A stretch of 64,000 bases of DNA from Heliocidaris erythrogramma (lineage: Eukaryota; Echinodermata; Echinoidea; Camarodonta; Echinometridae): NCBI GenBank assembly GCA_025617745.1, contig CM046861.1, positions 15,009,563 through 15,073,562 on the forward strand, given 5' to 3'. Below, in pieces: positions 1 to 64,000 of the stretch. Each line of letters starts with the position of its first letter. Position 1 is the stretch's first letter. A program made the translations under genes and the position numbers. The notes under the pieces are model-generated. The model was given only the letters and a program-made list of their open reading frames with translations. It ran no database searches and was not told the DNA's origin.

Positions 1-3000
1 GAGTCACTGTGTGATTTTAGCAGGGCACTCCTACGCACTTACACTAAAATGCAAAAGGCCGCGAAAACTCAAGCTCAGTCTCAATCCCTGGGACAGCTTC
101 GTGAAAAAGCCCTGACCGACCAATTCGTAAACGGAGCTCGTGAAGCGTGGGTAAAGAGGGAACTGCGTCGGATTCAACTGGACCAAGGAGAGGTGGGGTT
201 TGAAGCCGTCCGTCAGGAAGCCCTCCGTCTCTTCCAGGAGTCACCAACTCAAAACCAGCGTCCTAGGGCCAGGGAAGCTGAAGTGGAAGTAGGAAGGATG
301 GCGACTAGCATGTCTCCCTGTGAAGCCACACTGAAGGAGGTCGTTGAACAACAACAAACAATTATCGAGCAGCTGTCTAAGCTAAAGAGTGATGTAGCAA
401 TACTAAAGAAACAGAGGGCCCCCAGGAAGAGGAATATGGACGAAGTTCAGTGTTTCAACTGCAAGCAAAAAGGACACTTCCAGAAGGACTGCCCCCAGTC
501 GGACAGTGCCAGCAGTTCCCAGCAGGCGGGAAACTAAAATTCTCTGCTGTTGAGGGCAAAACAGTAGAGATACAAGGACAAAACAACAAGCCCGTAGCCT
601 CGGCCTCCAACGCACATGAAAAAGCAGCGATTAGAGACGTCGAAAGTTATGATGGAGAAGCAGCCGATTCGTCAGCAGGGGTCAGCATAAGGGAGAAATT
701 GGTCTCCCCAAGTCCGACGTTGATAGCTGAGATAGCTGGTGTGGATCTGGGTTGTGTCTTGGACACAGGGGCTGAGGCCTCCATCATTCCTTCCGATATC
801 TTTCATTCACAGTTGGAACTGCAAGCACCGAATGTAGACCTATTGAACATTTCAATGCGGGTCATTGGGGTGACGGAGACGGAAGTACAGGTAGAGGGCT
901 ATGTTCGCGCTTTGGTCAAGGTAGGAGTACGAGAAGCTATGGTGGGATTTCTTGTAGTACCGAGGAAGCCGGCTGGGGAACGACATAAGTTCCCGGTACT
1001 ACTGCGATGCAATGCTCTGAGGGCACTCCTGCGTCACGACTTGTCGGACGGGGAATTCCAATTGGTCAAGAGCTGTTTAAATCTTTCACAGGAATCGATG
1101 GAAGCATCTGTCACAACAGAAAGGTTGGAGACGATACCAGCAAGGTCTGTGCAGACTATTGATCCGTCTGAATCGCAGACAGAGAACGAAAGTCTATGGC
1201 TCGTAGAAGGGAACAGTGGCGAACCGAGCACCCCCTTTAAAGTAGTGGAGGGCTGCGCTGTTGCTGGGGCCGCAACAGAAATATTGCTATTGAATACCAG
1301 CGATGATGACATAATTCTGCCCCCGAACTGTAAAGTAGCTCCTGCACTGAGGCTGGAAGCTCAGAATGAGTTGGATATACAAGTTGCTGACAACTCAATA
1401 GAGGTAAATGTTCACGAGATGCTCGTCACAACAGGAGCTCCATTGGAAGGAATGCAGTATCCTCCAGACGTATCCATAGATCAAGGACAGGTACCTCGCA
1501 TAAATAATCAAGGTACAGCCAACGCTCAAAATACATTGCCAACTGGCATCAGTTTAGATGGACTAGAGCCTGGGGAAGCAGCTATGGTGAAGCAGCTGCT
1601 ATGTGATCATGCGACTGTTTTCTCTAAAGGCGAGTTCGATCTGGGTTACTGTAACCTCATCCCCCACGAATTTAGACTGAGCAGCGATAAACCTATCAGA
1701 ATGCCTTACCGGAGGATTCCCCCTAGGGAGACAACTGAGGTACGACAACTGTTACAAGACATGCTCGAGAAGAATATCATCAAACGATCAACAAGTCCAT
1801 ATGCAAGCCCAGTGGTTTTGGTGAGGAAGAAGTCTGGTGCCATTCGCCTATGCATAGATTATCGCCAGCTGAATGCCATTACAGTGAAAGACTCATTCCC
1901 CCCTCCCTCGTATTGACGAATCACTGGAAGCCATGGAAGGGCCCCGGTACTTTTCTTCACTAGATTTGTCGCATGGATATTTTCAAGTGTCCATGCAGCC
2001 AGATTCTATCCCCTTCACAGCTTTCCGTGTCCCATAGGGATTGTTTGAGTTCGAAAGGATGCCACAGGGACTCTGCAACAGCCCCAGTACTTTCCAACGC
2101 ACTATGGAATCAATCTTTGGCGATATGAATTTCACTCAGTTAATTTTGTATCTTGATGACAAACTAGTTTTTTCCAGGACATTTGAGGAGCACCTGACCA
2201 GGCTGGAAGAGGTACTGCGGCGGCTGGCCAAACATGGCCTCAAACTGAAGGGAGAAAAGTGCAACCTTTTCCAGAGAGAGGTGGCCCATCTAGGTCACAT
2301 CGTGAACGAGCAAGGAGTGATGGTGGACCCCGAGAAGGTAGACAAGATAACCAGTTGGCCGACCCCAAAGAATGCTTCGGAATTAAGCTCTTTTCTTGGG
2401 CTAGCCTCCTACTACAGAAGGTTTGTCCCCGATTTCGCCAAGATTGCTGGTCCCCTCCACTCCCTTACAGGAAAGAAGTTGCGCCGGAAAGCGGGGAAGA
2501 ACAATACAAGCGTTGCTCCTGCAAGCAGAGAGGAAAAATTAATGTGGACTCCAGAGGCAGAGGAGTCATTCCAGTTGCTGAAGGAAAAACTCTCTACTGC
2601 ACCCGTCCTAGCATACCCGAAGTTTGGGGAGGAGTTCGTGTTGGAGGTGGATGCCTCGCTCAAAGGTTTAGGTGCGTGCCTGTCACAGACTGATGACAAA
2701 GGTCATCTTCATCCGGTAGCCTATGCCAGCCGTACACTGCGAGGAGCAGAGAAGAGGTATCCCGACTTCTCCAGCTTCAAGATAGAGTTCTTAGCTCTTA
2801 AATGGGCAGTGGTGGAAAAGTTCAAGGGCTATCTCATGGGCGCCAAATGCATTGTCTTTACTGATAATAACCCCCTGGCACACCTCCAAACTGCCCAATT
2901 AGGAGCTACCGAACAGAGATGGGTTGCCCAGCTTGCATCATTCAGCCTAGAGATTAAATATCGACCTGGGAGACTCAACCGATGTGCAGATGCACTGAGC

Positions 3001-4680
3001 CGGTATCCAGACCCATCCGATGAAGAAGCTGTCTCAGTCAATGAGGTGTCCATTGGCACTGCTCTCCCAGCCGAAGTCATCGACAGCGGGGAAGAACTTT
3101 CAGAGGCCACGGTAAAACCTGTTCCCTGCATTTACCCCTCTTACTCTCCCACACAGCTAGCCCAGATGCAGCAGGAGGATGATACCTTAGGTGTCTTCTA
3201 CCAATCCTACAAATCCGGCTGGAAACCCGGGGACGAGTTGGAGGTGGACAACGGAGAGGTCAGGGCGTGGTTCAAGGAATTCCCTCATGTCATTGAAGAG
3301 AATGAGGTACTTTATCGCAAGCTTCCTAGCTCTAGAGCGGGTCTGAGGAGACAACTTCTCGTTCCCAAAGTGATGCGTCGCATGATGCTCGATATGGCAC
3401 ATGATCAATGGGGCCATCAAGGCATAAGCCGAACCACAGAGATATTGCGAAGTCGGTGTTTTTGGCCTCGGCTACATCAGGATGTGAAGGACCACGTGAA
3501 GAAATGCTTCACCTGTGTTACGGCCAAGGCACCAACCCCTGTGGTGCGCACCCCGAGACGACATCTCCTTGCATTCCGCCCCATGGAGCTGGTGGCCATT
3601 GATTTCTTGAAGCTGGATAAAGGGAAGGGTGGCTACGAAGATGTACTGGTCATTACGGATGCATTCACCAAATATTCACAAGCAATCCCATGTCATGATC
3701 AGACCGCTCCCACTGTGGCCCGTGCCTTATTCAGTTCCTGGTTCGTGCACTACGGTGCCCCTCTTCGGCTACACTCTGAACAAGGAAGAAATTTTGAGAG
3801 TGCGCTCATCAAGGAGCTATGTAAGCTTTATGGGATTGAAAAATCCCATACTACACCCTACTACCCAGAGGGAAACGGTCAGACATAGAGATTCAACCGC
3901 ACCCTTTGTAGTATGATCCGCTCCCTCGACCCCGCCTGTAGGAGGAAATGGCCCGAGATGATCAAGCAGCTGGTGTTTCTCTACAATGGCACACCACATG
4001 GGACGACAGGTATGTCACCCTATCGTCTGTTGTATGGCAGAGAGCCATACACGCCCCTCGACCAGCTGCTGGGTAATGTAAACATTGACTGGGATGAGGA
4101 CTTCATTTCTAACCATGCGAATTCTCTCCAACAGGCCCAACATATCGCAGAAGAGAACATGAAAGCTGCCAGGAGAGCTGAAAAGGCAAGTCATGATGTC
4201 CGCCCCTTGAGTGCACCAATACCAATAGGGACCAGGGTTTTACTTCGGAAATGTGCCTTTGAGGGCCGGCATAAGTTAGCGGATAGGTTCGAAAGGGAGC
4301 CCTATGTAGTGACGTCGGTCAACAAAGCTGGAGATGTGTACAGAATTAGGCCACTCTTTGGAGGTGCAGCAAAGACGGTCAATCGAAGATTGCCGATCTT
4401 AGATCCGAGAGCAGACGAGCAACCTGTAATGTTCGGGCCAGAACCAGACTGTACCCCTCCAAGTCATGGTCCCAGTCAGGTTATCAAGGAAGGCGACCTA
4501 CCCTGCCCAGCGGTTGAGAATGATGCACCCCCCTTCGTGTTTATCTGGGATCCACCCAGTTTGCGTCATGGAGGTGCGGTAGATAATCAAACCCAGTTTC
4601 GCAGATCTAGTCGCCCGAATAAGGGACTCCACAGCAATCCTTCTCACCTCCCTAAGTCTGTCTTAGAGACGAACCGCTGA
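1..4680 (+). mobile_element. Ty3/Gypsy LTR retrotransposon, internal region (5' end outside window)
   Basis: This is the gag-pol region of an old Ty3/Gypsy element. Parts in order: the end of gag with one CCHC zinc knuckle (CFNCKQKGHFQKDC, about 450-490); a retropepsin with DTGA (about 730-1000); reverse transcriptase with YLDD (about 1640-2450); RNase H beginning at FVLEVDAS (about 2630-2990); an integrase with the HHCC finger (about 3380-3530) and catalytic core (about 3580-3900); and a C-terminal region to about 4680. The order PR-RT-RH-IN defines Ty3/Gypsy rather than Copia. The 5' LTR and first part of gag lie upstream of the window. It is a fossil with roughly three breaks. Family placement below superfamily level is not attempted. 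Confidence 0.93.
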
Positions 4681-6790
4681 AGCACAATTCCGCCCTTCCT
4701 CGTATATGCTTATTTCATTTCTTTCTTCCTTCCTTCTCTATGTCACCCTATTTAAGCAAATTAGTATGTAGATGATCTTCTTTAGTGTTCGCACTAGGAT
4801 TAACATCATTTTGTGATTAATATGTTAATCGCGGGGAAGATTGTAATAATATATAATTTGGAGCATACTTATATTTTAGATATATTTTGTCAGGCTGCCT
4901 TATTGCACTATTTCATGTTGTTATTGTCATATGACCTACTGTGGTGCGATGTACATGTATATGTAATGGGTTCTGAATGTATTGTATGTACATAACAGAG
5001 CAAACATTATTCCTTGGGGGACCACATGGCCGCCAAGGTTCAGTGAACAAAGGGTCCTTTCTGTCCCTTCACCTCAAATCAGTGCACCCTTCACAATGCA
5101 ATGTCCCTACCCCCTGTCCAGTATAACATGACATTTGCCTACTAGCATCTTTTCAATTGGGTTACCCCCAATAGGGCTAAATGAACATTACTTTGTTCTA
5201 AGGGGGTACAGCTGTAGCTTTCTTGGGTACAGAACTTCATTCACCATCTGACCATTGACCGGAGTGGACACACTTTGCACCGTCAGTTATAATTGCCCCC
5301 ACCGTTGTGAATCTTTTACAAACTCTTTACTTTGTGAGGAACTTGCTTTGTAGTGGGAGAAAAGCGATGCTTCATCGGGCTAAGAGTAAGTCTAACATTT
5401 TTATATTTAATGCAGAGTGGCATTAGTGAATGCCGGGCATATTGGGTGAAATTAATAATTGTGTAGACAGTTTTTGCCAGAGAGACATGATGATCTATAA
5501 ATTTGATAAAATAAAGAACGAATCCCATTACTGTACAAGTATTTGCACTGTAAACTTTAGAAAGTGGCTGTACAGTAAATTTGGCATAATTATGATATGC
5601 TTTCTTAGACGGTAATGTGTTTTGTTAATTTTGGTACATATGTCCCAAGAGCACTTTGTGTGCTACAGATATTCCATATCAAGCAACTCATCACCATAGT
5701 TCCACCCATCTTATATACTAAAAATTGCATTTAATATCCTGTAATAAATTTGAAGTTCTTAGGAATGAGTTGGGAGGAAAATTATTTATTCACGTCAAGA
5801 GCTCAAATCATCATAAACGTTCCACATTAGAATAGATATAACTCTTTACTTGTAACTTTGTGATGATGTGTAGAAGCTTGATATGGATCTCGGTTGTTGG
5901 TCGTATTTGTTTTAATCTGTAACTTAATATTTATTCCAGTTCACATTCTTAGTAAGTCTAGATGTTGTAATTACACTTTAAATGTGAATATTGTTTGCAT
6001 TAGTTGACTGTTATACTGTTCATAAATTTTATTCTTTAGCCAAGGCTCTATCGATGACACACACGTAGTAGAGGTGTTCCGGATGCTCATTGGAGCTCTT
6101 TAACCCAGTCGGTGGACCGGTGAGTGCCAAGGTCATAGCCCATATTTACACTAACTTGCAAATTAAATGGATAGAAATTGCACTACGATTTACAAGTAAA
6201 TTCAAGTTTTGGCATTCCCTTAGAATAATGAAAAGTACCTTGCTGTGTGTCATATGTTTTGATGTAGTATTATGATAAATCGATCCTTATTCCTTCATGA
6301 TTACATTTACATGTACTATTAGAAGAATAATTATAATAATTATTAACTTTATATATTGATTCAAACCAAAGAATATGTTGCAGAATTGTTACTACCCAAA
6401 ACAAAACCATATTCGGCTTTGGGTCCTATTTTCACATAATGCTGTTTAGTTAAGGTCTGGGCGTTGACTTCATTTAAATCCTACCTTATTGTGATAGTCA
6501 CTTGCACAGTAGTTTCTGGATATGTAACTTTAAGGCTGTTTGGCCAGGGTTTACAATTATCTATAGATACATGTAATTTAAATATGCTTCGGCGAGGTTG
6601 GTATAGTGTGTGATGATATTAACTTGGATTTCGGCTTATCCTGACAATGTGCGCCGTTTATACAATTGTGTCTGTATCATTCTTGTTAATTTTGTTGTTT
6701 TCTGCTTTCTATGTTTATAGAGGCTGTTTGTTTTTGAGATAATAAAGTCGCACCTTCGACCTTACTCCAAGTCCAATCTGCTGTGTCAGT
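4681..6790 (+). repeat. Probable 3' UTR and 3' LTR of the first Gypsy element
   Basis: No gene is seen here. After the pol region there is about 500 bp of AT-rich sequence, then a purine tract (ctaaggggg, about 5198-5206) that could be the polypurine tract, so a 3' LTR may begin near 5207. A polyadenylation signal AATAAA lies at 6741-6746, close to where such an LTR would end. The left LTR is outside the window, so the boundaries are inferred and the LTR length (about 1.6 kb) is only a guess. Confidence 0.4.
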
Positions 6791-6960
6791 GTGTAACCCC
6801 CGTAACGCTTCAAAAGCTTATCAAAGCGTGATTTAAAGCGTAACAAAGCCTGATCAAAGCGGGATGAAAGCGTGAGGAACCGTAACAAGGCGGGAAACAA
6901 TTCGTCCCCCAAAGCGGCAACCAATTCGTATCAGAGCGTATCAGAGCTTATCAGAGCGTA
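6783..6960 (+). repeat. Degenerate 10-12 bp tandem repeats (AAAGCGTGA-like)
   Basis: Short units such as atcaaagcgtg, atttaaagcgta and atgaaagcgtg follow one another, drifting in length from 10 to 12 bp. They end in three near-perfect copies of tatcagagcg (6929-6958). The block lies just upstream of a LINE and may be part of its 5' region or of the preceding LTR. Confidence 0.6.
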
Positions 6961-7080
6961 ACATTACTTAGGAGATCGTGATATTTTTTGAATAGTAAAC
7001 AAAAATGACGGCGCTTTGCTCGTCGATTTAAAGCGCGGCATTCGCCGTTGGTGTGAACTAGGTATAACAGAGTCCTGGAC

Positions 7081-7368
7081 ATGAAACAAGCCCTCACTCC
7101 CATATCCCAGACGCGGCTCGAGTACACAAGAGAAAAGAGAAAAGGCGGGAAAAAAGACGGGGAGTCTGAGCAGGGTTCTTCAAATAATAATCAAACTGGC
7201 TTTCCCAATAATGTGACATCATTAGATTTGATTATGTTCATTCTGGTTGCGATACGTAAGTTACTTCTTTCTGAGAACGATGATCAATTTGTGGAAGCTG
7301 CTGTCAAAGCGGGTAAAGATTTTTTTAAAGGCAGACATTACCATGGAAATGGTAAAAAGCCGCCTTAA
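7081..7368 (+). CDS. Small basic ORF1-like frame of the LINE
   Basis: A 95-residue frame rich in Lys, Arg and Gly at both ends with a hydrophobic middle (SLDLIMFILVAIRKLLL, about residues 47-63). It has no CCHC knuckle, RRM or coiled coil, so it is not a typical LINE ORF1 and no function is assigned. Its TAA stop (7366-7368) directly abuts the ATG of the endonuclease frame at 7369. Such a TAAATG junction would suit termination-reinitiation, but that is inference. It could also be a remnant of a longer ORF1 or a chance frame. Confidence 0.4.
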   Translation: MKQALTPISQTRLEYTREKRKGGKKDGESEQGSSNNNQTGFPNNVTSLDLIMFILVAIRKLLLSENDDQFVEAAVKAGKDFFKGRHYHGNGKKPP

Positions 7369-8431
7369 ATGACACAGCCCGTTTCAGATATAACTATAAT
7401 ACAATGGAATGCACAAGGTATGATTTCACATGGTGCGGACTTTTTAACGTCAATATTTGATAATAATTTATTGGGTTCTAACCCAGATATTATGTGCATT
7501 CAGGAAACTTGGTTTAATGATTATAATGTGTCTTTTATTCCGAATTACATTTGTGTCTGTAGAAATAGACCGGATGGTAGAAGAGGTGGTCTAGTTATAT
7601 ATTTAAAAAAGGATATTACTTTCCAGGTTATGAACGTTAAAGGGAATATCGAATACCAAAGAGTTGATATTTTTTCAAAGAAAGGGATCATTTCAATTGG
7701 AAGAATTAAGTGAAATGGTTAGAAATGTGCCAGGGAGGATCATAATTCTGGGCGACTTTAATAGCCACAACCCACTCTGGGGGAGCAGTAAATTAGATGC
7801 AAACGGCAGAACCGTAGAGACTTTTATGGAAGATCAGGATCTAGCATTGCTAAATGACGGTTCTCCAACGAGGTTAGACCCTCATTTTGGAACATATTCA
7901 ATGTTAGATTTATCTATAGTTTCCAAGGAACTAGCGTGTAAAATGGAGTGGGAAGTACGGTCTAACAACTTTGGCAGTGATCACAATGCGATTGTTATTA
8001 AATTGAAACAGTCGGGCAATACGATTATACATGAATACACAGATATCGGATTTAGATGGAGTTTTAGAAATGTAAATTGGGAAGGGTATAGAAATGCAAT
8101 AAAAGAGGAATTATTAAATCAAGAGTATAATAGTGACTTTAAATTAGATATTCAAAGTCGATACAACGCCATTGTTAATGTTATTCTGAATGCGTCAAAC
8201 AGGTACATTCGTCGAGTTCGACTAGGAGGGGGGAAAAGAAGTAAAATAACTCCCTGGTGGAACGAGGAGTGTCAAAAAGCAGTTGCGGAGAGGAATCATA
8301 TTAAAAACAGAATAAAAAGGTATTATGACATAAATGATTTTAAACAATACAATGTACTTACAAAAGAAAGCCTTTGCACAGAAGGTACAGAGAAGGGCTC
8401 GTTTCGACTATTGGTCTCAATACTGTGCTAG
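7369..8431 (+). pseudogene. LINE apurinic/apyrimidinic-type endonuclease region
   Basis: The N-terminal part of ORF2 is an exonuclease-endonuclease-phosphatase domain, which nicks target DNA for target-primed reverse transcription. Visible motifs are IQWNAQG, IQETWF, ILGDFNSHNPLWGS and GSDHNAI, the usual catalytic blocks of APE-type LINE endonucleases. The first blocks lie in one frame (7369-7713) and the GDFN and SDHN blocks in another (7664-8431), so a frameshift lies in the overlap 7664-7713. The linker toward the RT (SKITPWWNEECQKAV) is characteristic of the Jockey/I group. Confidence 0.85.
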
Positions 8432-9686
8432 AATGAATAGATTTACAGACATAGGGAAAGTGTGGAAACAGGTGAAAGGAATGCGAGACAGCACAAGGAA
8501 CACTCACATTTTTCACAATCTAATCGTCGATGGTAATATGGTAAGTGAGTCTAAAGATAAAGCAAACGCCGTGGCATCCTTTTTCAAATCTATTGATAGA
8601 TCATTTTCCGTAAACGATAATGAAATTGATGATGCTCTATTTACCCACATTATGGATGATGACTGTATTAATGATGATTTTAATATGAATGCGTTGAACG
8701 TTTTAAAAGAAATGAGAAACTCCGCTCCAGGTAAGGATGATATTTATGTGATTATGTTAAAAAACTTGCCCCCAATAGCACTTGTTTACATATTACAGTT
8801 ATATAATGAAATCTGGGAAAATTCATCTTTTCCAAGCCAGTGGTATGAAGATGTCCAGATACCTATTTTGAAACCTGGAAAAGAAGCGACGGATGTGTCA
8901 TCTTACAGACCAATTTCGTTATTATCTTCCCTCTTTAAAGTCATGGAAAAAATGATTAAAAATCGGCTGACTTGGTATTTAGATAAAAATAAACTTTTTA
9001 ACCCAATTCAATCAGGATTCCGTAAATATCGAAACGTCAAAGATCATTTAATCAGACTCGAGACCGACATACACTCAGCATTGAGTGAGAAAAAATATAC
9101 TGTAGCTGTTTTTCTAGACTTGGAAAAGGCATATGACTCGTTATGGAAAGGAGGTCTCTTTAAAAAATTGTCAAGGTTAAAAATTCATGGAAAATTATTG
9201 TGTTTTATTAAAGCTTTCTTAAAGAATAGATATTGTAATGTTAAGGTTAACAATTGTTTGTCGGAAAATTATGTGTTAGAAAACGGTATCCCACAAGGGA
9301 TCTCTTTAAGTCCTGTACTTTTTACTTTGATGTTGAATGACTTAAAGATTAACGAAAGTGGAGTTAAATTATCATGTTATGCCGATGATATTGCAATTTG
9401 GTTTTCTGGTTCCAACTTAGATCTGGTTCGCCAGAAACTACAGGAAGCCCTCCATGAAATTGAAATTTGGTGCTGGAGGTGGAAATTAAAGATTTCACAC
9501 ACCAAGTCGGTAGTTTTGGTATTTACCAATAAACAAAAGAAAGACATTGCTTTGAAAATAAATGGGCATGTTTTGCCTCATTGCGAGCAGTTTAAGTTTC
9601 TTGGTATGTGGCTGGATTATAAACTAACTTGGTCGGAAAAGATTAAATTTATTACGTTGCGTTTCAGGAACTACATGGGGAAATAA
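8334..9686 (+). pseudogene. LINE reverse transcriptase region
   Basis: This 450-residue frame carries the RT core: SSYRPISLLS, QSGFRKYRN, VFLDLEKAYDSLW, GIPQGISLSPVLF and the catalytic YADD in LSCYADDIAIW, then the thumb-side KFLGMWLD. RVT_1 of non-LTR elements is the clear family. It overlaps the endonuclease frame at 8334-8431 by a frame change and ends in a stop at 9684-9686, after which the same protein continues in another frame at 9697. The catalytic residues look conserved, so decay appears modest. Confidence 0.9.
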
Positions 9687-9696
9687 GTATGAAATT

Positions 9697-10596
9697 TTGA
9701 TGATGATATATAAAGGACTTATTTTATCTGTTTTAGACTATGGCAGTGAAATGTATGATTCTGCGTGTATATCTCTGAAGAAAAAGCTAGACGCTATACA
9801 ATACAGAGCACTAAAAATTATTACAGGGACTATACATAATGTATCCTTGGAGGCTCTACAGGTGTTAACCGGAGAATTGCCGCTGGAACTTAGGAGAAAA
9901 TTATTTAATGATAAATTTAGATATTATTTGTTGTTTAGCTCATCCAGTCATCCTTCTAAAGAAATTCTTGGTGATCATTATACCATGAATAGAAGTGAAT
10001 GGAAGGGTGGGAAAGTAAATGTAGAAAATCAAGACAATTTAATACCGAAAATTCCCGAATGGCGATTATCCCGTCCTCTTGTGTCATTTGATACTCGAGG
10101 CAAAATACCAAAAAGGGATATGCTTGCAGCCGAGATGAAATCCATTGTTCAGGACAGAATAGGAATAATATGGAAAGGATATTTGCATGTATATACAGAT
10201 GGGTCTAAACTTGAAGATCTCAGAACAGGAGCTGCGTTTTATGTTCCCCAATATCAGGTGATTAAATCTTTTAGATTGTCACATGTATGTATCATGAGAG
10301 CGGAACTCGTCGCCATTCTAATGGCTCTGGAGTGGTTAGACAGTTTCGTAAAGTCCTGTTCAGTGGTCATTTTTAGCGACTCATTGTCAGCCCTTCAAAT
10401 GATCGACTCATACTTTATTAGAAGCGCTATTGTCAATGAAATCTTACACAAAATTCATATTTTTTTGTCAAAGGATATTCTTGTCTTTTTTGAATGGATT
10501 CCATCTCACTGTGATATTAACGGCAATGAAATAGTTGATAGGGCTGCCAAGAAAGGCGCTCTGAAAAATCATTTAGACATTGTTACTTTTATCTAA
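9697..10596 (+). pseudogene. LINE RNase H domain and connecting region
   Basis: The frame begins with the usual post-RT segment (LILSVLDYGSEMYDSA) and then an RNase HI domain: YTDGSK (first catalytic Asp), RAELVAILMALEWL (Glu), FSDSLSALQMI (second Asp) and PSHCDINGNEIVDRAAKKG (last Asp block). This domain removes RNA from the RNA:DNA hybrid and is present in only some LINE clades, supporting the I-superfamily call. The frame ends at 10596; the rest of the protein continues from about 10611 in another frame. Confidence 0.88.
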
Positions 10597-10610
10597 CACT
10601 ACAACCGAAC

Positions 10611-11021
10611 TTGCATGCTCTCGGTTGGTTTATTATAAAAATATTTGGCAAAATGAATGGAATAGTTCAGAAAAAGGGAAGATTTCTATATACTCTGCAG
10701 GACAAGGTTACCGAGCAGGCATACAGAAAAGGCTTGTCTCGGAGAAATGAGTGCCTGATCCAACAACTGAGAGTAGGTAAGTGTACATTAAATTTTTATA
10801 TGTTACAAATCAATCAGCATTCTTCCGGTCTTTGCGAAGTGTGTAAAGTATTTGAAACTATCGAACATTTCATTTTACATTGTTCAAAATACGTAAAAGA
10901 GAGACACATAATGATCAGAAAGTTAAAACGCAATAACCCAAACCTTAAGCAACTTTTGACTAACCCTGATTATATTCGGGAATTATTATGTTATGTACAT
11001 GCCACTAACCGTTTTGGTTAG
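10611..11021 (+). pseudogene. LINE C-terminal region with CCHC-like finger
   Basis: The last 136 codons of the LINE protein include QLRVGKCTLNFYML, then CEVCKVFETIEHFILHC. The C-x2-C-x9-H-x4-C pattern is the typical C-terminal finger following RNase H or RT in I and Jockey type elements, probably an RNA- or DNA-binding module. It ends with a stop at 11019-11021, followed by a short 3' UTR and the (AT)n tail. Confidence 0.78.
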
Positions 11022-11141
11022 TCTGCTTTTTCCATGAACAGTAAGTATCGCGCGCATTGCATTTATGTCACAATTCTTAAACTGGATTATTGAATTTTTG
11101 CTATTTCGCTTCGGCTTTCGTGTACTAATTAAGGTGATGGA

Positions 11142-11161
11142 ATATATATATATATATATAA
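11142..11161. repeat. (AT)n microsatellite, probable LINE tail
   Basis: Twenty bases of alternating AT directly after the 3' UTR of the upstream LINE. Simple tails are usual for I-type LINEs, so this is taken as its end. Confidence 0.7.
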
Positions 11162-11459
11162 TTTGTTTTTCACTAATGATTTCATGCAACTAATAATCAC
11201 CAAATGGATCGACGTTATACGTGGGCCTTCCTTAGCCGAAGTCCCACTGACGAAAGAGGCTGGCGCGTATAATCTGGAGAGATTGAAGTGCGCCATCATA
11301 TTCAACTACAACAACATAATATGTCAAAGACAAATATATTTAGAGACGAACATATTATTTCAAAGACGAACAAACTTGTGGAATAAATGCCGCACAGAGT
11401 CGCACAGATCGAGGGCTCTCGAGACGAATAGATACGAGCGCCATCTCCTGCCATTTATC

Positions 11460-12035
11460 TCAAAAGATGAATATAATTTCAAGACGAAATTATCGAAATA
11501 GGTGAATATAATGAAAACATTAAAGAGATGAATAGATTAAAAAGACGAAAATATTGAAAAGATGACTATATGAAGTAGATGAATATAATTAAAAGATAAA
11601 AGTATTGAAGAGATGAATAGATTAAAATGCCAAAAATATTTAAAAATTGAATATATAAAAAAAAAAGATGAATATAATGAAAAGACGAAAATATTGAAAA
11701 GGTGAAAATAATAAAAAGACGAAAATATTGAAGAGATAAAATATAATAAAAAGACGAAAATATTGAAGAAATGAATAGATCAAAATGACGAAAATGTCGA
11801 AAAGCTGAATATATTTCTGTAGAGATAAATATAAACAATTTCAAAAGATGAATATATTTCTTCAGAGATGAATATAAATACAAGAAACGAATATATATAA
11901 GAGATGAATATAAATACAAGAGACGAACATATTAGAGACGAATATATATTACAGATGAATATAAATACAAGAGACGAATATATTAGAGACGAATATATAT
12001 TAGAGATGAATATAAATACAAGAGACGAATATATT
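11460..12035 (+). repeat. AT-rich degenerate tandem array, including 51 bp units
   Basis: The block is built from variants of agatgaatata and agacgaaaatatt. In its last part the order is regular: the string agatgaatataaatac starts at 11902, 11953 and 12004, giving a 51 bp unit with only a few differences. Because 51 is a multiple of three, a 17-residue peptide repeat stays open on the plus strand (11904-12050); this is taken as a by-product, not a gene. The older part (11460-11850) is the same material decayed. Confidence 0.8.
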
Positions 12036-12702
12036 CCCCTTTGGCTTGCCATACATGTGCACGTATATCAATTTAGCAAATATGTCGGCTACAATTCTGA
12101 CATCATTGCTTTCTAAGATTTATTTTTTTTCTTCCTGTACGTGTCCTTTCATGATCCAAAGCCAACAAGAATCCCTACACAAACAAACAAAAACACATAC
12201 CGGTAATAATGTACATGTATAGATGAAAGATAAAATGTTTTAGATGATAATGCATATACATATTCAAAATGAACTTGGGTAATGGTAGGTGGGCCTAATA
12301 CTTGGAAGTAGTAACAATTTATTGTAGTATAATTTAAAAAAAATAATGAGGGTCATTAATATAATAAACAAACACTTATCAGAATTAAAGGGTAACCAGA
12401 GTTGAACTTTGTGCAGAAATGAGCAAACTTTGAGATTATTTTGTCACTTTTGTGGACATGATCTTGGTCTGAAAATTATTTTCCTATATTAAACATTCCT
12501 TCTCTACCTGTACATAAAATTTAAATGGTAGCAATGAAGAATTTCAAAAAGAAATGGGGGTCATTCTATATGCATAATTTACCAAATTCTCCATTGACAA
12601 TATAAGATCTGGCGTCACGGAAATCCCTACACAGTACACTGTCACTTGTCAGTGTCACAGACAAGTGAATGAATGGACTCAGTGAAGCCTTATAGTATAC
12701 AA
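12036..12702. other. Non-coding interval, nothing recognised
   Basis: AT-rich sequence with scattered catgtacatgta-like words; no open frame of note, no tRNA, no terminal repeats. Confidence 0.6.
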
Positions 12703-13132
12703 ATATACAATACCTTTCGAGGGTCTAGCAAAAACTATGAGCTAATGAAGAGGCATAAATAGTAACTTTCCCGAGGGCAAATTTATATCTAATTTACTAT
12801 ACCCGAGGCTTGCCGAGGGGGTTACAGCCCTATAGCTAGAAGGTCCGATAGTTAGCGGGTCCGATAGACGGACACCCAATAGATAGAAGGTTCGATAGAC
12901 CGAATTTACGAGAGGGTCCAATAGACAGACGGTTCTATAGACCGAATCGGCGGAGGGTCCGATAGTCCGAAGGTTCTATAGATCGAATGTCCAACGGGGT
13001 CCCATAGTGAGAAGGTCCAATAGATAGAATGTTCGATAGACCGAATCGGCAAAAGGGTCCGATAGTCCGATGGTTCAGTAGGGTCCGATAGTTAGAAGGT
13101 CCGATAGACCGAAAAAAGGGAAAAATAAGTGG
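12703..13132 (+). repeat. Left inverted copy of the GGTCCGATAG tandem-repeat block
   Basis: An outer unique part (12703-12835) is followed by tandem repeats of 16 bp (aaggtccgatagaccg and variants), many joined to a 25-26 bp spacer unit to give a higher-order unit of about 42 bp. The whole block reappears in reverse orientation at 22060-22715 with the same order, so the two copies face each other across 9 kb. The layout resembles the long terminal inverted repeats of foldback elements such as sea urchin TU elements. That identification is inference. Confidence 0.75.
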
Positions 13133-14957
13133 AAGGAAAAGGGTAATTCCATATCTTCTTCTATGTGCATTGTAATAAACCCATGCACTAGGTCTGTGGC
13201 CCACCCTCCCCCCCCCCCCCCAAGAAAATGGGGAACTTATTTTAAAGTTTTGTTTTATAAATTACATTTTCAACATGCTAAAAGTATTTTTATCAGAGCA
13301 TCATCATCACCGTGGGGCGGGGGTAGTCCACCCATGCAGCTCAGCCCCCCCCCCCCCCGGTTAATTTTGCCACTAAACCGATGTATTGGCAATGGGGAAC
13401 GCTGACCATTTTTTGGAACATGGAAATCTAATTATATGGTGCACACTAAAGCCCCGAGGCCCATCATGCCCGAAGCATTTTTTTCTAGTGGAGCAAGCTG
13501 AGGAAAGGGCGTCCCCTTTTAACACAGTCATGTATTATTTTTTAAACAAAGAAATTTTATGGGGTGCACACTTTATAGTTGAATTTTCATTAAAAGTAAC
13601 AAAAGATAAGATTCTAACAACAAAAGATTCTGACCGATAAAAATGAAATCGTTTCAATTAGGCCCTACCACCTTCTTGGGAGGGGGGCGTTTCCATTTTT
13701 TTTTTTTTTGGAGGGTTGTCAGGCGATATTTTCCTACCAGCTATGATGTCAGCTTTTATACTTTTTTGAATGTTCACCGACTACACCCATACTACCTTGT
13801 GGCAAACTTTAGTCTGTGGACTCTGTCGGGTAAATTATACCATTTTTTTTGGGGGGGGGGATTCAAGAGTAGTCGGATACCTTACTGCCCGAATATTATG
13901 ATATTCGGACTTCTTGGTGCTGCAGGACGTAAGAGGTGCTTGCTGCAAGAAACAATCTAGGCCTAGTTTCTTGATTGTATGAGGGAGCAAAGCGAGCGAA
14001 CGAGAGAGAGAGGAAACAAGAAGAATTTTGTATCCTGAGAATAGGTTCTAGCGTATTGTTATTCCGTTCTCATAATCTGTGTAACGTGTTATCGGCACCT
14101 TCCGTTCTCATATTGGGAAGAGACTATTTGTCACAGGCCATTATTTCTGAAAATTCATCTCTTTAGCCCCTTTAGGTCAACTTGCCGCTCCATTCCTTTC
14201 AGTTATGTTGCTAATATTCTTTGAGTAGAAAAATAGCATAACATTAGATAGAGATTCAAGATGCAAACCAAATAACTCCCAGAAGAATATGACTTATTAA
14301 TATAATTGGCATTAGTTTATATACATAAATATGGCGATTATATTAATAATATCAATAATGAAAATATAATGGGCATTTTTATGGTAAATAACCCTAATAA
14401 TGCTAGTTAACGAAGTTTTTGAGTGTTTGTTTTCTTCTCGTTTCTTTCTGATTTCTTCTTTTCTTTTTCTCGTCTTTTCCTTTGTTGTTTTTCTTCTTTC
14501 CTTTTCAACCTCTTCCTTTTTTGTTTTTTCTTTGGTTGTGGGGGAGGGTATTCCCGCCCCCACATTTTGTTTTTATGGGGGAGGGGGGCTAACGCCTCCA
14601 CAACCGGTACTTATGTCTATGGTTGAACCAACATATTTGGCGGTCAACGAATATGATTTACCTATTTTCAGCGTGATTATAGGCCGAGATATAACTTGTG
14701 AAATGTGCATAACATAGAAATTAGCTTTTTTGATAAATCATTCGATTTATTCAGAACATAATCAATGCTCCGATGAAAAACAAATAAACAAATAAACAAA
14801 ACCACGTGCAACTGCTTTTCTGGGGCGACATCGTGAAATTGCCAGCACATCACTACAGGACCTCTACAATGTAGCACTTAAGGCCACCAGGCCCCAGATG
14901 GGCAGCCAACGAGACCATTGAGCAATAACAAAATAAGTTTATAGATATAAAGGAAAC
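13133..14957. other. Non-coding interval with poly(C), poly(G) and CT-rich tracts
   Basis: No convincing gene. Poly(C) runs lie near 13207-13222 and 13345-13358, a poly(G) run near 13851-13860, and a CT-rich stretch at 14423-14530 creates a spurious hydrophobic frame. A short perfect inverted repeat (caagaaac/gtttcttg) lies at 13946-13974. The interval is probably decayed miniature elements between the left inverted block and the SURL insertion. Confidence 0.5.
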
Positions 14958-15130
14958 TGTTATGTATGACGTCTGAATCAAGACTATTATGTATGACGCC
15001 TGGATTGAGGCTTTTTGGAAACGATTTAAAAAAGACATAAAATGTCCGAGCGCCTCGATTGTGTCTTTATTCATTGGATTAGAAGGTTAAACGATGATGC
15101 CCCAAGTACAACGATGTCACAAACATAATA
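14958..15130 (+). repeat. 5' LTR of the SURL-like element
   Basis: A 173 bp repeat starting TGTTATG and ending ACATAATA, matched by 21472-21631. It contains an internal near-repeat (atgtatgacgtctga / atgtatgacgcctgg). Confidence 0.93.
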
Positions 15131-15562
15131 TTGGCGACGAGGATTCGGATTGATTAGTTTGGTTGCCGCAGTTTGCTGAAAAAAGACTGGAAAATAGTTT
15201 TTTTCCAGCGGAGAGCGACATCTTTGCATGTGTGTTGGAACGCCAGATGTCATCAGCCCTAACTTTAGCTGCGCAGTACACGGTATGTCTATGAACGCTT
15301 TGCAGTACCGGTACAGCACAGCTAGCGAGTGAGTACTTCTAATAACTCGTATTCAGCAGATTAACCGAACTAATGAAGTTAGCCTGTTATTAATGAAACT
15401 CTTTTGCCAAGAGCTCCATGCAGCCATTAAATCGTACTTGGGTCAATGCCTTCCATTATTGCCTTGCACCATTAACTTTAGCCGCAGTTGAGTTGGTGAA
15501 TGGTGATTGTGCCAGCCATGCCAGCCTGACTTTCAACTTTACGATTATTCAAGAATCAAAGT

Positions 15563-15625
15563 AAGGTCCAGCCCAGCCCATGCAAGGTCCAGCCCAGCCC
15601 ATGCAAGGTCCAGCCTAGCCCATGC
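15563..15625 (+). repeat. Three 21 bp tandem repeats in the SURL leader
   Basis: The unit aaggtccagcccagcccatgc occurs at 15563-15583, 15584-15604 and, with one change, 15605-15625. It lies in the untranslated leader between the 5' LTR and gag. Confidence 0.9.
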
Positions 15626-15644
15626 AGGATGCAGCCTAAGTTCC

Positions 15645-15705
15645 AGCCTAGCTCAGTTGGTCAAGCCCTGTCCTTTTCCAGAATCCGGGTTCCTGCACCT
15701 GGATC
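15645..15705 (+). other. tRNA-like segment in the SURL leader
   Basis: The words TAGCTCAGTTGGTCAAG and, about 30 bp later, ATCCGGGTTCC resemble the A box and part of the B box of a Pol III promoter. The downstream half is not a good T arm, so this is at most a decayed tRNA-derived fragment. Confidence 0.3.
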
Positions 15706-16462
15706 TACTGCAGCGTAGATTAGATGGGGAAGTGTTCATAGCCTGAAGTTGAAGTTGTTGCTTCATTATTTGCATTCAACCGTGAACTAGAAGTAGGACC
15801 AGGAACCAGTTTAGTTACAGTGTCGGCTCATATTCGCAATTTGTACTAGCAACCCAGCCAAGTGAAAGCCAGTCGTGCTCATCATGAATTGATGGTGGAA
15901 TTGATGGTGATATTGATGCAAACACATAAACATTTAAAAACTCATTTGAAATTATTGCCCATTGTCATGCTATTAAAATACATGCATGTACATTACTGAA
16001 GTTTGATTCAAGTGTAATGTTTTGGTAACAAAGTATATTGACATGTATCAGATGCTATATTTGTTTAGATTCAGAGGAAAATTTTGGAGTATGTGGGCTT
16101 ACATGTAAGTAGGTCTATATCAATGTTTTAACATCAATTTCAGGTTTTGCATTGTATTAACAGTATTAATATTTAGATAATAGTTACAACAGGTCTAGTC
16201 TTTGCAGTCTAGTCCAGGTTTGAACAGTTTGATCATAAGTTGTAAATTGCTTGTCTAAATAAGTTGTATATTTCAGTATGTGGTAAAAGTACAAGTGGGA
16301 TAAAGTCCAACATTTATGCAACTTTTATTTCTTTTTCACAGTATGCATTTTGCAAGTATTTTATGCAAGTTACAGTATAATTTTTGCCAAGTGTTTGTTT
16401 GTTTTGCATAGTATCTAGACAGTGAGTGTTCATTACAAGCTTAATGTTCCTTACATAAAGAC

Positions 16463-17400
16463 ATGGCAATACAGCAAATGTTTGGTAATGTCCCTCAGTT
16501 GGACTCGGGGTATACATTTGAAGAATGGACAGAGGTTCTTGAGTCATGGTTTATAGCTAATGATATCACAGCAGATGTAAATAAGAAAGGTATTTTCTTA
16601 TCAGGATTAGGAAGTAAATCCTACGCCACATTACGTGCATTGTTGCAGCCTAGCAAACCAGTTGAAAAAACGTACACAGAATGTGAGGATACCCTGTCAG
16701 AACACTTTGCCCCTAAACCAACTGAAATAGTCCAAAGGTATAGGTTCTATACTTGTATTCAAGAATCACGTGAAACAATCCCGCAATTTGTTGCTCGTTT
16801 ACGGCAGATGAGTGAAGGATGCAAGTTCAAGGAATTGAATAATATGCTTCTGGATCGTCTCGTAGTTGGTTGTAAGGACAAAACTACACAAAGAAAGCTT
16901 CTTGGAGAATCAGAACTTACATTTGATAAAGCTTTGAAAATAGCCATAGCCATGGAAATAGCAAATAGAGATGTTGAACAATTGCACTCCAATGACATAG
17001 GTAGTGAAGTCAAAGAGGTTCACAAGCTAAGAACCGCGCAGGTGAAAGAAAAGTCTTCAAGCAAGTGGAAGTTTAAGTCTCCGGTGAAGGAAAAGCCTGC
17101 AGGTCAGGGAACTGACAAGAAATCTAAGTGTTGGCGTTGTGGATCGACAAAACATGTTCCGCAATCCTGTCCGTTTCAGAGAGAGAAATGCTTTCTATGC
17201 CAGGAAATTGGACATACTAAAAGCCAATGCAAAGCAGTGAAAGAGTTCCGAGCGAAACACGCATGGAAAAAGAAACCACAACAGTCGCATCATTTGGAGA
17301 ATGATCAAGTGCCACAAGTGGCAGAAGAGGAACATTATTTTGGTGATAATTTAAGCCACATTGAAGGTGCTATGCTAAACAAGATTGCAATCCCGCCATA
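16463..17400 (+). pseudogene. Gag region of the SURL-like element
   Basis: The predicted polyprotein starts MAIQQMFGNVPQLDSG, continues with a helical capsid-like part (FEEWTEVLESWFIAN, FVARLRQMSEGCKF) and ends in a basic nucleocapsid with two zinc knuckles: CWRCGSTKHVPQSC and CFLCQEIGHTKSQC. Two knuckles of this spacing fit the Mag lineage. Gag and pol overlap slightly in different frames, which is compatible with the frameshifting used by many Gypsy elements. Confidence 0.85.
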
Positions 17401-20400
17401 CCAAGCTTCAGTATTGGGTAAATGGTAGATGCCTTCAGATGGAGGTAGATACAGGCAGCCCCTGGACACTTATGTCAGCAGAGACATTCAGTCTTTGTGG
17501 TGATCAGTCAGACTTGGATCAGTCAAATGCTATGTTGAGGACATACACTGAAAACAAGGTACCAATTATTGGAGAAGCTACCGTTGAAGTTCAGTTTCAT
17601 GCTGATCAAGCCCCTAAGAAATTACCCTTGATAGTGGTTGAAAAGGGGATAAGCTTGTTAGGTCGTGATTGGTTTGAGGAATCGACTGTGCCACTGATCC
17701 AGGTGCCAAGTGTTCAGCAAGCCCCAAAGCCAGATGACAGTGTAAACAATGCACAGAGTGTACTTGATGAAATGCTCAAGAAGCACAATGACGTGTTTGA
17801 CTGTTCGAAACTAGGCAAGTTGCAAGGTTTTCAAGCAAAGGTCTATCCTGTTGAAGCTACCAATGAAGTCCATTTCTATAAGGCTTCGCCAGTTCCTTAC
17901 GCAAATAGGCGTAAAGTTGATGCCCTAGATGATCTGTTGGATCAAGGAGTAATAGAACCAGTGAAATTCAGTAATTATGCCTGCCCCATTGTGGTTGTGA
18001 ACAAACCAGATGGTAAAGTCAGAGTCTGTGGTAATTACAAACTCACAGCAAGCAAGGTTCTGAAATTGGAGAAGTATCCAATACCTTCCCTAGAGGACAT
18101 GCTTCAAGATTTGGAAGGAGTTCAAAAGTTCACAAAGCTTGATCTCTCTCACGCATACCACCAACGTGAATTAGACCCAGAAGCAAGACAGTACACTACT
18201 ATCAATACCCACAGAGGATTGTATCAGTACACCAGATTACCTTTTGGTATAGCCAGTGCTCCAGCATTGTTCCAGAGAACAATGGAGACACTTGTAGGAG
18301 ATATTCCGATGTGTCGTCCATACCTCGATGACATCATAATCAGTGGTAAAACAGATGAGGATCATTTGTTCAATCTAGAAACTGTACTCAAACGTCTGAA
18401 GGACAATGGTCTACGTTTGAAGAAGGAGAAATGTGTTTTCCTTCAAGAGAGTGTCCAGTATCTAGGTCACCAGATAAATCGAAATGGTATTAGCCCACTG
18501 CCTGAGAAACTGGAAGCCATTCAACAGGCACCGCGTCCAGTCAATCAGACGCAATTGCAAGCCTATATTGGTCTGCTTGGATACTACAGGAGATTTATCC
18601 CTAGTCTCAGTGCAGCGATAGCGCCTCTTACAGAGTTGTTGAGAGCAGGGTATGCTTCTACAAAGATCACAGGAAAAAAGAGGAGTCCCGATGGTGAACC
18701 AGACCCAAAGTTCAAGTGGACTCAGAAACAGGAGGATTCTTTCCAGAAGTCAAAGAAGCTCCTGCAACACCAAAGTGTTTTGGCACACTTTGACTCAAGC
18801 AAGCCCGTCTTGTTGCAAGTTGATGCTAGTCCGTATGGACTTGGAGCAGTGATTAGTCAGGAGGATCCTGATGGTCAAGAGCATCCAGTCGCATTTGCAT
18901 CAAGATCCCTATCAGACAGCGAAAAGAACTATGCACAGTTCGAAAAAGAAGGATTGTCTATCATCTTTGGTCTGAAGAAGTTCCATAAATATCTATATGG
19001 AAGAAAATTCACTATAATCACAGATCACAAGCCCCTACTTGGCGTATTTGGACAAAAGCCAGCAAGTCCGATGGCTTCAGCGAGACTGTCAAGATGGCAC
19101 ATGATCTTGTCAGCATATGATTATGCAATTGTCTACAAAGAAGGAAAGAGACACCAGAACGCTGATGGGTTGTCTAGATTGCCAGTGCCTTCAACTGAAG
19201 CAAGTAAATGGCCAAATGAGGACTTAGCAGAGTTGAGTGATCTGCAGCCAGGAAGAGTCAACGTGTTGTTTGACATAGACTCGAGACCAGTTGATGCTTG
19301 TGAAGTCAAACAAAAGACTAGCAATGACCCAACATTGCAGAAGGTCAAGCATTACATTATGCAAGGATGGCCAAATTCTAGAAATCTGGATGATGAAGTT
19401 CGCCCATTTGCTCAGAAGAAAACCGAGTTGAGTATAGAAGATGGTGTTCTTCAATGGGGACAGAGAGTTGTCATACCCCAGGATTCTGATCTGTGCAACA
19501 GGATAGCACATGAGCTTCATGGTACACATCCTGGCATAGTTAAAATGAAGGTACTAGCTCGTTCATTTGTTTGGTGGCCCGGAATAGACAGATGTCTAGA
19601 ACAGAAAGTTCCAACTTGTTCAGTGTGCTAGGAACATCAGAACAACCCTCAAGCAACTCCTTTTCATCCTTGGGAGTTCCCAGAAAAACCATGGCTGAGA
19701 ATACACATAGACTACGCTTCAATTGAGAACCAAGATGTTCTAATTGTGGTAGATGCACACAGCAAGTGGGTAGAAGCTGTTAGAGTGCCTCAGGCAACCG
19801 CTTCTGCTACAGTAACTGTTATGAGATGCCTCTTTGCTACACATGGGATTCCTGAAATGTTGGTTAGTGACAATGGAACTCAATTCATTTCCGAAGAGTT
19901 TACCAAGTTTCTCACTGATAACAACATCGAACTTGTGCAAACAGCCCCTCACCGCCCATCAAGTAATGGTTTAGCGGAGAGAGCTGTTCAGACAGTAAAG
20001 AGAGGTGTCAAGAAGACAAGTGGAAAGAATTTGGAGATGAGAATCCAAAAATTCTTGTTGACATACCGGATCACACCACAAGAAACCACCGGTACATGCC
20101 CCAGTGAACTTCTGTACAAGAGAAGGATTAGAAGCAGATTAGACCAAGTCCGTCCAGACTTGACAAGGACTGTGAAACGAAAACAATCTGCCATGAAACA
20201 GAGGTCAGACAACAGGACCAAACAGAGAAGTTACAACATTCAAGACCATGTTCTAGTGAAGAATTTCGCTTCTGGTCCAACATGGTTATATGGTCAAGTA
20301 GCTGAGATACTTAATGAATCTATGTATATCACATTAGAGGTTACACTCCTGCTCATCCTGTTGATGCTCCACCCCAAGACCTTGAGCCGATGGAAGAAGT

Positions 20401-20630
20401 TCCAAGGCCAAACATTCCACACATTCCAGATAATAGAAATACTTCTGAGAATGTAACATCTACCCCAGATGAAACCTTGTCAAACCCTAGACAAGAGTCA
20501 CATGAGAATAGTGATGCCCCTACAGTTTCAGTATCTAATACTGACACACAGGAAACTGCAAAAAGAGTATCACAAAGGAACAGAAAAACACCTGCAAAGT
20601 ATGATGATTACATAATATATAAGTAGGTTA
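17400..20630 (+). pseudogene. Pol region of the SURL-like element (PR-RT-RH-IN)
   Basis: Domains in order: retropepsin with VDTGSPWTLM and LLGRDWF (about 17440-17680); reverse transcriptase with LPFGIASAPALFQRTM and YLDDIIISG (about 17860-18480); RNase H with LLQVDASPYGLGAV and TDHKPLLGVF (about 18790-19180); integrase with an HHCC-like start (about 19500-19630), the core including VDAHSKWVEAV, VSDNGTQFIS and RPSSNGLAERAV (about 19745-20000), and a basic C-terminal part to about 20630. Domain order confirms Ty3/Gypsy. It is treated as a fossil; about two breaks are evident across the coding part. Confidence 0.9.
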
Positions 20631-21471
20631 AAATCACACACACAAGAGAACAAAACAAAATTCAGTTTTGGATTACATACATTAATATGGCAGTTTTAAC
20701 TCATATCAAATAATTGATATTTATACCATTTATACTATAAATCAGAAACAGACAGTGCAAAACAGACAGTTTAAAAAATAATGTGACGGATAAAATATAA
20801 AAAGGTACAAATGTATGTTGGAAGAGGAATTGTTTGCAAGATACACCTAATTGCATTTATGCCAAGTTAAACTATTGTAGATCACACTTTATCTTTTTTG
20901 TGTAAAACAGGTTGTTATTATTTGTATTGCATAAGGTGAAAAACACAAATATACATTATACACACTTACAGAAGTGTGGTAATTTTTAGTGTCACATAAT
21001 TGATCAAATCATTTTTCTTCAGCCATGAAAGCTAATTTTGTGCATTCATAACGGATGTTGATGTTTTAATGGTAAAAACGTGTATTGTTTTACATTTTCT
21101 TAGAAATATATTTTACGATGGAAATGTTTTTTCTATTTCTGATCATTCTTATGCCAGAAGATTACTTAGTTGATAAAGGTTGCATCCAATCAGTTTTGTA
21201 TCAAAGGGGAATATTTTTTTTGTCATGTAAAGTTTTCATGCATGAAGTAATGCATATGTTGAAGAATTTAAAGGAAGGGAAGTATTGTTCCTAAGGTCTC
21301 GAAGAAAGTTTGATTGGGTAATTGGTTGTTACACCAGTGGAGATATTTTGCAAGAAACTTGGATTATACTGTTTTTATAGATATACCATAACCTGCATAT
21401 CACATCCGGGTAGATACCGGTATTTAATTTTTTTTTTTTTGGTACTGTGTTCTTTGCTAAAAGGGGAAGAA

Positions 21472-21631
21472 TGTTATATATGACGTCTGAATCAAGACTA
21501 TTATGTATGACGCCTGGATTGAGGCTTTTGGAAACGAAATGAAATGTCCGAGCGCCTCGATTGTGTCTTATTCATTGGATTAGAAGGTTAAACGTTGATG
21601 CCCCAAGTACAACCATGTCACAAACATAATA
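21472..21631 (+). repeat. 3' LTR of the SURL-like element
   Basis: A 160 bp copy of the 5' LTR, preceded by a polypurine tract and followed by the target duplication GAAAC at 21632-21636. Confidence 0.93.
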
Positions 21632-21636
21632 GAAAC

Positions 21637-22059
21637 AAATCGCACATTCATATTTTACAATTGATATCAATCTATCAAGCTAAAAAAATACTTTTCTTAC
21701 TGCAATTATTATCTGAAATTACTGAGGGTCCGGGTCCTATTAAATTAATAAAAGCATTGTCACTTCTGTGCATACACGTACATGGGCTGTGTTTAAAGTG
21801 ATCTCAAAAGCTTCTCATTCATGTCATGACATTATGAACACAAAGACCCTTGTTCCGTTTGACCCTGTGACCCCAAAATATAAATCAGATAATAGTAATT
21901 CCTCTAGATGAGCCAAGCTTGAAGGTGATCCGTCGAATGTTTCCCAAGTTATCCCGAGAACGCAAATACGGGACAGACGGACGGTACGGACTGACGATCT
22001 GAAAACATAACGCCACCACTTATTTTAACCACTTATTTTTTACCCACTTATCATTTTAT
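21637..22059. repeat. Dispersed repeat with gggacagacggacgg motif
   Basis: No gene. The segment 21820-22010 (gaccctgtgacccc, gaaggtgatccgtcgaa, gagaacgcaaa, gggacagacggacggta, gatctgaaaacataa) resembles, from memory, a dispersed repeat seen in marine invertebrates. At 22018-22066 four ~15 bp copies of ccacttatttta-like sequence lead into the right inverted block. Confidence 0.55.
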
Positions 22060-22715
22060 CCACTATTTTACACTTTTACGTATTTATTGTCGGTCTATCG
22101 GACCTTCAACTATCGCACCCCTACTGAACCTTCGGACTATCGGACCCTTTGTTTTGCCGATTCGGTCTATAGAACCTTCTGCCTATTGGACCCTCATGTA
22201 CATTCGGACTATCGAACCTTCTATCGGACCTTCTGAGTATCGGACCCGTTGGTCATTCGATTTATAGGCCGTACGCAGAAATCTTTTTCCTGGGGGGGGG
22301 GGGGCAAGATGATCGCTTTCAATATTGGATCATTTAAAAGTCTAAAACCCGATTTAAAAAAAGTATGATTGTGAAATTTCTGGGGGCAACTGCCCCCCCC
22401 CCCCCCCCCCCCCCCCCCTGCGTACGGCCCCTGCGTACGGCCTTGGATCTATAGAACCTTCGGACTATTGGACCCTCCTGCCGATTCGGTCTATAAAACC
22501 TTCTGTCTATTGGACCCATTCGTACATTCGGTCTATCGAACCTTCTATCTATTGGGTGTCGGTCTATCGGACCCGCTAACTATCGGACCTTCTAGCTATA
22601 GGGATGACCCCGCCGAGGGTATAGTAAATTTGATATAAATTTGCCTCGAGGGAAACTTACTGTTTATGCCTCTGAATGCTCATAGTTTGCTAGAGCCAAG
22701 AAAGACATTGTATAT
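22060..22715 (-). repeat. Right inverted copy of the GGTCCGATAG tandem-repeat block
   Basis: Read on the minus strand this is the same block as 12703-13132: the outer unique part (about 22590-22715), then the 16 bp and 42 bp tandem units, then the run matching ggaaaaataagtgg. It is interrupted by a 176 bp miniature element at 22267-22442. Similarity fades outside attgtatat at 22707-22715. Confidence 0.75.
22267..22442. mobile_element. hAT-like miniature element with poly(G)/poly(C) interior
   Basis: Terminal inverted repeats GGCCGTACGCAG (22267-22278) and CTGCGTACGGCC (22431-22442, with an extra copy at 22418-22429) enclose a poly(G) run and a 26-base poly(C) run (22393-22418). Comparison with the left copy of the host repeat shows this segment as a clean insertion. 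Flanks gatttata and gatctata could be an 8 bp target duplication, which would suit hAT. Confidence 0.7.
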
Positions 22716-23335
22716 CTGTTTTATATCCCTCATGAGCATCTCACTGTCTATGACTCCAAGAAATGCCTTATTAGGCTAAATCGCAAAAACTGCATTGTTT
22801 TCCTACTGTAGTATTCACCTTTTTCAAGGTTTTGATTCCGATCGAGCTCCAGCGTAGAACTGCAAAAGAAGGTCTAGCGACTTTAGAGCTTCGTTCGTTA
22901 TCACAATATCATCATCAAACTCGGCTTTTTTAAAATTTCCTTAGGCCTACAAAACTCCCGAAACACAGAAAGTCCGTAATAGGGCCCGTATTCAATAAAC
23001 TTCTACTAATACATTTCTCTTAGGTTTAAGAAAATTTCTAAGAATTTGTCTACTCTAGGTTAAGAAATATGCCCTATGCCTAACCGTAACGTTATAAGCA
23101 CATTTTCTTAGCTATTAAGACGACAGATTACACAAATTCCTTAGATTCAGTGATGTCGGCATGTCAATTCAGATAATGTCAGATTGTCAGAGTCGAGTGA
23201 CACAATATTGAAGCCTAAATTTGCCTGTGAATTATTTTTTGTGAAAATTGCGCCGCATGAAAAGTACCGTATACAAAAAATATGGGAGATCGAACAAAAA
23301 ATGTTCATAATTGTGGGCTTGACCGACATTAAATT
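22716..23335. other. Non-coding interval, decayed dispersed repeat
   Basis: A stretch at about 22982-23140 (ggcccgtattcaataaac, then several ctaagaaat/tcttag words) looks like an old miniature element. No open frame of interest. Confidence 0.4.
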
Positions 23336-23347
23336 ACATTATTCTAG
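23336..23347 (+). repeat. 12 bp target duplication, left copy
   Basis: ACATTATTCTAG at 23336-23347 is repeated exactly at 24247-24258, immediately outside the tRNA-like hairpin array. Confidence 0.85.
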
Positions 23348-23469
23348 TAAACGAAGAAGCTTGACTGGGGAGGAATTTTTAATTTGTAAACAAATCTTTA
23401 GGCATTTTACTCCCAGTGTTAAAGATCGTATGCTCGATCTGTAATGAAAAACACAAGTCAGAAAAAACT

Positions 23470-23542
23470 GGAACCAGCGGGATTCGAACCTGTCATCTAC
23501 TGCTTGCCGGGCAGCGACTTAACCACCAGGCTATTCTGGTTC
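23470..23542 (-). other. tRNA-like core, copy 1
   Basis: On the minus strand: TAGCCTGGTGGTTAAG resembles an A box and GGTTCGAATCC matches a B box. An anticodon-like hairpin (GCTGC/GCAGT with loop CCGGCAA) lies between. The T stem pairs poorly and loop position 33 is C rather than U, so a working tRNA gene is unlikely; an internal Pol III promoter is plausible. Confidence 0.65.
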
Positions 23543-23764
23543 ACGGCCAAGTCACGATGAACTAGAATCAAATACCCAAGATCCTCTTCTTTCTGACTCA
23601 TTAATATTCATTTTTAACGGTCCGCCGTAGACAATGGTTAGTAAACGAAGAAGCTTGACTGGGGAGGAATTTTTAATTTGTAAACAAATCTTTAGGCATT
23701 TTACTCCCAGTGTTAAAGATCGTATGCTCGATCTGTAATGAAAAACACAAGTCAGAAAAAAACT

Positions 23765-23837
23765 GGAACCAGCGGGATTCGAACCTGTCATCTACTGCTT
23801 GCCGGGCAGCGACTTAACCACCAGGCTATTCTGGTTC
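23765..23837 (-). other. tRNA-like core, copy 2
   Basis: Identical in layout to the copy 295 bp upstream, with intact A-box-like and B-box-like words. Confidence 0.65.
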
Positions 23838-24091
23838 ACGGCCAAGTCACGATGAACTAGAATCAATTACCCAAGATCCTCTTCTTTCTGACTCATTAAT
23901 ATTCATTTTTAACGGTCCACCGGAGGCAATGGTTAGTAAACAAAGAAGCTTGACTGGGGAGGAATTTTTAATTTGTAAACAAATCTTTAGGCATTTTACT
24001 CCAAGTGTTAAAGATCGTATGCTCGATCTGTAATGAAAAACACAAGTCAGAAAAAAAAAAAAAAAAAAAAAGTTCATCGTGACTTGGCCGT

Positions 24092-24164
24092 GAACCAGAA
24101 TAGCCTGGTGGTTAAGTCGCTGCCCGGCAAGCAGTAGATGACAGGTTAGAATCCCGCTGGTTCC
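24092..24164 (+). other. tRNA-like core, copy 3 (inverted)
   Basis: The inverted arm carries the same core on the plus strand; its B box has one change (GGTTAGAATCC). Confidence 0.6.
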
Positions 24165-24258
24165 AGTTTTTTCTGACTTGTGTTTTTCATTACAGATCGA
24201 GCATACGATCTTTAACACTGGGAGTAAAATACCTAAAGATTTGTTTACATTATTCTAG

Positions 24259-24713
24259 TTAGCCCAGTCCTAGCTATGGATCAGTAAGGACTTCCTCATC
24301 TCGACCTATATGTATATCCACCGTTTACGATCTAGACCAGGTCCTAGGCCACTGTATTTCTCTTCCTAACATAACAATCTAGAAAAGCATCATGTAACTT
24401 AATGCATAAATTATCTTCGACTTAGGCTGCGGCTAAATGGACTCCACTATTAAACGCTGGCGCCAAATCGACAACCGCTAGCCTAGTTGAACGATAGATT
24501 AACCAATAACATTAGATCTACATGTATACTCAGATTATTTTCAGTCATATAAACGCATTTCATCTCACCTCGTAACACACCATTCCCTGTCTCCCTACTG
24601 ATCCAAGACTAATTAAGAGGTAAGTTTGTTGCTAATTCAATTCCAAGTCTTGTCCTCTTGTCATGACATTTACTAATGGTCAATCATAATAATTTCGGTG
24701 TCTCTTTCATTTT
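24259..24713. other. Non-coding interval, nothing recognised
   Basis: Mixed sequence with no frame, inverted repeat or known motif that could be supported. Confidence 0.5.
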
Positions 24714-25053
24714 GTGTACGTAGTAAACAATCAAATTAAATTCCACGTACCGTGCGCGCAGCTCAGATATCTACGCAGTGCATCCGGATCGTGTACGTTT
24801 TCATTATGCATTCTATCTAGAGCTGCAGCGCGCCGGAACTCTCCCGATGGCTATACGCACACCGTACCGGCTGAAGAAACTTCAAGCCGCGGATTTCGCG
24901 TTCGCTGCGCTGCACTGCAAAACTCGAAGAAATTTAGATATCGATCGCAGAATATCGGTGTTCGCGGGGGAAAAAGTGGATTCACTCAAATTTCTAGTGA
25001 AACTATGCTTTTTTCGTGCTCTGTACAATCGTAATGCAAAAAACTATACATGA
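24714..25053 (+). other. GC-rich segment with two overlapping open frames, function unknown
   Basis: Between AT-rich flanks this segment is noticeably richer in CG. It holds two overlapping frames of 106 and 91 codons (24714-25034 and 24778-25053). Neither has a recognisable domain. The longer-looking candidate (from 24778) is basic and Ala/Leu rich. It could be a CpG-rich regulatory segment or a decayed exon. Confidence 0.2.
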
Positions 25054-25147
25054 GGGTTATAATTATAGTTATACCCAGCCTACATGAATTAGACTAGATC
25101 TATTAATAGTCGTATTTCTTCCACTTACCATTGCCTGCTTTGTATTT

Positions 25148-25439
25148 CCCTTATAAAAAATACCATGGTAATACTACGTATTTCATGGTATTACCGCCAT
25201 AATACCACGAAAACATGGTAAAGCCGTGGTACAAATCGTATTAATTTGCCACAGTGTTACTACGAAAAACAATGTATATTCATAGTGTTTGAATCGTGTA
25301 CCATGAAAAGCATGATACATTCATAGTATTTTCATCTTGGCAATGGGTAACGCGATAAATTCATGGTACTTTCACAGTAATACCGTCCCAATTTACCGCG
25401 GTATTACTATGGTATTACCATGGTACTTTTTTGTAAGGG
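25148..25439. mobile_element. MITE with TACCATGGTA-rich terminal inverted repeats
   Basis: The left end (CCCTTATAAAAAATACCATG) and the complement of the right end (CCCTTACAAAAAAGTACCAT) match over about 28 bp, and the interior is full of further palindromic atggtattac/gtaatacca words. Length 292 bp, no coding. The superfamily is not clear; no target duplication was convincing. Confidence 0.75.
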
Positions 25440-26287
25440 TTGCATCAGGTTAGGTTGCAGATCGAATGTATTGTAGGTTAGACCTCGGCCTTTGGGTCAT
25501 TATAAATGCAAAAGCATGTCAATAAGTTTCGCCTACTTTGTGGCATCCGCGTACTTGAAGGTCACCTGAATGACAAGCATCGACGCAGTATACGAGCGCA
25601 CGCACAGATCTGATTATTGAGTGATCAGTCTACAAACGCAAGAGATCTTCTAATTTTCAGGGAATCAAATATCGATAAATAATTTTCTTTCACAAATTTT
25701 CAGTTGAATAATAGTTATTAGTAATAGTATATTAAAATTTACACATAGGTAATATATGTAAGGAGACAAACAAATATCTTTTTCAATTAATTATTCATCA
25801 TTTGGAAACATTTGCGTAAAATTCAGATTGACAACAAAAAGTAGTTCTGCTTCTGGGCTTTTCCGCTCATTAGGCATATATTCATGAAATTGGCCAGAAT
25901 TCCATGCAGCCAATCGAAAGCCGGAATAGAAAGGTCAAAGCTGGAACTTGTATTCTTTTAAGAAACCATTTAACTGGTTAATTTCCGCCATCAGAAACAC
26001 TTCGAACCAATCGCCAAAGAAACCCTTGTCAACGTGCATGGACGTACTTTACCCATAGACAAATTAAAACTTATAGACGGAAAGGTAGCACCCGCGGATT
26101 TCCCTCATTTGCATATAAGCTGTAGCGTCATCATTCAGGCTAAGCGTATTCGGCCCTGATTCGGCCACGCCCATTTGGTAACATTTCATTTTCCCGAAGC
26201 CCCTGATACCAAGAAAATATCGAAAAGTATCGAGAAACTCCTTATGCATTATTCATTTTTGTTTTGCATACTCGATTTATCAAACTT
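25440..26287. other. Non-coding interval upstream of a possible promoter
   Basis: No gene. A possible octamer motif followed by a TATA-like string (atttgcatataag) lies at about 26108-26120. Confidence 0.4.
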
Positions 26288-26395
26288 TGATTGGACCGGA
26301 CCTTATGAATATGAATGTGATTGAAAAGGGACGATTTGACCTCTCTTCGTCACTTCCGCTGTGAATTTGACGTCACCCGCACAAAGTAAAAAAAG
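26288..26395 (+). promoter_or_regulatory. Possible host gene promoter
   Basis: Within 90 bp there is an inverted CCAAT box (attgg, 26290-26294), an ETS-like cacttccgc (26351-26359) and a perfect cyclic-AMP-type site TGACGTCA (26368-26375), followed by a sequence ending in a strong splice donor at 26412/26413. The cluster order is typical of a broadly used metazoan promoter. It is inferred from motifs only. Confidence 0.35.
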
Positions 26396-26412
26396 TTGTG
26401 GAAAGTTTAGAG
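26385..26412 (+). other. Possible first exon ending at a strong splice donor
   Basis: Sequence TTTAGAG/GTGAGTAC at 26412/26413 fits a metazoan splice donor. The start is arbitrary, set just downstream of the promoter-like motifs. No coding potential. Confidence 0.25.
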
Positions 26413-27393
26413 GTGAGTACACCTGTATTTACGCTTAATTTTCGAAAATTAGATTATATTTATAACAAGTTCTGCCATTGTGAGTAATCTGTTTCAATTT
26501 CTCTACATTTTGAAGGGATTCTACAGAGCTGTAAGTCATGAAACAATGTGTACTCTATTCTCGAACTTTCATTTCAATTTTCATCGTCATGAGCTAAATG
26601 TTGCAGCTCGATTCCCCTTACCACCCTGTCACTCGTGACGGCTTACCCGGACTTTCGGGCGGGACTATCTAGATACGTTTCGATAGATGATCTATTGATT
26701 GATGTCAATGCCAATGGCTGACAGATTTCGTAAACCTCGAAATAGATCGAACTTAGTCTGTATTTCGATGATTTGGTTATCTAAGTTAGATGTAGACGCA
26801 TAGACCCCGTTATATTCTGAAAGACAAAGGGCCCAGGTGAGACCCTTTCTAATTAATTGATTCTGTAGCGTAGGCTGTTCTTGTCAGGATTTTTTTTTTT
26901 TGAGAATGAAGAGGGGGTTTCATGTTGATACTACTAGTATTTTCCAGAGACCAGTCCAGGTCAAGGTTTACTTTGTGTACATGTACAGAGTTTGGTAATG
27001 CAGGGTTGTAATTTTAACGTAGTGGTTCTTAGTAAAAGTTAATTTGCTTAGGTGTACTAATGTTAGATGAGCTTTGGCCCACTTTTTTCTTCTAAAGTTG
27101 AGCCAAGGCCAAAGCCAAGGCTAGCTAGGCAAGCATCTAATGATCTAGACCGAACGAGAGAGAAATTTCGGTCTAGGCTAGCATCATGGTGATGAGGTTT
27201 TATATGTTTTACATTTCAAGAGAGAGAGAGAGAGAGAGAGAAGGGGGTACATAAATTAGTGTTGATTATAGACCAGAATCAAAGGCCTTTTTAAAGAGGT
27301 AATAAATCTCCCCTGAGTATTAAATAGCTGGATGGCCTTTGTTTCAGTATTGCATTCATTAGTCTCATTCATGTTGACTTTGATTTCCATCAG
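26413..27393. other. Non-coding interval with (GA)n, possible intron
   Basis: Contains a (GA)n microsatellite at about 27219-27241. No frame. It would be an intron if the flanking splice signals are real. Confidence 0.35.
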
Positions 27394-27527
27394 ATAAACA
27401 TGGCAAGGAACTAACCTGTGGCTGATCTACTTGAAGATCTACTAGGTCTCCTTACATAACTTAACAACTGTTGGAGGTGCCGGATGAAGTGGAAAGTCCT
27501 ACTTGATGAGACATGAGAAATAAACAG
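27394..27527 (+). other. Possible internal exon (non-coding or UTR)
   Basis: A polypyrimidine-like stretch and ttccatcag precede 27394, and CAG/GTAAGT stands at 27527/27528, so a 134 bp exon is well delimited. All three frames contain stops, so it would be a 5' UTR or long non-coding RNA exon. Confidence 0.3.
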
Positions 27528-28098
27528 GTAAGTCTAGACCTTACTGCGGCAGCCTGAACGCATAGCGTTCGTGGCAGCATCCCTGGGCTAGGGACTAGAC
27601 CTAACTAGTTAGACCTATACCATTACAGCTAAAAACCAAAACAACAATTTGTTTTTCTTTTTTCTGAGGAATGGACAATTCATTTGTCATTTTTCCTTTA
27701 TCCACCACTGAGATCTGTTTTCAGTGTAATATGAAATTAGCTGTTTAGTGTCTTTAAATATCAATTATGATATATTTAAGGGATGTTCAGTGGGATGTCA
27801 TAAATACAAATTTTAGTCCCCTTAATTATTACATTTAACATTTCATTAATTCCTGCAAACAGAAACAAAACAAAATAAGATGGGTGAATGTATGTTATTG
27901 ATGATATTATTATTTTCATTATTATTGTTATCATTATGATCATTATTATTGTTAGTAGTAGTAGTAGTAGTAGTAATATTAGGGCCAAATATGACACTAT
28001 TGATTACAGTCCATAAATCTATTGTAGTTAGTCTCCTCTTTGAAAAGATGAAGAGGGTGAGGATGAGTGTTTGTGTGATTTTTTTTTTCTTAATACAG
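27528..28098. other. Non-coding interval with (GTA)n, possible intron
   Basis: A TAG/GTA trinucleotide run lies at 27951-27975 and ATT-rich repeats just before it. No gene. Confidence 0.35.
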
Positions 28099-28190
28099 GG
28101 TAATGCTTCTCTACCTCATCTATTCTACAACAGATGATGATGATGACGAAGAGGAATGCTTACCTACTGAGAATGAAGACAAATTCTGAG
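28099..28190 (+). other. Possible exon with short acidic open frame
   Basis: A strong acceptor (eight T then cttaatacag) ends at 28098. One frame after it reads STTDDDDDEEECLPTENEDKF and then stops at about 28190, like the acidic C-terminus of a protein. The upstream candidate exon does not supply a matching long frame, so any gene would need other exons. Confidence 0.25.
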
Positions 28191-28266
28191 AGGAACAATT
28201 ACTACTTAGCTGCTTTAGTTTTGCATGTTAGGCATATGCTTTATGAGTAAGATTGCTATCGGCCTT

Positions 28267-28484
28267 CAGGGGCGTCAATGTGTTTTTCGGAGGGGGGGGG
28301 GGGGGCAAAACAGCCTAATAGCACCCTTCATGATTTTTTCAATGCCTCTTAATTGCCAGCTTCTCCAAGGTAAGATGAGTCAGGGAAATATAATTTTTTT
28401 TTTTTTTTTTTTTGAGGGGGGGGGGCAAAACTATATTATTTGCCCTCCTACTGCCCACTTACCACCCCATAATCAACGCCCCTG
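28267..28484. mobile_element. hAT-like miniature element
   Basis: Ends CAGGGGCGTCAAT and ATCAACGCCCCTG form inverted repeats starting CAGGGG, typical of hAT-derived miniature elements. The interior holds two poly(G) runs and a poly(T). No clear 8 bp target duplication was found. Confidence 0.65.
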
Positions 28485-28555
28485 GTTGTTATTAGTACCT
28501 CAATACAATCAAGGTACACACTTTTTGGTTTAAGAAGCCATTTTCTTGTGACTTT

Positions 28556-28717
28556 CGCCATGCTATAATGTGTTATGGCGCCACCTAATGGCGTTACCTC
28601 ATCCCCGAATTGTAAACATTCGCCCCTTACCGGCGCCGTGTTGAGAATCATAACATCCTACAATAAATGGTAGGTTCTAAGTACTATTGTGACTGTAGTG
28701 TCATTCCTTACTGGCGT
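28556..28717 (+). repeat. Left LTR of the gag-only element
   Basis: Starts CGCCATGC and ends TTACTGGCGT, so its ends contain the inverted words CGCCA/TGGCG. It holds a polyadenylation-like AATAAA in ctacaataaatgg. Confidence 0.88.
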
Positions 28718-28874
28718 GGATGCAGCTGGATCGGATCTTTGCCATGCATACAGCAGGATGGCCGCTGCTACATATTGCATACAGTCGGTCGGAAAGCATA
28801 ATTTTCCGTGATAGGTAGTCGCTTAGTAGATTGTGTTTCCCACGGCTAATATACAATCCCATACATAGCCCATT

Positions 28875-30940
28875 ATGTTGGCTTACCCCCGGTACTACTA
28901 CCGGTACCGGCAACCTCTTCCCCAGGCCCAAGAGAGAGGCCGCACTTCCCGTGCCCGAAAGGGAGGCACGATTCCCAATCCCTTTCCCCATAACAATTAT
29001 GATTGGAGATTGGAATCTGATGAAGGATTTTTGCATAACTTAGATGACGTGAATGAAAGTGAAATAGAGAGTGATAGTTATTGTGAAAGTGATGATGATG
29101 ACATAGTATGTGGTGATGAAGGAGTAGAGTTCAACTTCATGTGGGATGGGCTTCCCCAACAACCTTCCTCTCATGGTGATAGTTATCCTTCATCACAAAG
29201 ACATGATACGTACCAAACACAGAGTATCAGTAGACTCAGTCTCAGCGCTAGTTCTAGCCATTCCCAACAGATAGTCAAGAATGGTAGTTGTCCGCTGTGC
29301 TCTAGGGTTAATCGCCCAAACCAGCATCATATCGGTGATTGCCCTTTCTTGCCCTTGGAAGATAGACAGTGCGTTGTACAAGCTCGCCATGTTGCAAGAA
29401 TCCTTGGGCATGATGACATTCTTGATATAGACTTGCCTGACGTAGACTCCAGTATGTGTGATATTGATTGTGACTTCTCAGATGATGATTTGTCCGTCGT
29501 CAACGACGACATTCTTACATGTACTCCTGGATCTTTCTCGTCTATGAATTGTTCAGATGTTGACGGACCTAGCCCTAGTACTCTTGGTTGTGCCGCTGAC
29601 TTGTCAGAGATAGACGAGTCACCTAATTATATGGGAGATACTCGTGGTAGTAGTGGTAACTCACCGGGGTCAGGTGAGTTCTGCAGAGACAGTTTTATGC
29701 CACTTTCTTCAAACGTGGCTAGTCCTTCTAAGGTGCCCATCCGGGCCAACCTGACTCCTCGTGTTGACTTTTCATCTGGAAATGAGAAAGTCCCGGTTTC
29801 TTTTATCAGTGGTGCCAAAAGGAATCTCATACGGTATTCCACAGTTTGTAGACTTGGTGGCAAAGTCACAGCTACCCAGGACCAAACTGACGACTCTTCT
29901 TTAGGAAGTATCGACGACTCTTCTTTAGGAAGTATCGGCGACACTTCACTCGTCTTCACTATTGACAGTTACCAGTTTCTGTTCATTGGAACTGTTGTTG
30001 AGTCACTAGATGTAGAAGCGCAAGCAGGCTTACCCTTTATGGAGATGCATGACGTTACCATACGACCTGCCAAACGTCAGATTCGCTTCGGTGATGGACC
30101 AGCTCTGCCGTATGGTTCACCTGCACCTGATCAGACACGTCTTCCTCACGCCAATAGTGAGATTCAGCTAATGCGCATGGACACGGTACCTCTTGTTTCT
30201 GTAGCCATGTCCACCGAGGGCACACCATCCTCTCCGCCATACACTGTAGCTCACTCGTGTGATCACCCTACCGCCTCTGAGGATTCTGAAGACTGTCGTA
30301 CCTTTCACCCCAGAACAGCAGGTAGACGGTCCCAGTGATGTATCTTCAACCAGTGTGAATAGCCCATCCACGAGATCATTGTTGACAGCCAAGATTGTTG
30401 ATCTACCCAAGGACAATTACCTGGACATAGCCCAATCTGATCCTAGCAGGACCAACATGTTGCCTGCCTCCCCTACGTGTGACCCAACCCGACTCGGTGC
30501 CAGTGTTATCGTCACAGCCCCTCTCTGCTACCTCGCTTGTGATAGCGGACCTGGACCGTCTCCTCGTTTAGTGCAGCAGCCATCTGTTTTCCTCTCACAG
30601 TCTACAGCTCACCTATCCCAGGCTGCAGATAGTGCTGCTTCCTCTGTAGATCCTGTCTGTCATCGGGGTTCCTCAGAAAGAACTCTTACCTCTGAACTGG
30701 ACCGTTTGAGTGAGACGTCCCAACCCTGGGTTGAGACAGTCGATGATGTCCCTTGTCGTCACTCGATTTTTGAGAGGATTGACGTACCCCATTCATGGTG
30801 AGTCGTGTGTCTGCGATATCATCTCACGCATGCCTCGGTCTCGGCCTCGCCACGTCCGCCTCATGAAGATCTGGCCTCGTCCTGGACGCCCCCAAGATGC
30901 ATTCAGTATTCTAGCCGATGATTGTGATGGTGACCGCAAT
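28875..30940 (+). pseudogene. Gag- and protease-like region of the gag-only element
   Basis: The protein-like region begins MLAYPRYYYRYRQ and contains an acidic stretch (SESDDDDIVCGDEG-like), then the finger CPLCSRVNRPNQHHIGDC (about 29289-29345), which with the following PLEDRQCVVQARHVARIL resembles gag fingers of Gypsy-related elements in echinoderms and cnidarians (from memory). A retropepsin-like fold follows (about 29780-30100, ending MEMHDVTIRPAKRQI); it appears diverged. A 24 bp duplication encodes DDSSLGSI twice (about 29889-29936). The rest is Ser/Thr/Pro-rich. It could be a surviving Gag product or simple decay. Confidence 0.65.
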
Positions 30941-32870
30941 TAGCATTTCGACAGTGACGTCTATAGATGCGAACTCTATATATGACTCCATATGTATTTT
31001 TGGACTTGGTTGATGATTTATTTTGCCATGTTTTTAGTGCCCCTTTCTGACCCTTCCTTCTTTCCTCACCTTATTTCCAAAAAATATAATTGTGCTTTTC
31101 TCAACTATATATTTTTGTTGTTTTACTGCCTGTCATTGTATACATTTAACCCTTTTGTTTCCTTATAGGAGATCAGTTTGGGATTTTCTATCACTTCCGG
31201 TCTTTTTATATGATAGTCATTTATATTTGACTAGTATGTTTTCTTTCCATTTATGCCTTATCCCTTTCTAACTGGCCTTTTCAGGTGGAAGCAGGAACCA
31301 GTTCAGAAACAGTTATACTGAGATTTGTCTTTGAGGGCTGTAGCTTTCGTATTATTTATTTTCTGTCTCCTTTTTTATACTCATATAAACACTGCATAGG
31401 AAGGGTATTTTTATGAAAGGAGCAGGTACGTGTTGGTTGATAATTTATGAGTTGATTTCCATTTTACCAGGTTTAAAGATATCCAGTTATGCTATATTTT
31501 CATTTTCTAATATGCCGAGTGCATTTGCTTGTTTCAGCTTTTTGACATGTGACATATTTTTATGTTGTTGGTAAAGCTATATATGCATATTATTGTTATG
31601 CCCATATCCTAGTATGTGTATTGATAACCATTTAATATGTCTGTCATTCATGGTATGTTGTAGCTGTGTTTATAATTTTACACTTAGGCCGTTGTCTACA
31701 TTACAAGCTTGCACAAATGTATATGAATTTGAATATCCTTGCATGACACACAGCACCTTGCATTGTTTGGTGTGTGTAACAAGTTAAATCAACAGCTTAT
31801 TTTGGGGACAGATTTTTTCCTGCTGGTCATCTGTTTTTCATTTTCTTGTATTATTGCGCTTATATGCTCCTGTGATGTTGCACATGTTAAATCAATTATA
31901 TATATGTAATGGATGATGGTAAGAGCAGTTATGTTTTAATTTGTGATTATCTTAATAGTTTTATTTATCCTTATTGCTACAGGTGTGACTTTTAGGTGGT
32001 ATGCCCATTTAATATATATGTGTATGATTCATAATTGCAGTAGTTTGTATCAGTTTATGCCATGCAGGATGACTGGATCACATGATGGATGTGGTCATTG
32101 GATTTTACTACTGCAATGCGTGAATTTTGGTTGCGCTTCTTATATAGATAGTGTATATAGTTTTTATGTATGCACTTTCCATTCGGTGTTAAGGTGCAGG
32201 GGGCAACAGCTAGTATTATGTTTAAACACCCTCATTGTTTTTCAGGTATTTACTACAATGCCTTTACAGTGGCTTGAACAGAGCCTTTTTACAATTCATG
32301 TCTATGTACCTTGTGATACCAGGTTATCAGAACCTTGATTTACAGCTTCTTATAACCCTTTTCATGTTATTACTGCTTAGGTCTAGGGAGGATTGCCATT
32401 TATTTTGTTCATCTAAAGAGTTATGCGTTCTGTGTGGTTTTAGTATCATACCATAAATTAATCGCCTATACCTGTTTGGGAAGTGGATATGCATTGCCAT
32501 TTATTGTTTGATATCGTATTGCTGTTTGTTCCGTTTCATTCAGATGCAAGACACAAGGAAGTACCATGGTGTTATATTTGGTACGGGTGTATTTTTCATC
32601 ATGTATACTGATCCAGGCTATCATTTAGCCCTTTTTTAAGGTTGATTTGTATGTTGTGTTTTAATGTGATTTTGATGAATGTCTGGACAGGGTTGTGATT
32701 TCAGACAAATTATTTAACTTTGATGGCTGTACAGTTTAAAATTTGATTTATATGTGCATTACATAGATTGTGATGGGTTTAGCATTATTATGTTGCTTTA
32801 CAACGGTTCCATTCTGCTCAATAAAAAAAATTGTGGAAAAGGGAATAGGGAGAAGAAAGAAAAGTAGTCA

Positions 32871-33032
32871 CGCCATGCTATAATGTGTTATGGCGCCACC
32901 TTGTGGCGTTACCTCATTCCCGAATTGTAAACATTCGCCCCTTAGCGGCGCCGTGTTGAGAATCATAACATCCTACAATAAATGGTAGGTTCTAAGTACT
33001 ATTGTGACTGTAGTGTCATTCCTTACTGGCGT
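32871..33032 (+). repeat. Right LTR of the gag-only element
   Basis: A 162 bp copy of 28556-28717 with about four substitutions. Confidence 0.88.
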
Positions 33033-33417
33033 TTACTAATTTAGTTTCTTTTGAATAGCCTTGAAAATTTTATCTGTCCAACTGGAAAAACTTTTTTCCT
33101 CTTTAAATACTTTTGAGAATTCCCACTTATTATTATATTCATATCATTTAAAGAGTCGATGTTAACTATTAATAGGAAACTCTAAATTTCAGTCTTTTTG
33201 CAAATTCTAATTGTTGCTTGCTAAATTATAAAATACACAATGGATGCTATTTTCTAAACTCTTTCCTCTTTTCTTTCAACAGACATGGATTTCTACTTCA
33301 ACTCTTCGGTGAAATAGACCCCTGCTTTGATAAACATCTAAATTTCTTCATATTGAAATCATACCTGGATTCCAGTCTAATATGCATCATTAGAATGGCG
33401 GAAGAGGAGTTTTAAAC
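33033..33417 (+). other. Non-coding interval with one possible exon
   Basis: A good acceptor (ttttctttcaacag) ends near 33282. From there one frame is open to a stop at about 33415, reading HGFLLQLFGEIDPCFDKHL and ending MAEEEF. No domain is recognised. It could be a terminal exon of the candidate transcript at 26-28 kb or chance. Confidence 0.2.
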
Positions 33418-33571
33418 GGGCGCCGCGGAACGTCTTGGAAAGTGGAGGGGCTTAGTGGGGGGGGGGGGGGGGGGGCTGCGTGTATTACCACATTTTTTGC
33501 ACTGCCGTACGTTTGCACGTGTTTACTGAAAAAGGGCCCCCCCCCCCCCCCCCCCGGTTCCGCGGTCCCTG
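33418..33571. mobile_element. hAT-like miniature element with G and C tracts
   Basis: CCGCGGAAC near the left end and GTTCCGCGG near the right end are inverted repeats; the right terminus read inward is CAGGGACCGCGGAACC. Between them lie a poly(G) run of about 18 and a poly(C) run of about 18, able to pair or form quadruplexes. Confidence 0.6.
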
Positions 33572-34081
33572 TTAAAGTTCTTCAATTATATCTTAACCAT
33601 CTTACCCACCCCCTTATAAAGATAAGCACTGCCACAGCCACTTGGCCTCTCCTTTATTAAATCTTCTCACCATGTATAACAAATTAATAATAATAATTAA
33701 CTGATTCTGTGAATTTGTGCTAATTTAATTACTATTCTATTATTGATCTTCAGAGAAAATCCATACTATTCAACACTTTATTTCATGGATGCCACTGTTC
33801 AGACAAAAGTAGCAATTCCTACTTTTTCAACATAATTTTAGCCATATAAAACCACTGTTTATGTAGTACCCAAGGGCCCATTCTAGATGATTTTCCCAAT
33901 TTTTTATCAATTCTAATTGGCATCCCTGTTATTTAGATTCAAACTATAGAATTAGATCTCTGTGTGTGTTTCTCCCCGCCCCCCTTTTTAGTTAGACTTT
34001 TAATACTATTAATATGCAATATACATGTACCAACTAAAAGGAAGATGAATCATTTGATTTATATTTCTTAGAAGTGTCAAC
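33572..34081. other. Non-coding interval, nothing recognised
   Basis: AT-rich sequence without frames or repeats that could be supported. Confidence 0.5.
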
Positions 34082-34093
34082 AAGACTCACATT
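34082..34093 (+). repeat. 12 bp target duplication of insertion 2, left copy
   Basis: AAGACTCACATT is repeated exactly at 34602-34613, immediately outside the second tRNA-like hairpin insertion. Confidence 0.85.
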
Positions 34094-34601
34094 TGTAAAC
34101 AAATTTGTAGGCATTTTACTCCCAGTGTTAAAGATTGTATGCTCGATCTGTAATGAAAAACACAAGTCAGAAAAAATTGGAACCAGCGGGATTCGAACCT
34201 GTCATCTACTGCTTTCCGGGCAGCGACTTAACCACCAGGCTATTCTGGTTCACGGCCAAGTCACGATGAACTGGAATCAAATACCAAAGATCCTCTTCTT
34301 TCTGACTCATTAATATTCAACAATCCGCCGTAGACAATGGTTAGTAAACGAAGAAGCTTGATGGGAGGAATTTTAATTTGTAAACAAATTAAAATAGGCA
34401 TTTTACTCCCAGTGTTAAAGATCTTATGCTCGATCTGTAATGAAAAACACAAGTCAGAAAAAATTGGAACCAGCTGGTTCCAATTTTTTCTGACTTGTGT
34501 TTTTCATTACAGATCGAGCATACGATCTTTAACACTGGGGAGTAAAATGCCTAAAAAATTGTTTACAAATTAAAATTCCTCCCATCAAGGTTCTTCGTTT
34601 A
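34094..34601 (+). mobile_element. tRNA-like tandem/hairpin element, insertion 2
   Basis: One nearly complete ~294 bp unit (with tRNA-like core at 34179-34251) is followed by a second partial unit that folds straight back on itself. The arms 34345-34473 and 34474-34601 are nearly perfect complements of about 128 bp with no loop, centred on CCAG/CTGG. The outer end is again TAAACGAAG (as its complement CTTCGTTTA) and the other end TGTAAAC, as in the insertion at 23.3 kb. The 12 bp flanks differ from those of insertion 1, so these are independent events. Confidence 0.87.
34179..34251 (-). other. tRNA-like core, copy 4
   Basis: Same A-box-like and B-box-like words as the copies at 23.5 and 23.8 kb on the minus strand; the anticodon-like hairpin has one change. 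Confidence 0.6.
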
Positions 34602-34613
34602 AAGACTCACATT

Positions 34614-35199
34614 ATCTGTTTTTCAAGAGTAACATGGTGTGCGTATTGAACATGGAAATTAGATGGTCATTTATTTCTTTTATTATTTCTTCTTTTGTGG
34701 GGTGTAGTGGTAAAAAGTTAATAGTATCTATTTCTCCAGTGTAAATTCAATAATTTACCTCTTGAATAGGGATTGAAATTAATAATGTATGATTCATTTA
34801 TATTGAAATTCATTTTTTTAATGCATGTACATATTTGTACTACTGTCAAGAAAAGAATGATATTATTTGACCATGACAAGTCAGTTGTAATAGAACTCAT
34901 GAAAGAGTATGACTGCAGATAAATGATGGGTTTATTTAAGAAGTAATACAATGTCTAAACATCTCTAAAGACTGTTATCATTTCTGCATGTACAAAAATA
35001 TTCATTAAAAAGTGAGAAAATCTAACTATTCCCGAATTGACGTGTGCATAAAATTGCACCTTAAATCTTGATTGTAAGAAAGATAATTGTTATTGAAAAT
35101 TTGCATGTGAACATGATAAAGGTCCTCTCACGTTTGTTTTTTCATACTCCAAACAGTACGACATTTAAATTTCAATATTATTAATAACACTTTTCAGGG
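34614..35199. other. Non-coding interval, nothing recognised
   Basis: AT-rich, no supported feature. Confidence 0.5.
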
Positions 35200-35406
35200 A
35201 TGAACTCTAGCATAAGGTTTTATTTCCTTTTTAGTTCACTCCATCACTCTCATATCCAATAGGTTTTTTTTTTTTCTCGTCGTTGTTAACCTTCTATTAT
35301 GTATGTATGTCATTCTTTATGATGTGTTTATGTATTTGTCAATATGTTATTGTATTGCATTTTTATGATGAGTGTAAATAAAATGAACTTGAACTTGAAC
35401 TTGAAC
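35200..35406 (+). mobile_element. 3' tail of a CR1/L2-like LINE
   Basis: The sequence ends gtgtaaataaaatgaactt followed by repeats of GAACTT (35385-35406). Tandem hexamer tails after an AATAAA-like stretch are usual for CR1/L2-type LINEs. No coding part remains. Confidence 0.6.
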
Positions 35407-35449
35407 GTTATATCAATGACATGAACCATATGGGGATGGGGGTGTGATC

Positions 35450-35900
35450 GAGGTGCGTGTTTTTTTTTTTTTTGTTTTTTTTTTTTTGGGGGGGGGGGTT
35501 AGCCAGCCCTCCAAGATTTTTTTCCCCTGCAAAATGAACCAGGACGTGTGATCGAGGTGTGTGTATGAGAGAGAGAGAGGGAGAGAAAGGTGAAAGAAGA
35601 TTTGATGAAAATGGGGGAGGGGAATTTTTTTTAGCTAGCCCTTCGAGAATTTTTTTTTCCTCCTCCAAAATTAGGGGGTGGGGCGGGGGTTACCAGATTT
35701 GATGAGGTCCAGTTTTCCTCCATAATTCTCTGACAAGCAAAATACGAATTTCAAAAAAGGTTATATGTTATAAAAGAAAGGGGTGGCACACTTAAATAGG
35801 CTTATACTTGTCTTTCAAAAAAAAATAGACGGGGGGGGAGGGGGTCAAAAGCTGTTAGGGGGCAGTCTGTCCCCCTTGCCCACCCCCACCCCGGGTATGC
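35450..35900. repeat. hAT-like miniature remnants rich in poly(T), poly(G) and (GA)n
   Basis: Includes the word attctctgacaagcaaaa (about 35726-35743), which recurs at 42675-42697 (inverted) and 49937-49960, always near a poly(G)/poly(C) run and a GGCGGAT-type end. The three are taken as one miniature family. Confidence 0.5.
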
Positions 35901-37227
35901 TAGTGGGGGGGGTGAGAAAGAGGGAAAGAAAGTAAAGAATAAAAATGTAATAGTTTTCGGGTCAACTAAAATGGCCGAATTTTCAAGGTTCATAATTCTC
36001 TTTGAAAGGTACAATTATAAGATTCACAAATTGGTATCAATGCGAAAGTTGCCCCTCAAGAAAATCAAAGGATACCTCTTCTTCTACACCGGATGATATT
36101 TTATTCTTACCTTAATTTGGCCTTCAATTAGTATACACACTCCCCCTCCCCCCCCCCCCCCCCTTTTTTTTTTTAAATAACATTATCCTACTGGTCAAAG
36201 ATAGTAAATTTATTAAAAAGTAATTAGAAAAATTACTTATTATGAATGTAAAAGTTTTTTCTCTTAATTCATGAGATGTGATAAATTTAATGTGAACAAC
36301 ATGTATTTATATTCTTCATAACTACGGTATACAACTCATTGAACTCGACCAAGTAACGTTATTTAAGTGGAACGACGTTAACCCTTTTGTGCTGACTGAT
36401 CACATGTTGGGACCTAATTATCATAAAGATTTTAATGATACCATATGAATGACGCCCATTCGTCAATTATCGATGCGCCGTCATTAGCCAAGTGATGAAT
36501 ACATTAGCATACATGAATAGATTAGGCGGATTTGACTTTTCTTAATGCGCATGCGTGACACTGATCCACATTTATATTTTACCTGTGTGTAAAGCATATA
36601 CACTGTAGGGGAGCATCGTACAAAATGAATAATGCATCGGGGGCTTCGGGCTCGTTCAAATCGTGCCCAAATGTTACAGCGTAATGGCGGCCGCTTTAGG
36701 GGCTTGACTTTACCACAGAAACGTGTGTTAATATTGCGTTTCGGCTTGTGTTTAACATCAATAAACAGGCCGTTTTGAAACAAAATGGGCCAGAATTCTA
36801 CAAAACAAGCAGTCATAGCTTCATATACAGCAGAGCCTTTGGGTTTTCTATATATATTTTTCTTTTTAACTGAATTAAACCCGTGTAAACTAAAAAAGAT
36901 TAAAAGATTTTAAAAGTTGAGATTTATGGATTTTCGTGATTAATGTACATGGTTCTATGGTGGAAATTTGTGGTCGGGTGATGCGCGCGCGCGGAAAGTT
37001 AAACTCGCGCAATGCAACACACTTTTCGGTATATGTAACGTTAAATTAGTTGAATGATCGATCGCCTCATTCAGCCGCAGCACAACAGTCCAAATCCAGC
37101 CGAGCAAGCTCTAGCTCGACTCGAGCTCGGTATGCAAATAGGGGGCAGAGCTAAAGGCTATGATAATAAGACGGCCAATCAGCGACCTTCTTATATCCCG
37201 TACTTGACACAGAAAGCATTGCGTCCA
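35901..37227. other. Non-coding interval, nothing recognised
   Basis: Contains a poly(C) run near 36145-36162 and a GC-rich patch with gcgcgcgcgc near 36985. No supported gene. Confidence 0.45.
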
Positions 37228-37735
37228 CGAAATGAATTTCGTTACAACGAAAGCCATTTCGTATGGTACGATATAAATTTCGTGTACGGAATTGCGTTTC
37301 GTACCATACGAAATGGATTTCGTTCAACGAAAGCCATTTCGTATGTACGAAATGTATTTCGTGTACGGAATTGCGTTAGGTACACACAAAATAGAATTCG
37401 TTCAACGAAAGCCATTTCGTATGGTACGAAATGTATTTCGTGTACGGAATTGCGTTATAGGTACCACACAAAAAGGATTTCGTTCAACGAAAGCCATTTC
37501 GTATGGTACGAAATGTATTTCGTGTACGGAATTGCGTTAGGTACAAACAAAATAGAATTCGTTCAACGAAAGCCATTTCGTATGGTACGAAATGTATTTC
37601 GTGTACGGAATTGCGTTATAGGTACCACACAAAATGGATTTCGTTCAACGAAAGCCATTTCGTGTGGTACGAAACAAATTTCGTGAACGGAATTGCATTT
37701 TGTACAAAACAAAGTGGATTTCGTACGAAAATGGT
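37228..37735 (+). repeat. Palindrome-rich ~80 bp satellite (TTCGT/ACGAA)
   Basis: Units of 79-81 bp begin at about 37238, 37316, 37396, 37477, 37556 and 37637. Two subtypes alternate (one with ggtacaca..aaaatagaattc, one with gttataggtaccacac), giving a ~160 bp higher-order unit. Each unit contains perfect inverted repeats such as CATTTCGTA-tgg-TACGAAATG and TTTCGTT-caACGAAA. The plus strand stays open for 210 codons (37054-37686) through the array, but the peptide is only a reading of the repeat. Confidence 0.88.
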
Positions 37736-38085
37736 GTAAATTAACAAGGACGGACTTTACAAGCGGACATTCGGCGCCCCATATTCCAGGGCTTCGTACT
37801 TAGGGTATCGTGGAGACAGTACAAGAACTGTGCAACATTATAAGCGTCAGTGGAGTGCATGTCGAACAACATCGCACTAGTTCTAATAGTAATACGAACA
37901 AGTCATCGACGTCCGAAATTGAGAAGACTGCGCGCACTGTCTGACTTCTAGCAGGATTACGTACGGTACTTCCAAAATCTTGTGAGGCAGTCGTGTTTAA
38001 ACTTAAAGAGCACTGTATGATGAAGCTGGAATATTATGTACACTTGGGCCCATACCTCACGTTTTTGTAATAGGTGTGTAATTCA
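37736..38085. other. Non-coding interval, nothing recognised
   Basis: No supported feature. Confidence 0.5.
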
Positions 38086-39290
38086 CAGTATAACAACTAC
38101 GGAAGTATAATTCACAAATTACCAAAAAACAGGACATCTTTTCGTGACAAACGAACACTCAAGTTAGGATCACGAGCTTTCTCACACTACAAAATGCTAC
38201 TTCCGGGTTCACTATCAAGTAAATCTCTGGTTTCAAATGTCTTTTTGTCTTTTAATCAGTTTGGCGAAAAGATATTACTCCCCAATTATCTTATTTTCCC
38301 CTGTTCGACCTCTCTCCGTTTACCTAGATTCACTTAAACTATTTCAGTCTTTAGAAAAACAAATCACAACAAACCATTCTAAAAAGTAATATACACAACA
38401 AAACAGAGTGCCAGGTAGTCAGACTATGACAATGTAAACAAAACAGCATTCATATTGATTATTGTCACTGCAATACTTATTTAGGAACTGACACAGAGTT
38501 ATAATAACTCACCTATTCCCCATTCACTGCATAGTAATGTAATGCACTTATCGTTTTATATCTGTAGACAGGGTTATCTTGGCGTTTCACAATGTAATAT
38601 CGTACCGATTATCCTGGTTTCATGGGTAATATACATCATTAGTTTGTCATTATGTTTTTAGAAACTGGGATTCCCACCAACCTCTGACACAGACAGGCAG
38701 AATGAGATGTGATCGTCCTGATATTTATCGCCCAATAAAAACACGGTCTTATATAAATGCAAACTGAAAATCACATGTGGGGTGTATAGCAAGTATTTTC
38801 TATGTCAACAGTAAAATTGCCTCTAGCATATTATGGTAAAAATCATCACATATTTGTACTTGATACTATATTATAATACTAAATTATGTTATACTAAATT
38901 ACACTATGCATGAATGTCTAGACGTCAATAAGAAGAAGTCGTTCAAAAAAGTGACTCCGATATTTGTTCACTTTTTTCTCATTGGCTGCTTATTCTTCTG
39001 ATATCATGGCTCAAGATACAGTATAGACTAGTGTGGTGTAGCCATTTGCAGATGTTCCACTGATCTGACGGGACCCATCCAAATCAGTGAGGCTTTTAGT
39101 AGGGGCAGATATTGCTATATTATTTTTGTTCCGGAGATTCATTCTCCACGTCACAGAATTCATTATTCATAATGGATGATCATGAAGAGAGCTATTTTAT
39201 TAATTGGAGTCACGGGCTGGCTTTTTGGTTATGGCAGTGGTTGTGAACCATCATCATCCGCCATCCTAATAAAAAGTACTTTAAAGGGGA
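38086..39290 (+). repeat. Large unclassified dispersed repeat, copy A
   Basis: Landmarks caggacatctttt, cttccgggttcac, gattcccaccaacctctgac, tcgcccaataaaa, acatgtggggtgtatagcaa and ctgcttattcttctgatatc occur in the same order at 48.2-48.9 kb and partly at 55.5-56.1 kb. The family continues beyond a nested MITE to about 39910. No coding capacity or terminal repeats were seen, so its class is unknown. Confidence 0.7.
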
Positions 39291-39294
39291 AGTC

Positions 39295-39673
39295 CAGTCC
39301 AAAAATAACTTGGTTTTAATGAAAACAGAAAAAATAGGCCTACAGATCAAAAAAAGTTTGAGGAAACCGGACAACTAATAAGAAAGTTATGAGTTTTTTA
39401 GTGGCATGAAAACCGTGGGAAACAATGAAAATCTCTAGACAAATTGGCAACTAAGTCATGAGTTTGCGATGTCATAGTTACACAACTCACCAAAGTATTT
39501 TGTTAACATTCATAATCCAAATTTTATTTTTTTGTCCAAGAATATGATTTCCTCATGACTTGAACCAACTTACATTTATAGTAATATGTTTTTGCATGTA
39601 TACACTAATACAGAGTAAATAATTTTCTGTAAAAATCACGAAAATATGAATATTTTTGGACTGGACTTCCCCT
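39295..39673. mobile_element. piggyBac-like MITE with TTAA flanks
   Basis: Perfect inverted ends AGGGGAAGTCCAGTCCAAAA and its complement bound a 379 bp non-coding element. TTAA stands on both sides (39291-39294 and 39674-39677), the target duplication of piggyBac-type elements. It lies inside the large dispersed repeat. Confidence 0.82.
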
Positions 39674-41338
39674 TTAATATCAGCTTGCTATACATGTATA
39701 GTCAGTCACAAGAAAGCATCAGCCAAAGTTGTCGAGAATAATTGTTTATCGAATGAATTCAGTTTAAATCAAAATCGACAAAAGGCATTGTCACGAGAAA
39801 ACATGAACTTTAAATTCATGAACAGTACGTGGGAATACAGAAGAAATATTCATTAGTACAATTCTTTCCACACAACGCAAAATTTTTACCAGATACAATT
39901 TGTGTAAATAGGGAATAAGCTGCAATCCTTGACAGTAACAGAAACAAAACATGAATTTAATACTTGAGAACGGCCTTTTTTCACGTTGACAAATGTCTTT
40001 GATGCATAGTCTCATATTACCTGCATGTGCAAATAATAAAAATAATAATGCTGTTGAATGTATATACTTCTGATTTTAGTATTTTCAATTTTTCTTGCTC
40101 TAAGTTACGCACACACACACACACAAACACACCCACACACACACGTTTATGGTATGAATCGAATATCTGTAAATTACTACATAATTATTAACATTAGTCC
40201 TGCATGGTATTGATCATCCTGAGTGTCACATGTGAAATGGGATTGTATTTACTATCCTCTTTTCTCTCCTCTTTCCTCCTCTTTTCTCCTGTTTTATCTA
40301 TACATATATATAGATGGATAGATTGAGAGTGGAATGAAGAGTCTTTTGGGCCATTGGTGGTGGAGCATGTAGTGCAAATGGAAGGGCTTTTGTTTGTGAT
40401 AAGGTGCATTTTGTGCATTCCTCATTTTATTCATATGAATATTTTTGGACTGGACTTCCCCTTTAATATCAGCTTTCTATACATGTATAGTCAGTCACAA
40501 GAAAACATCAGCCAAAGTTGTCGAGAATAATTGTTTATCGAATGAATTCAGTTTAAATCAAACACACACACACACACATACACGTTTATGGTATGAATCG
40601 AATACTCATATTTATATATCTGTAAATTACTACATAATTATTAACATTAGTCCTGCATGGTATTGATCATCCTGAGTGTCACATGTGAAATGGGATTGTA
40701 TTTACTATCCTCTTTTCTCTCCTCTTTCCTCCTCTTTTCTCCTGTTTTATCTATACATATATATAGATGGATAGATTGAGAGTGGAATGAAGAGTCTTTT
40801 GGGCCATTGGTGGTGGAGCATGTAGTGCAAATGGAAGGGCTTTTGTTTGTGATAAGGTGCATTTTGTGCATTCCTCATTTTATTCATATGAATATTTTTG
40901 GACTGGACTTCCCCTTTAATATCAGCTTTCTATACATGTATAGTCAGTCACAAGAAAACATCAGCCAAAGTTGTCGAGAATAATTGTTTATCGAATGAAT
41001 TCAGTTTAAATCAAACACACACACACACACATACACGTTTATGGTATGAATCGAATACTCATATTTATATATCTGTAAATTACTACATAATTATTAACAT
41101 TAGTCCTGCATGGTATTGATCATCCTAGGTGTCACATGTGAAATGGGATTGTATTTACTATCCTCTTTTCTCTCCTCTTTCCTCCTCTTTCCTCCTGTTT
41201 TATCTATACATATATATAGATGGATAGATTGAGAGTGGAATGAAGAGTCTTTTGTGCCATTGGTGGTGGAGCATGTAGTGCAAATGGAAGGGCTATTGTT
41301 TGTGATAAGGTGCATTTTGTGCATTCCTCATTTTATTC
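39647..41338 (+). repeat. Three-copy tandem duplication, the last two with a 453 bp unit
   Basis: Copy 1 (about 39647-40435) carries about 330 bp that copies 2 and 3 lack. Copies 2 (40436-40888) and 3 (40889-41338) are 453 bp apart and nearly identical, sharing a 14 bp insertion (actcatatttatat) and (CA)n. Each starts inside the right end of the piggyBac-like MITE. The order suggests duplication, internal deletion, then a second recent duplication. Confidence 0.88.
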
Positions 41339-42398
41339 AGCCCAGGATAGGCTTTATGTGAGTGTATTGTTTATTCCTTTCGGTCAGGAGGGTTCTTTTG
41401 TATATACTCAGATTTAGAATTGCAGGTGTAAAAAAAAATGCAAATTAAGCTTGCCTATGCTCTCTGGTTGTAGCAGGCAAGTGGTAGAGAGTATTGGCAA
41501 AGAGTTTAAATACGAAGAGTGCTCAGTGCCGAAATAAAGCACGCGTATATATTGTGGTACATGTTGATCGGCCCAGGGGGAAGGCTATAGTCTTAATCAA
41601 GATGTTTGTATTTTTGTATTTTCCTTATTTTTTCTTCTTTTTCTGGACAGCGCTTTTGCCTTTTGGTAAAGCCGTAACTAAAGGGCATAATCTTGATATT
41701 GTCCCTTCAAATACAAACTTATGTCCCAAAACAGATAAGAATCATTTTTCTATTTTTTTTCAAAATAGAATGCATTTAATGATTTTTTTGTTCGTTAGGC
41801 TTGAGTCTCCCCCCTCTCCCTGCATTCCTGGATACGCCACCAATATAACCAACTTACGGTAAGTTATTTGTAATATTCTGCTGTAGAAATGTGAGACGAC
41901 AGGCGAAGATAGAAAACAGTATAGAGGCTTGCTCCGAAGCCATCACCAACGCAATAGGGCATTTACCGATTGTACGAAAAGGGGATGGCCTCCTTGTTTT
42001 GAATTGAATTAACTAGTAACCAACAATATAGCAGGTGATGATATAATTTATTTATTACTATTCCTATTCTGTCTTTGTAGGAATATCCCATTACTTTTGC
42101 TCCATCTCTCTTTGTCCCCCCCCCCCCCCCTCATTTTTCTCATACTCTCTTTTCTCTCTTACAACCACCGATCTGTAAAAAATGACTCCAATAGAATGGA
42201 GGAAAAAATAATGATCTCTTATTTGTTTTATTTGTGTTTTTATTAGGAAATCAACAGAAATCACAGCAATTACATGTGATTTACATGATTAAAATCAAAA
42301 TCATTGAGCAAACCCCCCCCCCCCCAATCTTTCAATTTAATGAGATCGACTACCAACACTATGCAATCATATTCTTCACATCCATGACAGAATAGCAG
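41339..42398. other. Non-coding interval, nothing recognised
   Basis: A 122-codon frame at 41494-41862 is compositionally biased and has no domain. Poly(C) runs lie near 42117-42130 and 42311-42325. Confidence 0.45.
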
Positions 42399-42790
42399 GG
42401 GCGGATCAAGAGGGGGCGAATCGGCCGCGGCCCCCTTCTTGAAACCCAAGTTGGCTTATACGGGCTCTTGCATATAAATTGTGAAAAAACCCGGATCGAG
42501 CACCAAATTTAGTTTGGAAGCCCAAGAGCCTAACAATGTCGTTCTATTAACCTTCCGAGAAAAAACATGTAAAAAGGCCCACTGACTGACGTGACAGTCC
42601 GGGCATGGATCAGTGGCGGATTTAGGAGGCTTTTAAATAAAATTGTATCCCCCTTTTAGAACTGATAACTTTTTTTGCTTGTCAGAGAATTATGGAGGAA
42701 AACTGGACTAATAATATCTGATACCCTACACACCCCTCCACTGAGCGACTTTTGGAGGGCTGGCGAGAAGAAAAAAATTTGCCACCATTT
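42399..42790. mobile_element. hAT-like miniature remnants (CAGGGGCGGAT and CAGTGGCGGAT ends)
   Basis: Two hAT-type starts occur, caggggcggatc near 42401 and cagtggcggattt at 42611. The second contains the gcttgtcagagaat word (about 42678-42691) shared, inverted, with 35.7 and 49.9 kb. Confidence 0.5.
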
Positions 42791-43043
42791 TTCAAAATTT
42801 TGATTTAATTCTGCGGGAATTATAATCATTCAAAAATTCCCGTTTTTGCATGTTAACCTATTCGAGCTGGAAGGCCAAAAGCATGCATATTCCCGGGGAT
42901 TTATGCGGGGTCCCTTGCACACTTTGAGCCTTCATTAAGCCTATTCAGAGTCTCAAATTACATGTAAGCTACATTTGCACTAAATTCAAGGTAATACTAG
43001 GGGAACTATAATCATTTTTAAAATCCATGTTTTCACGTGTTAA

Positions 43044-43697
43044 CCCTAACTAGGCCGGGGGGGGCCTGGGAGGCCCCCCCCCCCCCTCATGTGGATCGGT
43101 TATACTGTTCTGGTGTCAGATTACAATTATTGATCACATGTCAAGCAAAATGATCAAATTCTCCATTCATGTGTGTATTAGCCTATGGCAAAAAAGTAAC
43201 CAATCCTAGTAATCATTACAATTTCTTGTTTATTATAAAATTATTCATTTAACAAATATGCTTTATGGTTGGCAAACAATAGAATACATTAAAATTAAAA
43301 AACAAAAAAATACATAAGATTAAAAACAAAGAAATACATAAGAATAAAAACAAAGAAATACATTATTGGCTTGTGTATTTTCTTCTTTTTATGTATTTTT
43401 GAGTCTTAGAGGTCCAGTTACAGCCAATATTCAATCCGTTTTCATCTTCATATAGCAAAATTTACCATTTTGAAAAAAAAAAGGGAAAAAATTTGCATAT
43501 TATGTAATAAAATAATTAATAAAAAAAAATGAACAAGAATATTGAGAGAATTACACCGGGATTGTGTTCTACACAAGTTAATCTACATCCGTGCCAAATT
43601 TCATGCGCGCAGAGTCAACCATTGCCGAGATCTTATGGGCCCCCCCCCCCCCCCCCCCGGCCATAAGAACTCCCAAAATACCCCGGCCTAGTTAGGG
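43044..43697. mobile_element. piggyBac-like MITE, 654 bp, with TTAA flanks
   Basis: Inverted ends CCCTAACTAGGCCGGGG and its complement are perfect, and TTAA stands at 43040-43043 and 43698-43701. The interior is AT-rich with poly(C) runs just inside both ends and has no frame. The CCCTAAC start and TTAA target point to piggyBac. Confidence 0.85.
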
Positions 43698-43702
43698 TTA
43701 AC

Positions 43703-44230
43703 CCTATGGCAGATGACTCTGTCAAAAAGCAGGCATGATCCAAGGGATTCATATCGGCATTTATTGACAAAAAAGGTTCAAGAAATGTTTTTTTTAACTA
43801 TCCATCCTTTTGCTCGTGCAAAAATCAGACTTGAAAAAGATAGAGTAAGATATGAAATATCAAGAAAAAGTGAGACATATTTTCACGTGTTATACCTATA
43901 GAGAACGTATTTTTCCGAGTTTTTAACACAGTAAATTATGCCTCCAAAATGTACTACGGAAGTAGGTCAGAGTAATCTGTCTTGATACTATTTAAAGTCT
44001 TTGGTATTGGGCAGATACACCCAACCAGGTAAAGAGGGAGGACCTGCCTTTGCAGGGCTTCTCAAGCAGTTTTGTATGTACTTTGAATTGAACACTGGCA
44101 GTAAAGAAATTGCCGTTTGTCAAAAGTATTGTAGACTTGACTGGTTATTTTCTGAAGGGGTGTTGACCGCCATTTCGCATGAGCATGAGCATGAGCAGAG
44201 AGTTTTGGTTCATTAAATCAAGCACCACCG
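43703..44230. other. Non-coding interval, nothing recognised
   Basis: No supported feature; gagcatgagcatgagc near 44179 is a minor repeat. Confidence 0.5.
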
Positions 44231-45757
44231 CACAGTGGGCCAGGGCTAAACCAAAGTGCGCCAAAAGTCATTTTGGGCAATTTGTGTTTTTTAATTTTTG
44301 TCATGCCCTGTTGAAAGACACTACTTTGAAGAATATTTCAGTAAAATATGTAACTCTGGTATGTACATTAAGGGTGTATATTTCCTACTTCAAGCCGCAA
44401 AATTCAACATATTGCGAGTTTCAGTGCAAATTGTGACCAATTTAATAAATAAGTTATTTCAACATGTAGTTTTTAGGTTTTCGATCTATAATTGCTCCCA
44501 CATATTCCTGAGAGTTCATTTCACTGTATGAATGGGGTAAAAGTGGAAAGAAACGCAATCTTCGTGAGTATAATAGGGTATTTATCCTAGAAAATAGGCT
44601 GATTATTCGTGTTTTTTATAAATCCATATGAAACGTTTAGATTTCCACGGATTTCCAATTAAATTTTATTACCAACATTTTCCCTGATGTCTCTGATACC
44701 AGATTTGGCTGCCACCTTCTGCCCCTTTTTATGTTAGAGCCGATTTTCCCTGACACATTACCCGGAAAATATGTTTATTTTGGACCGCGCGGCCGCTGAA
44801 GGATTCTCTATCATCATACGCCGCCGCATGGGGGCGCGCATGACTTTTTTTTTTTTACACGGCAAGGTCCCATCTTTTGATTAACACTGATACGAAGTAA
44901 ACAAGATAATAAATTATAGGGCTTTGGAGAAAGTATGATTTGTATCATAATTTGTCCAACACCAAAACCAAGCTCTCAAAATGTTCTCTACCATTTTTTT
45001 TTTTAACAGACCCAACATTCTGAGTAATTCACAATGGCTTCAGTGAATATTTCAAGGCGAAGGCTTTTCGAAATAATTCACTCTTCTGACAGTATAAACA
45101 ATAGAGCAAAAGGACTTAAAATATACATGGACTTTATCAGTCAGTATTATGATTTTGACAACTAGATAGTACCTACAGATTTATTTCTTAGTGATACAGG
45201 TACGTTTCTCTTTAGCAAAATTATCAAGGCTAAAGAGGGTGCTCTTTCATTTTTTAAAACCTCATTTAATAACTCATTTTCAGCCAGCTGAATATTATTA
45301 TTTTATTAGTATATGCATTATTAAAGTTCTATTTCAAGTAATGAGTTCATACATTACAATACATTTCAAATTTTAAATTTCTCATTATTACAAATATGTC
45401 CCAGTACGGCGCCCTCCCCCTCTCCCCCCCCCCCCCCTGTTTAAGTCACTCTTACGTACCATATGCCTGAGCTTTAAGTTAACACAGTTTTCACCTTTTG
45501 ATATAAAGGCATAGAGATTGCATTATCCATTTTCTGAGATATGAAAATCATTGTAATGCGAGAAATAAGTTATTTTCCATTGGATTTTGCAGCCAATCAG
45601 AAATCGGGATTTTAATGACGTCATAGGTATTTGAAAATATTTTCATTAGATTTTACGGGTCTGAATACCCATAAACCCATCATCTAAGTTTAAATTTTCA
45701 GTGAAACTCAGTGAATATGAATTTTGGCGCACTTTGGAGCCATTCTGGCCCACTGTG
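44231..45757. mobile_element. 1.5 kb non-autonomous TIR DNA transposon
   Basis: The ends CACAGTGGGCCAG...CCAAAGTGCGCCAAAA (44231-44269) and their complement at 45719-45757 form imperfect inverted repeats of about 39 bp with about 32 matches. No transposase frame lies between. The CACAGTGGG start fits either hAT (CAGTGG) or a CMC/Chapaev-like end; flanks do not give a clear target duplication. Confidence 0.75.
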
Positions 45758-46419
45758 CACCGGTGAGTTATTTTTGTACTTTTTAAAGCACCACTGGTGA
45801 GTTAGCTTTGTCCCTTTTAAATAATCAAAAGTAATAAGAGATAAATGTATTGGTACTTTGAATAAGTCTATACGCTGTAACCAGTGTATCAATATTTGAG
45901 TTAAAGTGCGTAATTAAGATATGTGTTGGATAATTGTTAATGAAATTTCAAAAAGTGAAATAATTTCAGAAAGTGAACCACTTCCAGTTCCTTGATTTAA
46001 CTTTCAAAGAGATTTGTGTGACTAACAAATTATTGCAACGTAAAAACAGTAATAATTATGTTTACCATGTCCTGTGCAAGGAATTATTGCGCGATAAAAA
46101 TTGTAAAAGGAACCACATAGTAGAAAATGATTTTGGACTCATTTAATTATAGATGGCACATAGCCTGGGGTAAGATTCCCGTCCAACCCGTCTTGATGAG
46201 GTCCAGAGAGATACGAGTTTGATACGACGTACTCGAAGTCATGATCAACGGATCATCAGCTCAGTGAGGCAGGAGATGAACAATACGCGGTGATGTATTT
46301 GCGCGTTTACATCACACTTTTGAGAATGTTGAACGATGAACATTTTGTGGAGCTTTACATGTATGATTAGTGTTGAACATTGAGTAATTCACGTAACTTT
46401 ACATGCATTGCATTATAGC
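45758..46419. other. Non-coding interval, nothing recognised
   Basis: No supported feature. Confidence 0.5.
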
Positions 46420-47881
46420 CGGCCTGATTTTTTTTTTCGTCCGTGTGGTCTCCAAATGATATTTGGTTTAGTGAAAATAAGATATTTCAGATTGTCTTGT
46501 GAATGCAAGGTATTATGTGATAGTTTGGATGAGATATGAATTAAGACTTGAATTTTCTTGCGATTACTTGCTTGGATTGTTGAAGGTATCACTGCCGCAA
46601 TTTTATATGAATTTATAAGAAGTATGGATAGATACAAGGGATTTTCGATTTAAATCAGAAACATTTAAAGGGAACGAGATATTTTTGAACAATAAATTTA
46701 TACGAGTTGAAGGAAAATGCATATTTGACCAAAAGTTATATGAAAAAAATATTTATAGATTGAAACATATCATGGATTGTGATGGAAACTTAAGATCTTT
46801 TTCATACTTCCAAAGACAGGGTTAAATTTTATTGATTTTCAATTGATAGAGACAATTTATAAAACGATTCCAGTAAGCTGGAAACGAAACATGAATATGA
46901 ATAATAATGATACTTCTCTTCGAGAAGAAATATCGTTTATATCCGGAAAAAGAGTTATATCGATAAATGATATTGTATCTAAAAAAATATATGCTAATTT
47001 TATGAATTGCAACATGGTAATACCACATATTTTTGAAAGGCTAAAGGACAAATACAATTTTTCCTTTAAAAAGATTGTAAACATTTTTATAAGACCAAGG
47101 CAGTGTACTTTGAACAGCCGATTAAGGGAGTTTCAATTTAAAATATTGCATGGGATTGCTTACACAAATCACCATTTGTTCCGCTTTAAAATCTTGCAAA
47201 ATAATCTTTGCTGTTATTGCAAACAAGAAGAAGAAACATATCGTCATCTATTTTTTGAATGTAAACATGTTTCTTTGGTTTGGAATGATTGCAACGAGAT
47301 GTTTAACTTTTTATCTATTGGTAATTTAAGCTGGGGAGGGGGCAGAGTAGACTCACAGCACCTGGTTTTGTTTGGTTTTTTTTATCTTTGTTTTTCGCCC
47401 TTACCCTTTAACACATTACGTTATTTCAATTTGTATAATACAAATCATATTTTTTTTCTTCTATGTCATGTTAAAATTTCTTCAATGATGTATAATTATA
47501 TAATTATGTTAAGATATTCAAATAATATGTACAATTTGTTTAATGAGATTTGCTATGTATGTATTAGATTTGAGAGAAAACAATTAAAACATTAATTAAG
47601 GTTGCTTTACTCCGGGGAGGGGGGTGGAGAGGGGTAGAACAGCACCTGATTTTATCTTTTCGGTTTTCTCTCTTATCCCTTAAGACATTACGTTATTTCA
47701 ATATTTATGTGTAAGATACAAGGAATATTTTCTTCATTATTTTCAGATTCTTTCAATATTTGATGTATAATTGTATAATTTTGTTAAAATATTTGTTCAA
47801 ATAATTTGTACAATTTGTTTAAGGGAAATTGCACTATATGATTTGAGAGAAAACAATAAAAAAAAATACCAAAAAAAAAAT
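46420..47881 (+). mobile_element. 3' end of an L1/Tx1-type LINE
   Basis: A 5'-truncated LINE. From about 46420 to 46830 decayed coding sequence still reads IFLNNKFIRVEGK and MDCDGNLRSFSYFQ in one frame, typical of the L1/Tx1 C-terminal region. An open frame then carries the C-terminal finger. The 3' UTR is present twice (about 47320-47600 and 47605-47850) and the element ends in an A-rich tail (47852-47881). Confidence 0.8.
46843..47595 (+). pseudogene. L1/Tx1-type LINE C-terminal domain
   Basis: The 250-codon frame contains SRLREFQFKILHGIAYTNHH and CCYCKQEEETYRHLFFEC, the helix plus C-x2-C...H-x4-C finger found at the end of L1/Tx1 ORF2 proteins, followed by VSLVWNDCNE. This region helps bind LINE RNA during target-primed reverse transcription in relatives. 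After about residue 165 the frame runs through AT-rich 3' UTR sequence, so the true protein end is probably near 47330. Reverse transcriptase and endonuclease are absent. Confidence 0.75.
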
Positions 47882-48219
47882 GTAGAGCAAGCAAGAGTTG
47901 AGTATTAATAGGGTACTGAGTTAAGATCAGCACAGGGTCTTATATTCAGAGTGCGTGTGAAGGAGTAGGATTCGAAGTTTGTTCACGATTCAGTGCAAAT
48001 GTTCCCTTGTGGGTAGGTTACTCCAGGGCCTTCACAAGTGTAGATTAGTCAACAGAAACACTATTGATTCCCATTTGTTAGTCATCTGGATTTGATTTAA
48101 TAACTGAAATTGTCAAAGATTACTTGAGTTTTGTAAACGAGGATATTATCCACTTATTGAAGGTGACTGTAATAAATTCAAGAAGTGGAATGGTAAATGG
48201 CATGTGTCTATTTTGTTTT
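47882..48219. other. Non-coding interval, nothing recognised
   Basis: No supported feature. Confidence 0.5.
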
Positions 48220-49610
48220 ATGTTATCCATGTGACACTGAGTATGTATTTAGTTTGTCAGTCTGTTTCTAGAAAGTGGGAATTCCCACCAACCTCTGACA
48301 TAGACAAGCAGAATGAGATCTTAATCGTACTGAAATGTATCGCCCAACAAAAGACTCGATCTTATGCAAACTGAAAATCACATGTGGGGTGTATAGCAAA
48401 TATCTTTACGTCAACCTTAGAATTACCTCTAGAGTTCCAGCCTATTATGTCATATTATCCGCACAAACTTGCAACTCATATGCTGTATTACGCTAAATTA
48501 TACATGTATTACACTAAATTACACCATGCATGAATAGACTTCAATGAGAAGTCGTTCCGTGAAAAAACGACTCCGAGATTTGTTCACTTTGATGTCATAA
48601 GCTGCTTATTCTTGTGATATCATAATGATCATGGCTCAAGATAGAGTATAGGCTAGTGTGGCGTGGTCATATACATCTCTTACTGATCTATACGAGGACC
48701 CATGCAAATGAGTAAGGGTTTATCAGTACGGTGGGGGGGGGGGGGGGGGAGTTGCTAAATCATTCTTGTTTCCTGAGGTTCATTCTCCACGAATAGAATT
48801 CATTATTAATAATGGACGATAATCAAGAGAGCCTTTTTATTAATCGTTTTGTTGGCTGGCTTTTTGTTATGGCAGTGATCGTTAACCTGGAGTCCTCTTT
48901 TTTTTTGGGGGGGGGGGGGAGTTGATGGAGAGATCACCAGAAACTACATGTTTAACACCAAATGATATTTCTTTTTAACAATTATCTAATTTTTCAAGAA
49001 AGAGCTAATGGTGAAACTGTTGTACCATTGGTTTCATGCATGATTTATTGCTCCTTGGTTCGGCCTCTATTCTATATTCTCATCCAATCCCTTCTTCACC
49101 CTCTCCAATTTCTCTTTATCTAAACTAATAATATTCAGGCTTTGATTAAGTACTACAATATGTCTATCTCAGCATTCGCGTTGATTTAGCTGTCCCCGTG
49201 TATTTTACGTGTTTTCTTCCGTGTCGCTTTTATCCTCTCTCCCGCTTCTCTCTTTCTCTCTCACTCTCTCTCTTTCTGCCTATACCCTCCCCCTCCCCCC
49301 CCCCCCCTCTCTATACGTAATTTATCTTGTAAATATATAGTACACAAATATCAGCTTCCTATATAATCAGCCACAACAGAACATCAGCCCAAACTTGTCG
49401 AGAATAACTTGTATAATAAAATGTATATGCCTATATCTTTGTAGACATGGTCATTAGAAAACATGAACAATAACTTTGAATTCTTGAATAAGTACAACAC
49501 TACGAGGGAACAGAAAAACATTATTTATATATGAACAATTTATTTCGTCAACATGCAAACTATTTAGATACAATTTATACCAGACACAATTTGTGTTAAA
49601 GGGATACGCC
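48220..49610 (+). repeat. Large unclassified dispersed repeat, copy B
   Basis: Same landmarks in the same order as 38.1-39.9 kb, including the part after the MITE site (atatcagct...gtcgagaataa, about 49350-49410). Copy B lacks the piggyBac-like MITE and instead carries poly(G) insertions near 48731 and 48907 and CT-rich sequence near 49210-49310. Confidence 0.68.
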
Positions 49611-50092
49611 ACCCGGCGGCCGTGGGGAAAGTCAGGATTGCGTAAGCCCCATTTACTCGTACACAAAGTTTGTGCGTCGAACGCGTCCGTCGGACTCCTG
49701 GGATTACATTTCGGGCAGCACGAATCCGACCGAATATCGCACGAGAGCTTGAGCTCAGGCGGAGCGTGCATGTTGTGCGGCGACCAGTCTGTCCGAAGTT
49801 TGCGCCCCGCGTGGCAACGGCATGATCAGGTAACGACCACGGTGCTTTCTCGCAGTATAAAAAAGAGGGGGGGGGGGTAGGGACAAAAAAAAAATTTCGC
49901 CAAACCTTCAAAAATCGCTTAGTAAGTTCCCCTCCATAATTCTCTGACAAGCAAAAAAAAAAAGGTCTTCACTCTAAAAGGGGGGGCACAATCGACAAAA
50001 TGGCGGATCGTCTATGGTAAAAATTTATACTTCTCTTCCAAAAGGGGGGGCACGGGCCGGCTGTGCCCCCCCCCCCCGGATCCGCCAATGCT
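49611..50092. mobile_element. GC-rich segment and hAT-like miniature element
   Basis: 49611-49855 is CG-rich without a supported gene. 49860-50092 contains the attctctgacaagcaaaa word and ends in GGATCCGCCAATG, the complement of a CATTGGCGGATCC hAT-type end, next to poly(G) and poly(C) runs. The left terminus was not found. Confidence 0.5.
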
Positions 50093-50765
50093 TCCGGTCC
50101 ATATTGAAATACTACGGCTTATGAATAAAATGAGTGCTAAAATGCTTAATTTTTGGATCGCATGACATAAACCACTAAAATTTTGAAAATTCAACCAATT
50201 GTCTCAATAAATCATGTTATCTTTTCAAACATCCCGGTTAATTTATACTCAAACTCGAGGATTTTTGTAATACCTGTGTACATTTTCAATGCAAAAAGAC
50301 AAACACTTGTCGACCCAATCGGGATATTGTCAGCACTGCGCATGCGTGGTTTGCATGACAAACGCCATCTGATGACGAAATTGCGTATTTGGGTAGCTAG
50401 AATGTTCAAGTGTTGCATTATTATATATATATTTAGATATTTAGATGTAAGAATTTCCACCTTCTAAACAACCATGATTTTCATATTGGTTCCATCCATT
50501 CAATAACATCTAACATTATACGGGATGGAGTTACAGCTCATTTTAATCATATCCAATAATCTTTTTAAGGAAGGCATCTTGCATCGTTCATGAACACAAG
50601 TACCTGTATAAAAGAAAAATACTAAAACATGTGAACAATTTTTCAGTTTATCAAAATTTGACAATTCATCCACTATTTAAAAAAAACTCTTAATGATCGC
50701 TCCGATGAAGTCTATCAAACAGCACGAAGAATAATTTTAAATAGTTGTATTAGTATACTGTTAAG
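50093..50765. other. Non-coding interval, nothing recognised
   Basis: No supported feature. Confidence 0.5.
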
Positions 50766-50917
50766 ACATGGTTGGGAGTGTGTTAGTGCGATCCGGCAAC
50801 ACAAAGGTTTTTTATCGTGGTGTACCTAACGCACGAGGCGTAGCCGAGTGTGTTAGACACCACGATAAAAACCTGCGTGTTGCCGGATCGCACTAATGCA
50901 CGACCTCACAACCATGT
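50766..50917. repeat. Hairpin (foldback) element with gcacgaggcgtagccgagtg loop
   Basis: Arms of about 65-75 bp pair closely, including TTAGTGCGATCCGGCAACAC against its complement and tttatcgtggtgt against acaccacgataaa. The loop holds the self-complementary-like gcacgaggcgtagccgagtg. No coding. It could be a MITE or a terminal part of the Crypton-like remnant next to it. Confidence 0.8.
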
Positions 50918-51017
50918 ATTAATAGTTTTATAAAACGGGTCTACAATCTTAGTGCTTTCACTTACCTCAAACTGTCATGGCATGTCCCATGCGTGAATCC
51001 TGCTCATTAGTAGACTG

Positions 51018-51115
51018 TTGCAAACGTACAATGTTTATTTACAATGTTTAGGCCTAGCCTAGATCTAGACGGTTGCGAACGTATATACACATGTTTATTT
51101 ACAATGTTTAGGCCT
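51018..51115 (+). repeat. Direct repeat of about 55 bp
   Basis: The string tttatttacaatgtttaggc occurs at about 51033 and 51093 within a two-copy repeat (51018-51060 and 51073-51115). Confidence 0.7.
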
Positions 51116-51131
51116 CGTCTTAGGCCTAGAC

Positions 51132-51434
51132 CTATTTGTTAGTAATGTGAACCTGACAATTATGGAAGTGGTATTGAATCTGGTTCACCGATGTATTTTC
51201 ACTTACTTGAGCTTGGCTGAGCATGTTCGAATTTGAGCTTATATTGAAGCTTGAAGGTGAAGACAAGGTACCACCAATGGCACTAGGAGTAGGACTAGTA
51301 CCAGTACTAGCACTCGTAGTAGGAACAGGACTAGTACTAGCACTAGTAGTAGGAGTAGGACTCGGAGTAGGAATCACTTGGCACAGTTGTGTTCTTTGTG
51401 TAGTCCGTTCCATCCGCTTTTCTGATGCCTGCAT
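51132..51434 (-). pseudogene. Possible C-terminal part of a Crypton-like protein
   Basis: A 100-codon frame: basic start, then a low-complexity Pro/Thr/Ser run (TPSPTPTTSASTSPVP), then QIQYHFHNCQVHITNK at the end. A closing F-x-N/H-C-x-V/I-x-I motif resembles the C-termini of Crypton-derived tyrosine-recombinase proteins of marine invertebrates as I recall them. No recombinase domain lies between this and the N-terminal-like frame 30 bp upstream, so an internal deletion is likely. Confidence 0.35.
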
Positions 51435-51464
51435 GGCTCAACATTAACAGCGTATCTAACTCAC

Positions 51465-51614
51465 TCATGTGCGACTGATTTTAGCGAAACTTTCAAGCTT
51501 TGAAAATCCAAATTTCACTGCTCTTTTCGTACTGTTGGAATCCTTCCCATTCAGTAGATCGTCGAGTTCTTCCTCCGTGAGAAGTGCAAAACTGAGATTC
51601 GAAGATACAGCCAT
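51465..51614 (-). pseudogene. Possible N-terminal part of a Crypton-like protein
   Basis: A 49-codon frame starting at ATG 51614 (minus) reads FALLTEEELDDLLNGKDSNS then TKRAVKFGFSKLESF. The pattern LTEEEL-x-x-LL-x-x-KDSxxTKRA is a common start of Crypton-derived/KIAA1958-like proteins. Too short for the automatic frame list. It stops at 51465, just before the frame at 51434. Recognition is from memory and needs a search. Confidence 0.4.
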
Positions 51615-52798
51615 TTTTTACACGCTTCTATCGTCAAAAATTAAACTTAAACTTTCATTTTCGGTACTGAACTGCACCGATCCGACCGCGGTATGTAGCG
51701 CTACAGCTGTAATTTTGTTGATTTGTTGATTTGTTGTTTTTTTTTGTTTTTTGTTTGTTGACATTAGCGTGACGATCGATATCGCGATATCGATAGCGTA
51801 CGGTATAGCGTGTAAAACATATAGCAAAATCGAGTCGTATCGTCTGCGCTACATGTTTACATGTTTATGTTTACATGTTTACATATGCAACAGTTCCCTT
51901 TTGCTGTATGTTATCACTTTCTTTGCACAGACACGTGGTGTTATTTGACCAATCAGAATGGCTACATTCTTGAACCCCGTTATATAATAATGAATAATAA
52001 ACCATATGCCACAAGTTACACATATTCTTACACATTGTTAATACCAATGTATCTATGTAACATGTTGTACATAAAACCATTTACATGCTGAAGTTTGAAA
52101 ATATATATCAGTATTCCATTTCAACCAGGAAAATTAATTGTCAATTTACTAACTATTAAAGATACTGATATGGATTGCAACTAGATTATTTGTGATGCGC
52201 TGGATCTAATTTGATAAAGTCACTGAATGCAGAAAATGAGAAATATCTGCTTTATATCCGATACAAATTCTCCAGACTTTTCAGATTTCAAAATGATAGC
52301 AACACAGAAGACAAAACTAATTATTCACTAAAATTCAGGAAGTTAAGATATTAAATGAGAAGTAATAAGACACCGCAATCTGTTTAACACAACCTTGTAA
52401 TATTACAAAGCAATGTCAAAAGTAATCATCTGTAATGTAATGTCAACGGTAAAGTTTTGAAGCTTATAAATAATTTAGTTGTTCATTTTCAATTGTTTGG
52501 AGGCTTGACAAGTTCATTTTCAATTGTTTGAAGGCTTGACAGGTACATAATGCTTATATTTTATAAACTCCCACTAGATAGTTTCTCTTAGAAATTGTTC
52601 AAATCTTTAAACATTTTCGAAAAATAAACTTCCATTCGATTCCAAAATGGTTCCCAGAAATTCATACACAAAAGCTTATTTGTTCCGTAATGGAATGATT
52701 ACATAACGGTCATTATTTTTCAGATCAAATCAATTATCAGATAAAATATATATATACACAAACTGATGCAAAGATGCATTGTCAGGCAGCTACATTTC
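51615..52798. other. Non-coding interval downstream of the TRIM gene
   Basis: No supported gene. 52490-52545 holds a ~30 bp direct repeat (cattttcaattgttt...aggcttgac). The part nearest 52798 is presumably the 3' UTR of the TRIM gene on the minus strand. Confidence 0.45.
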
Positions 52799-54631
52799 TT
52801 AGTGGAATATATAAAGTCTGTCAGGAGTACAGAAAGCCAGCTCTCCTGATCGGAACTCTTGAAGGTAGTACCAGTGTCTCTCAGTCTTCTCAATCTCGAA
52901 ATCAGCGACGAGGGTCTGGACATGCCTCAATTCGTTGGTGTACTCATCGATTTTGACCGAACCCTCATCATAATTCACCCATGCAATAAGGATTGAATTC
53001 CCTTTAGACACAGCAGGGTGTAGAACACCACTCGATTTTGTTAATTTGTATTTTACACTACCTTCTTTATCTATGATTCGTATTGTATTCCTATACGCAG
53101 TGATTAAGAAATCGTTGTAACTTGTGATTTTCTGAGGTTCGTACCAATGGCACGGTATTTCTCTGATCGCTTTCCCACCTGCTGATGAGAATACCTGAAT
53201 CTTCCTGGCTTCTCTGTAGCTCACATAGATCTGATCTTCGCTGTCAACAGTTAGTTCCCCGGTCCCACTTTCATCGTGACTCAAAGTCACAAAATCTACA
53301 TCCAACTTCCTGTACTCTGTTGTGTAGAGTGTGACATTGTTACTTTTATCAAGTACAACACACCGACCATCATAGAGAAACTCTACTGCTATGACCCCAA
53401 CATGCTTGAGGACTGTCTCTTGCAGCTGACCATCAGCAGAGAAAATTTCGATTCCTCCTCCATTTCTCCAGCCTCCTACTGCCATCCTACCATCTGGAGT
53501 AGGAACCATGACACTCATGCTATTTTTGGAAGAAAACTCAATATTCTTTGCTACTGAATTCGCGATCTTACCAAGACCTAGCTCATCCATTCCCACGTTT
53601 CTCTCAAAGACAATATATTTTCCCTTCTTGCCTGATTGCCTCGGCTGTTTGTAGTCAGGATCCTCTTGCCTCAATGCCTCTTGTAATTCTTGACATAGCG
53701 TGTCGTGTGCAGCAAAAGCATCCATATCTACTGGTATCTTTGTCCCCTTGGTCACCAGGTCGGTCATGGTAGTCACGTAAGCAATCTGCTGCTGAGCTGA
53801 TTTCTTCATTTCTTCCAGTTCCTTTTCTACTCCTTCAGTCCTACCCTTGACTTCACCAATGAGGAGTTCCCTTTTCTCTACCAACTGTCGAAGTGATTCT
53901 TCATAGGCTTTGTTAATACCATCTATGCACTGCTCCTTTGCATTGCTCACGCTATCTTTCTGTTGATCAATGAAATCAATATATTTTTGAAAGCAAAAAC
54001 ATTTGTGGCCCGCCTTGGATTTTAGGTCCTCGACACTTTTCGAATGGTTGCTTTCATAAACCGCTGCTTCGATGACCCGGTGTCCATCGTCCTTATGCTC
54101 CATAACAACGCACCTGAAACAGGCAAATCTTCTGCAGTCACAGCAAAAGCACTCCTCGTCTTCCCTCGGATGTTTCCTGCATTTTCGGTGTCTTCGTACT
54201 GACTCCTTCCCTGATGTGATCTCGCTCATGGCTAAAACCTCATGGTGGCTGAAGCCTTCCCACTGGGAGTGCTTAGTTTGGCAAGTGGTGCAAAGATACC
54301 TGTCACAGTCCTGACAATAAACTGCAGCTTCAGGTTTGTCCTCGGATTTACAGTTGGTGCAAACCTGATAATGATTTTCTACTTCCTCTATGAGAGACTT
54401 TAAAGCTAGGTTTGCCTGCAATTTGCTTACATCTTGGTTTGGGACTTGGGTTTCAGCTCTGCAGACTGGACATCGCAGCATCTGGTAGTTACCATGGCAT
54501 TCCAGGAGGTTGTCCAGACAGGCCTTGCAGAAGGTGTGGGAACAAGACAGGATCTTGGGATCTTCAAAGGTATTCAGACATACGGGACACTCCAGGCTTT
54601 GAGCAATGACATTCTTTAGTTCATCAGCCAT
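52799..54631 (-). CDS. TRIM-family E3 ubiquitin ligase (RING, two B-boxes, coiled coil, beta-propeller-like C-terminus)
   Basis: A single uninterrupted 610-residue protein. The RING finger at residues 15-57 (CPVC, CSHTFCKAC, CPVC) has all C3HC4 ligands and would recruit a ubiquitin E2. B-box 1 (Cys91, Cys94, Cys106, Cys109, Cys114, Cys117, His121, His129) and B-box 2 (Cys151, His154, Cys163, Cys166, Cys171, Cys174, His179, His184) follow, then a helical coiled coil (about 205-310) for dimerisation. The last ~230 residues alternate short beta-rich segments (VPTPDGRMAVGGW, FLYDGRCVVLD, VDSEDQIYVSY), as in TRIM2/3/56-type propellers, for substrate choice. The start has a good context (atcATGG) and the length fits the family. 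TRIM56-like genes are expanded in echinoderms and often lack coding introns. Likely cytosolic; innate immune or developmental roles are possible but not shown. No decay is seen. Confidence 0.95.
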   Translation of the reverse strand: MADELKNVIAQSLECPVCLNTFEDPKILSCSHTFCKACLDNLLECHGNYQMLRCPVCRAETQVPNQDVSKLQANLALKSLIEEVENHYQVCTNCKSEDKPEAAVYCQDCDRYLCTTCQTKHSQWEGFSHHEVLAMSEITSGKESVRRHRKCRKHPREDEECFCCDCRRFACFRCVVMEHKDDGHRVIEAAVYESNHSKSVEDLKSKAGHKCFCFQKYIDFIDQQKDSVSNAKEQCIDGINKAYEESLRQLVEKRELLIGEVKGRTEGVEKELEEMKKSAQQQIAYVTTMTDLVTKGTKIPVDMDAFAAHDTLCQELQEALRQEDPDYKQPRQSGKKGKYIVFERNVGMDELGLGKIANSVAKNIEFSSKNSMSVMVPTPDGRMAVGGWRNGGGIEIFSADGQLQETVLKHVGVIAVEFLYDGRCVVLDKSNNVTLYTTEYRKLDVDFVTLSHDESGTGELTVDSEDQIYVSYREARKIQVFSSAGGKAIREIPCHWYEPQKITSYNDFLITAYRNTIRIIDKEGSVKYKLTKSSGVLHPAVSKGNSILIAWVNYDEGSVKIDEYTNELRHVQTLVADFEIEKTERHWYYLQEFRSGELAFCTPDRLYIFH

Positions 54632-54641
54632 GATTGGAATC

Positions 54642-54675
54642 CTAGACGTGGATGAGATGTAAAGGAAATAACAAT
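54642..54675 (-). promoter_or_regulatory. Possible 5' UTR splice acceptor of the TRIM gene
   Basis: On the minus strand a pyrimidine-rich stretch (ttatttcctttacatctc) ends in cacgtctag about 10 bases before the ATG. This fits a 3' splice site, suggesting the single coding exon is preceded by an intron in the 5' UTR. Confidence 0.4.
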
Positions 54676-55469
54676 TTATAATGCTTTATAGCATATCATT
54701 CATCTGATCGCATCTACATAGCTATAACATACTCCGCTATAATCTGATATACACCACGTTATAAATCATGAAAATCCATAAACTGAAGGAAAAAAATAAA
54801 TAACCCATGGGCGTGTCCACAATATGCTCTGTCAGAGGAATTTCTAACCTGATATTAAGTTGGCTTTGATTAGCCTAATGCAGAAAAGTCAGAAAAATCA
54901 GATATGTGAAAGATTGAAGATTATCTAATACAGATTAAAAATAAAAAAAGTTGTGAACTGTCAAATTAGTGTCCGATCACACACACCTTGATATTCTCAT
55001 GGCCAGCAGCTCTCCATTTGTTAGTACTAAAAATTACAGAAATAACCTCCTTCTCGGTTGTTTATGTAGGAACAGATGTATTTGATCAACCATAAATACG
55101 TACGTCTATATTATATGTCTCAATTCCAGGTAATAATAAAATTCTAGTTTCTTAAACCCCTCCCTTTCTCTCTCTCTTTCTCTCGAGTTTCCTTTGTGTT
55201 CCAGTACTTGACAATGAGTTTCAATCAAAATTATGCAATAAACTTGGAGATCCATATTAAAAAAGAAATAAATGTACCTCTCAAATTATTTATTTTATTC
55301 TAATCTATTCTACTTCATTTAATCATTTATTTTTATGCAGAATAGGCTATTCTGTACTCATGCCAGAGCTTATACATGTATACAGGTTTAAACGTGAGTA
55401 CAGATTCAATTCCAAACTTATTAGGATGGTGGTATAATGTGAACATTTTGTAACAAATTGCAGTTGATA
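54676..55469. other. Non-coding interval upstream of the TRIM gene
   Basis: A promoter is expected here or further right, but no clear core element was recognised. A CT-rich stretch lies at about 55155-55185. Confidence 0.4.
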
Positions 55470-56070
55470 AAACAACAACTTTCCAAAATCAGGACATCTT
55501 TTTAGGAAAAACGAACACCTCGGTTAGTTTTAATTATCACGAGATTTCTAAGTAACATGACAAATGTTACTTCCGGGTTCACCATAAGTGCACCTATATT
55601 CTAGTTCAATGTTTTGTTTCTTTCTTTTTGACAATCTTTTTGTGCAATCCCGACCCCACATTCTTTATCTTATTGTTCTCCGCTCAATCACTCTCCATTT
55701 ATCACCATAATGTAAACCAACTCTATTAAAGTCTTGAGACAAAAAAAAGTGAATAATTATAGAAATGAGACGAGAAAAAAGCTTCATAAGTGTCCGGGAG
55801 GCAGGCTAACATTAAAATTTGACAATGTAAACAAAGTTTAAATTATAATTGTAAGGTTGAACGATCATCTTGACAATGATCAATTTCCAATCTACGTACT
55901 GGGTATTTTCACCGACCTTTGTCACAGATAAACAGGAGTTATTGATCGTCATAATGTTATCGCCCAATAAAAACTCGATCCCAGTGTATCAGAAAGCAAA
56001 CTAGATATTAGATGGGAATCGGTATAGCAAGTATTGTCACGCCAACTCAGATTTACTCTGTACTCCGTTG
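55470..56070 (+). repeat. Large unclassified dispersed repeat, copy C (partial)
   Basis: Shares caggacatctttt, cttccgggttcac, tcgcccaataaaaac and gtatagcaagtatt with copies A and B in the same order, more diverged. Confidence 0.6.
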
Positions 56071-56256
56071 GCAAAAGATACGAAGCCTTTATGGTTGACA
56101 ATGTCGTCAAATATTGAACACTCTTAAATATCTGTTCTCTAAATGGTGTATCCATGTACGTTGTGACAGTATACCTCGCTACCAGACCCTACCCCTACCC
56201 CCTTCCCCTCAGGTGGCCTAATATCAATCTCTTTACGGGGATGATAATCTTACATA

Positions 56257-57584
56257 ATGGTAAATACATGTAACTGTAATAATGATAACATACCCGGTAA
56301 TAACTTAACCAATGATGAATTCTTAGATGCCTTCCAAACGTTATTAGACTCTCAAACTCGCAGTCCTGATACTAAATTTGTTAATGATATGATCACTACT
56401 CTAAATTCGAATGCCAAAGATTTTGATGTACCTTTTGATGACAATGAACATGATAAAGCCAAATCATCCTCTTATTACTCTGAAAATCAATTTGCTTCAC
56501 ACTTTTTAAATATGGATACGGCTGAGTTTTCTTTGTTTCATGCTAATATTAGAAGTATGAATAGAAACTTTGAGTGTTTGCGTAATCGTCTTGAACGTCT
56601 TAGTTTTAAATGTTCTGTAATTGGCCTATCAGAAACATGGCTTTCAGACACCCCTAATTCTTTGTTCACAATTCAGGGTTTTGATTTAATAGTGAATAAT
56701 AGGACCAATAAAATCGGGGCGGTGTTGCGCTATATATTTCCTCCGAATATAAATATAATAATAGACCTGTATTGAATTATGTGAATGATTCCATAGAAAC
56801 ACTTTTTATAGAAATTGATTTTGTTAATAGAAAAAATATCGTTATTGGAGTCATATATAGGCCTCCCAAATCTAGCCACAATGATTTCTTAATAAGCCTT
56901 CAAAATATTCTCTCAAACCCAATACTGCGGGGCAAGGATTGTTTTTTAATGGGAGACTTCAATATTAATTTATTGAACTACCATTCCGATGCTCTTGTTC
57001 ATGAATTCTATGGAACGATTCTAACTTCCTCATTTATACCACTTATTTCTAAACCAACTCGCATCGCAGAACAATCTTCCACCTTAATCGACAATATATT
57101 TAGTAACATGCATCCCTTTCCCCAAGCGGGCGTTGTAGTATCAGACTTAACGGATCACTTCCCCATATTTGCACATTTCCCAATCTTGCAGCAAACACAA
57201 TGCCCTTCTATAATATACAAACGGAAGTTGTCTGAAGGTAATATTAATACTTTCAAAGACAGACTAAGCATAGTAGATTGGAATGATATTTATGATATGA
57301 CTGATGTAAATAATAGTTTTGATGAATTTATGGCCAAATTAACTAGCTTGTTTAATGAATGTTGTCCTATGAGAAAATTCAATCTACAAAATAGGAAAAG
57401 AATTCCAAAATCTCCATGGATAACACCGGGCTTATTAAGATCAATAAATAGGAAAAATAATCTTTATTTGAAATATAAAGCGAATCCCACTGAAAGTTCT
57501 AAATCGAAATATTTGAATTATAAAAATACATTGACAGGGTTGCTACGTAGAAAAAAAAAATATATTTTTCACGTCAATTTATGA
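56257..57584 (+). pseudogene. CR1-like LINE endonuclease region
   Basis: Motifs of the APE-type endonuclease are FSLFHANIRSMNRN, IGLSETWL, then after a frame change VIGVIYRPPKSSHNDF, FLMGDFNINLL, STLIDNIFSN and VSDLTDHFPIF. These cover the catalytic Glu, Asp/Asn and His blocks. The C-terminal part (PKSPWITPGLLRSINRKN) is the usual linker to the RT. The frame change lies near 56740-56790. Confidence 0.87.
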
Positions 57585-58902
57585 ACTGTAACAAAGATGC
57601 TAAAAACACATGGGAATTAATCAATGAAGTTCTGAATAAAGAGAAAAAGAAAAGTACTATTTCTAATATACAAATTGATGAAAAAAAATATTGATGAGTT
57701 ACAAGATATTGTTGATCACTTTAATGATTATTTTGTTGAAATTGGTCCAAATTTAGCAAGTAAGATACCAAACTGTGATAGAAAATTTTATGATTACTTA
57801 CAAAACCCTAACCCTAATTCTATGTTCTTTACTCCTGTAAATGAAGGTGAAGTCCTTGACATTGTGAACAATTTTATAAGTAAACGCAGTTGCGGATAAT
57901 TTTATAATTAAGAAAATAATAGCAAGTATTGTTGAACCATTCACTTATATATGTAATCTATCTCTGAGCACAGGTGTTTTTCCAAACAACATGAAATTAG
58001 CCAAAATAATCCCTAATTTTAAAAAGGATAATCCGTTATCGCGATCAAATTACAGGCCAATATCTTTGTTAACCACTTTCTCCAAAATACTTGAAAAAGT
58101 AGTTTTTACTCGCACAATGATGTTTTTGAATAATAACGATATTTTACATGAATCTCAATTCGGATTTAGAAAACACCATAATACAACACATGCTCTCCTC
58201 TCTCTAATCAATAATATTACAAGTTCTATTGATAACGGTACCCACACAATAGGAATGTTCTTAGATTTCTCTAAGGCATTCGACACTATAGATCATGAAA
58301 TTCTCTTAAGCAAACTTTCACATTATGGCATAAGGGGCATTGTTTCAGATTGGTTTCGAAATTATTTATACGAACGTCAGCAATATGTCTGAAATATTAA
58401 TTGTGGTGTTCCACAGGGTTCTATTCTAGGCCCTTTACTTTTTATCTTGTATATAAATGACTTTCATAGATCATCAAATTTATTGACTTTTATCATGTAT
58501 GCAGATGACACTAATCTATTTTTCTCGCATAAAAGCCTAGAAACTATATGTAATGTGATTAATTCTGAACTGGATTCAGTTGCAAAATGGATTAAGGCTA
58601 ACAAGTTATCACTAAATCCAGAAAAAACAAATTACATGTTATTTAGTAATACTCTTAACGAACTTCCTCATCCAATTCTCATAGATAATATACAAATACA
58701 GAAGGTGATTGAAACAAAATTTCTAGGCACTATAATAGATAATAAGCTATCATGGAAGCATCATATTGATAATGTATGTAAATTGATATCCAGAAACATA
58801 GGTATGATTAACAAACTCAAATGGTCTTTTCCGCCAAACATACTTCTATCACTATACTCCACACTAGTTTTACCATATCTTAAAGGGAGTGGCAAGTCGT
58901 AA
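57585..58902 (+). pseudogene. CR1-like LINE reverse transcriptase region
   Basis: Blocks visible in several frames: NTWELINEVLNK, LAKIIPNFKKDNPLSRSNYR, PISLLTTFSKILEKVV, SQFGFRKHHNTTHAL, GMFLDFSKAFDTIDH, GVPQGSILGPLLFILYINDF and the catalytic YADD in MYADDTNLFF, then LSLNPEKTNYMLF. RVT_1 of the CR1/Jockey group is clear. At least one in-frame stop (about 58390) and two frame changes (near 57690 and 57900) disrupt it. Confidence 0.88.
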
Positions 58903-59210
58903 TCCATGGGCCTGACCAGTTGGCCTGACTCGGGGAAATTCGGATACAATCAGGTCCAATCGTGCGCTACCGAAGGAATGTTATTGCCGAATTCCTCGCG
59001 TGATCGTTAACTCCAATCCCAGCATACGTAACCGACCAATGAGATTCAAATACTGGAATAAAGAACGCGCCATCTTGTTTACTCAAATTTGGGTCAATGT
59101 GCGAACTTTTATTAGCTGCGCGCGATAAATTGAAGTCGCTTTGAACTTTGATCCAGAGAAAGAAGCAGCCAACTGTAAAACCGCCCATAGATTGCGACTT
59201 GTCGCTCCCT
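58884..59210. mobile_element. piggyBac-like MITE inside the LINE, TTAA target
   Basis: A 327 bp element with inverted ends AGGGAGTGGCAAGTCG and its near-complement, flanked by TTAA at 58880-58883 and 59211-59214. Across the insertion the LINE protein reads VLPYL and then NYGILAWGN; taking out the insert and one TTAA gives the expected LINE sequence, so both the boundaries and the TTAA duplication are confirmed by the host element. Confidence 0.92.
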
Positions 59211-59623
59211 TTAATTATGGAATATTAGCCTGGGGAAACAGTGCGGCATGCCTGTTAGACAGAGTTTTTTTATTACAGAAAAAAGCTATGCGAATTATAA
59301 GTAATGTTAATTATCGCCACCACACTGATGGTCTTTTTCACTCTAATAATGTACTAAAGATTTATGATATTTACCGCCTCAATCGTGCTGTACTTATGTT
59401 TCAGTATCATAATCATGAATTGCCAACTGTCTTCAATAATAATATATTTACAGCAAATAATAAGATCCATCATTACCCCACCAGACAAATCAATCTATAT
59501 CACTTGCCAAGAACTCGTACAGCATTAACCCAGAATACTTTTTCATATACAGCTCCTAAATTTTGGAATTCACTCCCTTTAAATATACGATATAGTATAA
59601 GTTTAAGTACAAACGTAAATTGA
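59211..59623 (+). pseudogene. CR1-like LINE C-terminal region
   Basis: Continues the LINE protein beyond the MITE: NYGILAWGNSAACLLDRVFL, LLQKKAMRIISNVNYRHHTD, TRTALTQNTFSYTAPKFWNS and LPLNIRYS are standard post-RT motifs of CR1/Jockey elements. It is in yet another frame relative to the RT part because of the insert. Confidence 0.85.
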
Positions 59624-60137
59624 GAAAATCACTTATTGCTTTTTATGAACGTTGATCCCTCAATGGTGATTCTTATTTACCTGTGTAGAAACCTTCCAGA
59701 TCCTGCCCCTCCATCCCCCCCCCCCCCCCCCTGTAATGATCAAAAACGTTTCTGCACTAAGTTGTATTGTCAATATTGTTGATTGCATAATACATATTGT
59801 GAAATACATGTACTTTGAAACATGAAAGTGTAATGAAAAAAAAATCCGAATCTGAAACTGTGACACGAAATCATACTCCTCATGGATAGACCATTTGTAC
59901 ATCGTTTGTACATCCATCGATGAAATACTAATATAATTTACTGCAATAAATCATATATAGCTACCTATTATGCTAGTCTCTTGACTACGCAAACCCGTTC
60001 GATAACTTAACACAAATGTGTCACAATATTGTGCGCACCCCCCGTAATCCTATTGTTCTCCCCTTCGCCACTCATCCGCAGCAATACGCAACGGCCATCT
60101 TCCTCTTTCTTGCTCGCAGAGACCTGCTTCTTCCGAA

Positions 60138-60159
60138 GAGTCGTCTTGCAAGACGACTC
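60138..60159. repeat. Perfect 22 bp palindrome near the DIRS left end
   Basis: An inverted repeat whose half is GAGTCGTCTTG, with no loop. It lies in the leader of the DIRS-type element. Confidence 0.85.
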
Positions 60160-60499
60160 GGCCTTCCAGAACTCTCCCGAGTACTTTCGTACATGGGGAG
60201 GGAGAAGGGCTGCAGGTAAGTTGCCTAGTGGTGTTTCCCTGCAGGGTTTGCCAGCCTCGGAGCATGCGGCTTCGGGGCGGGTGGCGTTATAGTTGAGCTC
60301 GGGACGTCAACTCCGAAGCCCGTGGCTTCGGGGTGGGTGGCGTCAAGCTCTAGTGATTTGGATAGCACAAATCCAATCCCCCGGTCGCTCAGACCAGAAG
60401 CCTGGGAGACGTCTGTTTCCCGCGCGGTAGCGATGCCACTACTGCAGGGCAGCTCACGGGCACCGCCCATGTTGGTCTGGGTTCTCAAACCCTAGCCCC

Positions 60500-60950
60500 C
60501 GGCCGATGCCAAGTGGGGAAGCGAGTACTACGCGGGCTGTCCATATTGCCAGCTGATGGGAAGACTCGAGCCAACAATATTATGGGCGCTTTCCTATTGC
60601 CGCCCACGGGTGGAACAATACTGAGTTCACATACTATTAGTAGTCGGTGGGCGAATACTGGGACCTCGTCCCAGTCTGCCCTCGCGCCTGGCTATTGAAT
60701 AGCCCCCGGCTGATGCCGTATGGGGGAACGAGTGCTACCCGGGCTGTTGCTTTGCCAGCTGATGGGAAGACTCGAGCCAACAATTATGGGCGCTCTACGG
60801 AGCAACAGGTGCAGTCACCTGAGTGCGCGACTACTAGTGCTCTCCTATTGTCGCCCACGGGCGGAACAATAGTGAGTTCACATACTATTAGTAGTCGGTG
60901 GGCGAATACTGGGACCTCGTCCCAGTCTGCCCTCGCACTGGGCGCCTAAG
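60500..60950 (+). repeat. Two ~210-240 bp direct repeats in the DIRS leader
   Basis: Both copies (from about 60500 and 60707) contain ccagctgatgggaagactcg, acatactattagtagtcggt and gggacctcgtcccagtctgc in the same order. The second has an extra ~40 bp segment. Confidence 0.85.
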
Positions 60951-63900
60951 GCGCCCGGCCCATGGCTGTAGCATCTTCCTGCTCAGCGAGTATGGGTAGT
61001 CTGTGCGCGACCCTCAGCGCACTTCTCCCCTGGAGAGAGGCGGGCATCCCTCTGTTGAGGGTTTGGTTCATGTTTCCGAAGTAATGTTGTTTCGGAGACC
61101 CGCCCGAAGTCTGTCTGACCCTTCTCAATCTGAGATGCTCAGCATGATGCGGGTTTTTGCCCAACGACAGGGTTGGTCCCTCTTACCAGATACCACAACC
61201 CCTGCTTCTGTCCCTCTTCCGGGGTCTGACTTTGAGACTAATAAAGCAATCGCCTCTACCCCACAAAGGGAGAGCGATTGAGGCTCTGCCTGCTCCAACA
61301 ATGTCTATTCAGAAACCGAAGCTTGAGAAGCCACATCCAAAACTGGTTCCGCTTGAATTGATCAGGACAATGGTCCACGAACAAAATCCGAAACAGGCGG
61401 ACACTCCCATGGACCACTGTAGGTCTCCTCACCGAGCGGATCCCCGAGGGCTGGGAGTACACGGTTGTCCATATATCTCCCTGAATTTCAGTCAGCCCGC
61501 GCGCAGGGTTCGACTTCGCGTTGGTTCAGGCAGCAAGATTTCTCCGAGGGTATTTCTCTCGCGGAGGATTTCAAGGTGGAATATGACCGCATTGAATCAG
61601 CGCTCCTTGTTAAGCGCCCTGTTTCGATTAAGGGTAAGGCCTTTGCCTTTGGTTCCCAAGATCAAGACAGCTTTTTCTAGGCTAAGTCTCTCTCTCCGGA
61701 GATTTTAGCGGTGGGTCGACGTCTGCGTGCGACCAATCCGCTTACTTCTGCTTCCTTTAAGTCTGAGGATAAGCGTTGGAGCAATGTTGAAAGCCAAGTC
61801 AGAGCAGGTATGCGCTTGGCTGCTTTTCAAGGTTTTCTCTCCGACCTCAGGTCCAGGGCGGAGGAGTTGAATGTCACTGATGGTGATAAGCTGGTTTTAG
61901 TTTGCAGTGGTCACAACTTTCCAGTGCGGCTGCTTCGGTTATGTACCGTCGCAGGGTTTTTGGCCCTCTCTGCCCTCGGGGTTAAGGAGTCTGACATCGC
62001 GTCACTTCTCCGGGATGTCCCGTCTCGGGGTCCTTCGCTCTTTGGCGGTCAATTCGCTACAGTTTTTCAGAGGGAGATTGATGCGCGGAAGCAGATCACT
62101 GAGATGACTAAGCAGTTCACCGCTTCCTTTAAGCCGACGCGGGCCCCTGCCCGTCATGCCCGTCGGAGGCCTTTTGCTCCCACTTCAGGACAACACAGTC
62201 GTGTTTCTGGGGGCCTGCCTGCTGAGCTTCAGCCAGTTCCTTCTCGTGGGAGAGGGGGCGTGGCAGAGGCTCTTCGAGAGGTACTCGTGGCTCCCTGCGT
62301 GGCAAGGCGACGGCTTCGCACAAGGCTACGCCTAGTCTTTGATGGTCTTCCCCGAGCGCTTGTTCAATCCGACATGGTAGGTGGCCGACTTCGTTCTTTT
62401 CTCCCGGCTTGGGAGGCTATCTCTGGGGACGCATTCGTGCGCTCTGTAGTGCGAGACGGATTCTTCATAGATCTATCCGCCTCGCTCCCCGGAGGGGCTA
62501 TAAGATCTCGTTCACCTCCCATGTCTGCCCTGGCTCGTTGTCACGCCTCAATGGAGATCAAATCTTTGTTGAACAAAAGGGCTATAGAAAGGGACCGCCC
62601 ATCTCTTTCCTTTCTCCGATCTTCGTTATTCCCAAGCGTTCGGGAAAACTTCGTTTGATACTGAATTTCAAAGGAATAAACTACGCGAACTACGCGATCT
62701 AGGACTACGCGATCTCAATAGATCTCAAAGATGCGTATTTCCATATCCCCATTCATGGCGCTTCGAAGAGACTTCCTCCAAGAGACCTTTCGATTTCGCG
62801 CTCTTCCCTTCGGGCTGCGCCCAGCCCCTCTGGCATTTATGCAGGTTGTAGCCGTCTTGGCAGCCTCGCTGAGGCGCCGCGGCCTTCGGCTATTTTGCTA
62901 TCTGGACGACTGGCTCCTCCTAGCGGAGTCGCACGATCGTTTGTTAGACGAGGCTTGTTTGCTCGTCTAACTTACTCAAGACTTGGGTTTCCTAATAAAT
63001 TGGGAAAAGTCAGAGTTGGTTCCTACTCGCAGCCCGGTTTTTCTGGGGGCTGTGTTAGACATTCGGAATCAATTAGCTCGGCCCAGTCGAGACAGGATTC
63101 TGACTATTGTCTCTGCGGCTCGCAAGCTCATTCTGGCCAGATAGGTCAGGGCCAGACAGTGGCTTCAGGTCTTAGGTTTCGCGCGCGAGGCAAGTCCTTC
63201 CGTACCCCCCTTCCGTCGATCTCGTCTTCGACGGACGCCTCTCGGCTGGGATGGGGCGGACATTGCAACGGCAGCACGGTTTCGGGGGATTGGTCTCATC
63301 TCGGGACTCTACCCCATATCAATGTCCTGGAATTCATGGCAGTCTTCTTAACCCTGCTTCACTTCAGAAGTCGACTTCTCAGTCGTTCAGTTCTGATCCT
63401 CACGGACAATGTCACAGTGGTGGCTTATATCAATCGGCAGGGAGGCACTCGTTCTGCCACCCTGAATGCCTTAGCAGCGCAGCTGTGGAGGTGGTGTCGT
63501 CACATGGCGATCATGCCTGTTGCCTCTTTCATCCCCGGTCAGGAAAACCTCATTGCGGATTTTCTATCCCGGGGATTTTCTATCCCGGGGCAGAATGGAA
63601 GCTCCATCCAGAGGTCTTTTCCCGCATTTGCAGTTGCCTGGGCCCACTGGAGGTGGGCCTGTTTGCGTCAGCTCTGAACCACCAGCTTCCGAAGTACTGC
63701 TCCCGTGTTCGCGACCGGGAGGCTTGGGCTCTGGATGTTTTCTCTCTCAGTTGGGAGAATCTTCGAGGGTTTGCCTTTCCCCCTTCCAGCTGATCGTGCG
63801 AGTCTTGCAGAAGATCAGGGGAGATTGGGCTCGGGTGCTTGTAATAGCTCAATTGTCCCAGGAGGATTTGGTTCCCGGAGTTAGTGCGCCTTCTGGTGGC

Positions 63901-64000
63901 TCAACCGTTCCTCTTTCCGCTCAGAGCGGATCTGGTGTCGCAACCCCTCTCGGGGATTCTTCACCACAGTCCGGCGTCCCTTCATTTGACTGCTTGGCCC

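What the first reader, a model, noticed from the sequence alone, without database searches (positions are those of the whole stretch)
34082..34613. Second insertion of a hairpin tRNA-like element with 12 bp target duplication
AAGACTCACATT flanks 34094-34601 on both sides. The insertion ends in the same termini (TAAACGAAG at one end, TGTAAAC at the other) as an unrelated insertion at 23.3 kb. A family with defined ends, a tRNA-like core, and 12 bp duplications but no transposase, RT tail or known TIR class does not match a standard SINE or DNA transposon that I recognise.
Basis: partly seen in the sequence, partly recalled or inferred. Interest (0 to 1): 0.78.

Follow-up and report, generated by a model that had tools for sequence, protein, structure and literature searches.

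The report
Penelope-style mobile repeat carrying tRNA-like sequence
A short, thousands-fold repeated mobile element in what is probably an echinoderm genome carries a tRNA-like sequence roughly where its known cousins carry a self-cutting RNA, and its insertion scars look like those left by Penelope-type retrotransposons.

Summary
34094-34601 is a 508-bp insertion between two copies of AAGACTCACATT, with the same two ends as the 23.3-kb insertion. It is inherited: it lies in a dispersed genomic segment, and all 40 scored places (of 1683 candidates) carry it.

The family is built from a 294-bp unit; its terminus occurs 6103 times. It inserts as head-to-tail and head-to-head pieces or multimers. 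End-to-end duplications of 10-15 bp (mode 12) occur at 28 of 36 distinct loci, and 7 paralogous empty sites exist for the 23.3-kb insertion.

cDNA starts cluster at two sites 39 bp apart (A, unit 290-9; B, 26-42), typically on opposite target strands; duplicated targets are AT-rich. This matches published scars of Penelope-like elements (PLEs): optional 30-40-bp tail, shorter inverted copy, palindromic joins, tandems.

The unit has no long ORF and no hammerhead core; it has a conserved tRNA-like, Pol III-promoter-like part followed by T6.

Best reading: a non-autonomous, PLE-mobilised, retrozyme-like element with a tRNA-like module. The partner enzyme and RNA form are not shown. New variant of a known kind.

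The parts
34082..34093 (.). left copy of the target duplication AAGACTCACATT
34094..34601 (.). whole insertion, 508 bp
34094..34344 (+). cDNA-strand piece beginning at start site B (TGTAAACAAAT, about unit 35-38) and running to the end of the unit
   Evidence: W34 row
34171..34176 (-). T6 run on the RNA strand directly behind the tRNA-like part (Pol III terminator-like)
   Evidence: sequence; conserved in the family
34178..34252 (-). tRNA-like part with A-box-like and B-box motifs (GGTTCGAATCC)
   Evidence: motif positions in the 23.3-kb unit; weak Rfam tRNA-clan matches to other copies
34345..34473 (+). start of a second head-to-tail unit (TAAACGAAG...) up to the hairpin apex GGAACCAG|CTGGTTCC
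34474..34601 (-). inverted piece ending at start site A (CTTCGTTTA)
34602..34613 (.). right copy of the target duplication
23348..24249 (.). sister insertion: two full 294-295-bp units (the first, 23348-23641, is the reference unit), a partial third, an A-rich joint and an inverted piece ending at site B
23334..23348 (.). left copy of its 15-letter flank match TTACATTATTCTAGT
   Evidence: empty site
24245..24259 (.). right copy of that flank match
   Evidence: empty site

Best explanation
The element is a non-autonomous retroelement moved in trans by a Penelope-like (RT plus GIY-YIG endonuclease) machinery. Shown by sequence: insertion at AT-rich sites with duplications of about 12 bp; cDNA starts clustered at two sites of the unit, A (RNA ...GUUUA|CUAAC) and B (RNA ...GUUUAC|AAAUU), 39 nt apart; in 12 of 19 consecutive copies the two target strands carry cDNAs from the two different sites, arranged as inverted repeats; units joined head to tail. 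Inferred: both target strands are cut leaving overhangs of about 12 nt and both prime reverse transcription; a few target letters often anneal to the RNA at site A; the template is a multimeric or circular RNA; a PLE protein supplies the enzymes; the tRNA-like module serves as Pol III promoter or as an RNA-processing signal.
For: Duplications of 10-15 bp at 28 of 36 distinct loci, 14 of 19 in a consecutive sample; 7 empty sites for one insertion. 28 cDNA starts at A (unit 290-9), 16 at B (unit 26-42), 1 elsewhere; both sites contain GTAAAC[GA]AA. B is the far end in 12 of 19 consecutive copies, about 7% expected if ends were uniform. Starts at 290-294 copy letters across the unit boundary, so the RNA continues there. 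Duplications 80% A+T against 60.5% in the window. Units of one array differ less (1.4 mismatches) than units of different arrays (3.5). PLEs: two internal start sites explaining a 30-40-bp tail, both strands cut and extended, AT-rich targets (PMC11167929); 31-bp tail, inverted pLTR 37 bp shorter, 8-10-bp duplications, palindromic joins (PMC3846280 passages). GIY-YIG matches are plentiful in this genome: 150 scored of 1721 candidates, all 150 listed as over the cut-off; one local PLE family shows an optional 33-nt 3' extension, absent in 1 of 5 copies compared.
Against: No partner PLE was found: no convincing similarity between the unit and 21 PLE 3' regions, and a motif-pair pattern gave 25 matches against 9 in the control; the two whose letters were shown are mutated copies of the element itself. 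Start-site motifs of the local PLE family differ. PAc starts at a site without homology to its target, whereas here site A shows microhomology of 2 nt or more in 18 of 28; at B it is only 6 of 16. 8 of 36 loci fail the duplication test by script, though 2 of those (L042, L094) have one by the other alignment. L093 has one unit flanked by its own letters and neither end. No RNA data.
Confidence: 0.7

Rival explanations
1. An ordinary tRNA-derived SINE moved by a LINE, with frequent twin priming producing the inverted pieces.
For: tRNA-like part with A-box-like and B-box motifs; duplication lengths of 10-15 bp lie within what LINEs make (recalled); opposite-strand priming is known for L1 (recalled).
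Against: T6 or longer follows the tRNA-like part in 42 of 42 copies matched by the pattern, upstream of both cDNA start sites, so a Pol III transcript ending there would lack them; no poly-A or simple-repeat tail at end A in the loci read; the second priming site is fixed rather than scattered; arrays of up to about 6.7 units.
Confidence: 0.15
2. A true retrozyme: a hammerhead or other self-cleaving ribozyme is present but too divergent for the searches used.
For: Unit size, tandem arrangement, 41.5% GC and duplications longer than 4 bp fit metazoan retrozymes. Rfam also misses the hammerhead-like core of local PLEs, so its negative is weak.
Against: No CTGANGA core with at most one mismatch followed by GAA within 46 nt on either strand of the unit; the same scan does find the exact core in the PLE loci L072, L074 and L080. 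No ribozyme family in Rfam matched at E up to 5 or 10.
Confidence: 0.07
3. Satellite-like repeat spread by integration of extrachromosomal circles and unequal exchange, without retrotransposition.
For: Tandem units, more alike within arrays; unit number changes in place; L093 looks like one opened circle.
Against: Target duplications at 28 of 36 loci and two fixed start zones; empty sites.
Confidence: 0.04
4. A MITE-like DNA transposon with fixed ends.
For: Both ends contain GTAAAC[GA]AA.
Against: The ends are fuzzy, one end is often truncated elsewhere, tandem units run through the supposed terminus, and internal orientation varies.
Confidence: 0.02

Closest known systems
Penelope-like elements, Penelope/Poseidon clade (PMC11167929: parts 1-2 of 4 read; PMC3846280: passages)
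   Same: Tandem or partial-tandem copies, two adjacent internal cDNA start sites giving an optional tail (39 bp between the sites here, 30-40 published), shorter inverted copy at the other end, palindromic joins in some copies, AT-rich targets, short target duplications.
   Different: No RT or endonuclease ORF; unit of 294 bp; no hammerhead core found; a tRNA-like part instead; duplications about 12 bp against 8-10 in the rotifer passages; microhomology at start site A.
Metazoan (non-LTR) retrozymes (PMC7229834: abstract, passages, Discussion; PMC7761336: passages)
   Same: Non-coding tandem units of 150-450 bp, GC below 50%, target duplications longer than 4 bp, PLEs present in the same genome; PLEs named there as candidate movers.
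   Different: The defining type I hammerhead was not found; a tRNA-like part with T6 is present; circular RNA not tested.
tRNA-derived SINEs (recalled)
   Same: Short, non-autonomous, internal Pol III-promoter-like motifs, target duplications.
   Different: Terminator-like T6 lies before the cDNA start sites; no poly-A or simple-repeat tail seen; tandem and inverted multimers.
Helenus, tRNA-bearing TRIM LTR elements (PMC10886601: abstract and outline only)
   Same: tRNA-like sequence inside the repeated part of a non-autonomous retroelement.
   Different: LTR elements with PBS and PPT and 4-5-bp duplications; here the mode is 12.

Membership tests
Penelope-like element | ORF with telomerase-like RT and GIY-YIG endonuclease | tested here: not met
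   Longest stop-to-stop frame in three joined units is 86 aa; the element is at most a non-autonomous dependent.
Penelope-like element | Two internal cDNA start sites giving an optional 30-40-bp tail | tested here: met
   28 starts at A, 16 at B, 39 bp apart.
Penelope-like element | Inverted, tail-less copy at the opposite end; tandem arrangement | tested here: met
   B opposite A in 12 of 19 consecutive copies; 2 or more units in 6 of 20.
Penelope-like element | Short target duplications at AT-rich sites | tested here: met
   28 of 36 loci with 10-15 bp; 80% A+T in those 28.
Penelope-like element | Sequence shared with an autonomous PLE | tested here: inconclusive
   None in 21 PLE 3' regions or by a motif-pair pattern; PLE ORF starts were not read and most of the 1721 candidates were not examined.
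Metazoan retrozyme | Type I hammerhead ribozyme | tested here: not met
   No core on either strand; Rfam negative is weak.
Metazoan retrozyme | Tandem units of 150-450 bp, GC below 50%, duplications over 4 bp | tested here: met
   294 bp, 41.5% GC, mode 12 bp.
Metazoan retrozyme | Expressed as circular RNA | not testable with these tools
   No RNA data.
tRNA-derived SINE | tRNA-derived Pol III promoter | tested here: inconclusive
   B box and A-box-like motif present; tRNA fold irregular: ARAGORN only with relaxed settings, Rfam below threshold.
tRNA-derived SINE | Whole element transcribed from that promoter, terminator beyond the cDNA start | tested here: not met
   T6 or longer directly behind the tRNA-like part in 42 of 42 matched copies, before A and B; read-through cannot be excluded without RNA.
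tRNA-derived SINE | Poly-A or simple-repeat 3' tail | tested here: not met
   End A is followed by the duplication directly or after the unit's own CTAA letters in the loci read.
Helenus (TRIM) | 4-5-bp target duplication | tested here: not met
   Mode 12 bp.

The most novel reading that the evidence does not exclude
A ribozyme-free retrozyme: the tRNA-like module has taken over the job of the hammerhead, so that tRNA-processing enzymes (or Pol III) cut tandem transcripts into units that are circularised and copied round and round by a PLE enzyme from two fixed start sites, one on each target strand.
Probability: 0.25. Interest if true: 0.8.

Novelty: new variant of a known kind. Interest (0 to 1): 0.55.

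Why it matters
How small tandem retroelements such as animal retrozymes move is open; PLEs are named as strong candidates because the two share hammerheads, tandem copies and co-occurrence (PMC7229834 Discussion). This family offers a physical signature, two internal start sites 39 nt apart used on opposite strands, that ties a non-coding tandem element to PLE-type integration, and does so without a detectable hammerhead. Its units are nearly identical (mean 3.5 mismatches between arrays in the 39-40 units compared), so it is probably young, and the enzyme, the RNA and the role of the tRNA-like part can be tested directly.

Tried and rejected
Led nowhere: ARAGORN on the window in bacterial mode and Rfam at gathering threshold found nothing; the unit against 12 and then 21 PLE 3' regions; a motif-pair pattern for a partner; an empty site of the 34-kb insertion; the Rfam hammerhead family in the genome, 73 of 117290 candidates scored, no match. 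Papers: searches listed nothing that describes a tRNA-bearing PLE-type element; they return capped lists from an open-licence library, and Repbase and Dfam were not available, so an entry there cannot be excluded.

Rejected: fixed-end MITE and circle integration as general explanations; Helenus (duplication length). The MIR8562 matches are below the gathering score and follow from the long hairpin. I considered reverse transcriptase drop-off at the tRNA-like part: of 10 truncated outer ends listed (L041, L043, L052, L054, L056, L058, L087, L088, L101, L102) 6 fall at unit 129-172; too few to lean on.

Rows dropped before counts: overlapping loci of the same arrays (L044, L045, L055, L057, L059-L064, L068) and L067 (same flanks as L047) were left out; L048, L049 and L085 were left out; loci with a shared word under 9 were left out (30 loci, 60 ends remain, of which 8 were 5'-truncated ends and 7 found no anchor).

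Full report
What is there. The window lies in a 1.06-Gb assembly of 26 contigs. A cox1 gene on contig C24 gives, under code 9 (AAA = Asn, ATA = Ile), residues that I recall as conserved, and not under code 5; with the protein's look (recalled) this points to an echinoderm. That is inference, not proof. The finding at 34082-34613 is as described: 508 bp between two copies of AAGACTCACATT. It holds a nearly complete unit beginning at site B, the start of a second head-to-tail unit, and an inverted partial copy ending at site A; the two strands meet at GGAACCAGCTGGTTCC. On the minus strand it carries a tRNA-like part with an A-box-like motif, a B box and T6 behind it.

It is inherited in place. 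The 532-bp query with both flanks matches completely in 36 of the 40 scored genome places, the window itself among them, and all but 1-12 end bases in the other 4; 1683 candidates were not all scored. The left flank alone recovers copies with the same insertion boundary. The surrounding segment is a dispersed repeat (window 26054-28555 and 33032-36706 against one other copy). Where both exact copies of the duplication were found (34 of the 38 loci L001-L038, some of them one place fetched twice) the insert measures 219 to 1157 bp. Five loci have 219-220 bp, 288 bp less than 508 and so about one unit, which suggests that the nested array gains and loses units after insertion. No empty copy of this site was found at 3 or fewer mismatches.

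The family. The 294-bp unit (23348-23641) recurs through the genome: 6103 matches to its 29-bp terminus and 4746 to a 30-bp head-to-tail junction at up to 2 mismatches, 0 in the reversed controls. I read 18 stretches with arrays brought in by similarity to the unit (L048 and L049 belong to one cluster) and, against picking pretty examples, the first 20 consecutive clusters of contig C1 (L083-L102). The C1 sample was seeded by the A terminus, so the presence of A in it is by construction. Six of these 20 hold two or more units, the longest 6.7; 14 hold fewer.

Duplications. A script that seeks the longest word shared by the two ends found 10-15 letters at 28 of 36 distinct loci and 14 of 19 in the C1 sample, mode 12 (one locus entered twice, W23 = L039, counted once). 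Flanks paired across loci reach 10 or more in 4 of 1332 pairings, of which two are that double entry. The 8 failures have 0-9 letters; two of them (L042 and L094) show 14 and 12 letters, where other boundaries were used. The 28 duplications are 80% A+T, the window 60.5%. For the 23.3-kb insertion the joined flanks, with the duplicated word once, occur at 7 other places with 2-3 mismatches.

Two start sites. Of 60 ends at 30 loci, 28 are cDNA starts at unit 290-9 (site A; all but one lie at 290-4), 16 are starts at unit 26-42 (site B), 1 is elsewhere (unit 256), 8 are truncated 5' ends and 7 found no anchor in the script, the window's 34-kb ends among them (those two were read by eye and). A and B share GTAAAC[GA]AA, 39 bp apart. 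They sit on opposite strands of an insertion: B is the far end in 12 of 19 C1 loci, against about 7% for a zone of that width if ends were uniform (the width was taken from the other arrays). Target letters match the unit next to the start over 2 nt or more in 18 of 28 A ends (model null 18%, p 8e-8) and 6 of 16 B ends (p 0.05) (an earlier p used a miscount of 19). Starts at 290-294 copy letters from beyond the unit boundary, so the RNA runs on there: start is internal, on a multimeric or circular RNA. Units within an array differ by 1.4 mismatches on average (42 pairs), between arrays by 3.5 (738 pairs, a few of them within the L048/L049 cluster). That fits arrays copied from one molecule, but unequal exchange could do it too.

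Mechanism. These features coincide with what is known of Penelope-like elements. The Anolis PLE protein cuts and extends both strands of AT-rich DNA and starts reverse transcription at two adjacent sites inside its RNA, which accounts for the optional 30-40-bp tail (PMC11167929, parts 1-2 of 4). Rotifer copies have an inverted pLTR 37 bp shorter, a 31-bp optional tail, 8-10-bp duplications and palindromic joins, and pLTRs have carried host genes in trans (PMC3846280, passages). In this reading the stretch between A and B is the tail. GIY-YIG matches are plentiful in the genome (150 scored of 1721), and in one local PLE family 4 of 5 copies compared have a 33-nt 3' extension that the fifth lacks. 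The partner was not found, so this is an assignment to a way of working, not a proven family tie.

The tRNA-like part. In 29 distinct unit sequences from 13 loci it has 3 of 75 variable columns, against 24 of 181 in the rest outside the tail (Fisher p 0.027, relatedness of copies not corrected) and 3 of 38 in the tail. It is tRNA-like rather than a clean tRNA: ARAGORN reports it only with relaxed settings and Rfam's tRNA clan below threshold. Six or more T follow it in 42 of 42 copies matched by the search pattern (37 with 6, 4 with 7, 1 with 11). A Pol III transcript ending there would stop before both start sites, so the usual SINE scheme does not fit without read-through. In a local PLE family a hammerhead-like core lies 73 nt from the shorter 3' end; here the edge of the tRNA-like part and T6 lie about 76-83 nt from B. 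The unit has no hammerhead core by a relaxed scan that does find the exact core in L072, L074 and L080; the Rfam negative is weak, because Rfam misses that core too.

Verdict. A real, abundant and probably young family: a non-autonomous retroelement that works like a Penelope-type element and is built like a retrozyme, with a tRNA-like part roughly where a hammerhead would be. I hold the PLE route at 0.70; the role of the tRNA-like part and the form of the template are open.

Noticed in passing
window 26054-28555 and 33032-36706: Part of a dispersed segment of at least 6 kb found on many contigs; in one other copy (L069, L006, L070) it lies near an open frame of 492 aa that looks like a B-box/NHL protein (recalled, no domain search).
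   Followed up: partly
window 28556-33031: About 4.5 kb present in the window copy of that segment but absent at the corresponding point of the other copy; holds a 489-aa frame (28869-30338) without a Pfam match.
   Followed up: no
window 35135-35404: About 270 bp absent from another copy of the segment, ending in TTGAAC repeats and flanked by ACGTT; looks like another short retroelement.
   Followed up: no
L093: One unit plus 8 bp starting at unit 72, flanked by its own TTAAAGAT, with neither A nor B at its ends; looks like an opened circle.
   Followed up: no
window 37226-37724: Tandem repeat of about 80 bp made of short imperfect palindromes (ACGAAAT/ATTTCGT).
   Followed up: no
window 40163-41339: 2.6 copies of a 453-bp tandem repeat, 99% alike.
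   Followed up: no
window 2038-3888, 8334-9686, 17379-19631, 58393-58902: Reverse transcriptase frames: two with RNase H and integrase domains (LTR type) and two with RVT_1 only.
   Followed up: no
window 52799-54685, minus strand: 628-aa frame with RING and B-box zinc fingers, TRIM-like.
   Followed up: no
L072, L074, L080: PLE 3' regions with a hammerhead-like core (CTGATGA ... GAAA) that Rfam does not report.
   Followed up: partly
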